Part shown: positions 1 to 64,000 of the stretch, in pieces
Numbering within the stretch: the stretch's first letter is position 1
Layout of the letters: each line of letters begins with the position of its first letter
Origin: Formosa sp. Hel3_A1_48
Lineage (GTDB): Bacteria > Bacteroidota > Bacteroidia > Flavobacteriales > Flavobacteriaceae
Direction: 5' to 3'
DNA: 64,000 nucleotides
NCBI RefSeq assembly: GCF_001735715.1
Contig: NZ_CP017259.1
Coordinates: forward strand, 186,001-250,000
Translations under genes and position numbers: made by a program
Notes under the pieces: generated by a model
What the model was told of the DNA's origin: nothing
The model's input: the letters and a program-made list of their open reading frames with translations, nothing else
Database searches by the model: none

Positions 1-27
1 GTACGGTTTTATTAAATTTACATTTCT

Positions 28-1152
28 ATGAAACTAAAACTGTCCACTGCTGGAATTACATTTACACAACATATCCCTAAGCACCAAACACCGTTTGAGC
101 GTCTTTTTGAGGTTTTTAAGGAGTTAATTACCCATACCTCTGGCGACTTTGATGAAGCCATTAATTGGCTGCGTGAATTAGATATTGAATATGGCTTAAC
201 CACCACAGCATACACAATAGATGATTTTATCGAAGACCTCATAAAACGTGCTTATATACAACCAAAAGGCGATGGTATTGGCGATGAAAAAGGGATGTCC
301 CTCACTGCCAAAACAGAAAAGCTGTTGCGCGAACACGCCTTAAAGCAAATTTTCGGTAAACTCAAAAAAGCAGGCAGCGGCAACCACAAAACAAAAAGCA
401 TCGGGCAAGGCGCAGACAATACTGGCGAATTTAAAGCCTATCAATTTGGTGACCCACTAGAGAAAATATCTATGACCGAAAGCCTGCGCAATGCACAAAT
501 ACGATCTGCAGGAGATGAATTTATATTGCATCACGACGACCTAGTGGTGGAGGACAGTTATTTCAATACGCAAATGAGCACGGTTTTAATGATTGATATC
601 AGCCATAGTATGATTTTGTATGGCGAAGATCGCATTACCCCGGCCAAAAAAGTAGCCATGGCACTGGCGGAGTTTATTACCACTAGATACCCAAAAGACA
701 CACTCGACATTTTGGTATTTGGAAACGATGCTTGGCCAATTGCACTCAAAGATATTCCATACTTACAAGTAGGACCTTATCATACCAATACTGTTGCCGG
801 ACTTACCTTGGCAATGGATTTGTTACGACGAAGAAAAAACAGTAATAAACAAATATTTATGATTACGGATGGAAAGCCAAGTTGTTTAAAAAACTCCGAT
901 GGCACCTATTATAAAAATAGCAATGGACTAGACGATTATATTGTAGATAAATGTTATAATATGGCACGACAGGCGAGAAAAATTCATATCCCCATCACTA
1001 CTTTTATGATTGCACAAGATCCCTATTTAAAAGAGTTTATTCGGACTTTTACTGAAGCTAATAAAGGAAAGGCATTCTTCACAGGATTAAAAGGCTTAGG
1101 CGAAATGATTTTTGAAGACTATGAACAAAATAGAAAAAAACGATTGAGATAA
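28..1152 (+). CDS. VWA-domain protein, partner of MoxR/Mg-chelatase-like AAA ATPase
   Basis: A 374-residue cytoplasmic protein whose C-terminal half is a von Willebrand factor A domain. A MIDAS motif DISHS (Asp190, Ser192, Ser194) binds a metal, and ITDGKPS lies further along the fold. The N-terminal half has no domain I recognise. An in-frame stop lies at 13-15, so the ATG at 28 is the full-length start. The stop codon abuts the ATG of the next gene, an AAA ATPase. Such ATPase/VWA pairs resemble the I and D subunits of magnesium chelatase and the MoxR/VWA chaperone systems, which remodel or insert metal into client proteins. The client here is unknown. Confidence 0.85.
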   Translation: MKLKLSTAGITFTQHIPKHQTPFERLFEVFKELITHTSGDFDEAINWLRELDIEYGLTTTAYTIDDFIEDLIKRAYIQPKGDGIGDEKGMSLTAKTEKLLREHALKQIFGKLKKAGSGNHKTKSIGQGADNTGEFKAYQFGDPLEKISMTESLRNAQIRSAGDEFILHHDDLVVEDSYFNTQMSTVLMIDISHSMILYGEDRITPAKKVAMALAEFITTRYPKDTLDILVFGNDAWPIALKDIPYLQVGPYHTNTVAGLTLAMDLLRRRKNSNKQIFMITDGKPSCLKNSDGTYYKNSNGLDDYIVDKCYNMARQARKIHIPITTFMIAQDPYLKEFIRTFTEANKGKAFFTGLKGLGEMIFEDYEQNRKKRLR

Positions 1153-2610
1153 ATGAAAAAAAGTACCACACTAGGCGCACTAAAAAAAACGGATTACAAA
1201 CCCCTTTCTATTCAACAAGAACTGGCACGAAACCTTAGAGCTCGTATGCAAAAAGGCAAGCCAACATTTGAAGGTCTTTTGGGCTACGAAAATACGGTTA
1301 TTCCAGATGTAGAACGGGCATTGCTTTCGGGGCATAGTATCAACTTACTCGGCTTGAGAGGTCAGGCCAAAACAAGACTCGCGCGACAGCTTACCCAATT
1401 ATTAAACGAGTGGGTGCCTGTGGTCGAAGGCTCTGAAATAAATGATGACCCACTAGCCCCTATCAGCAATTTTGCCAAAGCACTTATTGCAGAAAAAGGA
1501 GATCACACCCCCATCACTTGGCTACACCGAAACGATCGCTTCTTTGAGAAATTAGCTACGCCAGATGTTAGTGTAGCCGATTTGATTGGCGACGTTGATC
1601 CCATTAAAGCAGCTAACCTTAAGTTGTCTTATGCCAATGAAAAGGTGATTCATTTTGGCATGATTCCCAGGGCACATAGGTGTATATTTGTCTTAAATGA
1701 ATTGCCTGATTTACAAGCACGAATACAAGTAGCACTTTTTTCCATTCTACAAGAAAAAGAAATTCAAATCCGTGGATTCAAACTCCGATTACCAATTGAA
1801 ACCCAGTTTGTTTTTACAGCCAACCCTGAGGATTACACTAACCGAGGAAGTATTGTTACCCCACTGAAAGACCGTATTGGTTCTCAAATTTTGACACACT
1901 ATCCACACAACCTGGAAACGGCTAAGGCCATAACCCGACAAGAGACTCATACCGACGAGGCAGTTCAGCAGGCTATACACGTCCCTGAATTGGCGCGTGA
2001 TATTTTGGAACAAATAGGTTTTGAAGCTAGAAAAAGTGAATATGTTGATTCCAAAAGTGGCGTGAGTGCACGGATGAGCATTACTGCTTTTGAAAACCTA
2101 ATGAGTGCTGCTGAACGCCGTATGCTCATGTCTGGCGAGCAAAGTACCTGCATTAGAATGTCTGACTTTCTAGGAACTATACCTGCTATAAATGGAAAAG
2201 TAGAATTGGTCTATGAAGGCGAACAAGAAGGGGCAGAACAAGTTTCTTTTCACTTAATTAGTCAAGCTATAAAAACCTTGTTTCCAGCTTATTTTCCAGA
2301 AATAAAAAAACTTAAAAAACAAGAGGAAGAAGGTCCTTATGACCAGCTGTTAGAATGGTTTTACGGCGATAATGAATTGTTTTTGGAAGACAACCTAAGT
2401 GATAATGTATACCACGATACCTTAATGAACGTTCCTAACTTAAAAAAACTAATAACAGCTTATAATGTAGATTGTCGCGATGAAGATCTATTGTTTATGA
2501 TGGAATTTTTATTGTGGGGACTAGAGGCAAACAAAAAACTGAATAAATACAGAACCATGGAAGGCTTTCAATTTAAAGACGGCCTAGGGAATTTATTAGC
2601 AGGAATTTAA
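1153..2610 (+). CDS. Magnesium chelatase subunit I-like (MoxR-type) AAA+ ATPase
   Basis: A 485-residue AAA+ ATPase of the Mg-chelatase ChlI/MoxR type. The Walker A region is GLRGQAKT (67-74), with Ala in place of the usual Gly before the Lys. The Walker B region is CIFVLNELPDL, with Asn-Glu, followed by a sensor-like FTANPEDYTNRG. It starts directly after the stop of the VWA gene with no spacer, so the two are almost surely co-translated and act as one ATP-driven chaperone complex. Length is longer than ChlI (about 350) because of a C-terminal extension of about 130 residues rich in acidic and aromatic residues. Pigment synthesis is unlikely, since no chlorophyll or cobalamin genes are nearby. 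Confidence 0.85.
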   Translation: MKKSTTLGALKKTDYKPLSIQQELARNLRARMQKGKPTFEGLLGYENTVIPDVERALLSGHSINLLGLRGQAKTRLARQLTQLLNEWVPVVEGSEINDDPLAPISNFAKALIAEKGDHTPITWLHRNDRFFEKLATPDVSVADLIGDVDPIKAANLKLSYANEKVIHFGMIPRAHRCIFVLNELPDLQARIQVALFSILQEKEIQIRGFKLRLPIETQFVFTANPEDYTNRGSIVTPLKDRIGSQILTHYPHNLETAKAITRQETHTDEAVQQAIHVPELARDILEQIGFEARKSEYVDSKSGVSARMSITAFENLMSAAERRMLMSGEQSTCIRMSDFLGTIPAINGKVELVYEGEQEGAEQVSFHLISQAIKTLFPAYFPEIKKLKKQEEEGPYDQLLEWFYGDNELFLEDNLSDNVYHDTLMNVPNLKKLITAYNVDCRDEDLLFMMEFLLWGLEANKKLNKYRTMEGFQFKDGLGNLLAGI

Positions 2611-2623
2611 ACTCTAATCTAAT

Positions 2624-2660
2624 TCTACTCAAAATAGTTCGATTTTACGCCTCTTGGCTC
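2624..2660 (+). repeat. Dispersed intergenic repeat, copy 1
   Basis: This copy shares the 13-nt core CAAAATAGTTCGA and a looser flank (ttTACGcCT) with copies at 4121-4160 and 45559-45590. It lies in the convergent gap between the AAA ATPase and RhlE genes. All three copies are on the same strand and sit in intergenic DNA. Function unknown. They may be remnants of a small repeat family or transcription-end sequences. Confidence 0.35.
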
Positions 2661-2767
2661 CAAGGCATAACTCACTAAAATAAATTTTATTTTGGAAATT
2701 CCTGCTACTTAAAAATTTGCTGTTGCAAAGAGTTTACATGAATTAGCAAACAATGAAACTACTAAAG

Positions 2768-4030
2768 TTAGCGGCGGCGGCGCTTAGAATTAGATCTGTT
2801 AGCTCCGGCAGTAGAGCCTTGACGGTTATTACTGGGTCGGCCACCACTGCGTCTTTGGCGACCTCCACCTTGTTTAGGAGGCGCTGTTGAAGCATTAGGA
2901 TCGGGTTCAAAATCTTCAACAATTTCTTTCTTGAAACGTTGCTTGGTAAGTTTTTCTATAGAAGCTAAGTACGAAGTTTCTTCGGCACAGACTAAAGATA
3001 AAGCCACGCCATTTGCTCCTGCTCGACCTGTACGACCTATGCGGTGTACGTAATCTTCAGGAATGTTTGGAAGCTCGTAATTAATCACATGTGGTAACAA
3101 AGGAATATCCAAACCACGTGCAGCAATATCCGTTGCAACTAAAACACGAATGTCACGATTCTTAAAACCGGCTAAAGCGCGTGTTCTTGCGCCTTGACTT
3201 TTATTTCCATGAATAGCCATTGCTGAAATTTGAGCAGTTTCAAGTTTTTTACAAAGTTTATTAGCGCCATGTTTGGTGCGCATGAACACCAATACTTGTT
3301 GCCACTGTCCGTCTTTGATAAGTTTTATAAGAAGCTTTGTTTTTTTCTCTTTTGCCACTCTGTAAATCTGTTGAGTAACCGCTTCAACAGTTGTGTTTTC
3401 CGGTGTTGCTTCTACAAGAATTGGCCGTTTTAAAAGGGTCTGTGCTAAACTTTTTATTTCTCTTGAAAAAGTAGCCGAAAACATTAAATTTTGGCGTCTA
3501 GAGGGAATCAATGATCGTATTTTGTCGATATCACGTTTAAACCCCATATCCAACATACGATCGGCTTCATCAAGTATAAAGATCTCGACTTGAGACAGTG
3601 ATAAATGGCCTTGATTTTCCAAATCAATCAATCGCCCCGGAGTTGCTACTAAAACATCAACTCCATTTCGAAGTTGCTTGATTTGCGGGTTTTGATTTAC
3701 ACCACCAAAAATAACAGTAGAACGAAGGTCCAAAAATTTACTGTAGTGTTTAATGTTTGTAAATACCTGATCGGCCAATTCTCTAGTTGGCGTAAGCACC
3801 AATGCACGTACAGGACGCCGATGGCGGACTGGGTTTTTTGATAAAATTTGCAGCATTGGCAGGGTAAATCCTGCAGTTTTCCCTGTTCCTGTCTGAGCCG
3901 AAGCGAGTACATCAAGGCCTTCAAGAATTGGAGGTATAGCTTTTTGTTGAATTGGAGAGGGTGTTTCATAGCCCTGTAAACGAACTGCTTTAAGTAGGGC
4001 TTCAATAAGTCCCAAAGACTGGAATGTCAT
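2768..4030 (-). CDS. rhlE: DEAD-box RNA helicase, RhlE type
   Basis: A 420-residue ATP-dependent RNA helicase that unwinds RNA duplexes, probably in ribosome assembly or RNA turnover, and important at low temperature in many marine bacteria. The full motif set is visible: Q motif ([10 protein letters not shown], 20-29), Walker A AQTGTGKT with Lys51, [20 protein letters not shown] at 154-157, SAT, and [10 protein letters not shown] in the second RecA domain. The last 40 or so residues form a basic Gly/Arg/Asn-rich tail (ends KRRRR), typical for RNA binding. It appears monocistronic. The RhlE assignment rests on overall likeness; related paralogues (DbpA, SrmB type) are less likely. Confidence 0.92.
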
Positions 4031-4120
4031 ATATTAGGTTTTAAAAATGACAATATATAACGATACAGGTCATTGTGAACTTTGGAACAAAGGTACACCT
4101 TATTCTAAATCAATTCCAAA

Positions 4121-4160
4121 TCTTCAACAAAATACTTAGACTTTACTCCCTTTGCCTCAC
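4121..4160 (+). repeat. Dispersed intergenic repeat, copy 2
   Basis: TCTTCAACAAAATA followed by ctTaGACTTtAC. It matches copy 3 (45559-45590) over a 17-nt identical block (AAATCTTCAACAAAATA, beginning at 4118) plus a weaker flank. It lies in the 146-nt gap upstream of the helicase start and downstream of the gene at 4177-5388. Confidence 0.35.
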
Positions 4161-4176
4161 TTTTTATTCCCAAAAG

Positions 4177-5388
4177 TTACCTTTTGTTAGAATACAAAAA
4201 CTGGGTTTCAATAGGAACATCGTAAAGCCCTTCCAATTCTTTTATATTTTTTAAATAAAATTTAGTCTCAGGAGGTAAACTGACACTATTCCAAAATTCC
4301 TCGTCGTACGGGATTTTATACAATGTCATATCTTGTTTAATAGACTCGTCATTTAATTTCATTTTACCATTACCATCCTCAAGATCCAATACAAAAACTT
4401 CATGACGGTATGAAATAGGAATATATTTACGCTCCTTTTTTCCTTCATTAAGCATAGCTCTTTTTACGTGTTCAGGAGTGGCCACAGCCCCTTCCCATTG
4501 ACGTTTGTGGTAACTTAAATAAAGTTTACCTTCATTATTTTTTTTGTAGATGTAAAGTGCGTTCAAACTTTTACCAATTTTCATTGAAATTGTATTCTTT
4601 TCAATCTTATATATTTTTGAAGAATCGAAGCCAATATATAGCGTTATACTGTTTCCGCTTTTTTGAGTGCCCTGCAATACCAAGACATCTTCTCCTTCAT
4701 AAAATGTGTCTTCAATTTTTTTCCAATTGTATGATCCTAGTGATGGTCCATTGCGCAGGGGATTATTAAGCGCCATGAATTGTAGGGCATGACGGTCTTG
4801 TTCATTTTTTATAAATCTATAATCCGAAGAAGTACGACTTTGAAGCACTTCAAAAGCTTGAATATAAGAAGAAGGACCACGGTCTATAAGATCTATATAT
4901 TGTTCGATGAAATAACGACATAGTTTATCCTCTACCGACCAGCGCCTATACAGTACGCCTAACTTATGTTTTCGGCTGATGGTATTTGTCTTCAATTTCT
5001 TGAAGGCCTTTTTTACTATTTCATTTGGCCTTTCAATAGAAACCTCACCCAATGCTGTAATCTTCTCTTTTAGCACAAAAGTTTTATCTTTCAAGGCAAT
5101 AAAATTTTGTACAGTAATTTTAAAGGGCTCGTAACCAATTGATGAAATTTCTATGACGTCTGAAATTTCATTATTAGACACATAAAACTTAAATGTCCCT
5201 TCCTCAGTTGAACTTGTACCAATATTTTTTTTTATAATTCCTATAGAGGCATAAGGAATCGGATAATCAAATTCGTCGTAAACCACGCCTTCTATATTAA
5301 TTTTGTTTTGAGCAATTAAAGAAGAGCATAATGAAGACAACACAATAAAGAACCCGATTAATTTTAAATGAAATGAAGACAAATTCAT
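4177..5388 (-). CDS. Secreted protein with carboxypeptidase-regulatory-like (TonB-plug-associated) beta-sandwich domain
   Basis: A 403-residue exported protein. Residues 1-26 are a signal peptide ending in SLIAQ. Residues 30-115 form a CarboxypepD_reg-like beta sandwich (INIEGVVYDEFDYPIPYASIGI, then GTSSTEEGTFKF), the domain found at the N terminus of SusC-like receptors. The remainder has no catalytic motif I recognise and looks beta-rich. It follows the esterase by 4 nt, so it is probably the last gene of the xylB-xylA operon. Similar proteins are common in Bacteroidota and mostly unstudied. A link to xylan use is suggested only by operon position. Confidence 0.7.
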   Translation of the reverse strand: MNLSSFHLKLIGFFIVLSSLCSSLIAQNKINIEGVVYDEFDYPIPYASIGIIKKNIGTSSTEEGTFKFYVSNNEISDVIEISSIGYEPFKITVQNFIALKDKTFVLKEKITALGEVSIERPNEIVKKAFKKLKTNTISRKHKLGVLYRRWSVEDKLCRYFIEQYIDLIDRGPSSYIQAFEVLQSRTSSDYRFIKNEQDRHALQFMALNNPLRNGPSLGSYNWKKIEDTFYEGEDVLVLQGTQKSGNSITLYIGFDSSKIYKIEKNTISMKIGKSLNALYIYKKNNEGKLYLSYHKRQWEGAVATPEHVKRAMLNEGKKERKYIPISYRHEVFVLDLEDGNGKMKLNDESIKQDMTLYKIPYDEEFWNSVSLPPETKFYLKNIKELEGLYDVPIETQFLYSNKR

Positions 5389-5392
5389 AATT

Positions 5393-6265
5393 TTAAAAAC
5401 GTTTTAAAAATTCCCAAACTGGACCATAAAAATTAGGGGTATTAGGCTGATTCAAATTATGTCCTGCATTATTTACTCTATGAAAGCGAATCTCTTTTTC
5501 TGATTCACAATCTGTGTAAATTAAAATTTCATCCTCTCCTAACATTTCTACAATTGGTTCTGTCACACAATTAAATGCATTTACCCAACTCAAAGCACTT
5601 TCAGGAGCACTTAAGAAATTATGCCCTACTACAGACATACCGCCATTGTATGGAATGATATTATCGGCCGTACCACACATCTGGTAAACAGCAACCGGAG
5701 CGGTTGAGCTATTGGGTACCGTCTCAACAATCAATTGACTTGCAAGAGCTGCAATGGCGCTAAAATAAGAGGTTTCTATTGCTAATTTATTGATTAAAGC
5801 AGAGCCATTAGACACTCCTATTCCATAAACTTTTGAAGTGTCAAAAAATGAATACGTTTCAAGTTTAGCCATTATTTGATTGAAAAAATAAACCTCATCT
5901 GCAGTAGACGCTTCTGCACCTAAATTCCATGAGTTTAAATACCCCTGTGGATATACACCAATAAATTCTCCTGCATCTACAAATTGTGATAATTTATATA
6001 ACCAGCTATTATTTTGCCCACCATTGCCATGAAAAGCAATAACCATAGGATAAGATTGTGATTGATCAAAATTTTCAGGAAAATGTAAAAGCACTTCGCG
6101 TTGTACTTCTACCCCATCTATAGTTTGAGAAATATAAAACACATCCTCAAGAATCGGATCAGGTGGCAATGAGGTATCTGTTGAGTCATTACTTGAACCT
6201 CCACAGTTCAATAGTAAAATAAATATTAAATTAAACAATCTTATTGAAATTAGTCTATGAATCAT
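5393..6265 (-). CDS. Lipoprotein esterase of the CE1 / PHB-depolymerase (feruloyl esterase-like) type
   Basis: A 290-residue lipoprotein hydrolase. The signal peptide ends in a lipobox with Cys21 (ILLLNC), then a flexible Ser/Asp/Pro-rich linker. The alpha/beta-hydrolase core has the oxyanion motif FHGNGG, nucleophile elbow GVSNGS (Ser152), Asp201 in CGTAD and His269 in NAGH. This layout is that of CE1-related LpqC/feruloyl esterases, which remove acyl or phenolic esters from xylan. I use the ATG at 6265 because the longer reading (6295) overlaps the upstream symporter and puts charged residues before the signal peptide. It sits in the xylB-xylA operon, fitting a debranching role. Acetyl versus feruloyl specificity cannot be told. 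Confidence 0.8.
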   Translation of the reverse strand: MIHRLISIRLFNLIFILLLNCGGSSNDSTDTSLPPDPILEDVFYISQTIDGVEVQREVLLHFPENFDQSQSYPMVIAFHGNGGQNNSWLYKLSQFVDAGEFIGVYPQGYLNSWNLGAEASTADEVYFFNQIMAKLETYSFFDTSKVYGIGVSNGSALINKLAIETSYFSAIAALASQLIVETVPNSSTAPVAVYQMCGTADNIIPYNGGMSVVGHNFLSAPESALSWVNAFNCVTEPIVEMLGEDEILIYTDCESEKEIRFHRVNNAGHNLNQPNTPNFYGPVWEFLKRF

Positions 6266-6276
6266 ATTAACTTTAT

Positions 6277-7950
6277 TTAACCTGTGAAATAACAAAGTAT
6301 GCCAATTACTAGAAAAACTAAAACAACCGATAACACCACATCAATAGTATCATAGCTGTTCTTGTAAGCATCCTTTTGTTCATCTGTTAATGTTCCAAAG
6401 GACAATCCAGCAATCGTTTTATAATCAGGTGCAATACCAATTAGGCTTACCGAAACACACATTATAACTGAGAAAACAAACATAAAAATAGCCATATGTG
6501 CAAAGTTAATTGTTGCAAAACTATAAAGCAATGAGTCAACAAGCACATCAGATGAAATTTGTGGCTGGTAATAAATTTCTGAACCAAGCCTTAGAACTAG
6601 AAGAACAAAACCCGATAAAAGTGTTGTGATTGCCGCAGCTGAATTAACGCGTTTCCAAATAATACCCAATAAGAAAACAGCTGTAACAGGAGGCGCAATA
6701 TACGATTGTACATTTTGCAAGTATTGATACATCACACCGCCACCAATTTTTTCCATAATTGGAATCCAAATAATCCCTAGTACAACAATAAACCCTGTTG
6801 CAATTTTTCCAACTTTAAGAAGATATTGTTCCGACTTATTAGGCTTTAATTTTTTATAAATATCAATAGTAAAGATGGTGGAGCACGAGTTAAATACAGA
6901 AGCCAAGGAACTCATCAAAGCAGCCATAAGACCACCAGCAACTAACCCTTTTAAACCTACTGGAAGCAAGGTTTTAACTAGCATTGGAAAAGCGCGGTCT
7001 GCTTTTTCGACAGAAAAAACTTCTGGGTTTTGAATAGATAAAGCAAATGCAATAATTCCAGGAACCAAAAAAATTAAGATTGGTAACAATTTAAGGTAAG
7101 CTCCAAAAATAGCTCCTCGCCTTCCAATTTTAATGTTATTAGCTGCCAAAGTTCTTTGTACGATATACTGATCGGTACACCAATACCAAATCCCCACGAT
7201 AGTTCCACCAATTAAGAGTCCTGTCCAAGGGAAATCCGGATCGGAAATCGGACGCCACATATTAAAATGGTCTGGACTTACAGCGATTACAGTTTCACGC
7301 AATTGCCCCCAGCCCCCGACTTCTTGTAAGCCTAAATATGTAATAATTAATGATCCAAGAATAAGGACAATCGTTTGAAGTGTTTCGGTATATATAACCG
7401 CTTTCATTCCACCTACAACAGTGTAGACCCCAGTAAAAACAACAATACCAATAGCGCCATACCAAAAGGGAATACCTAACAGTTCGGAGACTACAATACC
7501 ACCTGCATATATGGTCACAGAAACTTTTGTGAGCACATAAGCCACTAAAGAAAATAAAGATAAAAACCAACGTGAGCGACTATCAAATCGTTTTTCTAGA
7601 AACTCCGGCATGGTAAAAGCACCACTTCTAATATAAAACGGCAAAAACAACCATCCAAGTAATAAAACAATCCAAGCATGAAGCTCGTAATGCGCCATTG
7701 GTGTTCCAGACTCAAAACCAGTACCCGCGAGACCAACTACGTGTTCTGACCCAATATTAGAAGCAAATATTGAGGCGCCGATAACAAACCAGCCCACATT
7801 TCGTCCTGCCAAAAAATAGTCTTCTGTATTTTTATTTTTTTGTAAGACAACCCAAACAGCTACAGCAATTAATGCTAAAAAATAAATACTCAAAACAAAC
7901 CAGTCCAGTTTCTCCAAAACAGATGAAGATGATAAGGCAAAATAGTACAT
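6277..7950 (-). CDS. Sodium:solute symporter (SSS family), probable sugar/xylose importer
   Basis: A 557-residue inner-membrane transporter of the SSS/SGLT family, predicted to have about 14 hydrophobic helices. Recognisable features are the N-terminal DWFVLSIYFLALIAVAVWV helix, the EDYFLAGRNVGWFVIGASIFASNIGSEH region (typical Na+/sugar cotransporter signature with SNIG-EH), and GGMKAVIYTETLQ. It lies 14 nt downstream of xylA and overlaps or abuts the esterase, so it is in the xylose operon. Xylose or short xylo-oligosaccharides are therefore the likely substrates (inference from context; the family also carries glucose, galactose and others). Confidence 0.85.
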   Translation of the reverse strand: MYYFALSSSSVLEKLDWFVLSIYFLALIAVAVWVVLQKNKNTEDYFLAGRNVGWFVIGASIFASNIGSEHVVGLAGTGFESGTPMAHYELHAWIVLLLGWLFLPFYIRSGAFTMPEFLEKRFDSRSRWFLSLFSLVAYVLTKVSVTIYAGGIVVSELLGIPFWYGAIGIVVFTGVYTVVGGMKAVIYTETLQTIVLILGSLIITYLGLQEVGGWGQLRETVIAVSPDHFNMWRPISDPDFPWTGLLIGGTIVGIWYWCTDQYIVQRTLAANNIKIGRRGAIFGAYLKLLPILIFLVPGIIAFALSIQNPEVFSVEKADRAFPMLVKTLLPVGLKGLVAGGLMAALMSSLASVFNSCSTIFTIDIYKKLKPNKSEQYLLKVGKIATGFIVVLGIIWIPIMEKIGGGVMYQYLQNVQSYIAPPVTAVFLLGIIWKRVNSAAAITTLLSGFVLLVLRLGSEIYYQPQISSDVLVDSLLYSFATINFAHMAIFMFVFSVIMCVSVSLIGIAPDYKTIAGLSFGTLTDEQKDAYKNSYDTIDVVLSVVLVFLVIGILCYFTG

Positions 7951-7964
7951 AATACTAAAATTAA

Positions 7965-9290
7965 TTAAATGTATTGATTAATGATATTTTCAAAAAGCTC
8001 TTGTTTGCCACTTTGTGGAGAAATCTCTCCATTTTCCAGAGCAATTTGATACAAGTCTTGTAGGTTTAGTGATCCGGATTCAAATGCAGCTCCTTTGCCA
8101 TCATCAAAAGAAGCGTAACGCTCCTTTCTTAGTTTTTTATAAGTTGAAGATGTTATGATTTTATCAGCAGTAATCAATGCGCGAGCAAAAGTATCTGCAC
8201 CCCCAATATGGGCCAAAAACACATCCTCCATATCCGTTGAGTTTCTTCTTATTTTTGCATCGAAATTAATACCTCCACCTTGCAAGCCTCCTGCTTCTAA
8301 AAACACCAACATTGCTTCAGTTGTTTCTTGAATATTATTTGGAAATTGATCGGTATCCCAACCATTTTGGTAATCACCTCTGTTGGCATCAATACTTCCT
8401 AGCATATTAGCTTTTGCAGCCACTGCCAGTTCGTGTTGCATGGTGTGTTGTGCAAGTGTGGCGTGGTTTACTTCAATATTTAATTTGAAATCTTTATCCA
8501 ATCCGTATTCTTTTAAGAATCCAATAGCTGTTGCCGAATCAAAATCATACTGATGTTTCATAGGTTCCATAGGCTTTGGTTCAATAAAAAATGTACCTTT
8601 AAAGCCTTGCGCTCTGGCGTAATCCCTTGCCATGGTCAAAAATTGGCCCATGTGGTCCAATTCGCGACCCATATCAGTATTCAACAGTGACATATAGCCT
8701 TCACGCCCACCCCAAAAGACATAGTTTTCTCCATTGAGCGCCATGGTCGCGTCTAGTGCCAATTTGACCTGTGCCCCAGCACGTGCAACCACCTCAAAAT
8801 TTGGGTTGGTAGAGGCACCGTTCATAAATCTTGGATTCGAAAAACAATTAGAGGTTCCCCAAAGAAGCTTTACTCCTGATTGCTCTTGTTTCTGTTTGAT
8901 GTAGTCTACAATAGCAGAAAGACGATGTTCAGATTCTGATAAAGAATTGGCCTCGGCAACTAAATCATAATCATGAAAACAAAAATAATCAAAGCCCATT
9001 TTAGTAATAAACTCAAATGCAGCATCGGCTTTATCTTTAGCCGCTTGAACAGGGTCTGAAGACTGATCCCAAGGAAAATTTTGAGTTCCAGGACCGAACG
9101 GATCAGAACCTTGTCCGCAGAAAGTATGCCAATACGCGATAGCAAATTTAAAATGCTCACGCATGGTTTTACCAGCTACAACACGTGTAGGGTCATAATA
9201 TTTAAATGCAAGTGGGTTATCCGAATCTTTGCCTTCATGTTGAATGGCATCAATCCCTTTGTAGTATTCTTTATTTCCAGTAAGTATCAT
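7965..9290 (-). CDS. xylA: Xylose isomerase
   Basis: A 441-residue cytoplasmic enzyme that converts D-xylose to D-xylulose using two divalent metals. It has the standard length for group II xylose isomerases. Visible motifs are FCFHDYDL with catalytic His106 and Asp109, [22 protein letters not shown], the metal-binding NHATLAQH region and [17 protein letters not shown]. It lies 3 nt downstream of xylulokinase and upstream of the symporter. Expression is probably driven by the HTCS-type operator at 10839-10870, so xylose catabolism is induced together with the extracellular xylan enzymes. Confidence 0.97.
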
Positions 9291-9293
9291 TAT

Positions 9294-10784
9294 TTAATTT
9301 TTAATTTGTTTTTCTAATTCTATTTTCCAGTTTTGGTAAGCATCAAGATATGGATTCTTATTTTCGATGGGTTTAAATGTCATCACATGGTCGTTTTTTG
9401 TGATGTTTTGACCGAAGCGATCAAAATCTTTATCGGTCAAACCCGCAGCTCTGGCAGCGCCAATAGCGCCTGTGGTATTGTAAATTTCAATTTCATAACC
9501 AATAAGAGTTGATAAGGTTTTGGCAAAAATCTCAGATCTGAAAAGATTGTCATTACCCGCCCGAATAACCTTAATGGCAGCATTGTCGTTTTTAAGGATT
9601 TCCATTCCATATACAAATGAAAAAGCTATGCCCTCTAGTGCAGCTCTGTAAAGATGGGCTTTAGAATGCTGATTTAAATTGATGTTACAAAATTGAGTGC
9701 CTATATTTTGATTATTTAGCATGCGCTCAGCACCATTTCCGAAAGGTAAAATGACCAAGCCATCAGATCCAATGGGAACTTTAGACGCTTTCCTATTCAT
9801 CGTTTCATAGGATTCTGCAGAACTTTGATTGCGTAACCAGCGGTACATAATCCCAGCTCCGTTGATACATAACAATTTTCCAATTGTTGGCTTTTCAGAT
9901 GAATAATTTACGTGAGCAAAATGATTGATTCGACTCGCTTCAATAGAATTTTTACTGTCAGTCACTGCATATATGACTCCTGACGTACCACCAGTGGCAG
10001 CAACTTCTCCTCTGTTGAATACGTTTAGTGAAAGAGCATTGTTTGGCTGATCACCTGCACGATAGGTAATCGGGATGCCTTCAGCTAATCCTGTTTCTAC
10101 TGCTGCTTGTTTTGAAATGAAAGCTTGAGGTGTAAAATTCTCAACAATATCAGGAACCAATTCGGGGCTAAATTCAAAATAATCAAGTAACCAATTGGCA
10201 ATGGAATCAGATTTATAATCCCAAAAAATACCTTCTGATAAGCCATTTTTGGTGGTTGAAATTTCATTTGTAAGTTTAAATGCAATAAAATCACCGGGTA
10301 ACATGAACTTATGAATTTTTTTATACAACTCAGGTTCGTTGTCTTTAACCCATTTGAGCTTAGAGGCTGTAAAGTTTGCGGGGGAGTTTAAAAGATTGGA
10401 AACACAGCGTTCTTTAGTTAAATCTTCAAAAGCTTGTTTACCAATGTCTACAGCGCGACTGTCGCACCAAATAATTGAATTCCGCAGTGGTTCGCCGTCA
10501 CCATCAACAAGCACCAAACCGTGCATTTGATAAGAAATTCCAACGGCTTGAATGGATGAAGGATCGATTTTTGATTCTTGTAAAATTCGTTTGGTCCCTT
10601 GACACACAAATTTCCACCAATCGTTAGGGTCTTGTTCCGCCCAATCGTTTTGCTCTGAAAGAATAGACATTTCGTGTTGGGGTTCGTGTAGACTCAATAT
10701 ATTTTCACCCGTAGTCGCTTCTACTAAAGCCACTTTAACGGATGAACTTCCCAAATCAAATCCTAGATAATATTTTGTTTGCAT
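9294..10784 (-). CDS. xylB: Xylulokinase
   Basis: A FGGY-family kinase, 496 residues from the chosen start, that phosphorylates D-xylulose to xylulose 5-phosphate for the pentose phosphate pathway. The N-terminal ATP-binding motif LGFDLGSSSVK (Asp10), the substrate loop QMHGLV, SIIWCDSRA and the C-terminal FGGY-like region with AGNDNLFRSEIFAKTLS are visible. A longer reading begins at a TTG at 10808, but this lies inside the -7 promoter box (10806-10813), so the ATG at 10784 must be the start, giving a short leader. It is the first gene of the operon xylB-xylA-symporter-esterase-4177. Confidence 0.95.
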   Translation of the reverse strand: MQTKYYLGFDLGSSSVKVALVEATTGENILSLHEPQHEMSILSEQNDWAEQDPNDWWKFVCQGTKRILQESKIDPSSIQAVGISYQMHGLVLVDGDGEPLRNSIIWCDSRAVDIGKQAFEDLTKERCVSNLLNSPANFTASKLKWVKDNEPELYKKIHKFMLPGDFIAFKLTNEISTTKNGLSEGIFWDYKSDSIANWLLDYFEFSPELVPDIVENFTPQAFISKQAAVETGLAEGIPITYRAGDQPNNALSLNVFNRGEVAATGGTSGVIYAVTDSKNSIEASRINHFAHVNYSSEKPTIGKLLCINGAGIMYRWLRNQSSAESYETMNRKASKVPIGSDGLVILPFGNGAERMLNNQNIGTQFCNINLNQHSKAHLYRAALEGIAFSFVYGMEILKNDNAAIKVIRAGNDNLFRSEIFAKTLSTLIGYEIEIYNTTGAIGAARAAGLTDKDFDRFGQNITKNDHVMTFKPIENKNPYLDAYQNWKIELEKQIKN

Positions 10785-10805
10785 AAATTGGTGCTGTATG
10801 GAATT

Positions 10806-10870
10806 CAAAAATATTTTAAATATAGGTTGGTAAGTGATACATATGAAGCAAACACTAATAGAATTGAAGC
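10806..10870 (-). promoter_or_regulatory. xylB promoter with HTCS-type operator (site D)
   Basis: On the minus strand the -7 box TATTTTTG (10806-10813) fits the Bacteroidota consensus TAnnTTTG perfectly. Exactly 25 nt upstream lies the 32-nt element 10839-10870. Read on the plus strand it begins ACATATGAAGCAAA and ends ATTGAAGC, with TGAAG half-sites 21 nt apart. The same element with the same spacing occurs upstream of four other PUL operons (19551-19615, 31258-31322, 40100-40164, 44499-44563). Binding by the HTCS at 31423 is inferred. Confidence 0.75.
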
Positions 10871-10901
10871 CAAAATAAATTTATAAATCATTAACAAGAA
10901 A

Positions 10902-12092
10902 TTATATAAAATTTAAAGTTTTAAAAGATTTTCCCAATATTTTAGAATGACTGGCATCCAACCATTGATCTAGCAGTGTCGCATAAACAGATCTAAAATC
11001 TACAGCATACTTCAAATCGCCATTATCATCTAGATTGACTAAATCGGGACTGGCGTTGTAAAAGCCGGGTTTTTTGAGATTTTTTCCGATAATAAAGAGG
11101 TTGCTTGCAGCACCGTGGTCTGTTCCTGCAGCAGCATTTTGTTGTACACGTCTTCCAAACTCTGAAAATGTAACAATCAAGGTGTCTTTAAATGAATCTG
11201 AAGCTTCTAGATCTGCTACAAACACATCGATAGCCTGAGCATAAGTCTTGAGGAGCCTGGCTTGTCTGTTGGATTGCCCAGCATGGGTATCAAAGCCCCC
11301 CATAGAAACATAATAAACCTTGGTAGCTAATCCAGAATTGATAAACTCTGCTGTAGTTTTTAATTGTTTTGCAAAGGCATTATTGGGATACGTCTTTACA
11401 CTTTTTGAAGTTTTAGAAGTTTCATATATATACTGGGCAGAAGATTTAGCACTCACCATTGTTTTGTACAAATAGCCTAAATTATGTTCACTTAAATGTG
11501 CCGCTGTTTGCGTCTCTAAAACTTTACCAAAGAATGGAGTTTTGGTATTATTAAACATTTTTTTTGCGTCTCTTGTCGCTATACCGTTCATTGATTCACC
11601 CTTCATTATTAATGACAAAGAATCATCTACCTCAATACCACTGTAGGGCTTTTTACCATATTGGTCGATATATCTGCCCATCCATCCAGTATCCAAATAC
11701 TCTGAAGAACTGCTCGCAGTTTGCCAAATATCTGTAGACCTAAAATGAGATCTGTTTGGATTGGGATAACCTACATTGTTTATGATTGATAAATAGCCTT
11801 CATCATAAAGAGATTTTAACGGGCCCAGATTTTCATTGAACCCCAACTCACCATTGAGATCAATCAATTTATTTTTAGGAATTGAAAGGCTAGGTCTGTA
11901 TTTATAATACAAATCATTTCTGTGTGGAATGATGGTGTTTAAACCATCATTCCCACCTGATAGCTGTATGAGAACTAATTTTTTATAGCCCAGTGTTGCA
12001 GGGTCTAAGCTTTCAAAAGCTTTCATAAAATTCGGAACCAGCATCAAGCTGCTGGCAAGTGAACTTTTGGCTAAAAAATCTCTTCTTTTCAT
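10902..12092 (-). CDS. DUF1501 family exported protein
   Basis: A 396-residue protein of the DUF1501 family, whose fold relates to alkaline phosphatase/sulfatase-like enzymes. The N terminus MKRRDFLAKSSLASSLML resembles a Tat-type signal (twin Arg, then hydrophobic stretch). Conserved family pieces are IQLSGGNDGLNTIIP, MGGFDTHAGQ, FSEFGRRV and NAAAGTDHGAA. It follows the DUF1800 gene by 10 nt; the two families are very often adjacent in Bacteroidota and Planctomycetota. The biochemical role is not established. Its place between GH43 and xylB suggests a link to the locus, but the pair appears to have its own promoter. Confidence 0.88.
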   Translation of the reverse strand: MKRRDFLAKSSLASSLMLVPNFMKAFESLDPATLGYKKLVLIQLSGGNDGLNTIIPHRNDLYYKYRPSLSIPKNKLIDLNGELGFNENLGPLKSLYDEGYLSIINNVGYPNPNRSHFRSTDIWQTASSSSEYLDTGWMGRYIDQYGKKPYSGIEVDDSLSLIMKGESMNGIATRDAKKMFNNTKTPFFGKVLETQTAAHLSEHNLGYLYKTMVSAKSSAQYIYETSKTSKSVKTYPNNAFAKQLKTTAEFINSGLATKVYYVSMGGFDTHAGQSNRQARLLKTYAQAIDVFVADLEASDSFKDTLIVTFSEFGRRVQQNAAAGTDHGAASNLFIIGKNLKKPGFYNASPDLVNLDDNGDLKYAVDFRSVYATLLDQWLDASHSKILGKSFKTLNFI

Positions 12093-12102
12093 AAACTACA
12101 CT

Positions 12103-13488
12103 TTAACACAATTGATATTCTGGAATAGACATCAATTGAATGCAATATTGATAGGCATTTTGATGTTGGTAAATATTTAGCATCTCATCGGTGTCTTGAT
12201 CCAACTTTGGCAGGACCAAAATAGCTTTTAACTCCTCTTTGGAGATATTAGCATAATGCGTTTCAAAATAAGCACGTGCTTGATCTGAAACTTTGAACTG
12301 TTGACTCTTTTGGTTATAAAAATCACTAAAATCGTCTTCAAATTCTCCTTTAGGCATAAGGCTAATGTTGGCATTATTCAAAAGAACTGAGGGAAGTTTC
12401 AACCTGAACATCAATGAATTTGAATCAATCCAATAACGGTCCCCTTTCCACCCTGCAACATTGACAGGATATAAAAGAATTTGTCCCATCATTTTTTGAA
12501 GATAGCTGACTTGACGCTGTTTTTTAAAAACTGAGGGTACGATCTTTTGAATCCCTACCATCAATTCTACAGGGGATTTAATTTTAGCGCCGATGTTATT
12601 TTCATCGTAAAACCAATCAGACATAAAAATATGCCGCATTAGTTTCTCAATATTATAATCTTTATAAAATAAATCCGTGAGCTCATTTAAATGAGAGGCA
12701 TCAATACTCGGATTAACAAAATAGGTGTATATTTTTTTACAAATAAACTCCGCACATTGGCGTTGCTTGAGAATGATATCTATAACCTCATCACCGCCTA
12801 AATTTCCAGAGACCCCTAAAAATGTCTTGGAGTTTTCATCATGTTTGTTGGTTCTTATAATAAAATCGCCATTGGCTTTAAAATTCCAACCAGTAAAAGC
12901 CCTAGCCGCTTCCTTGATGTCATGCTCTGAATAATTCCCCAGACCTAAAGTAAAGAGTTCTAATAACTCGCGTGCAAAGTTCTCGTTGGGTTTGAGCTTT
13001 ACATTGCGGTTGTTGTTGAGGTATTTCAGCATAGATGGTGTTCTTGCAACTGCTTTGACAAAGGCCCCAAAATCACCCAAAGCGTGTTTGCGCAAAGTGT
13101 TATTAAATTGAATTATATGAAATATATGATTGTCTCTACAGACAAATACATTAGCCCAAAAAAGTGTCATTTTCTCTCGAAAAATACAATCGGAGCTAGC
13201 AATTTTTTTCAACCATTCAAAGTTCAATTCCCGTACCTTTCTTTGACTCTTTTGTCTCAACTTTGTAGCCGCTTCCGCACCGTGTATATTTTTATACTTT
13301 TTGTAGGGCGTCTTTAGAAATTGATCAAATTCAGATAAATCGAGTTGAATAGGTTCAATTTTTTTTGAAATATCAAAAATTGAATTGACATTATTTTGCT
13401 TGCTCAAAAATTTGGCCGACTTCAAGTAAGAAGGTGTAATGCCAAATCCGCTGCGCCAATGTAGATGTATAAGATGTCTGTCTTTCAT
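12103..13488 (-). CDS. DUF1800 family protein
   Basis: A 461-residue DUF1800 protein. Diagnostic stretches are HLHWRSGFGITP near the N terminus, MTLFWANVFVCRD, NENFARELLELFTLGLGNYSEHDIKEAARAFTGW and NVAGWKGDRYWID. No clear signal peptide is visible, so its location is uncertain, although many family members are exported with their DUF1501 partner, which lies 10 nt downstream here. Function unknown. A candidate -7 box at 13522-13529 lies 33 nt upstream of the start, with no convincing copy of the PUL operator, suggesting the pair is at least partly independent of the HTCS. Confidence 0.87.
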   Translation of the reverse strand: MKDRHLIHLHWRSGFGITPSYLKSAKFLSKQNNVNSIFDISKKIEPIQLDLSEFDQFLKTPYKKYKNIHGAEAATKLRQKSQRKVRELNFEWLKKIASSDCIFREKMTLFWANVFVCRDNHIFHIIQFNNTLRKHALGDFGAFVKAVARTPSMLKYLNNNRNVKLKPNENFARELLELFTLGLGNYSEHDIKEAARAFTGWNFKANGDFIIRTNKHDENSKTFLGVSGNLGGDEVIDIILKQRQCAEFICKKIYTYFVNPSIDASHLNELTDLFYKDYNIEKLMRHIFMSDWFYDENNIGAKIKSPVELMVGIQKIVPSVFKKQRQVSYLQKMMGQILLYPVNVAGWKGDRYWIDSNSLMFRLKLPSVLLNNANISLMPKGEFEDDFSDFYNQKSQQFKVSDQARAYFETHYANISKEELKAILVLPKLDQDTDEMLNIYQHQNAYQYCIQLMSIPEYQLC

Positions 13489-13521
13489 TAGTTAATAATC
13501 AAAAAAAAGGATAAGTATACT

Positions 13522-13529
13522 CAAACATA
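13522..13529 (-). promoter_or_regulatory. Candidate -7 box for the DUF1800-DUF1501 pair
   Basis: The minus strand reads TATGTTTG, a perfect TAnnTTTG match, 33 nt before the DUF1800 start codon. The position 25 nt further upstream, where the PUL operator would be expected, shows no clear match and runs into the end of the GH43 gene. Confidence 0.4.
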
Positions 13530-13565
13530 AGCTTAAATTATAATAACTAAAAATGTTGATTAAAA

Positions 13566-14597
13566 TTAATACGGATTTAAAGTAATGATGGTACCGTCCT
13601 GGCGGTATTTTAATTCGGCTACCTTTACAGATCTTAAATGCGTAATACCTTTTGATAGGGAAGAATCGTGGTAAAACAAATAGGTTTTTCCCTCGACTTC
13701 ACAAACAGAATGGTGGGAAGTCCACCCCACAACGGGGTTAAGAATTCGGCCTGTATAGATAAACGGCCCATAGGGACTATCTCCAATGGCATAACATATA
13801 AAATGGGTGTCTCCAGTGGAGTATGAAAAATAATATTTCCCATTATGTTTGTGTAACCAAGCGGCTTCAAAAAAGCGGCGGTCATTATCTCCTGAAAGCA
13901 GAAGATCTCCATTTTCGTCAAGAATTTCTAATGCCTTAGGAGTTTCGCCAAATGCCAATAGATCCTCGGACATTTTAGCAACCAATGGCAACAAAGCCGG
14001 TTCGTCGTCTGCTGGAAGGAAAGCGGTAGGACTTTCAGGCTGATCGGCATTAAAAACACCTGTTCTCCAGCGTTGTAATTGACCTCCCCAAAGGCCTCCA
14101 AAATACATATAATAGGCACCGTCATCGTCTTTAAAAACAGCCGGGTCTATAGAAAAACTGCCCTCAATGGCTTTTGGCTCAGCTTTAAAGGGGCCTGTTG
14201 GAGAATCGCTGATAGCTACACCAATTCGAAAAATCCCTTCGTAATCTTTTGCTGGAAAGAAAAGATAAAATTTCCCGTCTTTTTCATTGGCATCGGGGGC
14301 CCACATTTGCTGTTTTGCCCAAGGCACATCATCTACGTGCAAGGCCACACCATTATCAACAGCTTTACTGTCTATATTGTCCATGGAAATAACATGGTAA
14401 TCTTCCATCGCAAAATGACTTCCCAAATCGTCAAAAGCCTCGCCAGCGTCAATGTCATGAGATGGATATATATATATTTTTCCATTGAAATAATGAGCAG
14501 AGGGATCTGCGGTGTATATATGAGTTACCAATGGGGCAGACAGTGCCTTTTTGTTTAATGCTTTAAAATCTATATGGTCTATATTATCTTCAGGCAT
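13566..14597 (-). CDS. Cytoplasmic GH43 glycosidase (beta-xylosidase / arabinofuranosidase)
   Basis: A 343-residue five-bladed beta-propeller glycosidase of family GH43. Catalytic residues fit the family: base Asp31 in TADPSAH, pKa modulator Asp151 in SIDPAVF and acid Glu244 in FFEAAW. WAPD (99-102) is also present. There is no signal peptide, so it acts in the cytoplasm on short oligosaccharides brought in by the GPH symporter encoded 5 nt upstream. Products would be xylose (or arabinose) for XylA/XylB. Likeness to subfamily 1 is suspected but not proven. It ends the operon beta-helix protein, GH10, symporter, GH43. Confidence 0.9.
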   Translation of the reverse strand: MPEDNIDHIDFKALNKKALSAPLVTHIYTADPSAHYFNGKIYIYPSHDIDAGEAFDDLGSHFAMEDYHVISMDNIDSKAVDNGVALHVDDVPWAKQQMWAPDANEKDGKFYLFFPAKDYEGIFRIGVAISDSPTGPFKAEPKAIEGSFSIDPAVFKDDDGAYYMYFGGLWGGQLQRWRTGVFNADQPESPTAFLPADDEPALLPLVAKMSEDLLAFGETPKALEILDENGDLLLSGDNDRRFFEAAWLHKHNGKYYFSYSTGDTHFICYAIGDSPYGPFIYTGRILNPVVGWTSHHSVCEVEGKTYLFYHDSSLSKGITHLRSVKVAELKYRQDGTIITLNPY

Positions 14598-14602
14598 GAT
14601 TA

Positions 14603-16042
14603 TTAATTATTTCGTCTTTGTTTTAAATCAAATTCAATTTGAGATTCCATACTTTTATTTATTTCGTAGAAAAATAAGAGGGCCACACCGATCAAAAATG
14701 GTATGGCAGGATAAACACTAACAAGAAGCTTAGTTCCCAATATAGCTTCTGAAGATTGCCCCAATTCACTGTTGGCAACATAGCCGTAAGATGAAAGAAT
14801 TTGAGTTACCAGCGAACTTCCAATAGTAAGTCCTAGCTTTAGTCCAACCATCATCGCTGAAAACACAATAGCAGTAGCTCTTCGATTGTTTTTCCATTCA
14901 GAAAAATCTGCGACATCAGCAATCATTGCCCACAATAACGGAATGGTAATGCCATAGAAAAAACCGTGCAAAATTTGAGCACCAAAAATAAATGTGATTG
15001 CTGTTGGTTTAAAAAAGTAAAAAACAATGATAAAAAGGGTTGAAATAAATAAAAACCATCCAAAGACATTACGTTTTCCATACTTATCAGCTAAAGGCTT
15101 TGATAAGCCAATACCGATAATCATAAAAATAATACCACCGGCATTAAACAATCCAAATCCAGCGGAGACTGGATCGTTTCCAAAGAAATTAACACCCATA
15201 TTAGATAAAAACTCTAATATTGGGCTAATAAAATGAGTTAAATTTGATGCATCTATAAAATTTTCAAAATAATACACATAGCTCCCTCCTTTCATGGCTA
15301 AAGAGATAAATGTTAAAGTTGTCAGGACCAACATTATCACCCATGGTTTATTTTTAATCAAATCCAATAAATCATCCTTCACTGTAGATTGTTGTTCTTC
15401 GGTAGGAACGACACGCTCTTTTGTCGTGAAAAAAGTAATTAATAACATAATGGTACCAATAACTGCGAGCCAAGTCATCACAATTTCTATCCCAACAGCT
15501 TTATCGCCTTCGCCAGCATAAATTATAATTGGTAGCATGAAAACTTGCACAAAAAATTGAGCAAACATCACCGCCACAAATCGATAAGAAGAAATACTAT
15601 TACGTTCTTTCATATTTCCGGTTATTACTCCGCTCAATGCAGAATATGGAAGGTTACTCGAAGCGTATAATAACAATAATAAGGTGTATGTAATTACAGC
15701 ATAAATCAACTTCCCTTGATAGCTGAAGTCTGGTGTGCTAAATGCTAAAACTGAGATAATTCCAAGCGGAACGGCAGTCCATAATATCCAAGGTCGAAAT
15801 TTGCCCCATTTGGATTTGGTACGATCTGCAATAGCACCCACAATGGGATTAAATCCAAAAGCGGCTACAGTTCCCACAACAAACATTAATGCAGTCGCAT
15901 CGTTTGCTTCAAGTCCATAAATATCGGTGTAAAAGTATGCTAAATAAGTCATTAGGGTTTGAAAGACCAAATTAGCCGCCAAATCACCTAAACTGTAACC
16001 AATCTTTTCGGTTATTGACAATTTTTCTGAAATAGATTTCAT
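14603..16042 (-). CDS. GPH-type (MelB/XynP-like) sugar:cation symporter
   Basis: A 479-residue MFS transporter of the glycoside-pentoside-hexuronide family with about 12 transmembrane helices. Family marks are the N-terminal EKIGYSLGDLAANLVFQ, NPIVGAIADRTKSKWGKFRPWI, NLPYSALSGVITGNMKERNSISSYR and ADVADFSEWKNNRRATAIVFSA. Family members of the XynP/XylP type import xylosides or xylo-oligosaccharides with H+ or Na+. It lies between GH10 (10 nt) and cytoplasmic GH43 (5 nt), which fits import of xylobiose-sized products for intracellular cleavage. Confidence 0.9.
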   Translation of the reverse strand: MKSISEKLSITEKIGYSLGDLAANLVFQTLMTYLAYFYTDIYGLEANDATALMFVVGTVAAFGFNPIVGAIADRTKSKWGKFRPWILWTAVPLGIISVLAFSTPDFSYQGKLIYAVITYTLLLLLYASSNLPYSALSGVITGNMKERNSISSYRFVAVMFAQFFVQVFMLPIIIYAGEGDKAVGIEIVMTWLAVIGTIMLLITFFTTKERVVPTEEQQSTVKDDLLDLIKNKPWVIMLVLTTLTFISLAMKGGSYVYYFENFIDASNLTHFISPILEFLSNMGVNFFGNDPVSAGFGLFNAGGIIFMIIGIGLSKPLADKYGKRNVFGWFLFISTLFIIVFYFFKPTAITFIFGAQILHGFFYGITIPLLWAMIADVADFSEWKNNRRATAIVFSAMMVGLKLGLTIGSSLVTQILSSYGYVANSELGQSSEAILGTKLLVSVYPAIPFLIGVALLFFYEINKSMESQIEFDLKQRRNN

Positions 16043-16052
16043 ATAAATATTT

Positions 16053-17207
16053 TTAGTTTTGTTGATCTGTATTAACCTCTAGGACACTTTTATAGGCTGG
16101 TTTTGGATTATAATTTCTATCAAATAACAATGGGTAATTGGTACGCCCTTTAATCGGCCAATCGTTGAGCCAAGAATGTTTGTCCATTACCCCCCAAAAA
16201 GTAACTCTATTAATTTTATCACTGTGTTTGACAAAAACATTAAAAATTTCCTGATAACGCTTTGCTAATTTTTCTTGGATATTATCCGGCAATCCATTAG
16301 GGTATGGATTCATTTTTGGATCGCCTTCAAACTGTGAGAAATTTTGAGTCACCTCGGCCCCAACCATTTCCCAAGGATTGGGAAGTACAGAGATGTCAAG
16401 TTCTGTAAAAGAGACATAAACACCTGCAGCATGTACATCCAAAATAATTTGCTCTATTTCTTCAATACTTGGAGATTTTAAATCCCAATGGGCTTGTACC
16501 CCAACTCCGTTAATCTTAGTACCATTAGCTTTAAATTTTTTAACCATTTCAAGAACGGCAGCTCTCTTTTTTGGTTTGTAAAGATTGTAATCATTGTAAA
16601 TTAAGTCTACATCTGGATCTACTTTCTCCGTCTTTCTAAAAACCTCCTCAATGTAATTTTTGCCCATATTTTTATAAAAAACAGACGCTCTCAAACTTCC
16701 ATCCTCTTCAAAAGCTTCATTGACTACATCCCAAGCATCAATTTTACCCTTGTAGCGAGACACTAACGTATTGATGTGGTTCTCCACATGTGCTCTGGTC
16801 TCAGCACTGTTTTCAAGATTTTGCATGAAATCTGCAAGCTGATTATGCCAAACCAAAGCATGTCCCACAATGTACATGTTGTTTTTGAGACCCATTTCAA
16901 CATATTTATCTGCTGCTTTAAAATTAAACTTGTTAGGACTGGGTTGAATAAACATCCATTTTAAAGAGTTCTCCGGTGAAATTGTATTGTATTCACTATT
17001 TACAATTGTAGCGGATTTTGGATCTAAACCTAAAATAGTGTTTTCGTTAATGGCCGCTCCTAAATAAAATAAATCTTTAAAATGTGTGCCTAATGACAAC
17101 TTACTGGAAGATTCAGAAACAATTTTACTGGCACAACTGATAAAACAAATAAGACCACAAATAAATGTTAGAAATATTGGTTTTTTTAATTTTTTCATCT
17201 TTTTCAT
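16053..17207 (-). CDS. GH10 endo-1,4-beta-xylanase, lipoprotein
   Basis: A 384-residue family GH10 xylanase with retaining mechanism. The signal peptide ends in a probable lipobox with Cys25 (FISC), so the enzyme is membrane anchored, perhaps in the periplasm or on the surface. Conserved motifs: GAAINE, GHALVWHNQ (115-123), acid/base Glu164 in WDVVNEA, nucleophile Glu269 in FTELDIS, and VTFWGVMDKHSWL near the C terminus. It cuts internal beta-1,4 bonds of xylan. It is second in the operon after the beta-helix protein (18 nt gap) and is followed by the symporter. Confidence 0.95.
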   Translation of the reverse strand: MKKMKKLKKPIFLTFICGLICFISCASKIVSESSSKLSLGTHFKDLFYLGAAINENTILGLDPKSATIVNSEYNTISPENSLKWMFIQPSPNKFNFKAADKYVEMGLKNNMYIVGHALVWHNQLADFMQNLENSAETRAHVENHINTLVSRYKGKIDAWDVVNEAFEEDGSLRASVFYKNMGKNYIEEVFRKTEKVDPDVDLIYNDYNLYKPKKRAAVLEMVKKFKANGTKINGVGVQAHWDLKSPSIEEIEQIILDVHAAGVYVSFTELDISVLPNPWEMVGAEVTQNFSQFEGDPKMNPYPNGLPDNIQEKLAKRYQEIFNVFVKHSDKINRVTFWGVMDKHSWLNDWPIKGRTNYPLLFDRNYNPKPAYKSVLEVNTDQQN

Positions 17208-17225
17208 TTTTAAATATAGTTGTTG

Positions 17226-19526
17226 TCAATGCTTCAAAAACTTAAGGGTTTGGAAACTATTGGTATATGAATTTCTAATTTTTACCAAATAAATCCCTTT
17301 GCTAAGACTTGAAACGTCCAAGGTTAAGGTTTTATCTAGTGTGTTTTCTTGATTGGAGAGTTGGTAGTATTTCCCTAAAAGGTCCATAACCTCAATCTGA
17401 TCATTAGCAGTGTATTTTGAAATTGTTATTTGGTTTTTAGCGGGGTTGGGGTAAACAAAGATCTGGCCATTCAGAGTGTCATTATCCCAAACTCCGGCGG
17501 TTGTGTTTATAAACTCATAGGCACCAATATCAACAACATCATCGTTGTCAATATTAGAAAAATCTACCTCAGCAGATCCTTGAGGAACCAAAGTAAAATC
17601 ATCTATGTAAAAATCGCTAACAACTCCATCTCCAACATTCGGTCCTTTGACATACGCAAACATAAGATCACTTGATGGATATGTGAAATCCCCGTTCAAA
17701 AGCGTCCAATCCTGGTCATTTACAGCAGTACTGGATGTTACAGATGTATAAGTGTTTAATGTAGTATTTCTAATGGTTATTTGTGCATTTCCAGCACCGC
17801 CGCTGGCTAATTTTACCCAAACATAAAACGTATAGGTTTGCCCAACTTCCATAAGATTATCCAATGCCAATTTAGGACTGTGCCAGTTCTCGGTTCGATT
17901 GCTAACTGAAAGGCTGTAATCTCCAGATTTTGAGTTTGCCGTGGTAGAAGTCAAAGTGGGAGACCCAAATTGAGACCAGCCGCCCGTCGAATTTTCGAAA
18001 CTTGAGAAGGAAATTGCATTGGGAAGTGTTGGTCTTGGGTTCCCCAAAAAATCATTTTCGGGAGTATAGCTTGGATCACCTGCATCAATGGCAAGAGAGT
18101 TTGGAGTGATTGAAAAATCAGTAGCTGAAATATCAATTGGACCGTTGACAACTGATGGCGATAAAACAAAAAGTGGGTCTTGATTAACAATATTATTTTC
18201 TGAAGTTGCTGGCAAAGCATACGACCCGTTCAAAAAGAGATTATTATTTGCGATTCTATTATTGGAGACCTGATTCAATTGAAGTGATGTAAATCCATCT
18301 CCATAGTATGAAGGTGCATCTTCTAATGGTCTAGTAACCACAATATTATTAACAACTGTTGAATTTAAAACTTTATTGGATTTTATTCCTGCAACATTCT
18401 GGCCTCTATGTGATGGATTACCCTCTGCAACTGATAGGTCTTGAATGTATTCATGAACACCATTAAAATAAAGCGTATTATTTCTAATAATTGCTGATGC
18501 AGCTAAAGAATTATCAAAATTAATCCCATTCTTACCATTGTTAACACATACATTATTTTCAAACAAAAAGGTGCCATTATAACTAGGGTCGCTTCTTGTA
18601 ACATATAATCCCTGACCATCCACTATACTGTTATAATCTGCTGTCCCATAATTTGGATTGGTATTCCCTGAATTATCAGGCAATCGGGTTGTATAAAAAG
18701 GAATGCGATTCCAGTTGTTATAAACTAAATTACCACGCATTACCATTTTTACATCCGTTCCATTGTCAGCTTCCGAGGAAGCAATAGTCTGTGCGTATAC
18801 AACGGCACTTGAGGCCGATGATGTCCACCAAGTGGTATTGTAAACCTCATTGTATTCAATAGTAATATGATCGGAGTCATTGAAGCGAATTCCAGAGCCC
18901 GCTGTATCATGAACAATATTGTTTCGAATAATAATGTGATGGTGCGCGCCATAACCACCCCAAATCCCCTTTCCAGAAAAATAAGTATGGTTATAATTGA
19001 TGTCATCATCAGGATCAGAAGCGGCTAAAACCTTATATTCTCTGTTTGCATATGCTTCGGCATAAGTAATAGAGGCAGCAGGTCCGACCACTTCAAAACC
19101 TTCAACAATGATATAGTTCATATCATTTGAAATAACAATTCCACCCCTGCCATCAAATTGGATTATTGGGGTATGACCGGGATAATTTTTTAAAGTGATA
19201 TAAGCCCCAGCTGTTCCAGACTTATTGATTGTCACAACATGTGGATTGTTCATATTGATGTAGTTAGAAACATCAACAGTACCATAATTCTGGTTTCTGT
19301 AAGTGCCTTCCATAACATATACTGTTCCACCAGCTTCAACTTCTGATATCGCTCTGTTTATAGTTTGGAAAGGAGACGTTTCTAAACCATCATTTCCATC
19401 AGATCCTAATGCATTTGAAACATAATAATCCTGAGCATGTGAAAACGTGGATAAAAGAATCACAATTAAATAGATATGATTAAAAAAATTGCTTCGTTGT
19501 TTTTTACAACTGCTTATTAATGCCAT
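17226..19526 (-). CDS. T9SS-secreted right-handed parallel beta-helix protein with carbohydrate-binding-like domain
   Basis: A 766-residue secreted protein. Residues 1-31 form a signal peptide (ends STFSHAQ). Residues 33-490 form a parallel beta-helix beginning YYVSNALGSDGNDGLETSPFQTINRAI, with repeated HIIIRNNIVHDT / HITIEYNEVYNT coils. Residues 500-680 look like a CBM4/9-type jelly roll (GGWSQFGSPTLTS...YTFYVWVKLASGG). The last 75 or so residues are a T9SS type A sorting domain (FVYPNPAKNQITI...GIYLVKI). It is first in an operon with GH10, symporter and GH43, under an HTCS-type operator. Beta-helix folds include lyases, hydrolases (GH120 beta-xylosidases, for example) and esterases; I cannot assign a family, so the activity is open. 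Confidence 0.75.
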   Translation of the reverse strand: MALISSCKKQRSNFFNHIYLIVILLSTFSHAQDYYVSNALGSDGNDGLETSPFQTINRAISEVEAGGTVYVMEGTYRNQNYGTVDVSNYINMNNPHVVTINKSGTAGAYITLKNYPGHTPIIQFDGRGGIVISNDMNYIIVEGFEVVGPAASITYAEAYANREYKVLAASDPDDDINYNHTYFSGKGIWGGYGAHHHIIIRNNIVHDTAGSGIRFNDSDHITIEYNEVYNTTWWTSSASSAVVYAQTIASSEADNGTDVKMVMRGNLVYNNWNRIPFYTTRLPDNSGNTNPNYGTADYNSIVDGQGLYVTRSDPSYNGTFLFENNVCVNNGKNGINFDNSLAASAIIRNNTLYFNGVHEYIQDLSVAEGNPSHRGQNVAGIKSNKVLNSTVVNNIVVTRPLEDAPSYYGDGFTSLQLNQVSNNRIANNNLFLNGSYALPATSENNIVNQDPLFVLSPSVVNGPIDISATDFSITPNSLAIDAGDPSYTPENDFLGNPRPTLPNAISFSSFENSTGGWSQFGSPTLTSTTANSKSGDYSLSVSNRTENWHSPKLALDNLMEVGQTYTFYVWVKLASGGAGNAQITIRNTTLNTYTSVTSSTAVNDQDWTLLNGDFTYPSSDLMFAYVKGPNVGDGVVSDFYIDDFTLVPQGSAEVDFSNIDNDDVVDIGAYEFINTTAGVWDNDTLNGQIFVYPNPAKNQITISKYTANDQIEVMDLLGKYYQLSNQENTLDKTLTLDVSSLSKGIYLVKIRNSYTNSFQTLKFLKH

Positions 19527-19550
19527 ATTATTTCATTCGTTTTAATAGCT

Positions 19551-19615
19551 TAAATGTAGTTAGGCAGATTGAAATAAATTAAAACATTTGAGTATAACAA
19601 TGTAATATTTGAGGA
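19551..19615 (-). promoter_or_regulatory. Promoter of the beta-helix/GH10/symporter/GH43 operon with HTCS-type operator (site C)
   Basis: The minus-strand -7 box is TACATTTA (19551-19558), one mismatch from TAnnTTTG. Exactly 25 nt upstream is the 32-nt element 19584-19615, which on the plus strand starts ACATTTGAGT and carries ATTTGAGG at its far end, the half-sites being 21 nt apart. The weaker -7 match fits a promoter that depends on its activator. The leader is about 20 nt to the ATG at 19526. Confidence 0.7.
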
Positions 19616-19665
19616 TAAACATATACAGTTATAGACTAAGGTTTATAGAAATAAAATGTTCTGAC

Positions 19666-21111
19666 TTATTTATTATTTATTGGATCTCTATTGACAAAAT
19701 CCCTCATAACTTTAAGTTTTTCGCTGTATTTCTTAACCAATTCGGCATTTTCTGCATTTTTTGCTATATCAACATTTTGTTTTAAATCTTTGTTTAAGTC
19801 ATACAACATATTTCCTAAATACGTCTCGCCTCTGAAGAATTCTGTATAGGAATAATTGGCATCAACTACAGCCTCCCCTTCTTTATATCGGGTATAAATC
19901 TCATCTTTTAGTTGAATAGATGGGTTTTTCATAACAGAGGTTAAACTTTCACCATGAATATAATTAGGAGGTTCGATTCCTGTCAATTCACAAAGCGTTG
20001 GATAGACATCTATAAGTTCTGTAAATGAGGTTGTAATTTGACCCTTGGCATAACCTGGTGAAGAAATAATAAATGGTATTTTTATGGCTTCATAAAAAGT
20101 GCTGTGTTTGCACCAGAATCCATGTTCACCTAGAAAAAATCCATGGTCACTCCATAAAATAATGGTTGTATTTTCTCTGAGTCCTAAATCCTCTAATCCT
20201 TGAATTAAATCCCCAATTAGAACATCCATGTAGCTTACGCTTGCATAATACCCATGAACTAAATTTCTTGACATTTCGTCACTCAATAAGCCCTCGCTAG
20301 GAATGTCTAAATACATATTTCTTAGCTCAGCAGAATCGTGCTGGGCATGCATCGCTATAAAAGGGGAGTTTTCGGGTTGGTAAGCATTATCCGCAAGCTC
20401 TACTGAACTATGATCATACATATCCCAATACTTTTTGGGCTGAATAAACGGCAAATGAGGCGAAACATAACCAACAGCCATAAAAAAAGGTTTTTCTGCC
20501 GCTTTTAGTTCCTCCATTTTTTTGATGGCTCTTTTTGTGACTTTGCCATCGTTATAGGCATAATCATCAACTTCAGGAGATTCAAATGCAGGCCCCTTAG
20601 GACCGTGTGATCCCTTTTCACCATTACGTTTGCGCTCTTGAGCCACAGGGTCTTGATAATCAGCCTGGTGAGCTCCTCCATCATTTTCAGACCAATATTC
20701 TTTGGTATCATCTGGAAAATGATAAATTTTTCCATAGGAAACAGTTTCATAACCATTCTCCATGAAGAGTTGATTTAGAGTTATTGCTTCTGGTGTATCA
20801 ACTGAGGCACGAGAGGTGTAATCATTAAAACGATCTTGACTTGGCCTTATTCCTGTCATAATACTCGCGCGACTAGCCCCACAAACAGCAATATTGGTAA
20901 AAGCATTATTAAATTGAAGTCCTTCAGAAGCTAGTTTATCAATATTTGGGGTAATCATCTTGGATTCCCCGTAAGAGTTAATTTTAGGTCTAAAATCATC
21001 AATTGAGATAAATAGAATATTATGCTTCTTAGTGCCCGTTTGACTGATCAAACACTGGGGCATTATAGTGACACAAAAAAGTAAAATCGTAAGTTGTTTC
21101 ATTGAAATCAT
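19666..21111 (-). CDS. Sulfatase (family S1, formylglycine-dependent), iduronate-2-sulfatase-like
   Basis: A 481-residue exported sulfatase that hydrolyses sulfate esters on polysaccharide. The signal peptide ends near SQTG. The metal site ISIDDFRP (37-42), the formylglycine motif CGASR with Cys77, and WSDHGFFLGEHGFWCKHS are characteristic of the choline-/iduronate-sulfatase-like branch. Cys77 must be oxidised by a formylglycine-generating enzyme not encoded in this window. Two close ATGs exist (21111 and 21102); either gives a good signal peptide. It is the last gene of the SusC-SusD-GH30-sulfatase operon, so a sulfated xylan is the presumed substrate. Confidence 0.9.
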   Translation of the reverse strand: MISMKQLTILLFCVTIMPQCLISQTGTKKHNILFISIDDFRPKINSYGESKMITPNIDKLASEGLQFNNAFTNIAVCGASRASIMTGIRPSQDRFNDYTSRASVDTPEAITLNQLFMENGYETVSYGKIYHFPDDTKEYWSENDGGAHQADYQDPVAQERKRNGEKGSHGPKGPAFESPEVDDYAYNDGKVTKRAIKKMEELKAAEKPFFMAVGYVSPHLPFIQPKKYWDMYDHSSVELADNAYQPENSPFIAMHAQHDSAELRNMYLDIPSEGLLSDEMSRNLVHGYYASVSYMDVLIGDLIQGLEDLGLRENTTIILWSDHGFFLGEHGFWCKHSTFYEAIKIPFIISSPGYAKGQITTSFTELIDVYPTLCELTGIEPPNYIHGESLTSVMKNPSIQLKDEIYTRYKEGEAVVDANYSYTEFFRGETYLGNMLYDLNKDLKQNVDIAKNAENAELVKKYSEKLKVMRDFVNRDPINNK

Positions 21112-21122
21112 TGTTTTAAAAT

Positions 21123-22781
21123 TTAATTAGTTGTTATGCTTGAAGCTTTATAACCAATTCGGATAGCTCTAGCTCTTATTTTTTCATTGGGTTCAGTTTG
21201 AACAGGTGTTGTATACAACTTCCAATAATTTGTTCCAACATCTTCTCCCAACTGATAACCTATTGATGCTCCTTTTGTTTCACAGCTAAGCGAAATATAT
21301 TCTGAATTAATTTGAATATTAACTTTGGCAGTACTAGGCTGTTTCATATTGGGCCAAAAGGATTTAATTAATTCACTTTCCGGAACAAAGCCTTTATCAT
21401 CAATGGCTTCTTGCCATTGACCAAGTTGTGTTCTTAATTCTTTTAGTTTGAACTCATATTTTGGGTTATCAGCCAAATTATACACTTCATATGGATCATT
21501 CTCAAGGTCATATAACTCTTCATTTGGCTTGGATTTCATGAAAATATACGCAGCATTTCCTTCAAGCCTGTTCAAGGAATCAAGTTCAATTAAGTGTTTA
21601 TTCATAGGAATTTGCTCTCGATATTTGTTTCTGTAAATCAATGGAAGTTCAGGCATAAAATTTTTGATGTACACAAATCGACCATCCAAAACCGAACGTT
21701 GCATATCAGTACATTCATCAAAGCGATCTGCGGAGCCGTAAATATATTGTCTAGGCGATTGTTCAAAATCTCCTGCAAAGGCTTTCCCGTCCATATAATC
21801 AGGGGGGTTAATTCCTATTAAAGACATTACTGTTGGTCCTAAGTCCATCAAAGAAACTAATCGGTTTTCAGTTTCACCAGCACGGTAGCCATCGGGATAG
21901 CGAACGATCAAAGGTACGTGGAGACCGCTATCTCCGACTGCTCTTTTTTGACGTAATAGATTTCCACCATGATCACTCCAAAAGAAGATTATAGAATTAT
22001 TCAAAACACCATCGCCTTTTAACTGCTCCAATAATTCACCAACCTCTTTGTCTAGAACTTCAATATTTGAATATTTACGAGCAATATCACTTCTAACAAT
22101 TGGAATGTCTGGATAGTAGTCGGGAACTGGAACTTCTTCTGGGTCAACTGTTATTGGCTTATCCTTTCGCAACCAAATTCGTGATTCATGAGAAGTGTAA
22201 TAATTTTTAACATAGAAAAAAGGGGCGCCATCTGGTGCATTTTTGTAAGACCCTCCTCCGTACACATCGTCCCATGCTGTGAATGGGGCATTGAATTGGT
22301 AATCGCATTTATCATCATTAACACAATAGTACCCCTGTTCTCGAAGATACTCTGTAAACGGTTTGACATAACTTGGTGTAACCACTTCGTAATCTGGAAT
22401 ATTTTCACCTGATTTATCAACCACACCCTTGTTTTGTCTAAATTTCACGTCTTCTGGCCACTTAAAATTGTTATGGTCTCCCGTACGCATGTTGTGCGCA
22501 CCTAATCGCGCAGGATACATGCTGGTAATAATTGAAAAGCGACTTGGAGCACAAACTCCAACTGTAGCATAAGCATTGGTGTATTTGATGCCTTCATTGG
22601 CCAGACGATCTATGTTAGGGGTTTGAATAGATTTATTTCCATAACTACTTAACACGGGCCCCATATCCTCAACGCTTATCCAAATAACATTCAGAGGTTT
22701 TTTTGAACTGTTTTGACCAGCTACACTAAAAACAAAACAGAATGCAAAAAGTAAATAATTAATTTTATTTGAAAATTTCAT
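21123..22781 (-). CDS. Sulfatase (family S1), heparan N-sulfatase-like branch
   Basis: A sulfatase of 552 residues from the chosen start. The signal peptide ends VAGQ. The formylglycine motif is CAPSR (Cys77), followed by ITSMYPARLGAHNMRT; FFWSDHGGNLLRQKRAVGDSGL is the second conserved block. The metal-binding pair near the N terminus reads Glu-Asp (SVEDMGP) rather than Asp-Asp, as in some sulfamidase-like members. A longer reading from 22823 would overlap the upstream sulfatase by 32 nt, and the ATG at 22781 leaves a 10-nt gap and a clean signal peptide. A C-terminal tail of about 60 residues (KVNIQINSEYISLSCETKGASIGYQL) looks like an added small beta domain. Confidence 0.9.
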   Translation of the reverse strand: MKFSNKINYLLFAFCFVFSVAGQNSSKKPLNVIWISVEDMGPVLSSYGNKSIQTPNIDRLANEGIKYTNAYATVGVCAPSRFSIITSMYPARLGAHNMRTGDHNNFKWPEDVKFRQNKGVVDKSGENIPDYEVVTPSYVKPFTEYLREQGYYCVNDDKCDYQFNAPFTAWDDVYGGGSYKNAPDGAPFFYVKNYYTSHESRIWLRKDKPITVDPEEVPVPDYYPDIPIVRSDIARKYSNIEVLDKEVGELLEQLKGDGVLNNSIIFFWSDHGGNLLRQKRAVGDSGLHVPLIVRYPDGYRAGETENRLVSLMDLGPTVMSLIGINPPDYMDGKAFAGDFEQSPRQYIYGSADRFDECTDMQRSVLDGRFVYIKNFMPELPLIYRNKYREQIPMNKHLIELDSLNRLEGNAAYIFMKSKPNEELYDLENDPYEVYNLADNPKYEFKLKELRTQLGQWQEAIDDKGFVPESELIKSFWPNMKQPSTAKVNIQINSEYISLSCETKGASIGYQLGEDVGTNYWKLYTTPVQTEPNEKIRARAIRIGYKASSITTN

Positions 22782-22791
22782 AATCAAAACT

Positions 22792-24192
22792 TTAGTAATG
22801 TAAAGGAGTGTAATCACTTTCATCTAATTTACCTGCCAAGTCTTCACTAACGCTATTCCATTTAGAGTTGCGATCCAATGGGTGTAGTGTTGGTTTAATT
22901 AAAGGCATTTTAGAGTTAATTAAAAAATCATTTTGTGTTACCATCCAATCTTCTAATGCTAATGAAAGACGCTCTTTTTGGTCTGAAAATTTAGGGTTAT
23001 CAATTAAATTTTGTTTTTGATATGGATCAACATTTAAATCATATAGTTCTTCAAAAGGCACATTTGGAAAAGACGCTGCTCCCATTCGAATAAATTCATT
23101 AACAACAGGATTTGAACCATAGTTAGAGTTCACAACTTCAATAGAATTATAGTTTCTAATGAATTTATAACGCTCATCCCTTACAGCTCGTGTTGGAAAT
23201 ACTTTACATTGTTGGATATTTTGTTTAGTCGCAAGAGAAAAAATATATTTATGTATAGGTTTTTGATTTCCTTTTAGTACAGACTGAAAGCTCTTTCCGT
23301 CAATTTCACTTGGAACCTCAGCACCAAGAATATCAAGAAAAGTTGGTAATACGTCGACAAAACTAAGTAAGTTATGCGAAACAGAATTAGGCTCAACATG
23401 GCCAGGCCAGCGCACTATAAAGGGTACTTTCAATCCCTGTTCTGCTACACCCCATTTGCCAGAAATTCCGTGATCGGATGCATAAATGAAAATTGAATTT
23501 TCGACAAAATCATTGGCTTCGACCATTTTCAAAACACGTTCTAACTGCGTATTGTCATCGTATATATTTTGATAATAACCTGTTTTGAATTTTCTAAAAT
23601 TACCTTCATCATATGGAAGTCGAAAAATATCCTCATTGGTGTATTGTGATGTTTTTGGGTAAGGCCCATGAGGAAAGTCTGAAGTAACAAAAACACAGAA
23701 CGGTTTTTTGACATTCTCTAAATAATTTTCAAGTTTATCAAGTGGTAAATAACGATGATCTACCGATTTAAAATATTTTGACCACTGAAAAACTGAATTT
23801 GGTTTTACATGCCCTTTCCCCGCTAAAACAACATCATAGCCTTCGGCTTCTAAATAATCTATAACTGTTTTGAGCTTTGGTTTAACTGGAAGATGATTGG
23901 CCATACATCCATTTTTGATCGGATACATTCCAGAAAAAATCTGAGAACGGCTTGGTGCACAAATGGCTTGCGCTGTATAAAAGTTTGTAAAACGCATACC
24001 CTCTTGAGCTAGGGCATCTACTGCTGGGGTATGTACTTTTGGATTACCATAGACACCATAGTCTAATAGATCCTGATCATCGGCTAAATAAAAAATGAAG
24101 TTTGGCGTTGTTGAGCTATATTGGGCTTGTAGGCTAAAAAAAGAAAATAATGTAACAAGATAAAAACAGCAATAATATTTATTAATTTTCAT
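22792..24192 (-). CDS. Sulfatase (family S1)
   Basis: A 466-residue exported sulfatase. The signal peptide is 1-23 (ends LQAQ). The metal site is YLADDQDLLDYG (35-46), the formylglycine motif CAPSR has Cys78, and the second block is IYASDHGISGKWGVAEQGLKVPFIVRWPG. Its start codon overlaps the GH30 stop by one base (TAATG on the minus strand), indicating translational coupling to the xylanase. Together with the two sulfatases downstream it gives the SusCD operon three sulfate esterases with differing active-site surroundings, probably for different sulfate positions or linkages. Confidence 0.92.
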   Translation of the reverse strand: MKINKYYCCFYLVTLFSFFSLQAQYSSTTPNFIFYLADDQDLLDYGVYGNPKVHTPAVDALAQEGMRFTNFYTAQAICAPSRSQIFSGMYPIKNGCMANHLPVKPKLKTVIDYLEAEGYDVVLAGKGHVKPNSVFQWSKYFKSVDHRYLPLDKLENYLENVKKPFCVFVTSDFPHGPYPKTSQYTNEDIFRLPYDEGNFRKFKTGYYQNIYDDNTQLERVLKMVEANDFVENSIFIYASDHGISGKWGVAEQGLKVPFIVRWPGHVEPNSVSHNLLSFVDVLPTFLDILGAEVPSEIDGKSFQSVLKGNQKPIHKYIFSLATKQNIQQCKVFPTRAVRDERYKFIRNYNSIEVVNSNYGSNPVVNEFIRMGAASFPNVPFEELYDLNVDPYQKQNLIDNPKFSDQKERLSLALEDWMVTQNDFLINSKMPLIKPTLHPLDRNSKWNSVSEDLAGKLDESDYTPLHY

Positions 24193-26378
24193 TAGTTTTC
24201 GATTAAAAATTTAGCGGTTTGTTGTTCATCCTCAGTAATTGATTTTATTATATACATCCCATCAGCAAATGATTTTACGTCTATTGAAACACTTTTTACG
24301 GTTTGATATTTTTCATTAAAAACCTGAGTACCGTTTAATTGATAGATTATAATTTCACGATTTTGACTCACTGGAAATTTCAATTCCAACAGAGCATTTG
24401 TGGGATTTGGAAATACCAAAATTTTAGGTTCATTTAGATTGTTATATCCGATTTGAGAGCTTAATGAACTGTCGATTGTAAACACATAACTATGCATCGA
24501 CATGGCTGAAAGATTCGAGCCGATGTAGTTAGCACTCAAGTCGTAATTTTCATTTGTTATCAATCTAAAGTTATCGTTCTCAGCATCTGAGGTTATATAA
24601 TGTTCTATTGAAGTTGTTCCTTGAGGGATTTCGATTTCAAAACTACCAATATCATTATCTGAATACAATTGCAGAATAATTTTAGTTTCGTCTGGGGATT
24701 TAAAAGCAACTGCTTTTAGTCCTGAGTCAAAATTATTAAGATGAATTCTTTGAAAACCAGTTTTAACTAAATTTGCAAAATGTTTTAAAACAAAATAGCG
24801 TTTAGGCAAAATAATATCCATATTAGAATCCCATAAAACCAAAGCAGATGAGCCGTAATTTTGGCCAGTATTGACTTCTGATTGATACTTATGCTGTTCA
24901 TAAAATAAATGAAACATGTAAGCAGTAAGGCCTCCAAAGTTAAAGCCATCCATAATACGATCAATATGATAACTAGCGTCTTCCATATCCCAATTTGGAC
25001 TGTGTAAATTACCAGCTTCTGTTACCCAAATAGGCTTACCAATAGCCGCTGTAGATAGAGAGGACCAATTTGATGGTGTTATAGGGTTTTGATAGGTGTG
25101 TGTAGCAACTATATCCGTTGCATCAACTACACTTGAATTTTCAAACATAGTGTTGATGTAATTAGTTGTAGACTTTGTTGCATCGTTTGAAGTGACTCTA
25201 AACGTTTCTGGGGATATGATTTTAATAGCACTTAAATTTTCAGCATCTAAGCGCGAATCAAGATTTGAAATTATTGAGGATAATTCTGAGGGGGTTGTAT
25301 TCATAGACTCATAGGTCACATCATAATCAGGTTCATTGGTTGGTGAAATTGCAGTAATATTAATTCCATAACGCGATTGCATTCCATTGATAAAAGCGAT
25401 TAAGAACTCGCTATATTCATCCTCTCCATCCGCAATTAGAGTACCACCATCATTGTGCGCTCCATTGGTTTTTAGCCACGCTGGCGCACTATTACAATTG
25501 CCTATAATGTGGTCAAATCCATAGGTGCTCAAATTAAACGCATTACTGAGTGCTTCTGCTACATAACGAGATTTCCATAGGGTAGGATCACTGTCATAGC
25601 GAGTCCAGTCCAGTCCAGCAGTATTTAGATAAAATGGGTTATTGTTATCGTTAGGATCTTCCAAGTCATGGTATACAAAAAAGCGAATCATATTAGGCTC
25701 CAAGTCTTGAAATGCATGTATTTCAATCTGTTCACGCATGCTGTCTTCCAAAGCATATAGATGCTCCGTTCTTCGCTTTATGCCTGCACCAAATCCATCC
25801 ACAGATTGATAGGTGAAAGCGGGGTTAAATGAGATCGTATTTCCTGCGACTACCTCAACTTCATCCAAGTAATAAGTAACTCCTGCACCCATATACCAAA
25901 AACTCAATTTATTTAAATCTGCGTTGTCTTCCACTGTAAAAATGTGGCTGTACTGTTGCCAGTCTTGAGAAATTGTTGTGTCGTTTCCTTGATAGCTTCC
26001 AGAAGCATCGGAGGCTTGAAATACAACCTTCATGGTCGCAGAGCTTGACCCACTAACTTTTGCCCAAAATCGGACGGTATAGCTTTGTTCCGCTTCCACT
26101 TGAAATAAATAATCACTTTGTGTTTTAACATGCCAACCGCTAGACCCTAATGAAATAATTTGACTTTTCTGTGCCTTCGTACTTCCAGTGATTAAATTTT
26201 CGGTTTCTATGGAGTAGTTTACCTGACCGCCATTGATTTGTAAATTGGACCAAAAACTAAAAGTATTTGTTTGCGCGTCAATGCTTTCCAAAGCACCATT
26301 AGCAATAGGTAATTCATTTTGGGCATTCATATTGAATGCCCAAAACAAATTTAAAACTACTAAAAATTTATACTTCAT
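24192..26378 (-). CDS. T9SS-secreted GH30-type xylanase with N-terminal carbohydrate-binding domain
   Basis: A 728-residue secreted glycoside hydrolase. Signal peptide 1-19 (NMNAQ). Residues 20-155 resemble a CBM4/9-like jelly roll (FSFWSNLQINGG...YTVRFWAKVSGSSSATM). A GH30 (clan A) catalytic region follows, starting FTYQSVDGFGAGIKRR, with acid/base Glu349 in SPTNEPDYD and nucleophile Glu454 in WVTEAGN, plus the trailing GH30 beta domain. The last 75 or so residues are a T9SS sorting domain (ILVFPNPTNALLELKFPV). GH30 includes glucuronoxylanases and other xylanases; the locus favours xylanase, but the subfamily is undetermined. It is third in the SusCD operon. Confidence 0.88.
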   Translation of the reverse strand: MKYKFLVVLNLFWAFNMNAQNELPIANGALESIDAQTNTFSFWSNLQINGGQVNYSIETENLITGSTKAQKSQIISLGSSGWHVKTQSDYLFQVEAEQSYTVRFWAKVSGSSSATMKVVFQASDASGSYQGNDTTISQDWQQYSHIFTVEDNADLNKLSFWYMGAGVTYYLDEVEVVAGNTISFNPAFTYQSVDGFGAGIKRRTEHLYALEDSMREQIEIHAFQDLEPNMIRFFVYHDLEDPNDNNNPFYLNTAGLDWTRYDSDPTLWKSRYVAEALSNAFNLSTYGFDHIIGNCNSAPAWLKTNGAHNDGGTLIADGEDEYSEFLIAFINGMQSRYGINITAISPTNEPDYDVTYESMNTTPSELSSIISNLDSRLDAENLSAIKIISPETFRVTSNDATKSTTNYINTMFENSSVVDATDIVATHTYQNPITPSNWSSLSTAAIGKPIWVTEAGNLHSPNWDMEDASYHIDRIMDGFNFGGLTAYMFHLFYEQHKYQSEVNTGQNYGSSALVLWDSNMDIILPKRYFVLKHFANLVKTGFQRIHLNNFDSGLKAVAFKSPDETKIILQLYSDNDIGSFEIEIPQGTTSIEHYITSDAENDNFRLITNENYDLSANYIGSNLSAMSMHSYVFTIDSSLSSQIGYNNLNEPKILVFPNPTNALLELKFPVSQNREIIIYQLNGTQVFNEKYQTVKSVSIDVKSFADGMYIIKSITEDEQQTAKFLIEN

Positions 26379-26396
26379 TAAATTATTTTACAAAAA

Positions 26397-28019
26397 TTAA
26401 TTTATTAAGTCATTAGTGTTAATTTCTCTTGTCGGCAGGGGTAAAAACATGATCTGAGAGGGGTCTTCACTTAGCGTCAAATCTTTGTTGTTAAAATTCA
26501 TAGATTGGCCGTCTGACAATCTTCTATTTGGAGTAATTGGATGCCAACTGCTAGGGTTATGAGGAATAATAATATGTTCTAAAAAATAATCAAAACCTCT
26601 ACGCCTATTATTATGTGCATCTTCTCCCTCACCGAGCAGCTCATAGCGGTATTCCTTCATTATTTTATTTCGAAAAGTCGTTTGATCCGCACTGGCATAT
26701 TCTGCATTACTTAATCCAGAACGGTCCAAAACCTGTGTAACATAATTTAATGCACCGGTTGAATTTCCCAGTTCATTGGAAATTTCAGCTAGCATTAGTA
26801 AAAGATCCGCATACCTGTAAACAATAATATTTTTACTGTCATATTGATTGCTATGTGTAATGTCTTTATTAGCGAATTTAAAAAGGTAAGGATGAGAATT
26901 TCCAAACCAACCTCTATTTCTTGAAGGATAAGTACGAACCCAGTTACCGACGTTATTAGGGTTATTACCATTGTTTCTATATTCACTCATATAAGTAGCA
27001 CCTTCGAGCCTTGGATCTCCTGGATAAGTTGTAAAATGATCGTCATAAAAATCTGCACCAACACTAAACCAACCAAAGCATTGTCCTGGTTTGTAATTGT
27101 TAGGGGTGTAATTTCTTCCCATCTGCGAATTTGTAGCAACTTGACTAATCTGCAGTTCAAAAATAGATTCTGTAGAATTTTCACCTTCTAAAGTAAACAG
27201 GGAAGCGTAATCAGATACCAACTGATATTGATCTAAAACTTGAATGGCTTGATCATAGGACATTTGCCAAAAATCAGAACCCAATAAATTATCTGGGATG
27301 ATGTCATAAGTAGTTGCATATTCATTACTAGCCATGGTCATATAAACTTTGGCCAAAAGCATATTAGCAGCATATTTCTTAGGATAGTAATACTGGTAAT
27401 CAATTTCTCCATCACCATTATAACCATCATACATCATATCAGCAGCAGCATTGGCATCTGCAATAACTTGCGCATAAACCTCTTTTGCAGGAGTCAATGC
27501 GTTCATTACAGCATCATGAGATGGCAAATCTAAAATTAATGGAATATCACCAAATAAACGCACCAACGAAAAATAAGACCAGGATCTTACAAAATGGGCT
27601 TGACCAACCACTTCTTTAAAAAGTTTGTCATTAGCTGAATTGCCATCAGGGTCATAATCTTGAACATTGGCGATTAAAGTATTTGCCCTTGCTATGGCTC
27701 TGTAAAAACCAAACCACAGTGCATCAGCATCACCATCATTGGCCTGTGGCTTTAATGAGAATAGATTTCTGTTATTTACATTATTTATATTTGGACCCTG
27801 TTTTCTTGTAACAAAAAAACCTGAAAAGCCATTTTGTACAAAAAGCCGTCTTTCTTGAGCTTGGTAATTTGCTAACCCCGCATAAACACCATCCAAGGTA
27901 GCTAAAATAGACATTGGGTCATTGTAAGCATTATCACCCAAATAAGGAGGATCTTCATCTAAGTCACAAGACGTAAATATGGTAAGGGCAAATAATAAGA
28001 ATATTTTTAAATTTTTCAT
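26397..28019 (-). CDS. SusD/RagB-like glycan-binding lipoprotein
   Basis: A 540-residue outer-membrane lipoprotein that binds glycans at the cell surface and acts as a lid on the SusC channel. Signal peptide with lipidated Cys18 (IFTSC), followed by DLDED, acidic residues typical of surface-exported Bacteroidota lipoproteins. SusD features: the N-terminal helix pairs (NAYNDPMSILATLDGVYAGLAN, WFGFYRAIARANTLIANV, GQAHFVRSWSYFSLVRLFGDIPLI) and the C-terminal YADLLLMLAEISNELG / RRGFDYF blocks. It lies 11 nt downstream of susC. The cognate glycan is inferred to be sulfated xylan or its oligosaccharides. Confidence 0.96.
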   Translation of the reverse strand: MKNLKIFLLFALTIFTSCDLDEDPPYLGDNAYNDPMSILATLDGVYAGLANYQAQERRLFVQNGFSGFFVTRKQGPNINNVNNRNLFSLKPQANDGDADALWFGFYRAIARANTLIANVQDYDPDGNSANDKLFKEVVGQAHFVRSWSYFSLVRLFGDIPLILDLPSHDAVMNALTPAKEVYAQVIADANAAADMMYDGYNGDGEIDYQYYYPKKYAANMLLAKVYMTMASNEYATTYDIIPDNLLGSDFWQMSYDQAIQVLDQYQLVSDYASLFTLEGENSTESIFELQISQVATNSQMGRNYTPNNYKPGQCFGWFSVGADFYDDHFTTYPGDPRLEGATYMSEYRNNGNNPNNVGNWVRTYPSRNRGWFGNSHPYLFKFANKDITHSNQYDSKNIIVYRYADLLLMLAEISNELGNSTGALNYVTQVLDRSGLSNAEYASADQTTFRNKIMKEYRYELLGEGEDAHNNRRRGFDYFLEHIIIPHNPSSWHPITPNRRLSDGQSMNFNNKDLTLSEDPSQIMFLPLPTREINTNDLIN

Positions 28020-28030
28020 TTTAATTAATT

Positions 28031-31000
28031 TTAAAAGTTAAGATTTACTCCAATAGATATTGTTTTTGCATCAGGTGAACCGTTCCAATCAACACCATTT
28101 CTAAGACCGTCGTAAGAAAAACTTGAGATTTCTGGATTGTAGCCACTGTAGTTGGTCCAGGTAAATAAATTTTGAGCTGTTACATAGACATTAAAACGGC
28201 TGAATAGACTGGTAGTTTCAACAGGTAAATCATAACCAACCGTAAGATTGTTTAGTCTCAAGAAACTTCCATCTTCAATAATCCGATCGGTAATGGCAGT
28301 GTCGCCAATGGTGTTATAACCAATTCTTGGATTTGTATTGGACTGTGCATCAGGTCGCCACGCATTGTAATATGCATCTGAACTAATGTTTTGAAATTGC
28401 CCCGCAGCATTACCAATAGTTAAAAGATTACCGTTGGCTATATCGTTTCCATAAACTCCATTAAAAAGCATTGAAATATTAAATCTTTTGTATCTAAAAT
28501 TTAAATTTAATCCGTATACAAAGTCTGGGTTTGGATTACCAATAAAGGTTCTATCATCATCATTGATTACACCATCTCCATTTTGATCTATAATTCTTGG
28601 ATCGCCGGGCTCAGCATTGCCTAAGATATCCGTGTCTTCTGTTTGATAAATTCCATTGGTTTCAAACCCATAAAAAAGGCTGGTTTCTTCACCCTGCACA
28701 AATACATTTGCAGGTGTTCGGAAAATTTGCCCATTAGAGATTCTATTCCCAAAAAAGAATGAACGCTGTTGAGCTTCTCCGTCAATATAAAAATCATCAA
28801 CAGGGACTCCAAGAGATAAAATCTTAGTTCTATTAAATGCAATATTACCTCCCAAAGATAGCTCAAGATCATCAGTTGAAATTAAATCAAAATCCAAGCC
28901 AAGTTCTACTCCTTTGTTAGAAATTTCTCCTTTATTTATAAGTAAATTCGTGTAACCACTTGATGATGGTATAGGGATATTTTGAAGTAAATCTTTTGTG
29001 GTCTTGTCATAAAGATCAAGTGTTCCTGAAATCTTTTCATTAAATAATGAAAAGTCTACACCAAAATTAATTTGCTCAGTGGTCTCCCATGTTAAATTAG
29101 GATTGGCTATGTTATTCAAGATAATTGGAATACTGAGGCCATTGACTGGGTCGCCATATTGCACGCCAGAACTTATGCCATAATTAGGTATGGTACCATA
29201 AGGACGTATACCATGGTTTCCAATTTGTCCCCATCCAGCTCTCAGCTTTAAATTGCTGATAAAATCAGAATTTTGAAGAAAAGGTTCATTGGTTACATTC
29301 CAAGCCAGTGCAAATGATGGAAAGAAACTATAGCGATTTGCCGATGAAAATTTAGAAACCCCATCACGTCTAAAAGATGCAGTGAATACATACCTGTTTT
29401 TATAAGAATAGTTTAGACGCCCTAAAAATGAAAAAACCTGTTGCTTAGAATATAAATATGTAAGCGGCGTATCAATAACAGAACCTAAATAAGGTTGATC
29501 TGTTGTAAGGTCTAATGCTACAAAATCTTGGACTGCATAGACACTGTTTTGATTATCTCTAACATCGTAAGTAAGTCCTAATGTCGCATTAATTCTGTGT
29601 TTCCTATTGAAGCTACGGTTGTATCTCAAAAGATTATTAACCTGATATGTTTTGGAGTCCAGTTCTGAAATCTGCAAAGCACCATTTGCATTTCTTCCTG
29701 CAAAAGTTGTCAATCCAAAAAATCGTCTTCGGTCTTTAATCCTAACATTTCCTCCGGTTCTGAATTGATAGCTCAAGCCTTTGATTGGTAATTTATAGGT
29801 GAGTGCAACAGATCCAATAAAACGTTTTTCTTTTGAAATATCTGTAAAATCATTGATCCAAGAATAAGGATTTGAAGCATCCAAATCTTCAACAAAACCT
29901 TCATCAGCTGAATTAACAATTGGTCTAAAAACAAGCGTACTTCGAACAAAGCTCTGATTCGCTGTACCAATAAGATCACCTGAATTGGCAAAATCCGTTT
30001 CAGTAAAAAAGGCCGTAGCACGCGCTTGTAGTTTTAAGTTTTTGTTGAGGTCTTGGTTTAAGTTTATTCTTAAATCTCCTGACTTAACTCCTGAGTTTGC
30101 AACAATCCCGCTTTCATCTCCTATACCACCAGAAATATAATAATTGCCATTATCACCACCACCAGAAGCTGAAAAGCCGAGTCTTTGACTCATCGTTTGA
30201 TCATAAACAATCTGTTGCCAATCAAAATATTCTAACGGATTATCACTAGCATTAGGACCTGTCGCATAAACATTACCACTATTATCTATTTCATAAGGAA
30301 AATCTTGATTTCCATTATTAATTTCCCATGCCTCGTTCTGATATCTTGCATACCCAACGCCATCCAACATATCATATTTTTTTCGAATACTTCTAAATGT
30401 TGTTGTGTGGAATGCATTAATTTTCACATTGCCTTTTTCCCCTTTTTTAGTCGTAATTAATACTACACCATTAGCTCCTCTTGAGCCGTAAATTGCTGTG
30501 GCTGAAGCATCTTTTAAAATTTCAATACTTTCAATATCTCTAGGGTTGATGCCTGTGAGACCGTTTTGTACTTCTTGACCGTCATTTCCAAGACCTCCTG
30601 TATGTACTACATCCTCTCCTGCTGATGCAATAATAATACCGTCTATGACATAAAGAGGTTCATTATTTCCTCTCAAACTATTGGTCCCTCTAATTCTAAC
30701 GCTCACACCTGAGCCCAGGGCACTAGAGTTTTGAGATACTTGAACACCAGCAGCTCTACCCTGTAGGAGCTGATCGATTCCAGTAGTTTGATTAGCAATA
30801 TTTTCATCAACTTTGACAGAACTAATTGAACCCGTTACATCTTTTTTCAAAACCGTACCATAGCCTACAACAACAACTTCATCTAATTCTGCAGTGTCAA
30901 TTTCCATGGACAGACGCACCGTCGTCAAATCTGTGACATCTAACTCAATCGTTTGAAATCCAACATATGAAAAAACAAGCACTTGTTTTTTTGTAGCTTG

Positions 31001-31192
31001 GATTGTGATTGAAAATTCACCATCAAAATTGGTGACAGCGCCTAAATTATCTGTCCCTCTGACTTGAATTGTAACACCCGGAAGTGGTAATCCTTGGTCG
31101 TCATTGACTACCCCTGTAACTGTTTTAGATTGCGCAAAGATTGCCAGAGGCAGCAATAAGATTGCGATTAGAATTTTGAGTTTATTTTTCAT
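28031..31192 (-). CDS. SusC/RagA-like TonB-dependent outer-membrane transporter
   Basis: A 1053-residue receptor that imports oligosaccharides using TonB energy. Signal peptide 1-20, then a carboxypeptidase-like beta sandwich (VTGVVNDDQGLPLPGVTIQVRGT). Next come the TonB-box/signature region LDEVVVVGYGT, a plug domain (ITGSISSVKVDENI, QLLQGRAAGVQVSQNS, SVRIRGTNSLRGNNEPLYVIDGI, IEILKDASATAIYGSRGANGVVLITTKKG), and a C-terminal barrel ending SIGVNLNF. It is first in the operon SusC-SusD-GH30-three sulfatases, driven by the operator at 31258-31322, next to the divergent HTCS gene. Confidence 0.97.
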   Translation of the reverse strand: MKNKLKILIAILLLPLAIFAQSKTVTGVVNDDQGLPLPGVTIQVRGTDNLGAVTNFDGEFSITIQATKKQVLVFSYVGFQTIELDVTDLTTVRLSMEIDTAELDEVVVVGYGTVLKKDVTGSISSVKVDENIANQTTGIDQLLQGRAAGVQVSQNSSALGSGVSVRIRGTNSLRGNNEPLYVIDGIIIASAGEDVVHTGGLGNDGQEVQNGLTGINPRDIESIEILKDASATAIYGSRGANGVVLITTKKGEKGNVKINAFHTTTFRSIRKKYDMLDGVGYARYQNEAWEINNGNQDFPYEIDNSGNVYATGPNASDNPLEYFDWQQIVYDQTMSQRLGFSASGGGDNGNYYISGGIGDESGIVANSGVKSGDLRINLNQDLNKNLKLQARATAFFTETDFANSGDLIGTANQSFVRSTLVFRPIVNSADEGFVEDLDASNPYSWINDFTDISKEKRFIGSVALTYKLPIKGLSYQFRTGGNVRIKDRRRFFGLTTFAGRNANGALQISELDSKTYQVNNLLRYNRSFNRKHRINATLGLTYDVRDNQNSVYAVQDFVALDLTTDQPYLGSVIDTPLTYLYSKQQVFSFLGRLNYSYKNRYVFTASFRRDGVSKFSSANRYSFFPSFALAWNVTNEPFLQNSDFISNLKLRAGWGQIGNHGIRPYGTIPNYGISSGVQYGDPVNGLSIPIILNNIANPNLTWETTEQINFGVDFSLFNEKISGTLDLYDKTTKDLLQNIPIPSSSGYTNLLINKGEISNKGVELGLDFDLISTDDLELSLGGNIAFNRTKILSLGVPVDDFYIDGEAQQRSFFFGNRISNGQIFRTPANVFVQGEETSLFYGFETNGIYQTEDTDILGNAEPGDPRIIDQNGDGVINDDDRTFIGNPNPDFVYGLNLNFRYKRFNISMLFNGVYGNDIANGNLLTIGNAAGQFQNISSDAYYNAWRPDAQSNTNPRIGYNTIGDTAITDRIIEDGSFLRLNNLTVGYDLPVETTSLFSRFNVYVTAQNLFTWTNYSGYNPEISSFSYDGLRNGVDWNGSPDAKTISIGVNLNF

Positions 31193-31257
31193 TTGTTTTA
31201 AAATTGGTTGGTAATTAATTTTAGCTATATTTAATTTAAGTATAGAAGTAACTCAAA

Positions 31258-31322
31258 CAAATATATTTGAATCATTAGCTTGACTATGGAACATTTGAAG
31301 AAATTTATGTAATTTATGAAGC
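31258..31322 (-). promoter_or_regulatory. susC operon promoter with HTCS-type operator (site A)
   Basis: The minus-strand -7 box TATATTTG (31258-31265) matches TAnnTTTG. Exactly 25 nt upstream, 31291-31322 reads on the plus strand ACATTTGAAG...TATGAAGC, with TGAAG half-sites 21 nt (two helical turns) apart. The site lies between susC and the divergent HTCS gene. The leader to the susC ATG is about 60 nt, longer than at the other sites. Confidence 0.78.
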
Positions 31323-31422
31323 ATTAAAAAAAAATCTTCTCATAATATATTCAATATATTGTAAATTAATTGATCTTTACCCACCCCAATCTTTCATTAC
31401 TTTTTCTGCGAAATTAAAATCT

Positions 31423-34400
31423 ATGCGCGCAGGTATTATTTTAAACATTTTTGTTTTTTTTATTTTCAATCCAAGTCCAGTCATAGCTCAGCAAGACTAT
31501 GATAGTGTAAATTTTGAATCACTTGCAGAAGATATTGGAACGAGGGCTGTTTCTTGTATTATTAAAGACCACAAAGGAATAGTTTGGATTGGAACTCAAG
31601 GCAATGGCTTGAGTTCATTTAATGGCCATGAATTAAAGAACTATAAGCATATATGGGACGATGATAAAACAATTGACAACTCAGTCATTAATGTTATTTA
31701 TATAGATAAAAGTAATGATTTATGGGTCGGTACTGAAGAAGGCCTCAACCTATACAACAGGAACTTAGATCAATTCACATACATACCACTTAATGAACTT
31801 AATTCAAAAATTCAAATAAAAGCTATTAATGAAACAGATGATAACTCATTACTAATAGGAACGCACAGCTTCGGTGTTTTTAAGGTCAATAAAGAATCTC
31901 TTTTGAGCACAGCTGTGGTTTTAGAGAAAAATATAAATACCAACAGATTTCAAGTTAACAGTATTGAGACAACCAAGAGAGGTGCTATTTTAATTGGTTC
32001 AAACATAGGGCTACACGGATACAATCCGCTGAGCAATAGCATTAACCAAGCTGAATTTACAACACTTGGAGGTCGAAAAATCATTGAAAATCCAATACAA
32101 ACCATCTTCAACAAAAAAGACGGAAGTATTTGGCTAGGCACAGTAAGTGATGGATTGATTGAAATTTTGACTACCCCCACTAATTACTATGAGTTCAAAT
32201 ATCACACCATCACCAACAAACGAATCTTGACCTTGGACTCTAATGATGAGGGTTCTCTTTTTTGTGGAACCGAAAATGATGGCCTATTTATTCTAAATAA
32301 AGAAGGTAAAATCAACTCACTTAAATACGAAAGATCAAAAACTAAAGGCATTAAATCAAATTCAATTTGGTCAACATTTATTGATGATAAAAATAGAATA
32401 TGGCTAGGATATTTTAACCAAGGAATTGACATCTATGACAAAGAAAAAGAACGGTTTAAATCTATTGAAAGTATTCCAAACAAAGACCAATCGCTATACT
32501 CAAAGTCTGTTACAGCCATAGCTCAAGATAGCCAAAAACGTTTTTGGTTTGGAATTGCTGATGGTGGAGTTGATGTGTATGACCCCTTAACTGAAAAGTT
32601 TACACATCTAATTGATCAAAGCAATCCTATTGCTAAAGGCCTTACAAGTAGTAACGTGGTAACAGTTTACATCGATAAACGCGAAAATATATGGGTAGGT
32701 ACTTGGAATTCTGGTTTGTTTTTATTGGAAAAAGGGAAGAGCGTATTTAAAAATATTAACGTTGACAACAGCAATGGTGTTTTTAAATCCAATAGAATTA
32801 TGAGCTTTGCCGAAGATTCAATGGGAACCATATGGATTGGTAGTTTTTTAAGTGGTCTTTATTCATACAATCCAAAATCCAAAACGTTTATTCATCATCA
32901 AGAGCCAGCCCTAACAGAAAAATATATTGACACAAAAAATATCCGAAAAGTTTTAGTTGATCAAAGTGATAATATTTGGCTCGGCACTAGAACTGGTTTG
33001 TTCAAATTGTCAAATATCAATAATTACCCAAAAGTTGAATCATACAATGCACTCATCAATAAAACACTTAAAACAACTGCTAGCTTTAACGTAATTACGA
33101 CACTTTTTGAAGACCAAAACAATAATATTTGGATTGGCACCGATGGTTATGGTCTTTTCCAATTGAATCCAATAAAAAATACAACTAAGTGGTACAACAG
33201 CTCTGATAACTTCATTCACCAATCGATTACCTCATTTATCGAATCTGAACCAGGAATCTTTTGGTTTACGGGTGACAATGGTATGACAAAATTTGATTAC
33301 ACCGCAAATAACTTTACTAATTACAATACCCAAGATGGAATTCTAGCTAATAACTTCAACAAAAACTCTGTATATTTTTCAGAGGATGGCGTCCTATTTT
33401 TTGGTTGTAATAAAGGGATTAACTTTTTTGATCCACAAACAATAACAATAAACTATGATGTGCCAAAAGTCTATATATCAGATTTTAAGCTTTCCAATAA
33501 AAGCATAAAACCAAGCGATGAAAATTCTCCACTAAGTAAAGTTATTGGAGAAACTTCGAATCTTCAACTTAAGCACAATCAGAGTTTATTTACAATAGGT
33601 TTTTTTGGATTAAGCTACACGAACTCAAAGAATTTAGAATACGCCTATTATTTAGACGGGTTTGAGCCTGGTTGGAACTATGTTAAGAAAACCCGAAATG
33701 CAACATATACAAATATACCTCCTGGACGTTATGATTTCAAAGTAAAGGCTGCAAATTCAGATGGGATTTGGAATAATGACTACACATCTTTAGAGATTGA
33801 AATATTACCACCATGGTGGGAAACCAATCTTGCCTCCTTTATGTTTTTTGTACTTTTTTTAATTGTTATCTATAATATTTATAGATTCATTGATATCCGT
33901 GTGAAAGAACGGCTAGAAATAAAAAGAGAACGAGAAGAACGAAAACAACTTGAAGGTCTAAATGATAAAAAAATACAATTCTTTACTAATATCTCTCATG
34001 AGTTCAGAACCCCTTTGACACTCATTTTAAATCCATTGGAAGAAATTATTAAAAACACCAATTTAAAACTCCCGGACAGTATCAAGGAGAAACATAAAAT
34101 TATTTACAAAAACTCAAAACGCTTATCTAGACTAATAAATGAATTAATGGATTTTAGAAAGTTGCAATTTGAGAAAATGGAAGTTAATGTTTCTAAATTC
34201 GATTTAATTCCTTTTGCCCAAGAAGTAGCAAGTCATTTTGAAGAAGAAGCGATACAACGCAATATTGAATTGATAATAAAAAATAAAACAAACAACATCA
34301 ACATATGGGCCGATCCATCAATGCTTGAAAAAATTATTTTCAATCTTTTATCAAATGCTTTTAAGGCCACTCTAGGAAAAGGTAAAGTAGTGTTAGAAAT

Positions 34401-35556
34401 ACAAGAAACAAAAGGTGAAATGTATTTCCCTTTAATAAAAAATAAAAAGCTAACAAAAGCGGTATGCATAAGCATCACCGATAGCGGAATTGGAATAAAA
34501 GCAGAGGATTTAAATAAAATATTTTCCCGTTTTTTTCAGGTAAAGGAACTGGATAAGCAGTACTATGGTGGTACCGGTATCGGCCTAGAGGTTGTCAAAA
34601 GCTTTGTTGATTTACACAAAGGAAAAATTGATGTCAAAAGTAAAAATAATGTTGGTACAGAATTTAAAATTTATCTTCCAAAGGGAAATAAACACTTTAA
34701 TAAGGACCTATCAAACATGGATATAAATCCAGATACTTCAAATTTTGATCAAATCAATGACGTATTAGACGAGATTGATAGTATTGAGCAAAAAAAGCCT
34801 AAATCAAAGAAAACAATTCTTATCGTCGAAGACAATCTAGAACTTAAAAATTATGTCAAAAATGAACTTAAAGAACATTATAAAATTAAAACCGCAGAAA
34901 ATGGTAAAGAAGGCCTAGAAAAAGCACTTAAATTTATGCCCGATATGATTATTACAGATATAATGATGCCTGTAATGGATGGAATTGAATTTTGCAAAAG
35001 AGTTAAAAATGATATAAAAATTAGCCATATCCCCCTACTGATGATGACTGCAAAAGGGATGCAAATTGACAAAATAAAGGGGATAGATTCTGGCGCAGAT
35101 GCTTACATCACAAAACCATTCAACATGAGTGTGATGAAGTCACACATAAAACAACTTATTACAAGTCGTCAAATCTTATTTGAAAAATATTTTAATGGAA
35201 TTCAAAATAAAGATTTATCCAACACTACTTCTTTAGACAAACAATTTATCACAAATGTATTGGACTATATCCATAATGATATAGCTAATCCAAACTTAGG
35301 TGTTGAGCAACTAGCCGAGGAGCTGTTCCTTAGTAGAAGTAAACTCTACAGAAAAATAAAGGCATTGACAGGGGATACAGCTACTGAATTTATTAGAAAG
35401 ATTAGATTAGAGAAAGCTAAAGAATTATTAGAAAAAACAGATCTGACCGTAAGTGAAATTGGTTATAAAGTTGGATTTTCTTCTCCGTCTTATTTTACCA
35501 AATGTTTTAAAAATCATTTTGGTCGAATTCCAAAAGAAATAAGATTAGAAAAATAG
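31423..35556 (+). CDS. Hybrid two-component system regulator (HTCS) with AraC-type output
   Basis: A 1377-residue inner-membrane sensor-regulator. Signal 1-22; 14 beta-propeller blades (IWIGT/IWLGT-type repeats) and a Y_Y_Y domain form the periplasmic sensor for an oligosaccharide. One transmembrane helix lies at about 803-825. A histidine kinase follows with phosphoacceptor His859 (SHEFRTPLTL), then an ATPase domain with DSGIGI and GGTGIGLEVV. The receiver domain has Asp1137, phosphoacceptor Asp1179 (TDIMMPVMDG) and Lys1231. The C terminus is an AraC-type helix-turn-helix (LAEELFLSRSKLYRKIKALTG...VGFSSPSYFTKCFKNHFG). It lies divergent from susC and is the likely activator acting at the five operators described here. 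The ligand is presumably a xylan fragment. Confidence 0.96.
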   Translation: MRAGIILNIFVFFIFNPSPVIAQQDYDSVNFESLAEDIGTRAVSCIIKDHKGIVWIGTQGNGLSSFNGHELKNYKHIWDDDKTIDNSVINVIYIDKSNDLWVGTEEGLNLYNRNLDQFTYIPLNELNSKIQIKAINETDDNSLLIGTHSFGVFKVNKESLLSTAVVLEKNINTNRFQVNSIETTKRGAILIGSNIGLHGYNPLSNSINQAEFTTLGGRKIIENPIQTIFNKKDGSIWLGTVSDGLIEILTTPTNYYEFKYHTITNKRILTLDSNDEGSLFCGTENDGLFILNKEGKINSLKYERSKTKGIKSNSIWSTFIDDKNRIWLGYFNQGIDIYDKEKERFKSIESIPNKDQSLYSKSVTAIAQDSQKRFWFGIADGGVDVYDPLTEKFTHLIDQSNPIAKGLTSSNVVTVYIDKRENIWVGTWNSGLFLLEKGKSVFKNINVDNSNGVFKSNRIMSFAEDSMGTIWIGSFLSGLYSYNPKSKTFIHHQEPALTEKYIDTKNIRKVLVDQSDNIWLGTRTGLFKLSNINNYPKVESYNALINKTLKTTASFNVITTLFEDQNNNIWIGTDGYGLFQLNPIKNTTKWYNSSDNFIHQSITSFIESEPGIFWFTGDNGMTKFDYTANNFTNYNTQDGILANNFNKNSVYFSEDGVLFFGCNKGINFFDPQTITINYDVPKVYISDFKLSNKSIKPSDENSPLSKVIGETSNLQLKHNQSLFTIGFFGLSYTNSKNLEYAYYLDGFEPGWNYVKKTRNATYTNIPPGRYDFKVKAANSDGIWNNDYTSLEIEILPPWWETNLASFMFFVLFLIVIYNIYRFIDIRVKERLEIKREREERKQLEGLNDKKIQFFTNISHEFRTPLTLILNPLEEIIKNTNLKLPDSIKEKHKIIYKNSKRLSRLINELMDFRKLQFEKMEVNVSKFDLIPFAQEVASHFEEEAIQRNIELIIKNKTNNINIWADPSMLEKIIFNLLSNAFKATLGKGKVVLEIQETKGEMYFPLIKNKKLTKAVCISITDSGIGIKAEDLNKIFSRFFQVKELDKQYYGGTGIGLEVVKSFVDLHKGKIDVKSKNNVGTEFKIYLPKGNKHFNKDLSNMDINPDTSNFDQINDVLDEIDSIEQKKPKSKKTILIVEDNLELKNYVKNELKEHYKIKTAENGKEGLEKALKFMPDMIITDIMMPVMDGIEFCKRVKNDIKISHIPLLMMTAKGMQIDKIKGIDSGADAYITKPFNMSVMKSHIKQLITSRQILFEKYFNGIQNKDLSNTTSLDKQFITNVLDYIHNDIANPNLGVEQLAEELFLSRSKLYRKIKALTGDTATEFIRKIRLEKAKELLEKTDLTVSEIGYKVGFSSPSYFTKCFKNHFGRIPKEIRLEK

Positions 35557-35557
35557 A

Positions 35558-37495
35558 CTAATTTTTTACAAATTTCTTTTCGACAATTGCTCTATTTTCA
35601 AATTCAACTTTAGCTATATAAACCCCATTTGACAGATGATTGACAGCAATTAAATTTGTGCGTTTTTTGGATACAATTAAACGCCCTGTACTATCGTATA
35701 TTTCAATATATAAAATTTTATGGGTAGTATTCAAAAATAGATTTTCTTTAACCGGATTTGGATATAATTTTAACTCTAAATCTAATGGAGGTGCATTGTA
35801 GCCAAGAGAATAATCTTCTACTAATACATCAAACAAATCCAAAAAATAGAGCCCTACATCCGCCCCCATCAAGACTTGAACCTGCACATTGGTTATGTTT
35901 TGAGGAACTATATATTCAAATGAATAATATTCATAAGAAGTGGACAAAGAAAACGCTGAGGAAGCTGTATAATAAGGATTGTTCAAATTATCCTCTGCTT
36001 TTATTCTAAGTTTTAATGATGTACCAAACGTTGGGGATTTTGCATAACAACCTATTGTAATTTTTTTGTTGGTTAAGTCTTGTTCATAATCAATGTTACT
36101 CAAAACAACTTTATTGTAGGTGTCTGAAGCTGTAACCTCAATTCTGGCAGCAGAACTTCCAGAAAAAACAGTGTCAGAATGTTCTGAAATTGTGGCTACT
36201 GCACTACCAAATGTATTGAAAGTCCAACTTGATGTTACACCACATTCAAAATCGGGATTTAAAATAATTTGTCCCGAGGTCGGACCATAGCATTCTGGCC
36301 ATATCCCATCCGCTAAAAGCGCTTCTTTTACGTCTTCAACCCAAACTCCTGTATCAGCATTTGAAGTGAATGGGTTATCAGTGCGTAGATGAATGGTCTT
36401 ATTGGACTTATTACCCGAGCACCATGCTGAAAATGAAAACCCTCTGTCTATGGCTTGTTCAGCAATATAGCGGTGGTACTCCACTCGATCAGAATTAACA
36501 GGTCCACCGTTATCTCCATAAACTCCTGTTTGATAATTATAGCCTCCTTCGTTATCCGCACCAAATTCTCCAAGTGTAATAGGGATACTGTTGTTTTCAG
36601 ACCAAGTTTTAACAGTATTAAAATGTGAGGTTACCGTTGATTTATCGTTAGTTGTTCCCCAATTAAAATCATTATTATTTGCTGTTGACGAGCTCGTAAA
36701 ATTAAAAGGGATATAATAATGAAATGAAGCTATTAAGTTTGCATCACTGTTTAGAACTGCAGCACCAATAGTGGTTGGTGCTTGATAGGAATTTAATGTA
36801 CCTCCTGTAATTATGATTGGACGTGTACTATTATTTCCGCCAGTGGATCTAATGGCCTCTATAATCATTAAATTGATTTCGTCCATCTCTTGTGCACTAA
36901 CTTCAAAATAAGGTTCGTTAACGACTTCAAAAATTAAAGTTGAAGGAGCGTTTACAAAACGATTTGCAATTTGAAGCCAAATAGATTTAAATTTCATTAA
37001 ATCCGCTGCTCGCTTTGCTGATGTTGGGTACGAATAATTATTGCTTTCAATATTAAAGGTCTCCAAAAATTTAGCTTTTAACTCTGCACCGTGAAAATCA
37101 ATAATGGTGTACAAACCCTGCCCGATAGACCAATTTACAACGGTTTCAACCCGATTCAAATAAGTTTCACTTACTAAAAAATCTGTAATGCCCCCATCAT
37201 ATTGATCAACAGTATTGGCATTTGATGACCATAGTGAAGTATCATCGCCTGTTGTTCGGGATCCAAAAAAATCCATTGGAATTCTGACATTAGAAAAACC
37301 AGCATCAGCAACATCAATAAAATATTGCTCGTAAACAACAGGTGCCCAATTACCTTCCACTGGAGCACTTAAAGTATTACCTAGGTTTACACCTCTACCC
37401 ATTTGTTCTACAATACCCCAGGAAGAAGTTTGTGCATTGATTAAAGAACTACCAAGCAGGCAAAACACTATTAATATTCTCTTTTGTTCTTTCAT
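35558..37495 (-). CDS. T9SS-secreted GH5 endo-glycanase with carbohydrate-binding domain
   Basis: A 645-residue protein from the chosen ATG (a 651-residue reading starts at 37513). Signal 1-22 (SSLINAQ). GH5 catalytic domain at about 23-395: GRGVNLGNTLSAPVEGNW, VRIPMDF, acid/base Glu194 in EVVNEPYFE and nucleophile Glu310 in LGEFGADNEG. Then a CBM-like jelly roll (about 405-555) and a T9SS sorting domain (LKLYPNPVKENLFL to the end). The LGNTL motif recalls the GH5 groups containing endoglucanases, xylanases and xyloglucanases; the true substrate is uncertain, with xylan suggested by context. Its start codon directly follows a strong hairpin and T tract (37496-37523). Confidence 0.88.
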   Translation of the reverse strand: MKEQKRILIVFCLLGSSLINAQTSSWGIVEQMGRGVNLGNTLSAPVEGNWAPVVYEQYFIDVADAGFSNVRIPMDFFGSRTTGDDTSLWSSNANTVDQYDGGITDFLVSETYLNRVETVVNWSIGQGLYTIIDFHGAELKAKFLETFNIESNNYSYPTSAKRAADLMKFKSIWLQIANRFVNAPSTLIFEVVNEPYFEVSAQEMDEINLMIIEAIRSTGGNNSTRPIIITGGTLNSYQAPTTIGAAVLNSDANLIASFHYYIPFNFTSSSTANNNDFNWGTTNDKSTVTSHFNTVKTWSENNSIPITLGEFGADNEGGYNYQTGVYGDNGGPVNSDRVEYHRYIAEQAIDRGFSFSAWCSGNKSNKTIHLRTDNPFTSNADTGVWVEDVKEALLADGIWPECYGPTSGQIILNPDFECGVTSSWTFNTFGSAVATISEHSDTVFSGSSAARIEVTASDTYNKVVLSNIDYEQDLTNKKITIGCYAKSPTFGTSLKLRIKAEDNLNNPYYTASSAFSLSTSYEYYSFEYIVPQNITNVQVQVLMGADVGLYFLDLFDVLVEDYSLGYNAPPLDLELKLYPNPVKENLFLNTTHKILYIEIYDSTGRLIVSKKRTNLIAVNHLSNGVYIAKVEFENRAIVEKKFVKN

Positions 37496-37523
37496 AAAAA
37501 AAGAGGAGACCATGGTCTCCTCT
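37496..37523 (-). terminator. Perfect 22-nt palindrome plus T7 tract immediately before the GH5 start
   Basis: 37502-37523 is a perfect palindrome (AGAGGAGACCA and its complement). On the minus strand its last T continues into six more T's, ending at the GH5 ATG at 37495. This has the form of an intrinsic terminator after the 112-residue gene. The left arm holds a Shine-Dalgarno-like AGGAG and the centre holds an alternative in-frame ATG (37513), so the hairpin could also mask translation initiation of GH5. Confidence 0.75.
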
Positions 37524-37546
37524 GTATTAAAAGCAAAACCTTGTCA

Positions 37547-37885
37547 TTATTTTTTAAAACTTTTACGCTCCAAGTCAATAATTTTTTGAACCTCTTCTCT
37601 ATTAAATCTAGTCATTAATTTCTGACGAGTTTCTTTGGAAGCTGTTTTATAGACTGCTTTTTTTTCATCTTCGGAAAGTCCTTTACCTCGAATTTTTCTT
37701 GCATTAGAAGCATATTTATTATACAATGTTTGTTGTATAAACTCTGCGTCTGCATCTGAAATTTCCATTTGAGAGGTGATGAGTGCCACAGCATTCTCAG
37801 AACGATTGGCCGCAAATTTATTTTCTTGTGCCTCTACAAATAGAGTAAATAGACATAAAACAGCGGTGAATAAGATTTTTTTCAT
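37547..37885 (-). CDS. Small secreted protein of unknown function
   Basis: A 112-residue protein with a clear signal peptide (1-19, ends FVEAQ). The mature part is rich in charged residues and looks all-helical: a segment around SQMEISDADAEFIQQTLYNKYASNARKIRGKG, then LSEDEKKAVYKTASKETRQKLMTRF. No Cys and no catalytic motif are visible. It is 2 nt downstream of the T9SS carbohydrate-binding protein and is followed by a terminator-like hairpin before GH5. I do not recognise the family. The charge-rich helical pattern is loosely reminiscent of small periplasmic chaperone-like proteins, but this is a guess. Confidence 0.7.
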   Translation of the reverse strand: MKKILFTAVLCLFTLFVEAQENKFAANRSENAVALITSQMEISDADAEFIQQTLYNKYASNARKIRGKGLSEDEKKAVYKTASKETRQKLMTRFNREEVQKIIDLERKSFKK

Positions 37886-37887
37886 AT

Positions 37888-39207
37888 TTATTTTTTTAAG
37901 AATCGTTTTGATGTTGATTGACCGTTAATAGTCTTCATAGTTATTATATACATTCCTTTAGAAAGATTAGAGACATTAATCGTTTCAAAATTATCAGTTT
38001 TGCGAATTATTTTTTGTCCCAATAAATTATTAATTTGAATTTCTATTAAATCAATATTAGACTGTAAATTTAAAATATTATCCGTAGGGTTTGGATAAAT
38101 ATTTATTGAAGAAATATCTAATATTTGTGTTGATAATGTACCTGCACTAGCCCAATTTAAATAATAATCATCAACATAGTAAGTTGTTGAAGATTCTGGA
38201 AATTGTAAGATTGGATATATTTTAGTATCAGCAGCTAAAGAAGTTGCATCGACAACTGGTGAATATATTTTTGTCCATTGATTAGCTGGAATTGATGTAT
38301 CACTAAAATTATTTAAATTTCCAACTTTAAGATTAAACTTAACCGATGTAGCAGTAGGCGACTTAACCCAAACAGAACCTTGATATTCCCTTGCTGCTGT
38401 GGTTGTAGGATGTAAATATCGTATACCAAAACTTTCATTATCTTTAAATACCAATACTCCTCTTTGTGAGGCACTAGCATCAGATGTTGTAACATACTTT
38501 AAACTATGCAATCCACTGTGAACATTATCTAAATTATCTTCTAAACTTAGGGCTCCATAATTACCACCATTATATCCTTGATGTGCAAAGTAATTAGTAT
38601 AATCAACAAAAGCAGTTGTGCTATTAAGATTAAAGCCATCTCCTCTGTGTATACTACTTTCAACACTTGAATTTGGATTACCTTGACTCAAAGAAACATC
38701 ATCAATATAAAAAGAGGATGCACCAGTTGGAGCAAATCTTGGCTTGATTACATCACCTACAACAGCATCATAAAAAATAATCATATATTTCCAATCGGTA
38801 TCATTAAATGGAATAGTTGCCATTGAATATGTAAAAGAACCATTCGTACCTATTTTATAACCTGCCTTTATAGTAGTATTAGCTGTTGTTGCTTTAATCC
38901 AAAAACCAAAGAAATATCGACCTGGTTCAGTTATAGTTATTGAATTTGAAGGTGTGAAATATCCCTTATTACTTACTGTAGCAGTATATAAAACTGAATT
39001 TGTGGATAAATTACTGTGAGTGTTTGTTGTTTCTTGGGCGTAAGAAGACTGATTAGTACCATTATTTTCTAGTGTCCAACCTGTTAAAGAACCAGTATCC
39101 CAAGTGTCAAATTCTGCATTTGGTAAATAATTTTCTGTTTTTTCTTGAGCATTCAAATAAATTGAAAAAGAAAAAAACAAAATTGATAAAAAGTAAAAAT
39201 TTCTCAT
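37888..39207 (-). CDS. T9SS-secreted protein with two carbohydrate-binding-like domains, no visible catalytic domain
   Basis: A 439-residue secreted protein. Signal 1-20 (IYLNAQ). Two jelly-roll modules of the CBM4/9/22-like kind follow: about 24-175 (YLPNAEFDTWDTGSLTGW...FYIDDVSLSQG) and about 185-350 (GGNYGALSLEDNLDNVHSG...YYVDDYYLNWAS). The C terminus is a T9SS sorting domain (INIYPNPTDNILNLQS...GMYIITMK). No glycosidase, lyase or esterase motif is seen. It lies between an esterase (21 nt upstream) and the small secreted protein. A plausible role is surface capture of the polysaccharide, complementing SusD. The binding specificity is unknown. Confidence 0.8.
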   Translation of the reverse strand: MRNFYFLSILFFSFSIYLNAQEKTENYLPNAEFDTWDTGSLTGWTLENNGTNQSSYAQETTNTHSNLSTNSVLYTATVSNKGYFTPSNSITITEPGRYFFGFWIKATTANTTIKAGYKIGTNGSFTYSMATIPFNDTDWKYMIIFYDAVVGDVIKPRFAPTGASSFYIDDVSLSQGNPNSSVESSIHRGDGFNLNSTTAFVDYTNYFAHQGYNGGNYGALSLEDNLDNVHSGLHSLKYVTTSDASASQRGVLVFKDNESFGIRYLHPTTTAAREYQGSVWVKSPTATSVKFNLKVGNLNNFSDTSIPANQWTKIYSPVVDATSLAADTKIYPILQFPESSTTYYVDDYYLNWASAGTLSTQILDISSINIYPNPTDNILNLQSNIDLIEIQINNLLGQKIIRKTDNFETINVSNLSKGMYIITMKTINGQSTSKRFLKK

Positions 39208-39228
39208 GTGTTTGATTTTATTGGTTAA

Positions 39229-40095
39229 TTAAATTTTGTATTGTTTTTTTATTGTTGACTCGCCTTCTAAATAGCCTAAAGAGACTAAAAAGCGGTCAAT
39301 TTCGTCAGTTGTTTCAATGAAATATTTCACAGGGGGTTTTGCAAAAAAAGCATGCCCTTGTCCTTCATATAAAACCACATCACAGCGATTACCAGATGAC
39401 TCCATTTTGGACTGGTATTTTTTCACGGTTGGCACTGGTAAAATTCTATCTTCTGTCCCCACAAGTATAATAGTTGGAGGTGCCTTTTTTGAAATATTAT
39501 GAATTGGTGAAAGTGATTTATAATCATGACCAAAACGCTTGTGGGCATAATGGTCAGGTCCTAAATCCAGTACAGGATTTAACAACACCAATGCATTAGG
39601 TTTTGAACTAATACTTAACTCCTCAGTAAGGTTATCCCACATTTTTAATAATCCACAACTTGCTGCTAAATGCCCTCCAGCAGATCCACCGCCAGCGGTT
39701 ATTGTATTGGGGTTGATCTTAAATTTATTGGCGTGTTTTCTAATGTATCTTAGAGCAGATTTTGCATCTTCAACAGCATCGTAAGGTGAGGTACCATGCG
39801 TATTTTTCAGCCTATATTCTGCCGAAATAGCTACCATCCCTCTAGAAGCAAAATACATCGATTGGCGTTTGAATGCCTTGTGATTGCCATTGTTCCAGCC
39901 CCCACCATGAAAGAAAATAATAGCATTGTGTATTTTCTGTTCATCAAATTTTTTGGGATTATAAACATGAAGTTTTAGAGTAATATCCTCAACAGTTTTG
40001 TAAACAACAGCGTTTGCATTAATAATTTCAGGAGCTGCATGAGAGAAAGCTGAAATAAGCAAAAATGAAAATATCATTGTTTTTAAAACATTCAT
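39229..40095 (-). CDS. Exported alpha/beta-hydrolase esterase (BD-FAE / acetyl-xylan-esterase-like)
   Basis: A 288-residue secreted esterase. Signal 1-20 (SAFSHA). Oxyanion motif FFHGGGW (61-67), nucleophile elbow GGGSAGG with Ser138, Asp216 in VGTEDRILP and His248 in GQGHAFF match the bifunctional feruloyl/acetyl-xylan esterase-like branch of the hormone-sensitive-lipase group. It is the first gene of the operon esterase, CBM protein, small protein, GH5. The -7 box at 40100-40107 is so close that transcription should begin near 40093-40096. The mRNA is therefore either leaderless at this ATG or translation starts at the ATG at 40077, which would give a signal peptide lacking a positive charge. 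Confidence 0.85.
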   Translation of the reverse strand: MNVLKTMIFSFLLISAFSHAAPEIINANAVVYKTVEDITLKLHVYNPKKFDEQKIHNAIIFFHGGGWNNGNHKAFKRQSMYFASRGMVAISAEYRLKNTHGTSPYDAVEDAKSALRYIRKHANKFKINPNTITAGGGSAGGHLAASCGLLKMWDNLTEELSISSKPNALVLLNPVLDLGPDHYAHKRFGHDYKSLSPIHNISKKAPPTIILVGTEDRILPVPTVKKYQSKMESSGNRCDVVLYEGQGHAFFAKPPVKYFIETTDEIDRFLVSLGYLEGESTIKKQYKI

Positions 40096-40099
40096 AGTC

Positions 40100-40164
40100 C
40101 AAACTTATGTTTAAGAAAACGTTGTAGATGAAACATTTGAAGCAAATACTGTTATTAATGAAGC
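40100..40164 (-). promoter_or_regulatory. Promoter of the esterase-CBM-GH5 operon with HTCS-type operator (site B)
   Basis: The minus-strand -7 box TAAGTTTG (40100-40107) fits TAnnTTTG. Exactly 25 nt upstream, 40133-40164 reads on the plus strand ACATTTGAAGCAAA...AATGAAGC with half-sites 21 nt apart. This is the copy closest to the consensus of the five. It sits just downstream of the sulfatase gene ending at 40197. Confidence 0.78.
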
Positions 40165-40196
40165 AAACAGTAAGTTTATTTTATTGAAAATGAAAA

Positions 40197-41792
40197 TTAA
40201 CGCTGATTCAAATTTTCTTCGTTGTATACCCGCTCGATAACAATGTCTGTCATTTTTCGCATTTCGTCTAGCCCTATATTATCTTTATATTTGATTTGAA
40301 GTGCTTTTAATTTTTTCTTTAGCTTTTTTATTAGTTTCTTATACTTGACATTTTCATATAAATTATTTACCTCATTGGGGTCATTATCCAAGTCATATAA
40401 TTCCCACTCGTCCATTGAATAATAAAAATGAATCAACTTAAAACGGTTGGTACGAATACCATAATGCGGTTGTACCTTATGCCATTTGGGATATTCGTAG
40501 TAATGATAATATACTGCGTCTCGAACATCACTAGTTTCTAAATCCAATTGAGAAACAAAACTTGTGCCTTGCATGTCCTCTGGAACAGAAATCCCAGCTA
40601 ATTCCAACATAGTGGGTGCGAAATCAATATTCAATAATAAATTAAAATTAACTGTACCTGGTTCAATGCGTTTTGGGTATGAGATCATAAAAGGCATTCG
40701 AAAAGACTCTTCATACATCCAGCGCTTATCAAACCACCCGTGCTCACCCAAATAAAATCCCTGGTCAGAGGTGTAGATAACAATAGTATTTTCGGCCAAT
40801 CCACTTGCTTCCAAATAATCGAGCATCTGCCCTACAGCCTTATCAACCCCTGCTACACAACGTAAATAATCCTTAATATAAGTTTGGTATTTCCAGTTTT
40901 TCAAGGCAGCTCCTTGCAACGTATCTGATGGGGTCCAAAACTGACCTTGATTACCATAGGAATAATAATCATTCAATTCTCGCTTGTTGAGTCCATCTGG
41001 TGGTGGTATTTTTAAATCACGACGATTCATGTGGTTTTCAATCTCCATCCATTGGTCTTTTGCTGCTTTTCTCCCCTCATAATCATCATTAAAATTTGGA
41101 GGATGAGGAAAATCACCGTCGTTAAAAAGCGAATGAAATTCTTCCGCTGGCTCCCATGGTCGGTGCGGCGCCTTAAACTGATACATCAGCATAAAGGGTT
41201 TTTCTTTATCACGTTCATGATCCAACCACTTTATGGCATCATGAGCAACTTGTGCAGTTGAATGACGCTTGCGCTCAACAATTGTATCCTTTCCATTTTC
41301 CAAAAAAACAGGGTTAAAATAAGTACCCTGCCCACCCCAATTAATCATCACCTTAGAATAGTCAAACCCCGTAGGATTTGTCCCTAAATGCCATTTTCCT
41401 ATCACAGCGGTTTCATATCCTGATTTTTGAAATAGCTTGGGAAATGTCATTTGGCTACCATCAAAATCTCCTCCTTTTTCATTCTTAAAAAACCCATTTA
41501 CATGACTATACTTTCCGGTCAAAATTGAGGCTCGACTTGGACCACAAATAGAATTGGTATTAAACGTTCTGGTCATTAGCATGCCATTTTCGGCAATGCG
41601 ATCAATATTTGGAGTAGGCGCCAATTCTGCCAGCCAGTCTTGGTAAGCACTTACGGCACTAACGGCATGATCGTCAGACATTATAAAAACAATATTAGGG
41701 CGACTATTGGATGATAAATCAACGTTCGTATTAGTTTGTCCGTTGCAATAGGAAATTACAAGTAGAGAGAATAAAATTTTTAATTTTTTCAT
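40197..41792 (-). CDS. Sulfatase (family S1)
   Basis: A sulfatase of 531 residues from the chosen ATG (41798 is an alternative two codons upstream). Signal peptide ends near YCNGQ. Metal site IMSDDHAVSA, formylglycine motif CGPSR (Cys83), ILTGKYSHVNG, and YTSDQGFYLGEHGWFDKRWMYEESFRMPFMISYP form the conserved blocks of the large arylsulfatase-A-like group that acts on algal polysaccharides. It lies 111 nt downstream of the sulfatase-GH10 gene, on the same strand, and is probably co-transcribed. A -7-like box (41839-41846) may add a separate promoter. Confidence 0.92.
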   Translation of the reverse strand: MKKLKILFSLLVISYCNGQTNTNVDLSSNSRPNIVFIMSDDHAVSAVSAYQDWLAELAPTPNIDRIAENGMLMTRTFNTNSICGPSRASILTGKYSHVNGFFKNEKGGDFDGSQMTFPKLFQKSGYETAVIGKWHLGTNPTGFDYSKVMINWGGQGTYFNPVFLENGKDTIVERKRHSTAQVAHDAIKWLDHERDKEKPFMLMYQFKAPHRPWEPAEEFHSLFNDGDFPHPPNFNDDYEGRKAAKDQWMEIENHMNRRDLKIPPPDGLNKRELNDYYSYGNQGQFWTPSDTLQGAALKNWKYQTYIKDYLRCVAGVDKAVGQMLDYLEASGLAENTIVIYTSDQGFYLGEHGWFDKRWMYEESFRMPFMISYPKRIEPGTVNFNLLLNIDFAPTMLELAGISVPEDMQGTSFVSQLDLETSDVRDAVYYHYYEYPKWHKVQPHYGIRTNRFKLIHFYYSMDEWELYDLDNDPNEVNNLYENVKYKKLIKKLKKKLKALQIKYKDNIGLDEMRKMTDIVIERVYNEENLNQR

Positions 41793-41903
41793 ACCCATGT
41801 TATTTAAAGGATTAATTAAATATGTTCAGTCTTTAGCTCAAAGCTACAACTGCAGTACTGTATCGATATAAAGGGGCAAAATTTGATTAAAAGATTATAG
41901 GTT

Positions 41904-44480
41904 TTATTGATTGTTTGTCAAAGCTTTTTTAATTATACTATAAGCTGGTGTAGGTTCAAAATTAGAATCGTATATGGATTGGAAATAAATATCGGGTTTT
42001 TTAAATCGCTCACCCATATCCCATAAATTCAGAGTAACCACACCAGAATTAACTTTAGATTGTAAAACATTTACTATTTTTTGATAAATAATAGCTTGTG
42101 TTTGAAATTCCTTAAGTAAATTTGATTTATCAGCTATTTTATAATCCAATTCCGTAATGTGAAAATCTAAATCATTGGCATGAGCCCAATCTATTAAGTC
42201 TGATAATTCCATTAAAGCTTGATCTGTTTTTTCAATAAAATTAGCTGTAGTTTTACTTAACTTTAAATGACCTTGCCAGCCAATTCCATCTACACGAAGA
42301 CCCTTACTTCTGAGATAAAGGATAGTTTCTTTAACCTTGTCCCACATGGGTTTTTGCATGCCAGCGTTTTGATTGTATACTAACTTGACGTTAGGTGCAT
42401 GTTTCGTTGCTATTTCAAAAGCTTTTACGATATAATTCGGAACACCATTTTCGTCTAGTCCCATAGTTAGCCAAGGGTTTTCCCAGCGATCGGTTCCTGG
42501 TTTTGGACCAAACCAACTGCCATCAGGTAAAATAGTTTCATTGACTACATCCATGTAATGTACCGTTGATTCTTCGTTATAGCGTTTGGCTGAAGCTGTC
42601 ATAAATTCAATCATAACATCCTCTAACTCTTCTGCTGTCCTATGGTCTTCCTTAGCCCATTTTGAAGCTTGTGGGCTGATGGGACCATGAATGCGAACAG
42701 AAAGATTGTGAGTTTTTGAAAACTCTAGAAACTCATCTATTCTATCCCATTGCCAAACACCCGGTCTAGGATATACACGTTGCTGTTTAGCAGCATTTGC
42801 AGGACATAAGAATTTAAAGTCTTTCAAGAAAAGTTCTTCTTCCTTACCTCCAAGTTCATGATGGTTTAGAGTGGCTCCTATCAATAGTTTATTTTCAGAA
42901 GCTTTTACTAAATCTTTTATGGGTGTATTACTTTGAGTGTTGAAAAAATTAGCCGCTAGTTTCTGAAATCGTTGAATCAAAGATTTTGATTTTTCATCTT
43001 CTGCAAGATTAACTGTTTCTGCTGGGTCTATTTTGTAATCATAGAGTTCTTCAGCAAAAATATCTTTTTCAAAAACAGGATCTGTGCTTTTCTTTCCATT
43101 AAGCCATACCGTATAGCGGTAGCGGTCAGTCCTAAAACTATATCCTGTTTTTTTAGCATTAGTCCATTGACTAACCGCAAAAGGCTTTACAGATATTTGT
43201 TCGCCCCTAACTAATGGCATTAAATTTTTTCCATCTAAGTTTTCTGGTATTTTAAACCCAGTAGCAGCACAAAGTGTTGGAAAAATATCAACAAATTCTG
43301 TTGGTGATTTAATTTGTATTTTTTTATTAACTCTTGGGTCTAAAATAACAAGTGGTGAACGGGTAGCTTGCTCAAAATTCGAATGCTTATTCCACAGACC
43401 ATGATCGCCCAAATGCCATCCATGATCGCCCCAAATTACAATAATCGTATTTTTATCCAAACCTGTTGTTTTTAGCTTATCCATAATTTTACCAATTTGC
43501 GCATCAATAAAACTAGTACTGGCATAGTATCCATGGATCAGATCTTTTTGAAATTCATCAGAAAGTATTACTCGATTGCTGTTTGAAACTTCATATGAAA
43601 TTTCTGGAGTGATATAAGATCTCAGTTCTCCAGAGCTATGATAAGCTATTCTAGGACCATTTTTAGAATTCTGTTGAAATTCATTGATTTTAAATTTTGA
43701 TGGATCATACATGTCCCAATAGCGCTTTGGTGGCGTAAATGGCAAATGAGGCCGCTTAAATCCAACAGCTAAAAAGAATGGTTCACTAGATTCTAATTTA
43801 TATTCATCAAGAAATTTATTGGCGTATATTGCCAAAGCGCCATCTACATAAGCATCGTCTGGGGCATCAGTCTTTTCGAAAGGGGGTTTAAATGTATCTC
43901 TTAAATATTTTCCTAAATTTTTAACCCCATTAGCTTTTGCTTCATTTCTTAATTCTTTAATATGTGCTTTAATTTTTGGGTCTTGGTAAAACCCCATAGC
44001 AGGTGGACCATAGTCACTAGGATAGTCAAATTTGTGTTCAGGCATGTATGGGATAGACCATGAGGGTTTATCTCTAAATTGATCTACACAGCGAGGATCA
44101 AAAATTTTACCTAGTCCAACAGTTGTGTAGCCGTTATCTCTAAAGAATTGAGGAATGGTAACAATGTCTGGAACCATATCGCGCATCTTAGTTTTTAAGT
44201 CTCTAACCTTTGTATAGTCCGGACGCTTTCCAGTCATTAGACTGGCACGAGCTGGACCACAGACAGCTTGTTGGGTGTGGTTATTTAAGAAAACTGTACC
44301 GTTTTCAGCTAGTAAATCAATGTTTGGAGTGCGTGCTAAATCGTCTCCAAAAGCACCAATAGTTGGCTTCAAATCATCAACCGCAATGAAAATAATATTT
44401 GGAGAAGAATTTGAAACCTGAGCCTGAATTAAACCACAAAAAAAGAAAAATAGAAAAGTAAATTGAATTGTTTTAGTCAT
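41904..44480 (-). CDS. Fusion of an S1 sulfatase and a GH10 xylanase domain
   Basis: A two-domain protein, 858 residues from the ATG at 44480. A longer reading starts at a TTG at 44501 inside the -7 box, so it is rejected. Signal ends GLIQAQ. Sulfatase domain: AVDDLKPTIGAFGD, formylglycine Cys74 in CGPAR, and GDHGWHLGDHGLWNKHSNFEQATRSPLVI. After about residue 525 a full GH10-like barrel follows: LLIGATLNHHELGG, acid/base Glu648 in MDVVNET, DGIGWQGHL, and nucleophile Glu777 in HITELDY. The usual GHxLVWHxQ motif is altered to IHGPISPQ. The reading frame is continuous across the junction. Likely role: binding or cutting xylan near sulfate groups while removing them. Its own HTCS-type operator lies upstream. 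Confidence 0.92.
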   Translation of the reverse strand: MTKTIQFTFLFFFFCGLIQAQVSNSSPNIIFIAVDDLKPTIGAFGDDLARTPNIDLLAENGTVFLNNHTQQAVCGPARASLMTGKRPDYTKVRDLKTKMRDMVPDIVTIPQFFRDNGYTTVGLGKIFDPRCVDQFRDKPSWSIPYMPEHKFDYPSDYGPPAMGFYQDPKIKAHIKELRNEAKANGVKNLGKYLRDTFKPPFEKTDAPDDAYVDGALAIYANKFLDEYKLESSEPFFLAVGFKRPHLPFTPPKRYWDMYDPSKFKINEFQQNSKNGPRIAYHSSGELRSYITPEISYEVSNSNRVILSDEFQKDLIHGYYASTSFIDAQIGKIMDKLKTTGLDKNTIIVIWGDHGWHLGDHGLWNKHSNFEQATRSPLVILDPRVNKKIQIKSPTEFVDIFPTLCAATGFKIPENLDGKNLMPLVRGEQISVKPFAVSQWTNAKKTGYSFRTDRYRYTVWLNGKKSTDPVFEKDIFAEELYDYKIDPAETVNLAEDEKSKSLIQRFQKLAANFFNTQSNTPIKDLVKASENKLLIGATLNHHELGGKEEELFLKDFKFLCPANAAKQQRVYPRPGVWQWDRIDEFLEFSKTHNLSVRIHGPISPQASKWAKEDHRTAEELEDVMIEFMTASAKRYNEESTVHYMDVVNETILPDGSWFGPKPGTDRWENPWLTMGLDENGVPNYIVKAFEIATKHAPNVKLVYNQNAGMQKPMWDKVKETILYLRSKGLRVDGIGWQGHLKLSKTTANFIEKTDQALMELSDLIDWAHANDLDFHITELDYKIADKSNLLKEFQTQAIIYQKIVNVLQSKVNSGVVTLNLWDMGERFKKPDIYFQSIYDSNFEPTPAYSIIKKALTNNQ

Positions 44481-44498
44481 GTTATATTTTGATTCAAT

Positions 44499-44563
44499 CA
44501 AACTTAATATTTATTTGAACCCACGTATGATAAATTTGTTGCAAATTCTATGACTAATGGGGA
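44499..44563 (-). promoter_or_regulatory. Promoter of the sulfatase-GH10 gene with HTCS-type operator (site E)
   Basis: The minus-strand -7 box TAAGTTTG (44499-44506) fits TAnnTTTG. At the expected distance of 25 nt, 44532-44563 reads on the plus strand AAATTTGTTGCAAATTCTAT and then GACTAATGGGGA. It matches site B at 22 of 32 positions. It is the most degenerate of the five copies and was found by position, then confirmed by sequence. The element also faces the divergent epimerase gene. Confidence 0.6.
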
Positions 44564-44580
44564 TGTTTAAACTTAATATG

Positions 44581-44610
44581 TTGGAATTGTGTGGTAAAAT
44601 CGTATTTTTA
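44581..44610 (+). promoter_or_regulatory. Candidate promoter of the aldose epimerase-like gene
   Basis: TTG at 44581-44583, a 19-nt spacer and TATTTTTA at 44603-44610 (one mismatch from TAnnTTTG) resemble a Bacteroidota housekeeping promoter. Transcription would begin about 20 nt before the TTG start at 44635. It is divergent from site E. Confidence 0.4.
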
Positions 44611-44634
44611 GTAAATAACTATTAAATTATTTCC

Positions 44635-45531
44635 TTGTTTAGAATAGAAAATATACAAAGCACCATTGAAAACGCAATTGAGTTAATAGACTCTAAAAAT
44701 GGAACAAAAGCTAGAATTAACCTAAGTTATGGAGCCAGTATTGACGAATTGGTTTTTAATAATATTAAAGTTATTACAAACCTCAAACCATTAGATCATA
44801 AAAAAACTTATCCTAGCTCTATATTATTTCCATTTGCAAATAGGATTAAGGATGGGAAATATAGGCATGAAGGTCAAAATTACAGTTTAGATTGTAATGA
44901 AAAAGAAGCAAATAATGCACTTCACGGATTAGTTTATGATAAAACCTTTAATGTTGAAGAAAAAAAACAATTTGATGACGAGGTAGAAATTAAACTTTTT
45001 TATGAAGAACTAAATCCACCAATTGGCTATCCATTTAAGTTTAGAATCGAACTACTTTATAAACTTACAAAAGACACTTTAATTCTAAAGACAAATATAA
45101 TCAACATAGACGAGAAAAAGTTTCCTTTTACACTTGGATGGCACCCCTATTTTAACAGCATCGATTTGGAGATGAGCGAGATTGAGTTTAGCAGCACAAA
45201 AAAAATTAAATCCAATAAAAACAATATTTCAGTAGGAGTTGAACCCTTTGACTCGGAAATGCCTTTAAGTTTGAGTAAAAAACTATTTGATGATGCTTTT
45301 ATTTTAGAACAACCGGAAGTTAAATTTTTTACACCAGAATATGACTTGGTTTTGACCTCGTCTGAAAAAGAGAACTTTTTACAATTATATACACCAATGA
45401 ATACTAATGCAATTGCCATTGAACCAATGACAGGTATTTCAGACAGTTTTAATAACAAAATTGGTTTAAAAGAATTATTACCAGATGAGTGTTATGGGAT
45501 TGAATGGCAAATATTTATTAAAATTAAATAA
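44635..45531 (+). CDS. Aldose 1-epimerase-like protein (GalM family)
   Basis: A 298-residue mutarotase-fold protein that interconverts alpha and beta anomers of aldoses, here plausibly xylose. Conserved residues fit the family: Arg70 in PFANRIKDGKY, His97 in NALHG, His169 in LGWHPYF and Glu263 in IEPMTG (catalytic base). No signal peptide, so cytoplasmic. An in-frame stop at 44623 and no nearby ATG mean it starts at TTG (44635) or a rarer codon. It is divergent from the sulfatase-GH10 gene and closes the PUL, facing a convergent RmuC-like gene. Confidence 0.88.
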   Translation: MFRIENIQSTIENAIELIDSKNGTKARINLSYGASIDELVFNNIKVITNLKPLDHKKTYPSSILFPFANRIKDGKYRHEGQNYSLDCNEKEANNALHGLVYDKTFNVEEKKQFDDEVEIKLFYEELNPPIGYPFKFRIELLYKLTKDTLILKTNIINIDEKKFPFTLGWHPYFNSIDLEMSEIEFSSTKKIKSNKNNISVGVEPFDSEMPLSLSKKLFDDAFILEQPEVKFFTPEYDLVLTSSEKENFLQLYTPMNTNAIAIEPMTGISDSFNNKIGLKELLPDECYGIEWQIFIKIK

Positions 45532-45558
45532 TAAAATATTCTATTAAAAATAATCAAA

Positions 45559-45590
45559 TCTTCAACAAAATAGTTCGACTTCACGACCTT
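45559..45590 (+). repeat. Dispersed intergenic repeat, copy 3
   Basis: Starts TCTTCAACAAAATAGTTCGA and continues CTTCACGACCTT. It shares a 17-nt block with copy 2 (4121-4160) and the 13-nt core CAAAATAGTTCGA with copy 1 (2624-2660). It lies in the 149-nt convergent gap between the epimerase and RmuC-like genes. Confidence 0.35.
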
Positions 45591-45680
45591 ATGATCTGAA
45601 ATTATTATTCAAAAAAAACTCTTTAGTCTTGATGATAATTTCTTCAACAAACCACTACCCATCTCAAAATGAAGTAAATA

Positions 45681-46856
45681 CTACAAATTAAGGTCTGTTT
45701 GAGTAGATATTTTAGGGATCTCGCGTATCTGCATTTCTTTTTCAAGATTATCTACCTGCTGTTTTAAATCTTTGGTTAGAATCTTCTTGTTTCGTTTTTC
45801 CATTGGGGGATTTAATTTCTCAGCATTCTCAAATTTAATTACGTTTTCAAGAATATCTCTGGGTAATTGAGATCCTGCTTTAGTTAGGGTATCTAAAAAC
45901 TCACGTGCAAAAAACTCATCTACCTGAATACGCCTTTTTGTAGTATGAGCGAACTTACCAATTATTCTACAAACATTATCACGTTCCTCTGGACTCAATT
46001 TGTCTGCAAACTCATACTCTTCAATTTTTTTCAAACTAAGCACAATAGGCTCAAGGGCATCTTTGGTGATTACAAACACATTGTAATCACCAATATTGTA
46101 ATGAAACTGATTAATTACCTCTAAAGTGTTGGAAGGTATCACCAAAAATAAATCATTCTTTACATTATCATGCTTTGCATATTTTTTGAGATTTTCAGTT
46201 TGATTTTTTATGTACTTAGGAAAATTAGATAAATCATCATTGGCTGGGCTTTTAGCATCAAAAACAATGAGTTGATCCATAATCTCTATAGAGCTATCTG
46301 GCTTGTTTCTTGGGTGTGGAAAATCTTCCTGACTAACGTAAGTTATGACATTATTTCTACATATGAGTTGTAGGTGGTTTTGAACATCTTTTTCATGGTC
46401 AGACCATTTGAGTTTCATTTTATTTAATACATCCTCTTTTTCTTGAACGCGCTCATCATTAAGGCGTGATTTCTCAGCTTCTAATGATTCTTGAAGGGTA
46501 AGGGCACTAGCAATACTTTTGGTGACTTCTTTTTGACGCCCCTCCTCTGCTTTTTGATAGGCAATGGTTTCATTCTTAAGTGTGTTGCGCTCTCTTTCAA
46601 CAATTATAAAACGCTCTTCAATCGCTGCCTTTTCAATCCTTATTTGATCAAAATTTTCTGTCCTAGCAGCTGCAATATCTAGTTGTTTATTGAGGTTTGT
46701 TATGATAGTGTTTCTCTCACTCAGCTCTTTTTCCAATGCAAGTATCTTTGCATTTTTTTCTTCAAGTTGATGTTCGGGGTTTGACTTTGGCTTCTTTAAA
46801 TAGATCGCCAAACCTATAAAACCAAATACTATAAATGCTAATATGAAATACTCCAT
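45681..46856 (-). CDS. RmuC-like membrane-anchored coiled-coil protein with nuclease-like fold
   Basis: A 391-residue protein. A transmembrane helix at 2-19 (EYFILAFIVFGFIGLAIYL) is followed by a long coiled coil (about 28-160). A region resembling the restriction-endonuclease-like core of RmuC comes next, where DSSIEIMDQLIVFDAKSP supplies a D...(D/E)xK-type motif. RmuC proteins limit inversions and rearrangements at short inverted repeats. The coiled-coil and (D/E)xK layout supports the call, but overall divergence is large, so activity is uncertain. It is alone on its strand, convergent with the epimerase gene. Confidence 0.6.
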   Translation of the reverse strand: MEYFILAFIVFGFIGLAIYLKKPKSNPEHQLEEKNAKILALEKELSERNTIITNLNKQLDIAAARTENFDQIRIEKAAIEERFIIVERERNTLKNETIAYQKAEEGRQKEVTKSIASALTLQESLEAEKSRLNDERVQEKEDVLNKMKLKWSDHEKDVQNHLQLICRNNVITYVSQEDFPHPRNKPDSSIEIMDQLIVFDAKSPANDDLSNFPKYIKNQTENLKKYAKHDNVKNDLFLVIPSNTLEVINQFHYNIGDYNVFVITKDALEPIVLSLKKIEEYEFADKLSPEERDNVCRIIGKFAHTTKRRIQVDEFFAREFLDTLTKAGSQLPRDILENVIKFENAEKLNPPMEKRNKKILTKDLKQQVDNLEKEMQIREIPKISTQTDLNL

Positions 46857-47124
46857 ATGATTTGTTATTAAATTGATTTATATGAAAACCTAAAATTAGG
46901 TAATAAATATAAAATTAAGTCCTAAAATTATTCAAATCTGTAATACAAAACAAAAGGAGTGTGTAATAATTATATGTTATTTAAGAAAATTAGAGGATAT
47001 AATATGCTATTTCAAGTAAAAAGTGGTAACTCAATCCAAAAGAAAATTGCGCAAACTATAAAGAGAGCTATGGTTGTGTAAATAATTATTTGAAAATAAC
47101 GTCTCACTAATATTGAATCCTTAC

Positions 47125-47994
47125 TTAAAACTCTCGTACAGAGCGTACAAAGAAATCGGAAGAACTCAAAGTATATGTAGTACTATTGAACTGACCCCCA
47201 GAAAAAAAGTTTTGTCTCCAGGCAGTTTCTTCTGGAAAATCAAAACCACCACCGCCAGAGTTTGCTTCACTTTGTGTAGATGACCAATATGTTTTTGAGC
47301 CAAATGAGTTTGAAAACCCAACTGTTTCACCAGCAGCTTGAATAGCATTTTTATAAGAATACATTTGAGCTAACTCATACCTTGTGGGTAGCCTCCAGTC
47401 TACAAAACCTTGGCCAGCTTCTGAATGATTGGAAGGATTGGATATTAGATTTTGCGCATTGTACCACGATGTAGGTGCGTCACTTTGATCAACTAATTCA
47501 CAAACTAAACCATGCTTACCGTCTGTAGAAATCATAAAAACATAACCCCCAAGTTCTGGCCAATATCCAATCGAATATGTTGGCGATGCAACACTCTGAG
47601 CTACCTTGGCATGTAATGCAAACGGAACGCTCATTAATTGGCTTACGCCTGTAATGGTGTAATTACTCCCTGCTTCTGGGTCGGTCTCAGTTTTTATAAA
47701 ATAGGGGCCAGCACTCCAATCTATTGCACTAAAATCATTTGAACTGCTGCCGTCACCAATTTCTAAACTTACTAATCCATTAACATTTGAGGATGGCGTG
47801 TGGGTTTCTTGATATACCACTGTTCCTGTCGCTGAGGTTTGTAAAATACTTATACGCATACCTATAGTTTGTTCACTCACTAATTCTCCTGCAGCATCTC
47901 TAACAATTGCTTGGTAACTCATTTTTTCTGGTGCTTGCGCAAAGCCCATTGTACTTATTAATATTACGGTTAGGAAGTTGTAAATTCTATTCAT
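47125..47994 (-). CDS. Secreted DUF1566-type protein
   Basis: A 289-residue exported protein. Signal 1-19 (TMGFAQ). The N-terminal domain opens with the common Bacteroidota stretch PEKMSYQAIVRDAAGELV and ends MSVPFALHAKVAQS. The C-terminal half is a DUF1566-like lectin-type fold (GKHGLVCELVDQSD, DWRLPTRYELAQMYSYK, TYWSSTQ, FFVRSVREF). Its stop lies 130 nt past the RmuC-like gene with nothing notable between. It is preceded at 7 nt by the T9SS protein, a pairing often seen in flavobacteria. Function unknown, probably cell-surface adhesion. Confidence 0.78.
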   Translation of the reverse strand: MNRIYNFLTVILISTMGFAQAPEKMSYQAIVRDAAGELVSEQTIGMRISILQTSATGTVVYQETHTPSSNVNGLVSLEIGDGSSSNDFSAIDWSAGPYFIKTETDPEAGSNYTITGVSQLMSVPFALHAKVAQSVASPTYSIGYWPELGGYVFMISTDGKHGLVCELVDQSDAPTSWYNAQNLISNPSNHSEAGQGFVDWRLPTRYELAQMYSYKNAIQAAGETVGFSNSFGSKTYWSSTQSEANSGGGGFDFPEETAWRQNFFSGGQFNSTTYTLSSSDFFVRSVREF

Positions 47995-48001
47995 CTGATG
48001 T

Positions 48002-48475
48002 TTATTTTTTTAAGATTTTAAACGTTTTTAATTCACTATTATTTTGGTTTATTTTCAACACATAAGTACCTACCGAAAGACGCTCCAAGCTTAACTGAGT
48101 GTGTATACTATTTATTTTTTCGTTTGATACCACTTTCCCTTGAATATCCGTAAGAACATAGCTTAAGCCTGTGAGCTCATTATCAATAATATTAAGCATA
48201 ATATAATCAGAAGAAGGGTTAGGGTAAACAACAGCATCCAAATTAATTGTTGTCGGTTGTGGATTGCTTAATGTAAATAATTCAAAACTTTGTTGAACGC
48301 CTTGACTGACACTGCCATTATCGGAGGAGTTTGCGCTGTAAAACACCTGACCCAAAGTATAGCTGGAAGTGCCTCCGCCACCGCTAGCATCTCCACCAGA
48401 AATCGACAGCGTATCTTGTGATTGTGCAGAAATTGAAAATAAAAGAACTGACAATAAATATAATGTTGGTTTCAT
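48002..48475 (-). CDS. Short secreted protein with T9SS type A sorting domain
   Basis: A 157-residue protein. Signal 1-19 (FSISAQS), a Gly/Ser-rich head ISGGDASGGGGTSSYTLGQV with VSQGVQQSFELFTL, and then a T9SS sorting domain (AVVYPNPSSDYIMLNI...VGTYVLKINQNN). Almost the whole protein is the head plus the sorting signal, so it has no catalytic domain. It is 7 nt upstream of the DUF1566 gene and likely forms a two-gene operon with it. Confidence 0.8.
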   Translation of the reverse strand: MKPTLYLLSVLLFSISAQSQDTLSISGGDASGGGGTSSYTLGQVFYSANSSDNGSVSQGVQQSFELFTLSNPQPTTINLDAVVYPNPSSDYIMLNIIDNELTGLSYVLTDIQGKVVSNEKINSIHTQLSLERLSVGTYVLKINQNNSELKTFKILKK

Positions 48476-48729
48476 AAACGAAATGTAATTTTATTTTAAA
48501 TTTACTTTTAATTCAAAAGTAATGAAAAATATAACTAAACAAGACTTGAATCCAATTTAATAGAAGATAATTACTAAAAAAAATAAAACTGCACGCTTTG
48601 CACTGATTGTTTTATACGAAACCAAGTAAAAACAGATAAGAAACAACAGCTCCATATTAACAAATTGCTGTTCAAACAATTGGTGAACAAGCTGTGTTTT
48701 CTTGAGATTATTATTTTTGATTAACTTAC

Positions 48730-49335
48730 ATGAAACTAAATAATTTAATAATGAAAATATTACTAATTATACTTGGAGTCTTAGCCTCTGCGTTTGTGGC
48801 TATCCAAATCTTTGCGTTGAATAGTCAGAGGAATATTGAAACCTACCCTTACACTGTTATTAAAAAATACAAGACCTTTGAAACTAGAGCTTATGAAGCG
48901 ACTTTATTCACCTCAGTAAAACTCTCTGAAAGTGACTTCAAAAAAGCTTCTAGTCAAGGCTTCTCCATTTTGGCAGGATATATTTTTGGCGGTAATGATA
49001 GAAATGAAAAAATAGCCATGACCTCTCCGGTGAGCATGTCTTTGGAAGATTCGACAACAATGATGTTTATGGTGCCAAAAAAATTGCACAAAGACATACT
49101 ACCTAAGCCTAATCAACCAGAAGTAGAGTTTAAGAAAGAACCTGCAAAAACAGTGGCGGCACTACAATTCTCGGGTTGGGCTAGCAACAAGAAAATAAAA
49201 AAATACAAACAACAATTACAAACAGCTTTGGCCAAAGAAGGTATTCCCCACACCAACCGCTTCTATTTTTTTGGATATAATGCGCCTTATGAAGTTTTTA
49301 ATAGGAAAAATGAAATCATTGTGGAACTGTTTTAA
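48730..49335 (+). CDS. SOUL-family heme-binding-like protein, membrane anchored
   Basis: A 201-residue protein with an N-terminal hydrophobic anchor (about 9-28, KILLIILGVLASAFVAIQIF) and a SOUL/HBP domain (NIETYPYTVIKKYKTFETRAYEATLFTSV, GYIFGGNDRNEKIAMTSPV, MMFMVPKKL, ALAKEGIPHTNRFYFFGYNAP). SOUL proteins bind heme or related tetrapyrroles; the bacterial role is not defined. An internal ATG at 48751 would also keep the anchor. It is followed 17 nt later by an alpha/beta hydrolase on the same strand. Confidence 0.88.
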   Translation: MKLNNLIMKILLIILGVLASAFVAIQIFALNSQRNIETYPYTVIKKYKTFETRAYEATLFTSVKLSESDFKKASSQGFSILAGYIFGGNDRNEKIAMTSPVSMSLEDSTTMMFMVPKKLHKDILPKPNQPEVEFKKEPAKTVAALQFSGWASNKKIKKYKQQLQTALAKEGIPHTNRFYFFGYNAPYEVFNRKNEIIVELF

Positions 49336-49352
49336 AATACTAAATCAAAAAC

Positions 49353-50309
49353 ATGAAAAAACTTTATAAAATTTTAAAGGTTAGTGCTTATGTTATTGGC
49401 AGTTTAGTAATTGTCGTTTCGGTACTATTTGGATATCAAGATATACCTTTGGATGATCTAAAAGAAAAATATGCTAAATACCCATCTACCTTTACTTCAA
49501 TCGATGGTATGGAAGTGCATTTCCGAGACGAAGGTGATCTCGCAGTCTCCATTCCAATTGTTTTAATTCATGGCACTGGTTCAAGTCTACATACTTTTGA
49601 TGATTGGATCGATAACTTAAAACACAAATACCGAATCGTTAGAATGGATCTCCCCGGGTATGGATTGACAGATCCTTTTCCAGACAGTGATTATTCAATT
49701 GATAATTATGTCCATTTTGTAAAACAGTTCTTGGATGAGAGAGGGATTGAAAAATGTATAATTGGCGGAAATTCGCTTGGTGGACATATCGCATGGCAAT
49801 TTACAGCCGAACATACAGAAAGAGTGCAAAAACTAATCTTGATAGACGCTTCGGGATACCCGAACAAAGCAAAGAGTGTACCCCTGGCTTTTAAGATTGC
49901 TAAAATCCCAATTCTGAAAAACTTATTCATGTTTATTACACCAAAATTTATAGCGCGCTCTAGTGTTGAAAACGTATACTACGACAAAAGCAAAGTAACC
50001 GATGAACTTGCAAATCGCTATTTTGAGCTCACTCTACGCAAAGGAAATCGACGAGCATTTATTGAACGTCTAGCTGTAAACAACAGCTCAGAGTCCTACA
50101 AAAGAATACGCAGTATAAAACAACCAACACTTGTCCTTTGGGGAGACCAAGATTTACTTATTCCTGTAGAAAATGCAGAGCGTTTTCATCAAGATCTACC
50201 CAATGATACATTAGTTATTATGAAAGATGCAGGGCACATTCCTATGGAAGAACTACCGCTGCAAAGCTTGAGCGTTGTCGAATCATTTCTAGACCAAAAT
50301 AACGACTAA
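49353..50309 (+). CDS. Alpha/beta-fold hydrolase, membrane anchored
   Basis: A 318-residue hydrolase with an N-terminal hydrophobic segment (10-27). Oxyanion motif LIHGTGSS, nucleophile elbow GGNSLGG with Ser141, Asp267 in WGDQDLLIP and His295 in DAGHIPMEE complete the catalytic triad. The substrate cannot be predicted: the family includes esterases, epoxide hydrolases and haloalkane dehalogenases. It is in a likely operon with the SOUL gene. Confidence 0.88.
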   Translation: MKKLYKILKVSAYVIGSLVIVVSVLFGYQDIPLDDLKEKYAKYPSTFTSIDGMEVHFRDEGDLAVSIPIVLIHGTGSSLHTFDDWIDNLKHKYRIVRMDLPGYGLTDPFPDSDYSIDNYVHFVKQFLDERGIEKCIIGGNSLGGHIAWQFTAEHTERVQKLILIDASGYPNKAKSVPLAFKIAKIPILKNLFMFITPKFIARSSVENVYYDKSKVTDELANRYFELTLRKGNRRAFIERLAVNNSSESYKRIRSIKQPTLVLWGDQDLLIPVENAERFHQDLPNDTLVIMKDAGHIPMEELPLQSLSVVESFLDQNND

Positions 50310-50344
50310 TTAAGCCAGTTTCAAATAGCTTTAAGCTTAGAATT

Positions 50345-50725
50345 CTAGTTCAAACAGCGGTCACATTGACCCAATACTAAAACTTGAGAATTAATAACTT
50401 TACGATTGGGGATTTCAGGAAGGTTAACTTGAATTTCTAAACAATCTACTGTACCACATTCCGTGCATTGAAAATGAGGATGGACATCTGAATGATTAGA
50501 CTTAGAACACCCCTTACATTTAGCAAACCATTTAACACCCTTAGCATCCAAAAAATAATGAAGCAAACCATCGTCTTCTAGTTTATCTAACAAACGATAA
50601 ATTGTGGTTTTGTTGACTTGAGAACCAAGGCGCTTGATTAATTCAATTGCTGAAATAGCAGATGACTCTTTTTCAAATTCACTTAATAAAAGTTTCACCG
50701 CCAAAGTTTGTCTAATTATGCCCAT
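50345..50725 (-). CDS. Fur-family transcriptional repressor (Zur-like)
   Basis: A 126-residue metalloregulator from the ATG at 50725 (a TTG at 50767 would add 14 unlikely residues). The N-terminal winged helix (KTTIYRLLDKLEDDGLLHY) precedes a metal domain with HPHFQC (His82, His84, Cys87), Cys90 and C-terminal Cys121/Cys124, the structural zinc pairs. It is divergent from a MerC-like gene with an inverted repeat between them that overlaps the other gene's -7 box, fitting repression. Zinc is the likely metal, but Fur (iron) or a copper-related function is possible. Confidence 0.88.
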   Translation of the reverse strand: MGIIRQTLAVKLLLSEFEKESSAISAIELIKRLGSQVNKTTIYRLLDKLEDDGLLHYFLDAKGVKWFAKCKGCSKSNHSDVHPHFQCTECGTVDCLEIQVNLPEIPNRKVINSQVLVLGQCDRCLN

Positions 50726-50771
50726 TACAACAAATTTATTAATTCTTTGTGGCTTCAACAAATGCAATGAT

Positions 50772-50792
50772 TATATTTGCAACCTAGTTGCA
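50772..50792 (+). promoter_or_regulatory. MerC-like gene -7 box overlapped by a Fur-family operator
   Basis: TATATTTG (50772-50779) is a perfect -7 box, with a TTG 22 nt upstream at 50747-50749. It overlaps the inverted repeat TGCAAC-cta-GTTGCA (50778-50792). A repressor bound there would block initiation. The divergent Fur-family gene starts 47 nt away. Confidence 0.6.
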
Positions 50793-50806
50793 TTAAAAAC
50801 AAATTG

Positions 50807-51217
50807 ATGAATTTAAGTTTAAAAAAGCCCGATACAATTGGCGCAATAGCCAGTTCTTTATGTGTAATACATTGTCTTATGACTCCGTTATTGTTCGCAG
50901 TACAGAGCTACTCTTCAGTTCATTTGAATACAGCACCATTGTGGTGGAAAAATTTAGATTTCCTTTTTTTAACAATATCTGTATTTGCTGTTTATCGATC
51001 TACAAAAAATTCAACAAACACAAAAGTAAAATATGCATTATGGCTGAGCTGGACCTTATTGTTTCTACTGATTGTGAATGAAAAAACAGCTTGGAAAGAT
51101 TTAGCTGAGGTCACTACATACATTGCAGCTCTAGTGCTGGCCATCTTTCACATTTACAATCTAAATTATTGTCAATGTAAATCAGATGTTTGTTGTCATC
51201 AAACAAAAAAGTACTAA
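50807..51217 (+). CDS. MerC-domain membrane protein
   Basis: A 136-residue inner-membrane protein with four hydrophobic segments. The first carries the MerC-type metal motif SSLCVIHCLMTPLL (Cys19, His22, Cys23), and the C terminus holds a second Cys cluster (CQCKSDVCCH). MerC proteins import mercury, but in flavobacteria MerC-like genes beside Fur/Zur regulators are thought to handle other metals. The reading from a TTG at 50777 lies inside the promoter and operator, so I use the ATG at 50807. Confidence 0.82.
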   Translation: MNLSLKKPDTIGAIASSLCVIHCLMTPLLFAVQSYSSVHLNTAPLWWKNLDFLFLTISVFAVYRSTKNSTNTKVKYALWLSWTLLFLLIVNEKTAWKDLAEVTTYIAALVLAIFHIYNLNYCQCKSDVCCHQTKKY

Positions 51218-51419
51218 ACTATACTTTTTAATTGTGTGCTTCAGTGAGTGATTAAAAAACTTTAAATTTAGGCTTTATCATTGAAAATTACCCCTATTCA
51301 ATATAAAATGAATAGTAATTCCTTAATTTAATAAACAGTGCAAGCTAATCATTATTTATAATTGCGAATATTTACTATTTTAGCTATAATAATTAATTAA
51401 CCAAGGCCTATTCACATTT

Positions 51420-53651
51420 ATGGAAGCACTACCCAAAAAAGGGATTCAAGGACTAGTTGAGAATTGGAAGAGTGATTTAATTGCTGCAGTTAGTGTTGCA
51501 CTTATTGCCTTACCCCTTTCGTTAGGCATTGCTCTAGCAGCTGGCGCACCTGCCATGTCCGGTATATTCTCAGCAATTGTTGGCGGTGTAGTAACCACTT
51601 TATACCGCGGTGGTCATATTTCAGTGAATGGCCCTGCAAAAGGAGTTATCGGAGTTATTCTTTTAGGCATAACACTTATGGATGATGGTTCTGGGCAAGC
51701 TTTTAATTATGTTTTGGCGGCTGTAGTCATTTCAGGATTAATTCAAATGCTGTTGGGCATATTAAAATTAGGGCGCTTAGCAGATATTTTCCACAGTTCA
51801 GTAATTCATGGAATTTTAGCGGCTATCGGCATTATTATCTTCGCAAAACAAATCCATGTCGCCATGGGGACGCATTCGGACAGCCCCAGCATCATACAAA
51901 ACCTTATTGATGCTGTAGTGTTCTTACCAAAAGCAAATCCATTTGTTTTACTTATCGCAATAACAGGATTGTTTTTATTGTTGTTTCATTCAAAAACAAA
52001 TTCAAGATTTTTTCACCTCTTACCGGCGCCTATGTGGGTGATTGCCCTTTCAATTCCTTTTGTGTATGCCTTCAATTTCTTTGATCAGCAAACCCTATCA
52101 TTTTTTGGAAAACCTTTTGAAGTAGGACCTCATCTTTTATTGGATATCCCCAACACAATTACAGATTCAATAATGCATCCAAACTTTAGTAAAATCAATA
52201 CAATTGAGTTTTGGACAACTGTATTTTCAATTTTGATTATCACCAGTATAGAATCCTTAGCCATTGCAAAAGCAGTAGATAAGATTGATCCTTACAAACG
52301 AAAAACAGATTTAAACAAAGATTTGACTGGAATTGGAATAAGTACGGTAGCGGCTGGCTTGATTGGAGGATTACCAATCATTGCTGTTATTATTAGAAGT
52401 ACAGTGAATATACACAATGGTGCGAAAACCAAATGGTCCAATATGTACCAAGGACTCTTGTTGTTGGTTTTTATTGTGATTTTAAGTCCGATAATGAGAC
52501 AAGTACCACTCTGCGCATTTGCAATCCTATTAGTCTATACCGGATTTAAACTGGCATCACCTGCAGTATTCAAACAAGCCTACAAACAAGGAACTGAGCA
52601 ACTTATATTCTTTGTCGGAACCATGATTTTAACTCTATATACTAATTTATTGATTGGTTTGCTCGGTGGATTAATATTGGCACTGGTCACGCACATGTTA
52701 TTGGCAAGAGTATCCATTGCCCAATTTTTTAAAATGGTGTACCATCCGAGAACAAAATTGTTAAAACGACAAGACGGGAGTTTTGATTTAAAAATTAGAG
52801 GAATAGCAAACTTTTTAGGAATTCTAAAAGCCAATAAACTAGTGGCACAGATTCCACCAGGCGCAGATGTTAATATCGATTTATCTGAAACAAGATTAGT
52901 AGGGATTACCTACATGGACTTTTTAGTAGAATTCTTAAAAACTCAAAGAGCTTCGGGCGGTAAAGCTTTTATCACAGGGCTGGATGCACACGTCTCCTCT
53001 TCCACATACAACAGGGCACTTAAAATTAGTTTGACCAGCTCTGCTACCAAATTATCACAAAGACAAAAGCGCTTACGAAATTTAGCAACTGAAAGAGACT
53101 ATCAATATACTAGTCAAGTTGATTGGGACACCGTATACCTCAAAAAATTTCATTTTTTTGAAATTAGACCTATTGAGCGTAAATACAATTGCCTTAAAGG
53201 TACATTTGAAGGCCTCGATGCGTCTTGGGAAATTGCGGATGTTACCTTCAATGAAGGCCAAGCCTTTACTGCAGAAACATTCAATACCACTATGATGGTC
53301 TTAAAATTAAATAAGAAAATACCTGTTTTTGCTATGGAAAAAGAGGGTGTTCTAGGCAAAATTTTTGATCGAGTGGTAGCACTCACAGGATACAAAGACA
53401 TAAATTTTGAGATGTATCCCGGGTTTTCTAAGAAATTCCTACTCATGGGGAATAGCGAGACGGAAATTCGTTCCTTTTTTACAGATGATATCATTCGCTT
53501 TTTTGAGAATCACCAAATTTATCATTTAGAAAGTAATGGTGAAGCTCTATTTATTTTTGATAAAATTAAATTGGCAAGAACTGATGAAACCATAGAATTT
53601 ATTGATTATGCTGAAGAATTAGCGACACTACTGAGCGGAAAAACCGCTTGA
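51420..53651 (+). CDS. SulP (SLC26) family anion transporter
   Basis: A 743-residue inner-membrane transporter. About 12 hydrophobic helices in the first 430 residues carry the SulP pieces SDLIAAVSVALIALPLSLGIALAAGAP, VGGVVTTLYRGGHISVNGPAKGVIG and ESLAIAKAVDKIDPYKRKTDLNKDLTGIG. A degenerate STAS-like region (about 455-560) and a further 180-residue C-terminal domain follow. Family members carry sulfate, bicarbonate or other anions. No carbonic anhydrase is adjacent. A role in handling sulfate released by the sulfatases is possible but unsupported, since no HTCS-type operator is seen upstream. Confidence 0.9.
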   Translation: MEALPKKGIQGLVENWKSDLIAAVSVALIALPLSLGIALAAGAPAMSGIFSAIVGGVVTTLYRGGHISVNGPAKGVIGVILLGITLMDDGSGQAFNYVLAAVVISGLIQMLLGILKLGRLADIFHSSVIHGILAAIGIIIFAKQIHVAMGTHSDSPSIIQNLIDAVVFLPKANPFVLLIAITGLFLLLFHSKTNSRFFHLLPAPMWVIALSIPFVYAFNFFDQQTLSFFGKPFEVGPHLLLDIPNTITDSIMHPNFSKINTIEFWTTVFSILIITSIESLAIAKAVDKIDPYKRKTDLNKDLTGIGISTVAAGLIGGLPIIAVIIRSTVNIHNGAKTKWSNMYQGLLLLVFIVILSPIMRQVPLCAFAILLVYTGFKLASPAVFKQAYKQGTEQLIFFVGTMILTLYTNLLIGLLGGLILALVTHMLLARVSIAQFFKMVYHPRTKLLKRQDGSFDLKIRGIANFLGILKANKLVAQIPPGADVNIDLSETRLVGITYMDFLVEFLKTQRASGGKAFITGLDAHVSSSTYNRALKISLTSSATKLSQRQKRLRNLATERDYQYTSQVDWDTVYLKKFHFFEIRPIERKYNCLKGTFEGLDASWEIADVTFNEGQAFTAETFNTTMMVLKLNKKIPVFAMEKEGVLGKIFDRVVALTGYKDINFEMYPGFSKKFLLMGNSETEIRSFFTDDIIRFFENHQIYHLESNGEALFIFDKIKLARTDETIEFIDYAEELATLLSGKTA

Positions 53652-53781
53652 TACCTACAACCAAAGTAATTAATCAGCGCCATATTATTTAGATCAAATT
53701 TATATGCATTTTTAGTTTAATTTCGAATTATTTACAAAATAAATCTTACAACTAGCTTCGCTAGATACTCATCAACAAAAT

Positions 53782-54501
53782 ATGAATACTGTACTTCATA
53801 AATCAAACACACGAGGGTCAGCCGAGCACGGCTGGTTGCAAGCAAAACACACCTTTAGCTTTGCCAGTTATTTCAATCCAGAACGAATGAGCTTTGGCGT
53901 TTTACGCGTATTAAATGATGATGTCATTGCTGCAGGAATGGGCTTCGGTACACACCCACATGATAATATGGAAATCATTACCATACCACTTGAGGGCGAT
54001 TTGGAACATAAAGATAGTATGAATAATACAGCAGTAATAAAATCGGGGGATATACAAGTACTTAGTGCAGGTAGCGGGATTACCCACTCGGAATACAACA
54101 AAAATAAAGATAGGCCTGTAAAATTATTACAAATATGGGTTTTGCCTAACAAACACAATGTGAGCCCAAGATACGATCAGATTTCCCTAAATATTGAGGA
54201 CAGACACAACAAATTCCAACAAGTTTTATCCCCAAATTCAAATGACTCGGGTGTATGGATTCATCAAGAAGCTTGGTTTAGCATGATCGATATAGACGAA
54301 GGTAAATCCATGAACTACAGGCTCAAAAATCCAGAAAAAAACGGAGTATATCTTTTTGTTTTAAATGGAAAAGCTACGATTAATAACCAATTAGTAGAAG
54401 ATCGAGATGGGTATGGTTTGTGGAATACATCTGAAATTGAAATTGTAGCGAATTCAAATGCTGAACTCCTTCTTATGGAAGTGCCTATGAGCAATCGATA
54501 A
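53782..54501 (+). CDS. Pirin family protein (bicupin)
   Basis: A 239-residue pirin-like protein. The N-terminal cupin has the iron-binding HPHDNMEIITIPLEGDLEHKDS and GSGITHSEYN motifs; the C-terminal cupin is degenerate. The length and the opening HGWLQAKHTFSFASYFNPERM are typical of the YhhW/quercetinase-like branch. Function in the cell is uncertain. It is convergent with the large T9SS gene (28-nt gap). A short CTAGC-ttc-GCTAG hairpin sits in its leader (53752-53764). Confidence 0.9.
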   Translation: MNTVLHKSNTRGSAEHGWLQAKHTFSFASYFNPERMSFGVLRVLNDDVIAAGMGFGTHPHDNMEIITIPLEGDLEHKDSMNNTAVIKSGDIQVLSAGSGITHSEYNKNKDRPVKLLQIWVLPNKHNVSPRYDQISLNIEDRHNKFQQVLSPNSNDSGVWIHQEAWFSMIDIDEGKSMNYRLKNPEKNGVYLFVLNGKATINNQLVEDRDGYGLWNTSEIEIVANSNAELLLMEVPMSNR

Positions 54502-54529
54502 ACTGGCACATGACATTGAATGAAACAAT

Positions 54530-57500
54530 TTAAAACTTTACAATCCGTTTGACTTGGGTTGAATTTTCAGAGGTGATTTTAATTAAATACAACCCACCAT
54601 TAAAGCCGCCTACTTCAATTTGAGTCACATTCACCACAGACAATACCAATTGTCCTAGTACAGAGAATACCTCAACGTCATAATCCTCAGAATCATCCCC
54701 AGTAATATACAAGATATTCTGTACGGGATTAGGATATAAAGTAAGTGAACTGTTTTCTGGATCAACAGATGGCTCGAGACTGTTTATTGCATGAGGACTA
54801 CCATTAATATTAATACAATTCCAACTCTCCGCTAGGGAATTATCCAAATCAGCAGTAATAAGTTCTAAAGTACTTCCCGTTCCATCTGCACAAACTGGCC
54901 ATGGTGCTACGGATTGATAATATACCTCATCGACAAGATTTCCATAAGAATTATATAAGCGAACAGCATCTGAACTCCCTAATCCATAACCTAATTCACC
55001 AACATACGGAATGTCAGGAAATACAGTAGTAAATTTCAACTCATCCTTAACAAATACTAAATAATCAAACGCTTGTAATTGTGTTCCAGCAGGGATTTCA
55101 AAAACATGAGCATCATCACTGTCTTTGACTTCCCAATTTGAAACATTGATTGCTGCAGAACTTGGATTGTACAATTCAATCCAATCTCCAGGGTCAGTTG
55201 ATGGACTTGATCTATAATTTATTTCATTTATAACTACAGGTTCTTTAACCTCAATTGGCACCTCTTCGTCATAGGAACAAATACCTGAGCCATCTTTCAC
55301 AACGACGTTATAATTACCAACAGCTAGGTTAGAAAAAACATTAGAATCTACAAAATTTTGCCCCCCATCTATACTGTATTGATATGGAACTATCCCTGAT
55401 GTGGGTGTAATTTCAATTGAACCATTTGAGCTTACAACTGAAGAAACTGCTGTTGTATTAATTTCTACATCAGTAAAATTACAAGCATCTATAAAAACTG
55501 TCTCCTCATAGGTGCACAGTCCATACGCTCCACGAACAAAGACATTATAGTTACCATTAGATAGATTTTCAAAAGTATTGTTGTCAGAGAAACTTTGACC
55601 TCCATTAATACTGTATTGAAAAGGACTCAGCCCAGAACTGGTAATTATCCTAATAGAACCATCTTGCGCAGTAGGTGTACTAGTATGAAAGATTGAAATA
55701 TCAGCCGTAATTGCACAGCCTGTTTCGTTTAGACAAAATACCTCTACGGCTTTAGATCCAAAATCACCGTCATTTGATACAATTGTAGTCCCAGAATTGT
55801 CTAGCAACTGAAAATTTCCTTGACCAAAACCACAACAAATCCCATCGCCATAGGAATCGTACATATAGAGTGTAAAACAAGAACTATAATCCACACAAAT
55901 TTCTTCAGAATAGAACTCTGTATTAAGTTGTAAAGTGCCTTGGGTAACTACTTGACCAGCACTATCATCAATGAGTTTCCAAGAGGTCTCTTGAGGGTAA
56001 TTATCAGCATTAATCACAAGAGTGATTAGATCATAATTAGACGTTAAATCTGCACTAAATAGTGCTGAATTATTGGATGAATCATCATCAAATTGATTGT
56101 TGACCTCCAACAAGTTAAGACGGATATTGTTAGCTGTTTGTTGAAGATTATTATCAATTGAAATGGTGACTGCAGCCTCTTCTTGAAATGGTACATTTAC
56201 CACAGCATTTATTAGATCAACAGCAACACCATTAACCTCTACTTCAATTTGAACATCAGTTATAGTGTTTTCACCTAAATTGGACAACACAGCATCAAGT
56301 TCGATAACATCATTACAAACAACAGAATGGTCTCCTATAGCGATAGCGGCGTCTAAAGCATAAACCTTACGTAGCACATGACTTAAGGTATTGTTGTTTT
56401 CGTATTCATCATCAGGGTGACTCAAATTAACCGTGATGTTATAATCTCCAACAGTTGAAAAATCCACAGGAGTGGAAAATTGAACATCAGCAGAACTAAA
56501 GGGAGCAATGTTTTGATTAATAGCTATTGTCTGTATTGACTCATTGTCAACCACGAGTTCAAGCTCAAAACTACTCATATCGTTTAAACCATAATTAACG
56601 ATGTTGACACTCACCAATTCATTGTTGCTTAAAGTTGATGATGATTGTGGGGCTACAACAGAAGCAACACCCAAGTCATAATCCCCTTTTATATCTGCCC
56701 AAAATGACACCCAAGGTCTAGCTTGTTTGATTGCTAATTGATCTTGTGCAGTAACCTTATATTCAATATCCATCCCAAAACCTTCAGCGCCATCAACCCC
56801 GTAAAGCAGTGCAAATTCGTCGTGAATTATACTCAGAAAATCCCTCATCTGATCCAAATAAATTTGATCCATCACCAACTCCCCAGGATTGACTAAATTT
56901 GATAATCTTAGCACTAAGTAGCCTCCTCCTTGAGTAGGATCTTCATATAATAAAATTTCTTCGGGTACTGAGTTCGGATCAGGATTAGTAATGAGCGATT
57001 CACCGACTTGCGTATTTAAGTAAAATGTATCTTCTGTGTCATAAATAGGATCAATACTAATACCTACTCCATTGGATTGCTCGTTCTGAAAATTGGGATG
57101 ACACAATACCCCCATGGCGGCCAAAAAGTGGTCCACACGGTAAAAATCCCGTTCTTCATATGCTCTAAAATTCCACATACTCGCGTAGACTTGTTTAATA
57201 GATTTAGATATATGCCCTTCGTCAATATATTGCGTTTTAGAAGTGTACAAACCTGCTCCACTGAATCCCGGTAAATCTTCATTATTCGTGCTCGAACGGC
57301 ACCTAACAGCTGTTCCTTCTGGGAAATCATCATGCATTGCTTGTAAGTCGTCCAGCATCCATTGAGGCATTGGCGCGTCTTTTATCGATCGTCTAAACGT
57401 TTTTAGTCGATCGATCCGAAAGTTGATATCTGTCTGAAAAGTTGGATTGTCAATCATTACTTGTGCCTCTTGGTAAAAGTTATTGAATTGCATGAATTCG

Positions 57501-58912
57501 TCATAATAATAAAACGGAATACCAAAACCGTTTGGAATCGTTCCCTCGGGAAAGCCAAATGAACGCATGGTCGCTACATTGGAACACTTGGCGCCAAAAG
57601 AAGTGGACATTTCAAATGAAATATCATCTAAAGGCATGATTTGAGAGACACTCAAGTCCCTTACAGGAATTTGTGGTTCAGTTGGCCTTAGCTCCTCATA
57701 CCAGTCATTCACTTCAGCCAAGGTGGCCTCACGAATTTCATACTGTTCATTTTCAACTTTGTAATATATATAACCCCCAAGTAAATTTGCAATAGAGTCT
57801 ATGGATAAAGGATCGGCTATATAAGCATTTGGGACATTATCTTGAATAGCGCGCAGGTTGACATGCGAAAGTGGCGTTTGAATCACAGAAGTGATAATCC
57901 CACCAACCCTAGGTAATGAATTGGGTAAAGCATCGTAAAGTACTATATCACGACTTCCTGGTGTTTCGTTCAAATCTTGCATATGCTTAAAGAATCCATA
58001 ACCCTCTGCCTCATGAAAAGGGATGTAATTGACTTCAGCAAAGACATCAGACTCCAAAACCACATCAACTCTTGAGCCCTCAAATTCGCTAGCATAATTA
58101 TTTAAATGATTATTTTCATCAGCCTGACCTATGAAGTGGTTCATGTTATTTTGGAGGAAAGGCATACTTGCAACTAATAACTCATATGTTCTTTGGGTTT
58201 CTTCAAAATTATAGGCGTCCCCAAAAGAAAAATTGAACGAATAAGTACCTATAACTCCAGAAGGTAAAATAACATTGGGGTTAAAAACTATTTCTCCAGA
58301 TCCATCATCCCCAGTTACAGAAGCTCCGATTCCACTCCAAAAACTTGCGTGAATAACATAAGTATTACTGTTAATAAAATACACCTTTGGTTCGTCGGTA
58401 TCACGATCGAGTATACCAAACTTAACATACAATTGATCATCAAGAAAGGGGGCCCAACCCACATTGTTTACAGTTGCCAAATTCATAAAGGTTTCTGCAT
58501 CTGGTATAGAAGTAGTACCATCAACGAAATCAATCGCAGAAGCATAATTGAAAGGCGAATCTGTAGGCATGTTATTAAATTCTGTAATATCATCAATACC
58601 ATCTTCATCATAATCGTCAGGATTTGAAACATCATGTTCAGTGATGGAATACTGCTCAAGAGGATAAGCTCCAGAAGATTCAGAAATAATCATTGTTCCA
58701 TCAACTCCAATTGTTAGTGAAGTCGCCCAATTGAATGTTGGGCTATGTTGTGCGTGAAGGATATAGTATTTACCCAACTGACCTTCGATAGATAGTTGTA
58801 CTTGACCAAATCCGTTGATTGAATAATTATCAATAGGCACAACTTGTGAAAGACTACTATTGATAGTAAAAATCGAAGAGATAATTGCAATAAAAAATAT
58901 CTTAGCTCTCAA
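54530..58912 (-). CDS. T9SS-secreted protein with PEP-synthase/dikinase-like domains, CARDB, SprB repeats and lamin-tail domain
   Basis: A 1460-residue secreted protein. Signal 1-22. After a novel N-terminal region lies a mobile phosphohistidine-like domain (GGIITSVIQTPLSHVNLRA, candidate His350). A PEP/pyruvate-binding ATP-grasp domain follows at about 440-735 (SFGAKCSNVATMRSFGFP, AVRCRSSTNNEDLPGFSGAG, EYKVTAQDQLAIKQARPW). Then come two CARDB-like adhesion domains (about 735-985), a Cys-rich DSYGDGICCGFGQG module, two SprB-type repeats (PFQYSINGGQSF, PYQYSIDGGQNF), a lamin-tail domain (VVINEINYRS...WIELYNPSS) and a T9SS sorting domain. The His domain precedes the ATP-grasp domain, the reverse of PEP synthase. 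ATP outside the cell is scarce, so catalysis there is doubtful. Confidence 0.85.
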   Translation of the reverse strand: MRAKIFFIAIISSIFTINSSLSQVVPIDNYSINGFGQVQLSIEGQLGKYYILHAQHSPTFNWATSLTIGVDGTMIISESSGAYPLEQYSITEHDVSNPDDYDEDGIDDITEFNNMPTDSPFNYASAIDFVDGTTSIPDAETFMNLATVNNVGWAPFLDDQLYVKFGILDRDTDEPKVYFINSNTYVIHASFWSGIGASVTGDDGSGEIVFNPNVILPSGVIGTYSFNFSFGDAYNFEETQRTYELLVASMPFLQNNMNHFIGQADENNHLNNYASEFEGSRVDVVLESDVFAEVNYIPFHEAEGYGFFKHMQDLNETPGSRDIVLYDALPNSLPRVGGIITSVIQTPLSHVNLRAIQDNVPNAYIADPLSIDSIANLLGGYIYYKVENEQYEIREATLAEVNDWYEELRPTEPQIPVRDLSVSQIMPLDDISFEMSTSFGAKCSNVATMRSFGFPEGTIPNGFGIPFYYYDEFMQFNNFYQEAQVMIDNPTFQTDINFRIDRLKTFRRSIKDAPMPQWMLDDLQAMHDDFPEGTAVRCRSSTNNEDLPGFSGAGLYTSKTQYIDEGHISKSIKQVYASMWNFRAYEERDFYRVDHFLAAMGVLCHPNFQNEQSNGVGISIDPIYDTEDTFYLNTQVGESLITNPDPNSVPEEILLYEDPTQGGGYLVLRLSNLVNPGELVMDQIYLDQMRDFLSIIHDEFALLYGVDGAEGFGMDIEYKVTAQDQLAIKQARPWVSFWADIKGDYDLGVASVVAPQSSSTLSNNELVSVNIVNYGLNDMSSFELELVVDNESIQTIAINQNIAPFSSADVQFSTPVDFSTVGDYNITVNLSHPDDEYENNNTLSHVLRKVYALDAAIAIGDHSVVCNDVIELDAVLSNLGENTITDVQIEVEVNGVAVDLINAVVNVPFQEEAAVTISIDNNLQQTANNIRLNLLEVNNQFDDDSSNNSALFSADLTSNYDLITLVINADNYPQETSWKLIDDSAGQVVTQGTLQLNTEFYSEEICVDYSSCFTLYMYDSYGDGICCGFGQGNFQLLDNSGTTIVSNDGDFGSKAVEVFCLNETGCAITADISIFHTSTPTAQDGSIRIITSSGLSPFQYSINGGQSFSDNNTFENLSNGNYNVFVRGAYGLCTYEETVFIDACNFTDVEINTTAVSSVVSSNGSIEITPTSGIVPYQYSIDGGQNFVDSNVFSNLAVGNYNVVVKDGSGICSYDEEVPIEVKEPVVINEINYRSSPSTDPGDWIELYNPSSAAINVSNWEVKDSDDAHVFEIPAGTQLQAFDYLVFVKDELKFTTVFPDIPYVGELGYGLGSSDAVRLYNSYGNLVDEVYYQSVAPWPVCADGTGSTLELITADLDNSLAESWNCININGSPHAINSLEPSVDPENSSLTLYPNPVQNILYITGDDSEDYDVEVFSVLGQLVLSVVNVTQIEVGGFNGGLYLIKITSENSTQVKRIVKF

Positions 58913-59009
58913 AAGGTGATTGAAAATTGGTTATAAAGCATTAATATACAAATGTTTAAACTAAAAGTGGTCAGAAGTGAAAAAAACTTGCAACTTACAA
59001 ATAGCAAAA

Positions 59010-59537
59010 TTAATCCGTACAGTCAAAAGAAGAATACAGCAAATGAAGTTGCCCTTTATTTTTATAAACCACTACTTTGTAAATGCGCTCGTAAATAGAC
59101 TCATCGAAAGAGCATAAATTTTCGCCAACAAGAAGTCCCGCCAAAACACCTGTTGTATTGCTATGACCCACTACTAGCACATCTTGCTTGGCCTCTAATA
59201 ATAATGATGAAAAAGCCTCGAGGTCTCCAGGATTATATATTTTGATTTGCAATCCTTTAGACAAAGCTGTTGGCAGAGCTGTATTTTTTGTACGTAAATA
59301 ATCTGTGCTGTACACAGCATTTAAATGCACATCATAAAGAAAATTACGTAGGTGCTCCGCTCTTTTAACTCCACAGGAATTAAGAGGTGGATCGGAAGGA
59401 TTATTAATGTTCAACTCCTTTTCAGAATGCCTAACGAGATATATAGTAAATACATCATCGCCTTTTTGCGCATTTGCTAGATCAACTCTAGAACAGCAAA
59501 ACAAAAATAAAAAGCTAAGAACAACTACTTTATGCAT
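59010..59537 (-). CDS. Exported histidine phosphatase (phosphoglycerate mutase/SixA-like)
   Basis: A 175-residue member of the histidine phosphatase superfamily. A short N-terminal signal (possibly lipoprotein, Cys14/Cys15) precedes the catalytic RHSEK motif (His37 is phosphorylated in the reaction), the second arginine region STDYLRTKNTA and the second catalytic His125 in VVGHSNTTG. Substrate unknown. It is 97 nt downstream of the start of the giant T9SS gene, on the same strand, and could be co-transcribed with it. Confidence 0.88.
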   Translation of the reverse strand: MHKVVVLSFLFLFCCSRVDLANAQKGDDVFTIYLVRHSEKELNINNPSDPPLNSCGVKRAEHLRNFLYDVHLNAVYSTDYLRTKNTALPTALSKGLQIKIYNPGDLEAFSSLLLEAKQDVLVVGHSNTTGVLAGLLVGENLCSFDESIYERIYKVVVYKNKGQLHLLYSSFDCTD

Positions 59538-59598
59538 CGTAAAAAATAATATTGAAATTTATGCTCAAAAAAATAAAAGCATTGAAAAAATGAAATTA

Positions 59599-60261
59599 TT
59601 AATTCAAAACTTTACGAGCTATCAAAAGCCCATTGACATCAACACAACTTCCAAAAAAAGCATCACCACCCCAATCCAAATTGAAAGCCATTACATAAGG
59701 GTTGTAGCCTTGTTTGGTTGAAGACCAGTAAAAAAGAGATTCGTCAAAATTACCCATGCCTCTTGAGTGAACATGGTCAAAGATTGCAGCCATGGATCCA
59801 CTACTTGGAATAAACCAATCAGAGTAACCATTGTATTCTAATTCGGTCACAATTTTAAAAGCATAATTATCACTCCCGAACTCAAAACCATCAATACTAT
59901 GGTCACTCAAATTTCCTTGAACAATATCCTGAGTGTTTTGATCTCCACTCCCAATTTCAGCACTTGTATCCAAACTAAAAACATCCCCCCATGCTACATC
60001 ACCTATTTCAGAGTAATCTGTAGCAACAATGAGACTGCCGTCATTTTCATCAACATAAAAGATATATCCCCCAAAATATTCAAGTCCGTACAATAAAGAA
60101 GAATCATTATTGTTTTCGTTCAAAATATCTAGAACGGACACACCATTACTTAAATTTTCAATAATACTCAGGTTAGAGTTATATAATGATAAATTTACTT
60201 GATCATCTTCATTACATGCTAAAAAGCTTAATCCAAAAACTAGAATAACTAATTTCTTCAT
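59599..60261 (-). CDS. DUF1566-type lipoprotein
   Basis: A 220-residue lipoprotein with lipidated Cys16 (LSFLAC) followed by NEDDQ, an acidic surface-export-like sequence. The mature domain has the DUF1566 lectin-like pieces FGGYIFYVDENDGSLIVAT, NGYSDWFIPSSGSMAAIFDHV, YWSSTKQGYNPYVMAFNLDWG and LLIARKV. It is related to the C-terminal domain of the protein at 47125-47994. Role unknown, likely at the cell surface. Confidence 0.8.
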   Translation of the reverse strand: MKKLVILVFGLSFLACNEDDQVNLSLYNSNLSIIENLSNGVSVLDILNENNNDSSLLYGLEYFGGYIFYVDENDGSLIVATDYSEIGDVAWGDVFSLDTSAEIGSGDQNTQDIVQGNLSDHSIDGFEFGSDNYAFKIVTELEYNGYSDWFIPSSGSMAAIFDHVHSRGMGNFDESLFYWSSTKQGYNPYVMAFNLDWGGDAFFGSCVDVNGLLIARKVLN

Positions 60262-60337
60262 AGGGTTAATTTTAAAATGTTAAAAGTTATGTTTTTCGTT
60301 AATATAATAGCTCATTTTATAGGACTAATAGGTTGTT

Positions 60338-61537
60338 TTAATCACAGTAATCTTCAAGATAACTTTCCAATTCCTCCTCTGAACTAATTTCAATTGTTTG
60401 AAATTGTTGATTGTTTTCTGAATAATATTCTACTGTAATTGGAAATACAATATCAAAATCAAAAGTGCAATCATCTAAATTGTCACAATTATCTGCATAC
60501 CATTGCTCAACATATTGCGACAGAGCTTCCTCGCTATTTATAGTCACAGTGTCTCCATTAGAATTTACTAAAACAATAGGGTAAACCAAATCAAAACAAT
60601 CGTTGTCAAAGAGGCCATCGTGGTCATCATAATTTGACGCACAATATTCTTCAACATAACTTTCCAATTCCTCCTCTGAACTAATTTCAATTGTTTGAAA
60701 TTGTTGATTGTTTTCTGAATAATATTCTACTGTAATTGGAAATGAAACATCAAAATCAAAAGTGCAATCATCTAAATTATTACAATTTTCTGCATACCAT
60801 TCCTCAATGTATTGCAATAGAGCTTCCTCGCTATTTATAGTCACAGTGTCTCCATTAGAATTTACTAAAACAATAGGGTAAACCAAATCAAAACAATCGT
60901 TGTCAAAGAGGCCATCGTGGTCATCATAATTTGACGCACAATCATCTAAAAAATCTTCTTCGGAAAATCCATCAAGGCCAGCATAACAATCATTTGGATA
61001 AACCAAAATAATTGTTTCATTGTAGATGTTGTTAATTTCAACACAGACTGGATCATAAATTTCATAACAGACATTGTCGTCGTCTTGATCAAAAGCACAA
61101 GCATCCAACAAGCTAGCAAATACTTCATCATTTTCAATTGTCAATGATTCGATTGAATTTGTATCGTCATTAAAGACCAAAACATCAAATGGATAAAAAA
61201 TGTCATTTATATACAGATCATCACCGGAGTTAATCAATACTTCCACTAATTCTTCGATGGAATTGATTGTAGTGATTGTGTTATTGCTTAGGTAAAAATC
61301 AATAGGAAACACAAACTCAAAACAAAAATCCATAACCATATTACCACTTGGGTTTTGCGTATCATCTGAGTCACCATTATCATCAAATTGGCCCATTAAC
61401 TCAGACATAGACCTCATTAAAAAGGTATTGTCAGTATCCTGATCTTGTGGCGTTTCATCAGTGTTTTCGCAAGTAAAAAGTGTAAGCGTGAAAGCTGCTA
61501 GAATTAGTAAAAACGCCTTAAGTTTTATTGATTTCAT
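60338..61537 (-). CDS. Acidic lipoprotein with tandemly duplicated modules and a Kazal-like segment
   Basis: A 399-residue lipoprotein: signal with Cys23 (LTLFTC), then an Asp/Glu-rich stretch. The protein is built of related 40-50-residue modules of the form CFDLVYPIVLVNSNGDTVTI / FPITVEYYSENNQQFQTIEI, each followed by SEEELE- or SEEAL-type helices; about six can be counted. Residues 145-195 resemble a Kazal-type fold (YDPVC...NDCYAGLDGF). The last two pairs of modules are a recent in-frame duplication of 99 residues (see the repeat). No enzyme motif. It is probably a surface protein. I do not recognise the family. Confidence 0.72.
   Translation of the reverse strand: MKSIKLKAFLLILAAFTLTLFTCENTDETPQDQDTDNTFLMRSMSELMGQFDDNGDSDDTQNPSGNMVMDFCFEFVFPIDFYLSNNTITTINSIEELVEVLINSGDDLYINDIFYPFDVLVFNDDTNSIESLTIENDEVFASLLDACAFDQDDDNVCYEIYDPVCVEINNIYNETIILVYPNDCYAGLDGFSEEDFLDDCASNYDDHDGLFDNDCFDLVYPIVLVNSNGDTVTINSEEALLQYIEEWYAENCNNLDDCTFDFDVSFPITVEYYSENNQQFQTIEISSEEELESYVEEYCASNYDDHDGLFDNDCFDLVYPIVLVNSNGDTVTINSEEALSQYVEQWYADNCDNLDDCTFDFDIVFPITVEYYSENNQQFQTIEISSEEELESYLEDYCD
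60351..60942 (-). repeat. Tandem direct repeat, two copies with 297-nt period inside the acidic lipoprotein gene
   Basis: Copies 60351-60645 and 60648-60942 differ at about a dozen positions, all in the first 60 percent. The last 120 or so nt of each, from TTCCTCGCTATTTATAGTCA onward, look identical. The period is a multiple of three, so it adds exactly 99 residues (for example CASNYDDHDGLFDND twice). Confidence 0.88.
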
Positions 61538-61871
61538 TTATTTAAATTTAATGGTTCATAGGCCTTAAATTATCTCAAGATTAGGGGCTCGTAGTTTTTG
61601 CAATAGTTACAAATTTAATTAATTTAATTATAGTAATTTTTTTAAGTTGTCAATATCATGTTAATTTTCAAACTTTAAATTATTAAAACTCACAAACTTT
61701 TAGCTGAAATCAACCATCAAAAGAGAAAAATACAACCTTCCTAAAACAAAATAACCCTCTGAATATCAGAGGGTTATTTGTGACCCAAGCTTACAATAGT
61801 TCAAACCTCATGGAGTTTTTTGAACACATTGCTCAGGTTAAATTTAATTGAGTTAAACTGTAAACGTGAAC
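61538..61871. other. Intergenic region of 334 nt
   Basis: This gap lies between two minus-strand genes. It contains the hairpin terminator at 61749-61779 and otherwise AT-rich sequence with no convincing reading frame, promoter or RNA gene that I can support. Confidence 0.6.
61749..61779 (-). terminator. Intrinsic terminator of the DUF5916 gene
   Basis: A perfect 14-bp stem (AAATAACCCTCTGA and its complement) with a 3-nt loop, followed on the minus strand by a T-rich run (TTTTGTTTT). It lies about 93 nt downstream of the DUF5916 stop codon. Confidence 0.8.
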
Positions 61872-64000
61872 TCAAGTTTTTTTCTTTCGTAAGCGATTAA
61901 AGTCAATCAGGTAGTTTATTCTTAGCGAAAATTGATGCTGCGTGGTTTGATCAAAAAGATTGTCTAAGCTTCCAAAGTAATCTAATTCAGTGGTGTTGTC
62001 TCTGCTGAATAATTGGTTTCGATACAATAATACCAAATTACTTCCAGGAGCAAACCACCATTCAAAATTAATATCTAAGTTCCATATGTTGAAGTTTGTA
62101 TCAGGATCAAAATCCAATAAAGAAAAGTCTGATGGAGTTCGTTCTCCATTTTCATTAAGGCTAAACAGAATGTGATCGTATTTGGCTCTGCTCCAATAGT
62201 TTCTTAGTTTTAAGTTGATCCATTTTTTACTATCAAAAAAGTAGTTGAAATCAATGTTGTTTTCTACCGTACGGATATCTCTTCTCCCAAAATAAATGTC
62301 ATCGTTTATGGATTGAAGAAATCCAACATCGTCTGTTACTTGAAGGTGGTTGGACTTTAGTGATAATGAGAATTGCTCTGAAAAGCGATAAAGCGTAGAA
62401 ACATTAATTCTGTTTCGAGACCAATTTTCATCATAATCCTCATTAAAATAAGCAAAATTATTCCATTGAATTTTATATGAGAAGTCCTTGTTTTTATTGG
62501 ACTGTACACCCAGCTTTACTTGAAAATTCTCTGGCTCAAGAACAAAACGGTTATAGACTCTAGGTTCATCAAAATTTTTAGTAATGGATTTGTAGGCAAA
62601 ATCAGCCTCAAAAACCATTAAATTTTGTGTTGAGAAATCGTTTCCAAACCTCAAGCCCCAAAACTTTCTATCAAAAGAGTGAAAGGTACGCGTGTCGTTA
62701 AATCTTAAGTAGTTGCTATACTTTCTTAGAAAACCATACTCATTAAGGATTTGATAGCTTATTCGTGCAGCATAACTTTGATGATCTATAAAATTAAAAT
62801 ACCCCAATTCATTTTGTTTGTAATGTTTGTCAACACCCCACCAACTGATATTGTATCTAAAATTTCCCTTTAACTCACTTAGGCTAATCCCCGATCTAAA
62901 TCCGTTATCATTGTTATTTTTAGGTGTTTTACTGCCAAAAGCTTTTATCTTAATATTGAAGTCTCTGTTGTCATCAAACAAGTCTGCTACAAAAGCTACA
63001 TTGTTGCCATACAAACCATCACTTCCAGTTTTGTTGGTGTTGAGCAAACTTACCGATGAGTAGTCATTCAACAGTTGTTGAGATAATGAAAGAACGTTGT
63101 AATTCACCAAAGGCTGAATGGTTTGTCTTCTTCTTTCATATGATGACAGATTTTCGATTTCAGCATCTACTTTATTGGTAATGGCGTTAAGAAAACCTAT
63201 ACTTAGATTTTTGCTTGTTGTTCCAGTAACCTTAACTGTGTTTAATAGTTGTGGGGTCCTATCAAGATTATATATTTGCTCATCGTCGTCTAATAAATCA
63301 TCTCCTACCGACACTTTTTCTCCAATCCTTCGGCTGTAAAAAAACGATCCACCGCCCATACCCCCATCTGCAATTTCGAACAAGGTTGCACCTTCAGTAA
63401 AAAAGGCCCTATTTTCAGAAAACTGTTGCTCGAATGGGCCTAAATTAAGTTCTACATTATCAAAGGCAACTTGGCCAAAATCTGGAATTAGAGACGCATC
63501 TAACGTAAAACTACTGCTCAATCCATATTTTATGTCCATTCCAGCCGTATAAGAAGACGCTGATCTTGCTCCTTTTTGAAGATTTATGGATGACTGAACA
63601 TAGGGGTAGAAAAACAGCCTTATAGGGGGGCTAATATTCTCAATTCCTGTAAGGGTTCCATTATACTCATGATATTTTAATTCGTTGGCATTAACGGGAC
63701 TCCACACGTAAGTCTCATCCAAACTTTGAATTTTTCTCCCAAAGTTCAAACCCCATAGTTGCACCTCTTTTTCAGGAAAGCGAAGTGCACTGTAGGGAAT
63801 TACCATTTCCAAACTCCAACTATCTGAATTGTAATGCACCTTAGCATCAAAAACTGTGTCATATAAAAAATCGTCAGACCCAATGGGACCTGAAGAATAT
63901 ACATCACCAACTGTACCTGCACTGGTGATTTGAAACCCAAAAAAATTCAAATCGTCATTATATGTATTTAGGGTTACAAAAAAAGTCTCCGCATTTACAT
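61872..64000 (-). CDS. DUF5916 outer-membrane protein, 5' end beyond the window
   Basis: This gene is truncated by the window edge: the frame is open to 64000 and encodes VNAETFFVTLNTYNDDLNF upstream of the apparent TTG start at 63950, so at least 709 residues are present. The start includes the end of a CBM9-like domain (NFFGFQITSAGTVGDVYSSG, WSLEMVIPYSALRFPE). A DUF5916 beta-barrel follows (PPIRLFFYPYVQSSINLQKGARSASSYTAGMDIKYGLSSSFTLDASLIPDFGQVAFD is the signature region), ending with a TonB-receptor-like strand FSLRINYLIDF. Function unknown; family members are outer-membrane proteins often annotated as carbohydrate-binding. A terminator follows. Confidence 0.88.
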   Translation of the reverse strand, partial: VNAETFFVTLNTYNDDLNFFGFQITSAGTVGDVYSSGPIGSDDFLYDTVFDAKVHYNSDSWSLEMVIPYSALRFPEKEVQLWGLNFGRKIQSLDETYVWSPVNANELKYHEYNGTLTGIENISPPIRLFFYPYVQSSINLQKGARSASSYTAGMDIKYGLSSSFTLDASLIPDFGQVAFDNVELNLGPFEQQFSENRAFFTEGATLFEIADGGMGGGSFFYSRRIGEKVSVGDDLLDDDEQIYNLDRTPQLLNTVKVTGTTSKNLSIGFLNAITNKVDAEIENLSSYERRRQTIQPLVNYNVLSLSQQLLNDYSSVSLLNTNKTGSDGLYGNNVAFVADLFDDNRDFNIKIKAFGSKTPKNNNDNGFRSGISLSELKGNFRYNISWWGVDKHYKQNELGYFNFIDHQSYAARISYQILNEYGFLRKYSNYLRFNDTRTFHSFDRKFWGLRFGNDFSTQNLMVFEADFAYKSITKNFDEPRVYNRFVLEPENFQVKLGVQSNKNKDFSYKIQWNNFAYFNEDYDENWSRNRINVSTLYRFSEQFSLSLKSNHLQVTDDVGFLQSINDDIYFGRRDIRTVENNIDFNYFFDSKKWINLKLRNYWSRAKYDHILFSLNENGERTPSDFSLLDFDPDTNFNIWNLDINFEWWFAPGSNLVLLYRNQLFSRDNTTELDYFGSLDNLFDQTTQHQFSLRINYLIDFNRLRKKKT

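Follow-up and report, generated by a model that had tools for sequence, protein, structure and literature searches.

A single gene of Formosa sp. Hel3_A1_48 encodes an S1 sulfatase and a GH10 glycoside hydrolase in one 858-amino-acid protein. This fusion architecture is real and is widespread among relatives, and it most likely serves in the use of sulfated xylose-rich glycans. The reading that we favor, with somewhat better than even confidence, is that the fusion, probably located in the periplasm, is a bifunctional enzyme encoded in a PUL for such a glycan and that it both desulfates and cuts oligosaccharides. This reading draws on the architecture, its conservation, the retained catalytic residues, two departures in the active sites, and the content of the PUL; from these we infer the location, the order of the steps, the position of the sulfate, and both activities.

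A sulfatase and a GH10 barrel in one protein

We analyzed a window of 64,000 nucleotides (positions 186,001 to 250,000 of contig NZ_CP017259.1). The fusion gene lies at 41904..44480 on the minus strand, as do all features given below except the regulator. It starts with ATG at 44480, ends with TAA at 41904-41906, and contains no internal stops. A TTG at 44501 is an alternative start and would lengthen the protein by 7 amino acids, but we judged the ATG to be the likelier start, as it seems, by eye, to give the better signal peptide. This putative signal peptide spans residues 1-20 (...CGLIQA/Q; 44421..44480). The S1 sulfatase domain follows at residues 27-510 (42951..44402), where Pfam matches Sulfatase (PF00884) at residues 27-408 (E = 1.2e-42, profile positions 1-300 of 301) and SGSH_C at residues 358-507. 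The GH10 barrel occupies residues 529-852 (41925..42896) and matches PF00331 over profile positions 7-310 of 311 (E = 4.2e-40; 138 bits, versus a cut-off of 22.1).

An AlphaFold2 model built on an alignment of 40 fusions (mean pLDDT 84.7, pTM 0.63) contains both folds. Its N-terminal half resembles 6HHM, an S1_7 sulfatase (Z = 43.8, 2.1 Å over 437 residues), and human iduronate-2-sulfatase (IDS; 5FQL, Z = 40.7), and its C-terminal half is a TIM barrel that resembles the GH10 xylanases 1vbr and 3nj3 (Z = 38.1, 2.1 Å over 310-315 residues). Thus, the original prediction of a sulfatase joined in frame to a GH10 domain on a single chain was borne out. Its three catalytic residues also lie at the positions that it gave: the formylglycine site Cys74 (44259..44261, in AVCGPARAS), the acid/base Glu648 (42537..42539, in DVVNET), and the nucleophile Glu777 (42150..42152, in ITELD).

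The original prediction also proposed a search for the same architecture in marine Bacteroidota. When we scanned public genomes with a GH10 alignment, 231 stretches encoded a relative, and we kept the best 80 loci. The fusion is present in 49 of these: 47 have the plain fusion, one has two stand-alone copies in addition to the fusion, and in one the protein starts at a contig edge, where its visible N-terminal part is sulfatase. The other 31 loci contain only an unfused GH10. Within the family of the source genome, a GH10 of this clade (E ≤ 1e-30) is found in 23 of 397 genomes, the source included. Those 23 genomes hold 25 matches, of which nine lie in frames of 860-887 amino acids and 16 in frames of 473 amino acids or less, one of the latter with an internal stop. 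Could the fusion be two genes joined by an assembly artifact? Related loci with two separate genes do exist, but we found no support for this idea. Besides the 49 fused loci, a separate MAG contig (L051) encodes the same 858-amino-acid fusion protein at 98% identity, and the source genome is a single contig of 2,016,454 bp. We therefore rejected assembly error, which we consider extremely improbable.

The sulfatase half has aspartate in place of an active-site histidine

Among solved structures, phmmer places 6HHM nearest to the sulfatase half (E = 8.9e-79) and IDS next (E = 2.8e-66). IDS is a 2-O-sulfatase whose active site includes Lys135 and His138. In our alignment, the residue that we take to be His138 of IDS, by counting along the alignment, lies opposite Asp128 of the fusion (44097..44099). 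The histidine that follows three residues after the lysine in both IDS and 6HHM (K-x-x-H) is thus absent from the fusion, which has aspartate instead. The same aspartate is found in all 51 sequences that have a residue at this position (45 fused sequences and six close stand-alone relatives; four fused rows are gapped), and Arg130 is likewise invariant in this group. In contrast, 11 of 11 sulfatase paralogues from the sister clade have histidine. Four more distant sulfatases have D, H, A, and L.

Other parts of the active site are conserved. The formylglycine motif C-x-[PA]-x-R is present as C74-G-P-A-R, and the cysteine is found in all 45 of the fused sequences that are not gapped at this position (four of the 49 are). 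Across 40 aligned fusions (alignment A2, comprising the window protein and 39 relatives, which leaves out fusions that contain X, are shorter than 800 amino acids, or lie at the edge of a contig), Cys74, Arg78, Lys125, His245, Asp352, His353, and Lys365 are invariant, and D35 and D36 are either invariant or conserved at 90% or more. By analogy with IDS, we assign D35, D36, R78, K125, H245, D352, H353, and K365 to the metal and sulfate sites.

These results support only part of the idea that the fusion contains a complete S1 sulfatase: the fold, Cys74, and the other site residues are there, but the active-site histidine is not. Because Asp128 replaces it, we describe the sulfatase half as S1_7-like rather than as a canonical S1_7. 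It is a distinct branch that is probably still catalytic, perhaps with altered chemistry or specificity. We also considered whether the change to aspartate ended turnover, so that the domain is a pseudo-enzyme that merely binds sulfated glycan and guides the GH10 domain to its substrate. The uniformity of Asp128 in the 51 sequences, set against histidine in all of the sister paralogues, would fit such a change. However, a pure glycan binder could dispense with the formylglycine cysteine, so the conservation of Cys74 counts against it, as does the invariance of the six other residues in the 40 fusions. Furthermore, an FGE gene directly adjoins the fusion gene, on the opposite strand (divergent), in eight of the 49 fused loci. 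Loss of catalysis therefore seems quite unlikely. A branch that is still catalytic would be a natural test of the role of this histidine in S1 sulfatases. The source genome itself has five matches to the FGE-sulfatase family, four of them above the cut-off, and one of the five lies about 0.5 kb past the end of the window.

The GH10 half is remodeled on the glycone side

Both catalytic glutamates are retained across the GH10 clade (E648 in 82 of 83 sequences, with one X, and E777 in 83 of 83). Among the 40 fusions of A2, Asn562, Lys565, Asn647, Glu648, Gln736, His738, Glu777, and Trp820 are invariant. Among these are the residues that we take to match Asn44, Lys47, Asn126, Gln203, His205, and Trp273 of Cex from Cellulomonas.

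On the other hand, the motif WH(N/S)Q, which we treat as typical of GH10 rather than strictly defining, is absent from all 83 sequences of the clade, and the column of its histidine contains serine or glycine. In the fusion, HGPISPQ (residues 598-604; 42669..42689) replaces the canonical H-x-L-x-W-H-(N/S)-Q, so that a canonical segment such as GHTLVWHNQ aligns with IHGPISPQ. Five alignments to solved xylanases agree on this loss, although two of these are apparently to one and the same enzyme. When 12 clade members were aligned with six canonical GH10s from the window and related loci, the second tryptophan of the canonical cleft loop was missing from the clade members as well, and the loop past the acid/base glutamate was nine residues longer. 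The histidine of WH(N/S)Q and the second cleft tryptophan contact the glycone-side sugar. Since 34 unfused rows share the loss of the motif, it is either older than the fusion or independent of it. A change of E43 to alanine had looked like another hallmark of this GH10 but was dropped, as the 49 fused sequences have alanine in 23, glutamate in 21, and methionine in five.

The fusion thus shares its fold, its acid/base, and its nucleophile with the canonical GH10 endo-xylanases (1vbr and 3nj3), which differ in having WH(N/S)Q, the second cleft tryptophan, and the shorter loop. The claim of a full GH10 barrel with both glutamates stands, but as a xylanase barrel it is nonstandard. Given Asp128 in the one half and the lost glycone-side motifs in the other, neither activity should be assumed. 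One tentative possibility, which we hold to be less likely than not, is that the two active sites are co-adapted to sulfated xylose: the sulfatase would use aspartate together with the invariant Arg130, and the GH10 domain, lacking the contacts of the His80/Trp281 type, would tolerate a sulfate or a bulky group on the glycone side. The fusion would then be a new type of enzyme, whose GH10 domain cuts sulfated rather than plain xylan and whose sulfatase clears the new end.

Split forms and the history of the fusion

In five loci (L074, L077, L078, L080, and L083), a separate sulfatase lies directly upstream of a stand-alone GH10, with a gap of 4-258 bases. These sulfatases are 58-61% identical to the fused half, and the stand-alone GH10s have N-termini of their own that look, by eye, like signal peptides. 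The split pairs nest among the fused sequences in both the GH10 tree (83 rows) and the sulfatase tree (68 rows). In 11 other loci, the GH10 is near a different sulfatase paralogue, one that bears the histidine.

The labels "fused" and "unfused" change nine times on the GH10 tree, compared with a mean of 26.6 for shuffled labels. The count falls to about eight if L116 is corrected, which was counted as unfused although its start, at a contig edge, is the C-terminus of a sulfatase. Both trees come from quick searches with SH-aLRT support only, and several of their end branches are long; in the sulfatase tree, joined long branches were flagged, and rows under 330 amino acids and one paralogue were left out. 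We rooted the GH10 tree on five stand-alone GH10s chosen as the outgroup, and the direction of the history depends on this root. On these trees, the likeliest history is an old fusion that arose in one or a few joining events and whose sulfatase half was then split off or lost several times. Our first trees had suggested a swap of the GH10 half in Formosa: the sulfatase halves of nine fusions formed one clade but the GH10 halves did not (two fragments of the stop-containing copy in G071 and one sulfatase fragment were left out). We gave up this idea because the larger trees are most simply explained by an old fusion with repeated splits and losses.

The split and adjacent arrangements are good evidence that the domains work together, but they do not prove that the two act at one shared site. 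The domains might instead act at different sites on the polymer, with the fusion merely equalizing their amounts and desulfation uncoupled from cleavage. The alternation of fused and unfused forms on the GH10 tree fits this alternative, and so do the 31 of 80 loci in which the GH10 is only unfused. However, the separate genes are still adjacent in five loci, and changes in both active sites extend across the clade, so we consider uncoupled action to be rather unlikely.

The surrounding PUL

The fusion gene forms one end of a large PUL. Pfam was run on 30 of the 40 open reading frames of at least 150 amino acids in the window (the other ten are 14079-14558, on the opposite strand of the GH43 gene, and nine that lie beyond 47125); the assignments in this paragraph are from Pfam unless stated. 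Adjoining the fusion is another S1 sulfatase (40197..41798), with relatives in 28 of the 49 fused loci. It is followed by a BD-FAE-type esterase (39229..40095), a T9SS-tagged protein with no other Pfam domain that is possibly glycan-binding (37888..39207), a T9SS-tagged GH5 with CBM_4_9 (35558..37513), a hybrid two-component regulator (31423..35556, plus strand), a SusC-like transporter (28031..31192), and a SusD-like protein (26397..28019). Beyond these lie a T9SS-tagged GH30/GH59-like hydrolase with CBM_4_9 (24192..26378; Pfam gives GH59, and GH30 is read from the published PUL pattern), three more S1 sulfatases (19666..24192), a T9SS-tagged beta-helix protein with CBM_4_9 (17226..19526), a canonical stand-alone GH10 (16053..17207), a GH43 (13566..14597), and, at 6277..10808, an SSF transporter, a TIM-barrel protein that we read as xylose isomerase (its Pfam match is slightly under the cut-off), and an FGGY kinase that we read as xylulokinase. 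The PUL also includes an MFS transporter. The window thus combines SusC/D with GH10, GH43, a GH30/GH59-like enzyme, and sulfatases, as expected for a sulfated-xylan PUL, but no GH3 was found among the 30 scanned frames; the genome has three GH3 matches elsewhere.

Within the fetched flanks of up to 10 kb, 38 of the 49 fused loci (from the best 80) have a further sulfatase and 34 have a GH3. The Pfam tally of neighbors covered 92 representative unlabelled open reading frames (from 179 complete ones of at least 200 amino acids), with 25 of 142 families among the matches listed, so a family missing from this tally is not evidence of its absence.

The original prediction called the fusion protein secreted. 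The signal peptide agrees with this, but export is probably only to the periplasm. No T9SS tag (Por_Secre_tail) was found by Pfam in the fusion, and a search of all 40 A2 sequences at E = 1e-5 likewise found none, in contrast to the four tagged proteins of the same PUL (at 35558, 37888, 24192, and 17226). We therefore set aside secretion to the surface by T9SS. The Sec signal peptide, as read by eye, and the lack of such a tag together make the periplasm the likeliest place.

A proposed pathway and its substrate

In the pathway that we favor, the T9SS-tagged surface enzymes (the GH5, the GH30/59-like enzyme, and the beta-helix protein) would cut the polymer, and sulfated oligosaccharides would be imported via SusC/D. 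The formylglycine sulfatase of the fusion would take off a sulfate, most likely the 2-O-sulfate of xylose, given that 6HHM and IDS are both 2-O-sulfatases, and its remodeled GH10 domain would hydrolyze a nearby beta-xylosidic bond. The GH43 (and in many relatives a GH3) would finish the conversion to xylose, which XylA/XylB-like enzymes would consume. Asp128 and the loss of the glycone-side motifs tell against this pathway, as do the many loci where the GH10 occurs without the fusion (31 of 80). Also, within flanks of up to 10 kb, xylose catabolic genes are near just nine of the 49 fused loci, and SusC/D is near 17.

According to the original prediction, the fusion directly implies that the xylan backbone is sulfated or that sulfate lies near the cleavage site. 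As to the backbone, this was overstated: the sulfate could also be on side residues, or the substrate could be a different sulfated glycan that contains xylose. A sulfated xylan backbone is plausible. The prediction is supported insofar as the fusion lies in a sulfatase-rich PUL with xylose genes (the genes read as XylA and XylB, the GH43, the canonical GH10, the GH30/59-like enzyme, four further sulfatases, and SusC/D) and its sulfatase half is closest to a characterized xylose-2-sulfatase. Alternatively, the substrate might be another xylose-containing sulfated glycan (xylofucan, xylomannan, or an ulvan-like polymer) instead of beta-1,4-xylan. The remodeled glycone side of the GH10 domain and the occurrence of GH29 in two of the 31 loci with only a stand-alone GH10 would agree with this, and the closest sulfatase works on ulvan (PMC9096561). 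However, the source genome has no matches to GH88/105 (PF07470) or GH78 (PF17389), two families expected of an ulvan PUL. These absences make ulvan an unlikely substrate in this strain, and we set it aside, although the test covered just these two families, and among 14 control genomes only two had PF17389 and three had PF07470 above the cut-off. The canonical GH10, the GH43, and the genes read as XylA and XylB also speak against another glycan, which overall we regard as unlikely.

Known systems and earlier reports

The nearest solved structure to the sulfatase half, 6HHM, is P18_S1_7 of Formosa agariphila; a review (PMC9096561) assigns it to the ulvan pathway as an endo-2-sulfo-D-xylose sulfatase. 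It differs from the fusion in being stand-alone, in its ulvan pathway, and in having histidine rather than aspartate after GK-x-x. The ulvan sulfatase-rhamnosidase fusion P36 (S1_25-GH78) is likewise a marine Flavobacterium protein in which a sulfatase is joined to a glycosidase, but the sulfatase subfamily, the glycosidase, and the substrate are all different (PMC8511951).

The original prediction knew of no characterized sulfatase-GH10 pair. In the open-license literature in PMC, we too found no biochemical study or assay of any such protein. However, the pairing is already in print as a prediction, so the architecture is not new: Krüger et al. (2019; PMC6794258) mention "a sulfatase domain-containing GH10" in PULs for sulfated xylan. 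Their PULs have the same architecture in the same clades (Formosa, Aurantivirga, and Polaribacter), with GH3 and further sulfatases, and share with the window the pattern of GH30, sulfatases, GH10, and GH43. As far as the source was available to us, theirs is a prediction without analysis of residues; the window differs in that the GH3 and one of the sulfatases are missing beside the fusion. Within the open-license PMC papers, we have not met the active-site findings, the split forms, or the FGE neighbor in print, and they are apparently unreported.

Sulfated xylans are predicted substrates of abundant bloom bacteria, but in the literature that we examined they are not pinned down chemically. 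Assays of both activities of the fusion, together with single-site mutants, could serve as a probe of whether phytoplankton or algal xylan is sulfated, on which carbon, and in which order it is dismantled. PUL136 of Formosa sp. Hel3_A1_48 has been described as a "sulfated beta-xylan" PUL (Kappelmann et al., 2018; PMC6298971). Like the locus in the window, it is xylose-rich and bears sulfatases, and the two are probably the same, an identity that we infer. SusC/D proteins related to those of PUL136 were expressed in the bloom of 2009 (PMC6298971).

Gene content around the fusion

In the Formosa-like loci, namely L028 (from the same genus) and L052 to L058, a GH3 gene lies downstream of the S1 sulfatase-GH10 fusion, and an additional sulfatase precedes the counterpart of the S1 sulfatase that adjoins the fusion in the window (40197-41798, minus strand), wherever the contig extends far enough. 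Both genes are missing around the fusion in the window (41798-41904) and in its near twin L051, a separate MAG contig. Two uncultured relatives that are near the fused sequences (L059 and L060) have GH10 without the sulfatase half; in both, GH3 and two other sulfatases are retained beside GH10.

The protein at 37888-39207 is a candidate new glycan-binding protein. The only Pfam domain that a Pfam scan found in it is a T9SS tag, and its counterpart in L028 is 89% identical.

A gene with an FGE domain, which is associated with sulfatase maturation, lies about 0.5 kb past the end of the window (G000:C1:250536-251465, in the genome's own coordinates), and an FGE gene adjoins the fusion in eight related loci. 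Another S1 sulfatase in the window (19666-21111) has the formylglycine site C-G-A-S-R, not C-x-P-x-R. Radical-SAM-type enzymes are able to mature sites of the form C-x-A-x-R.

Stand-alone GH10 and other architectures

Some of the stand-alone-GH10 loci among L036 to L046 also encode a distant GH10 of about 580-590 amino acids (for example, L036 15998-17758), and L036 contains a GH29 as well. Together, these genes hint that the substrate of some of these loci is different, perhaps fucose-bearing. Separately, the stand-alone GH10 of G071, another genome of the same family, has an internal stop codon (L011 / L042 9461-10561).

In Lutibacter agarilyticus (L076 8432-13300), the fusion is followed by two stand-alone copies of GH10, both with N-termini that, by eye, resemble lipoprotein signals. 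Finally, the 1025-amino-acid fusion at L127 8399-11473 carries an extra CBM_4_9 at its C-terminus, and beside it lies a separate sulfatase related to this sulfatase half.
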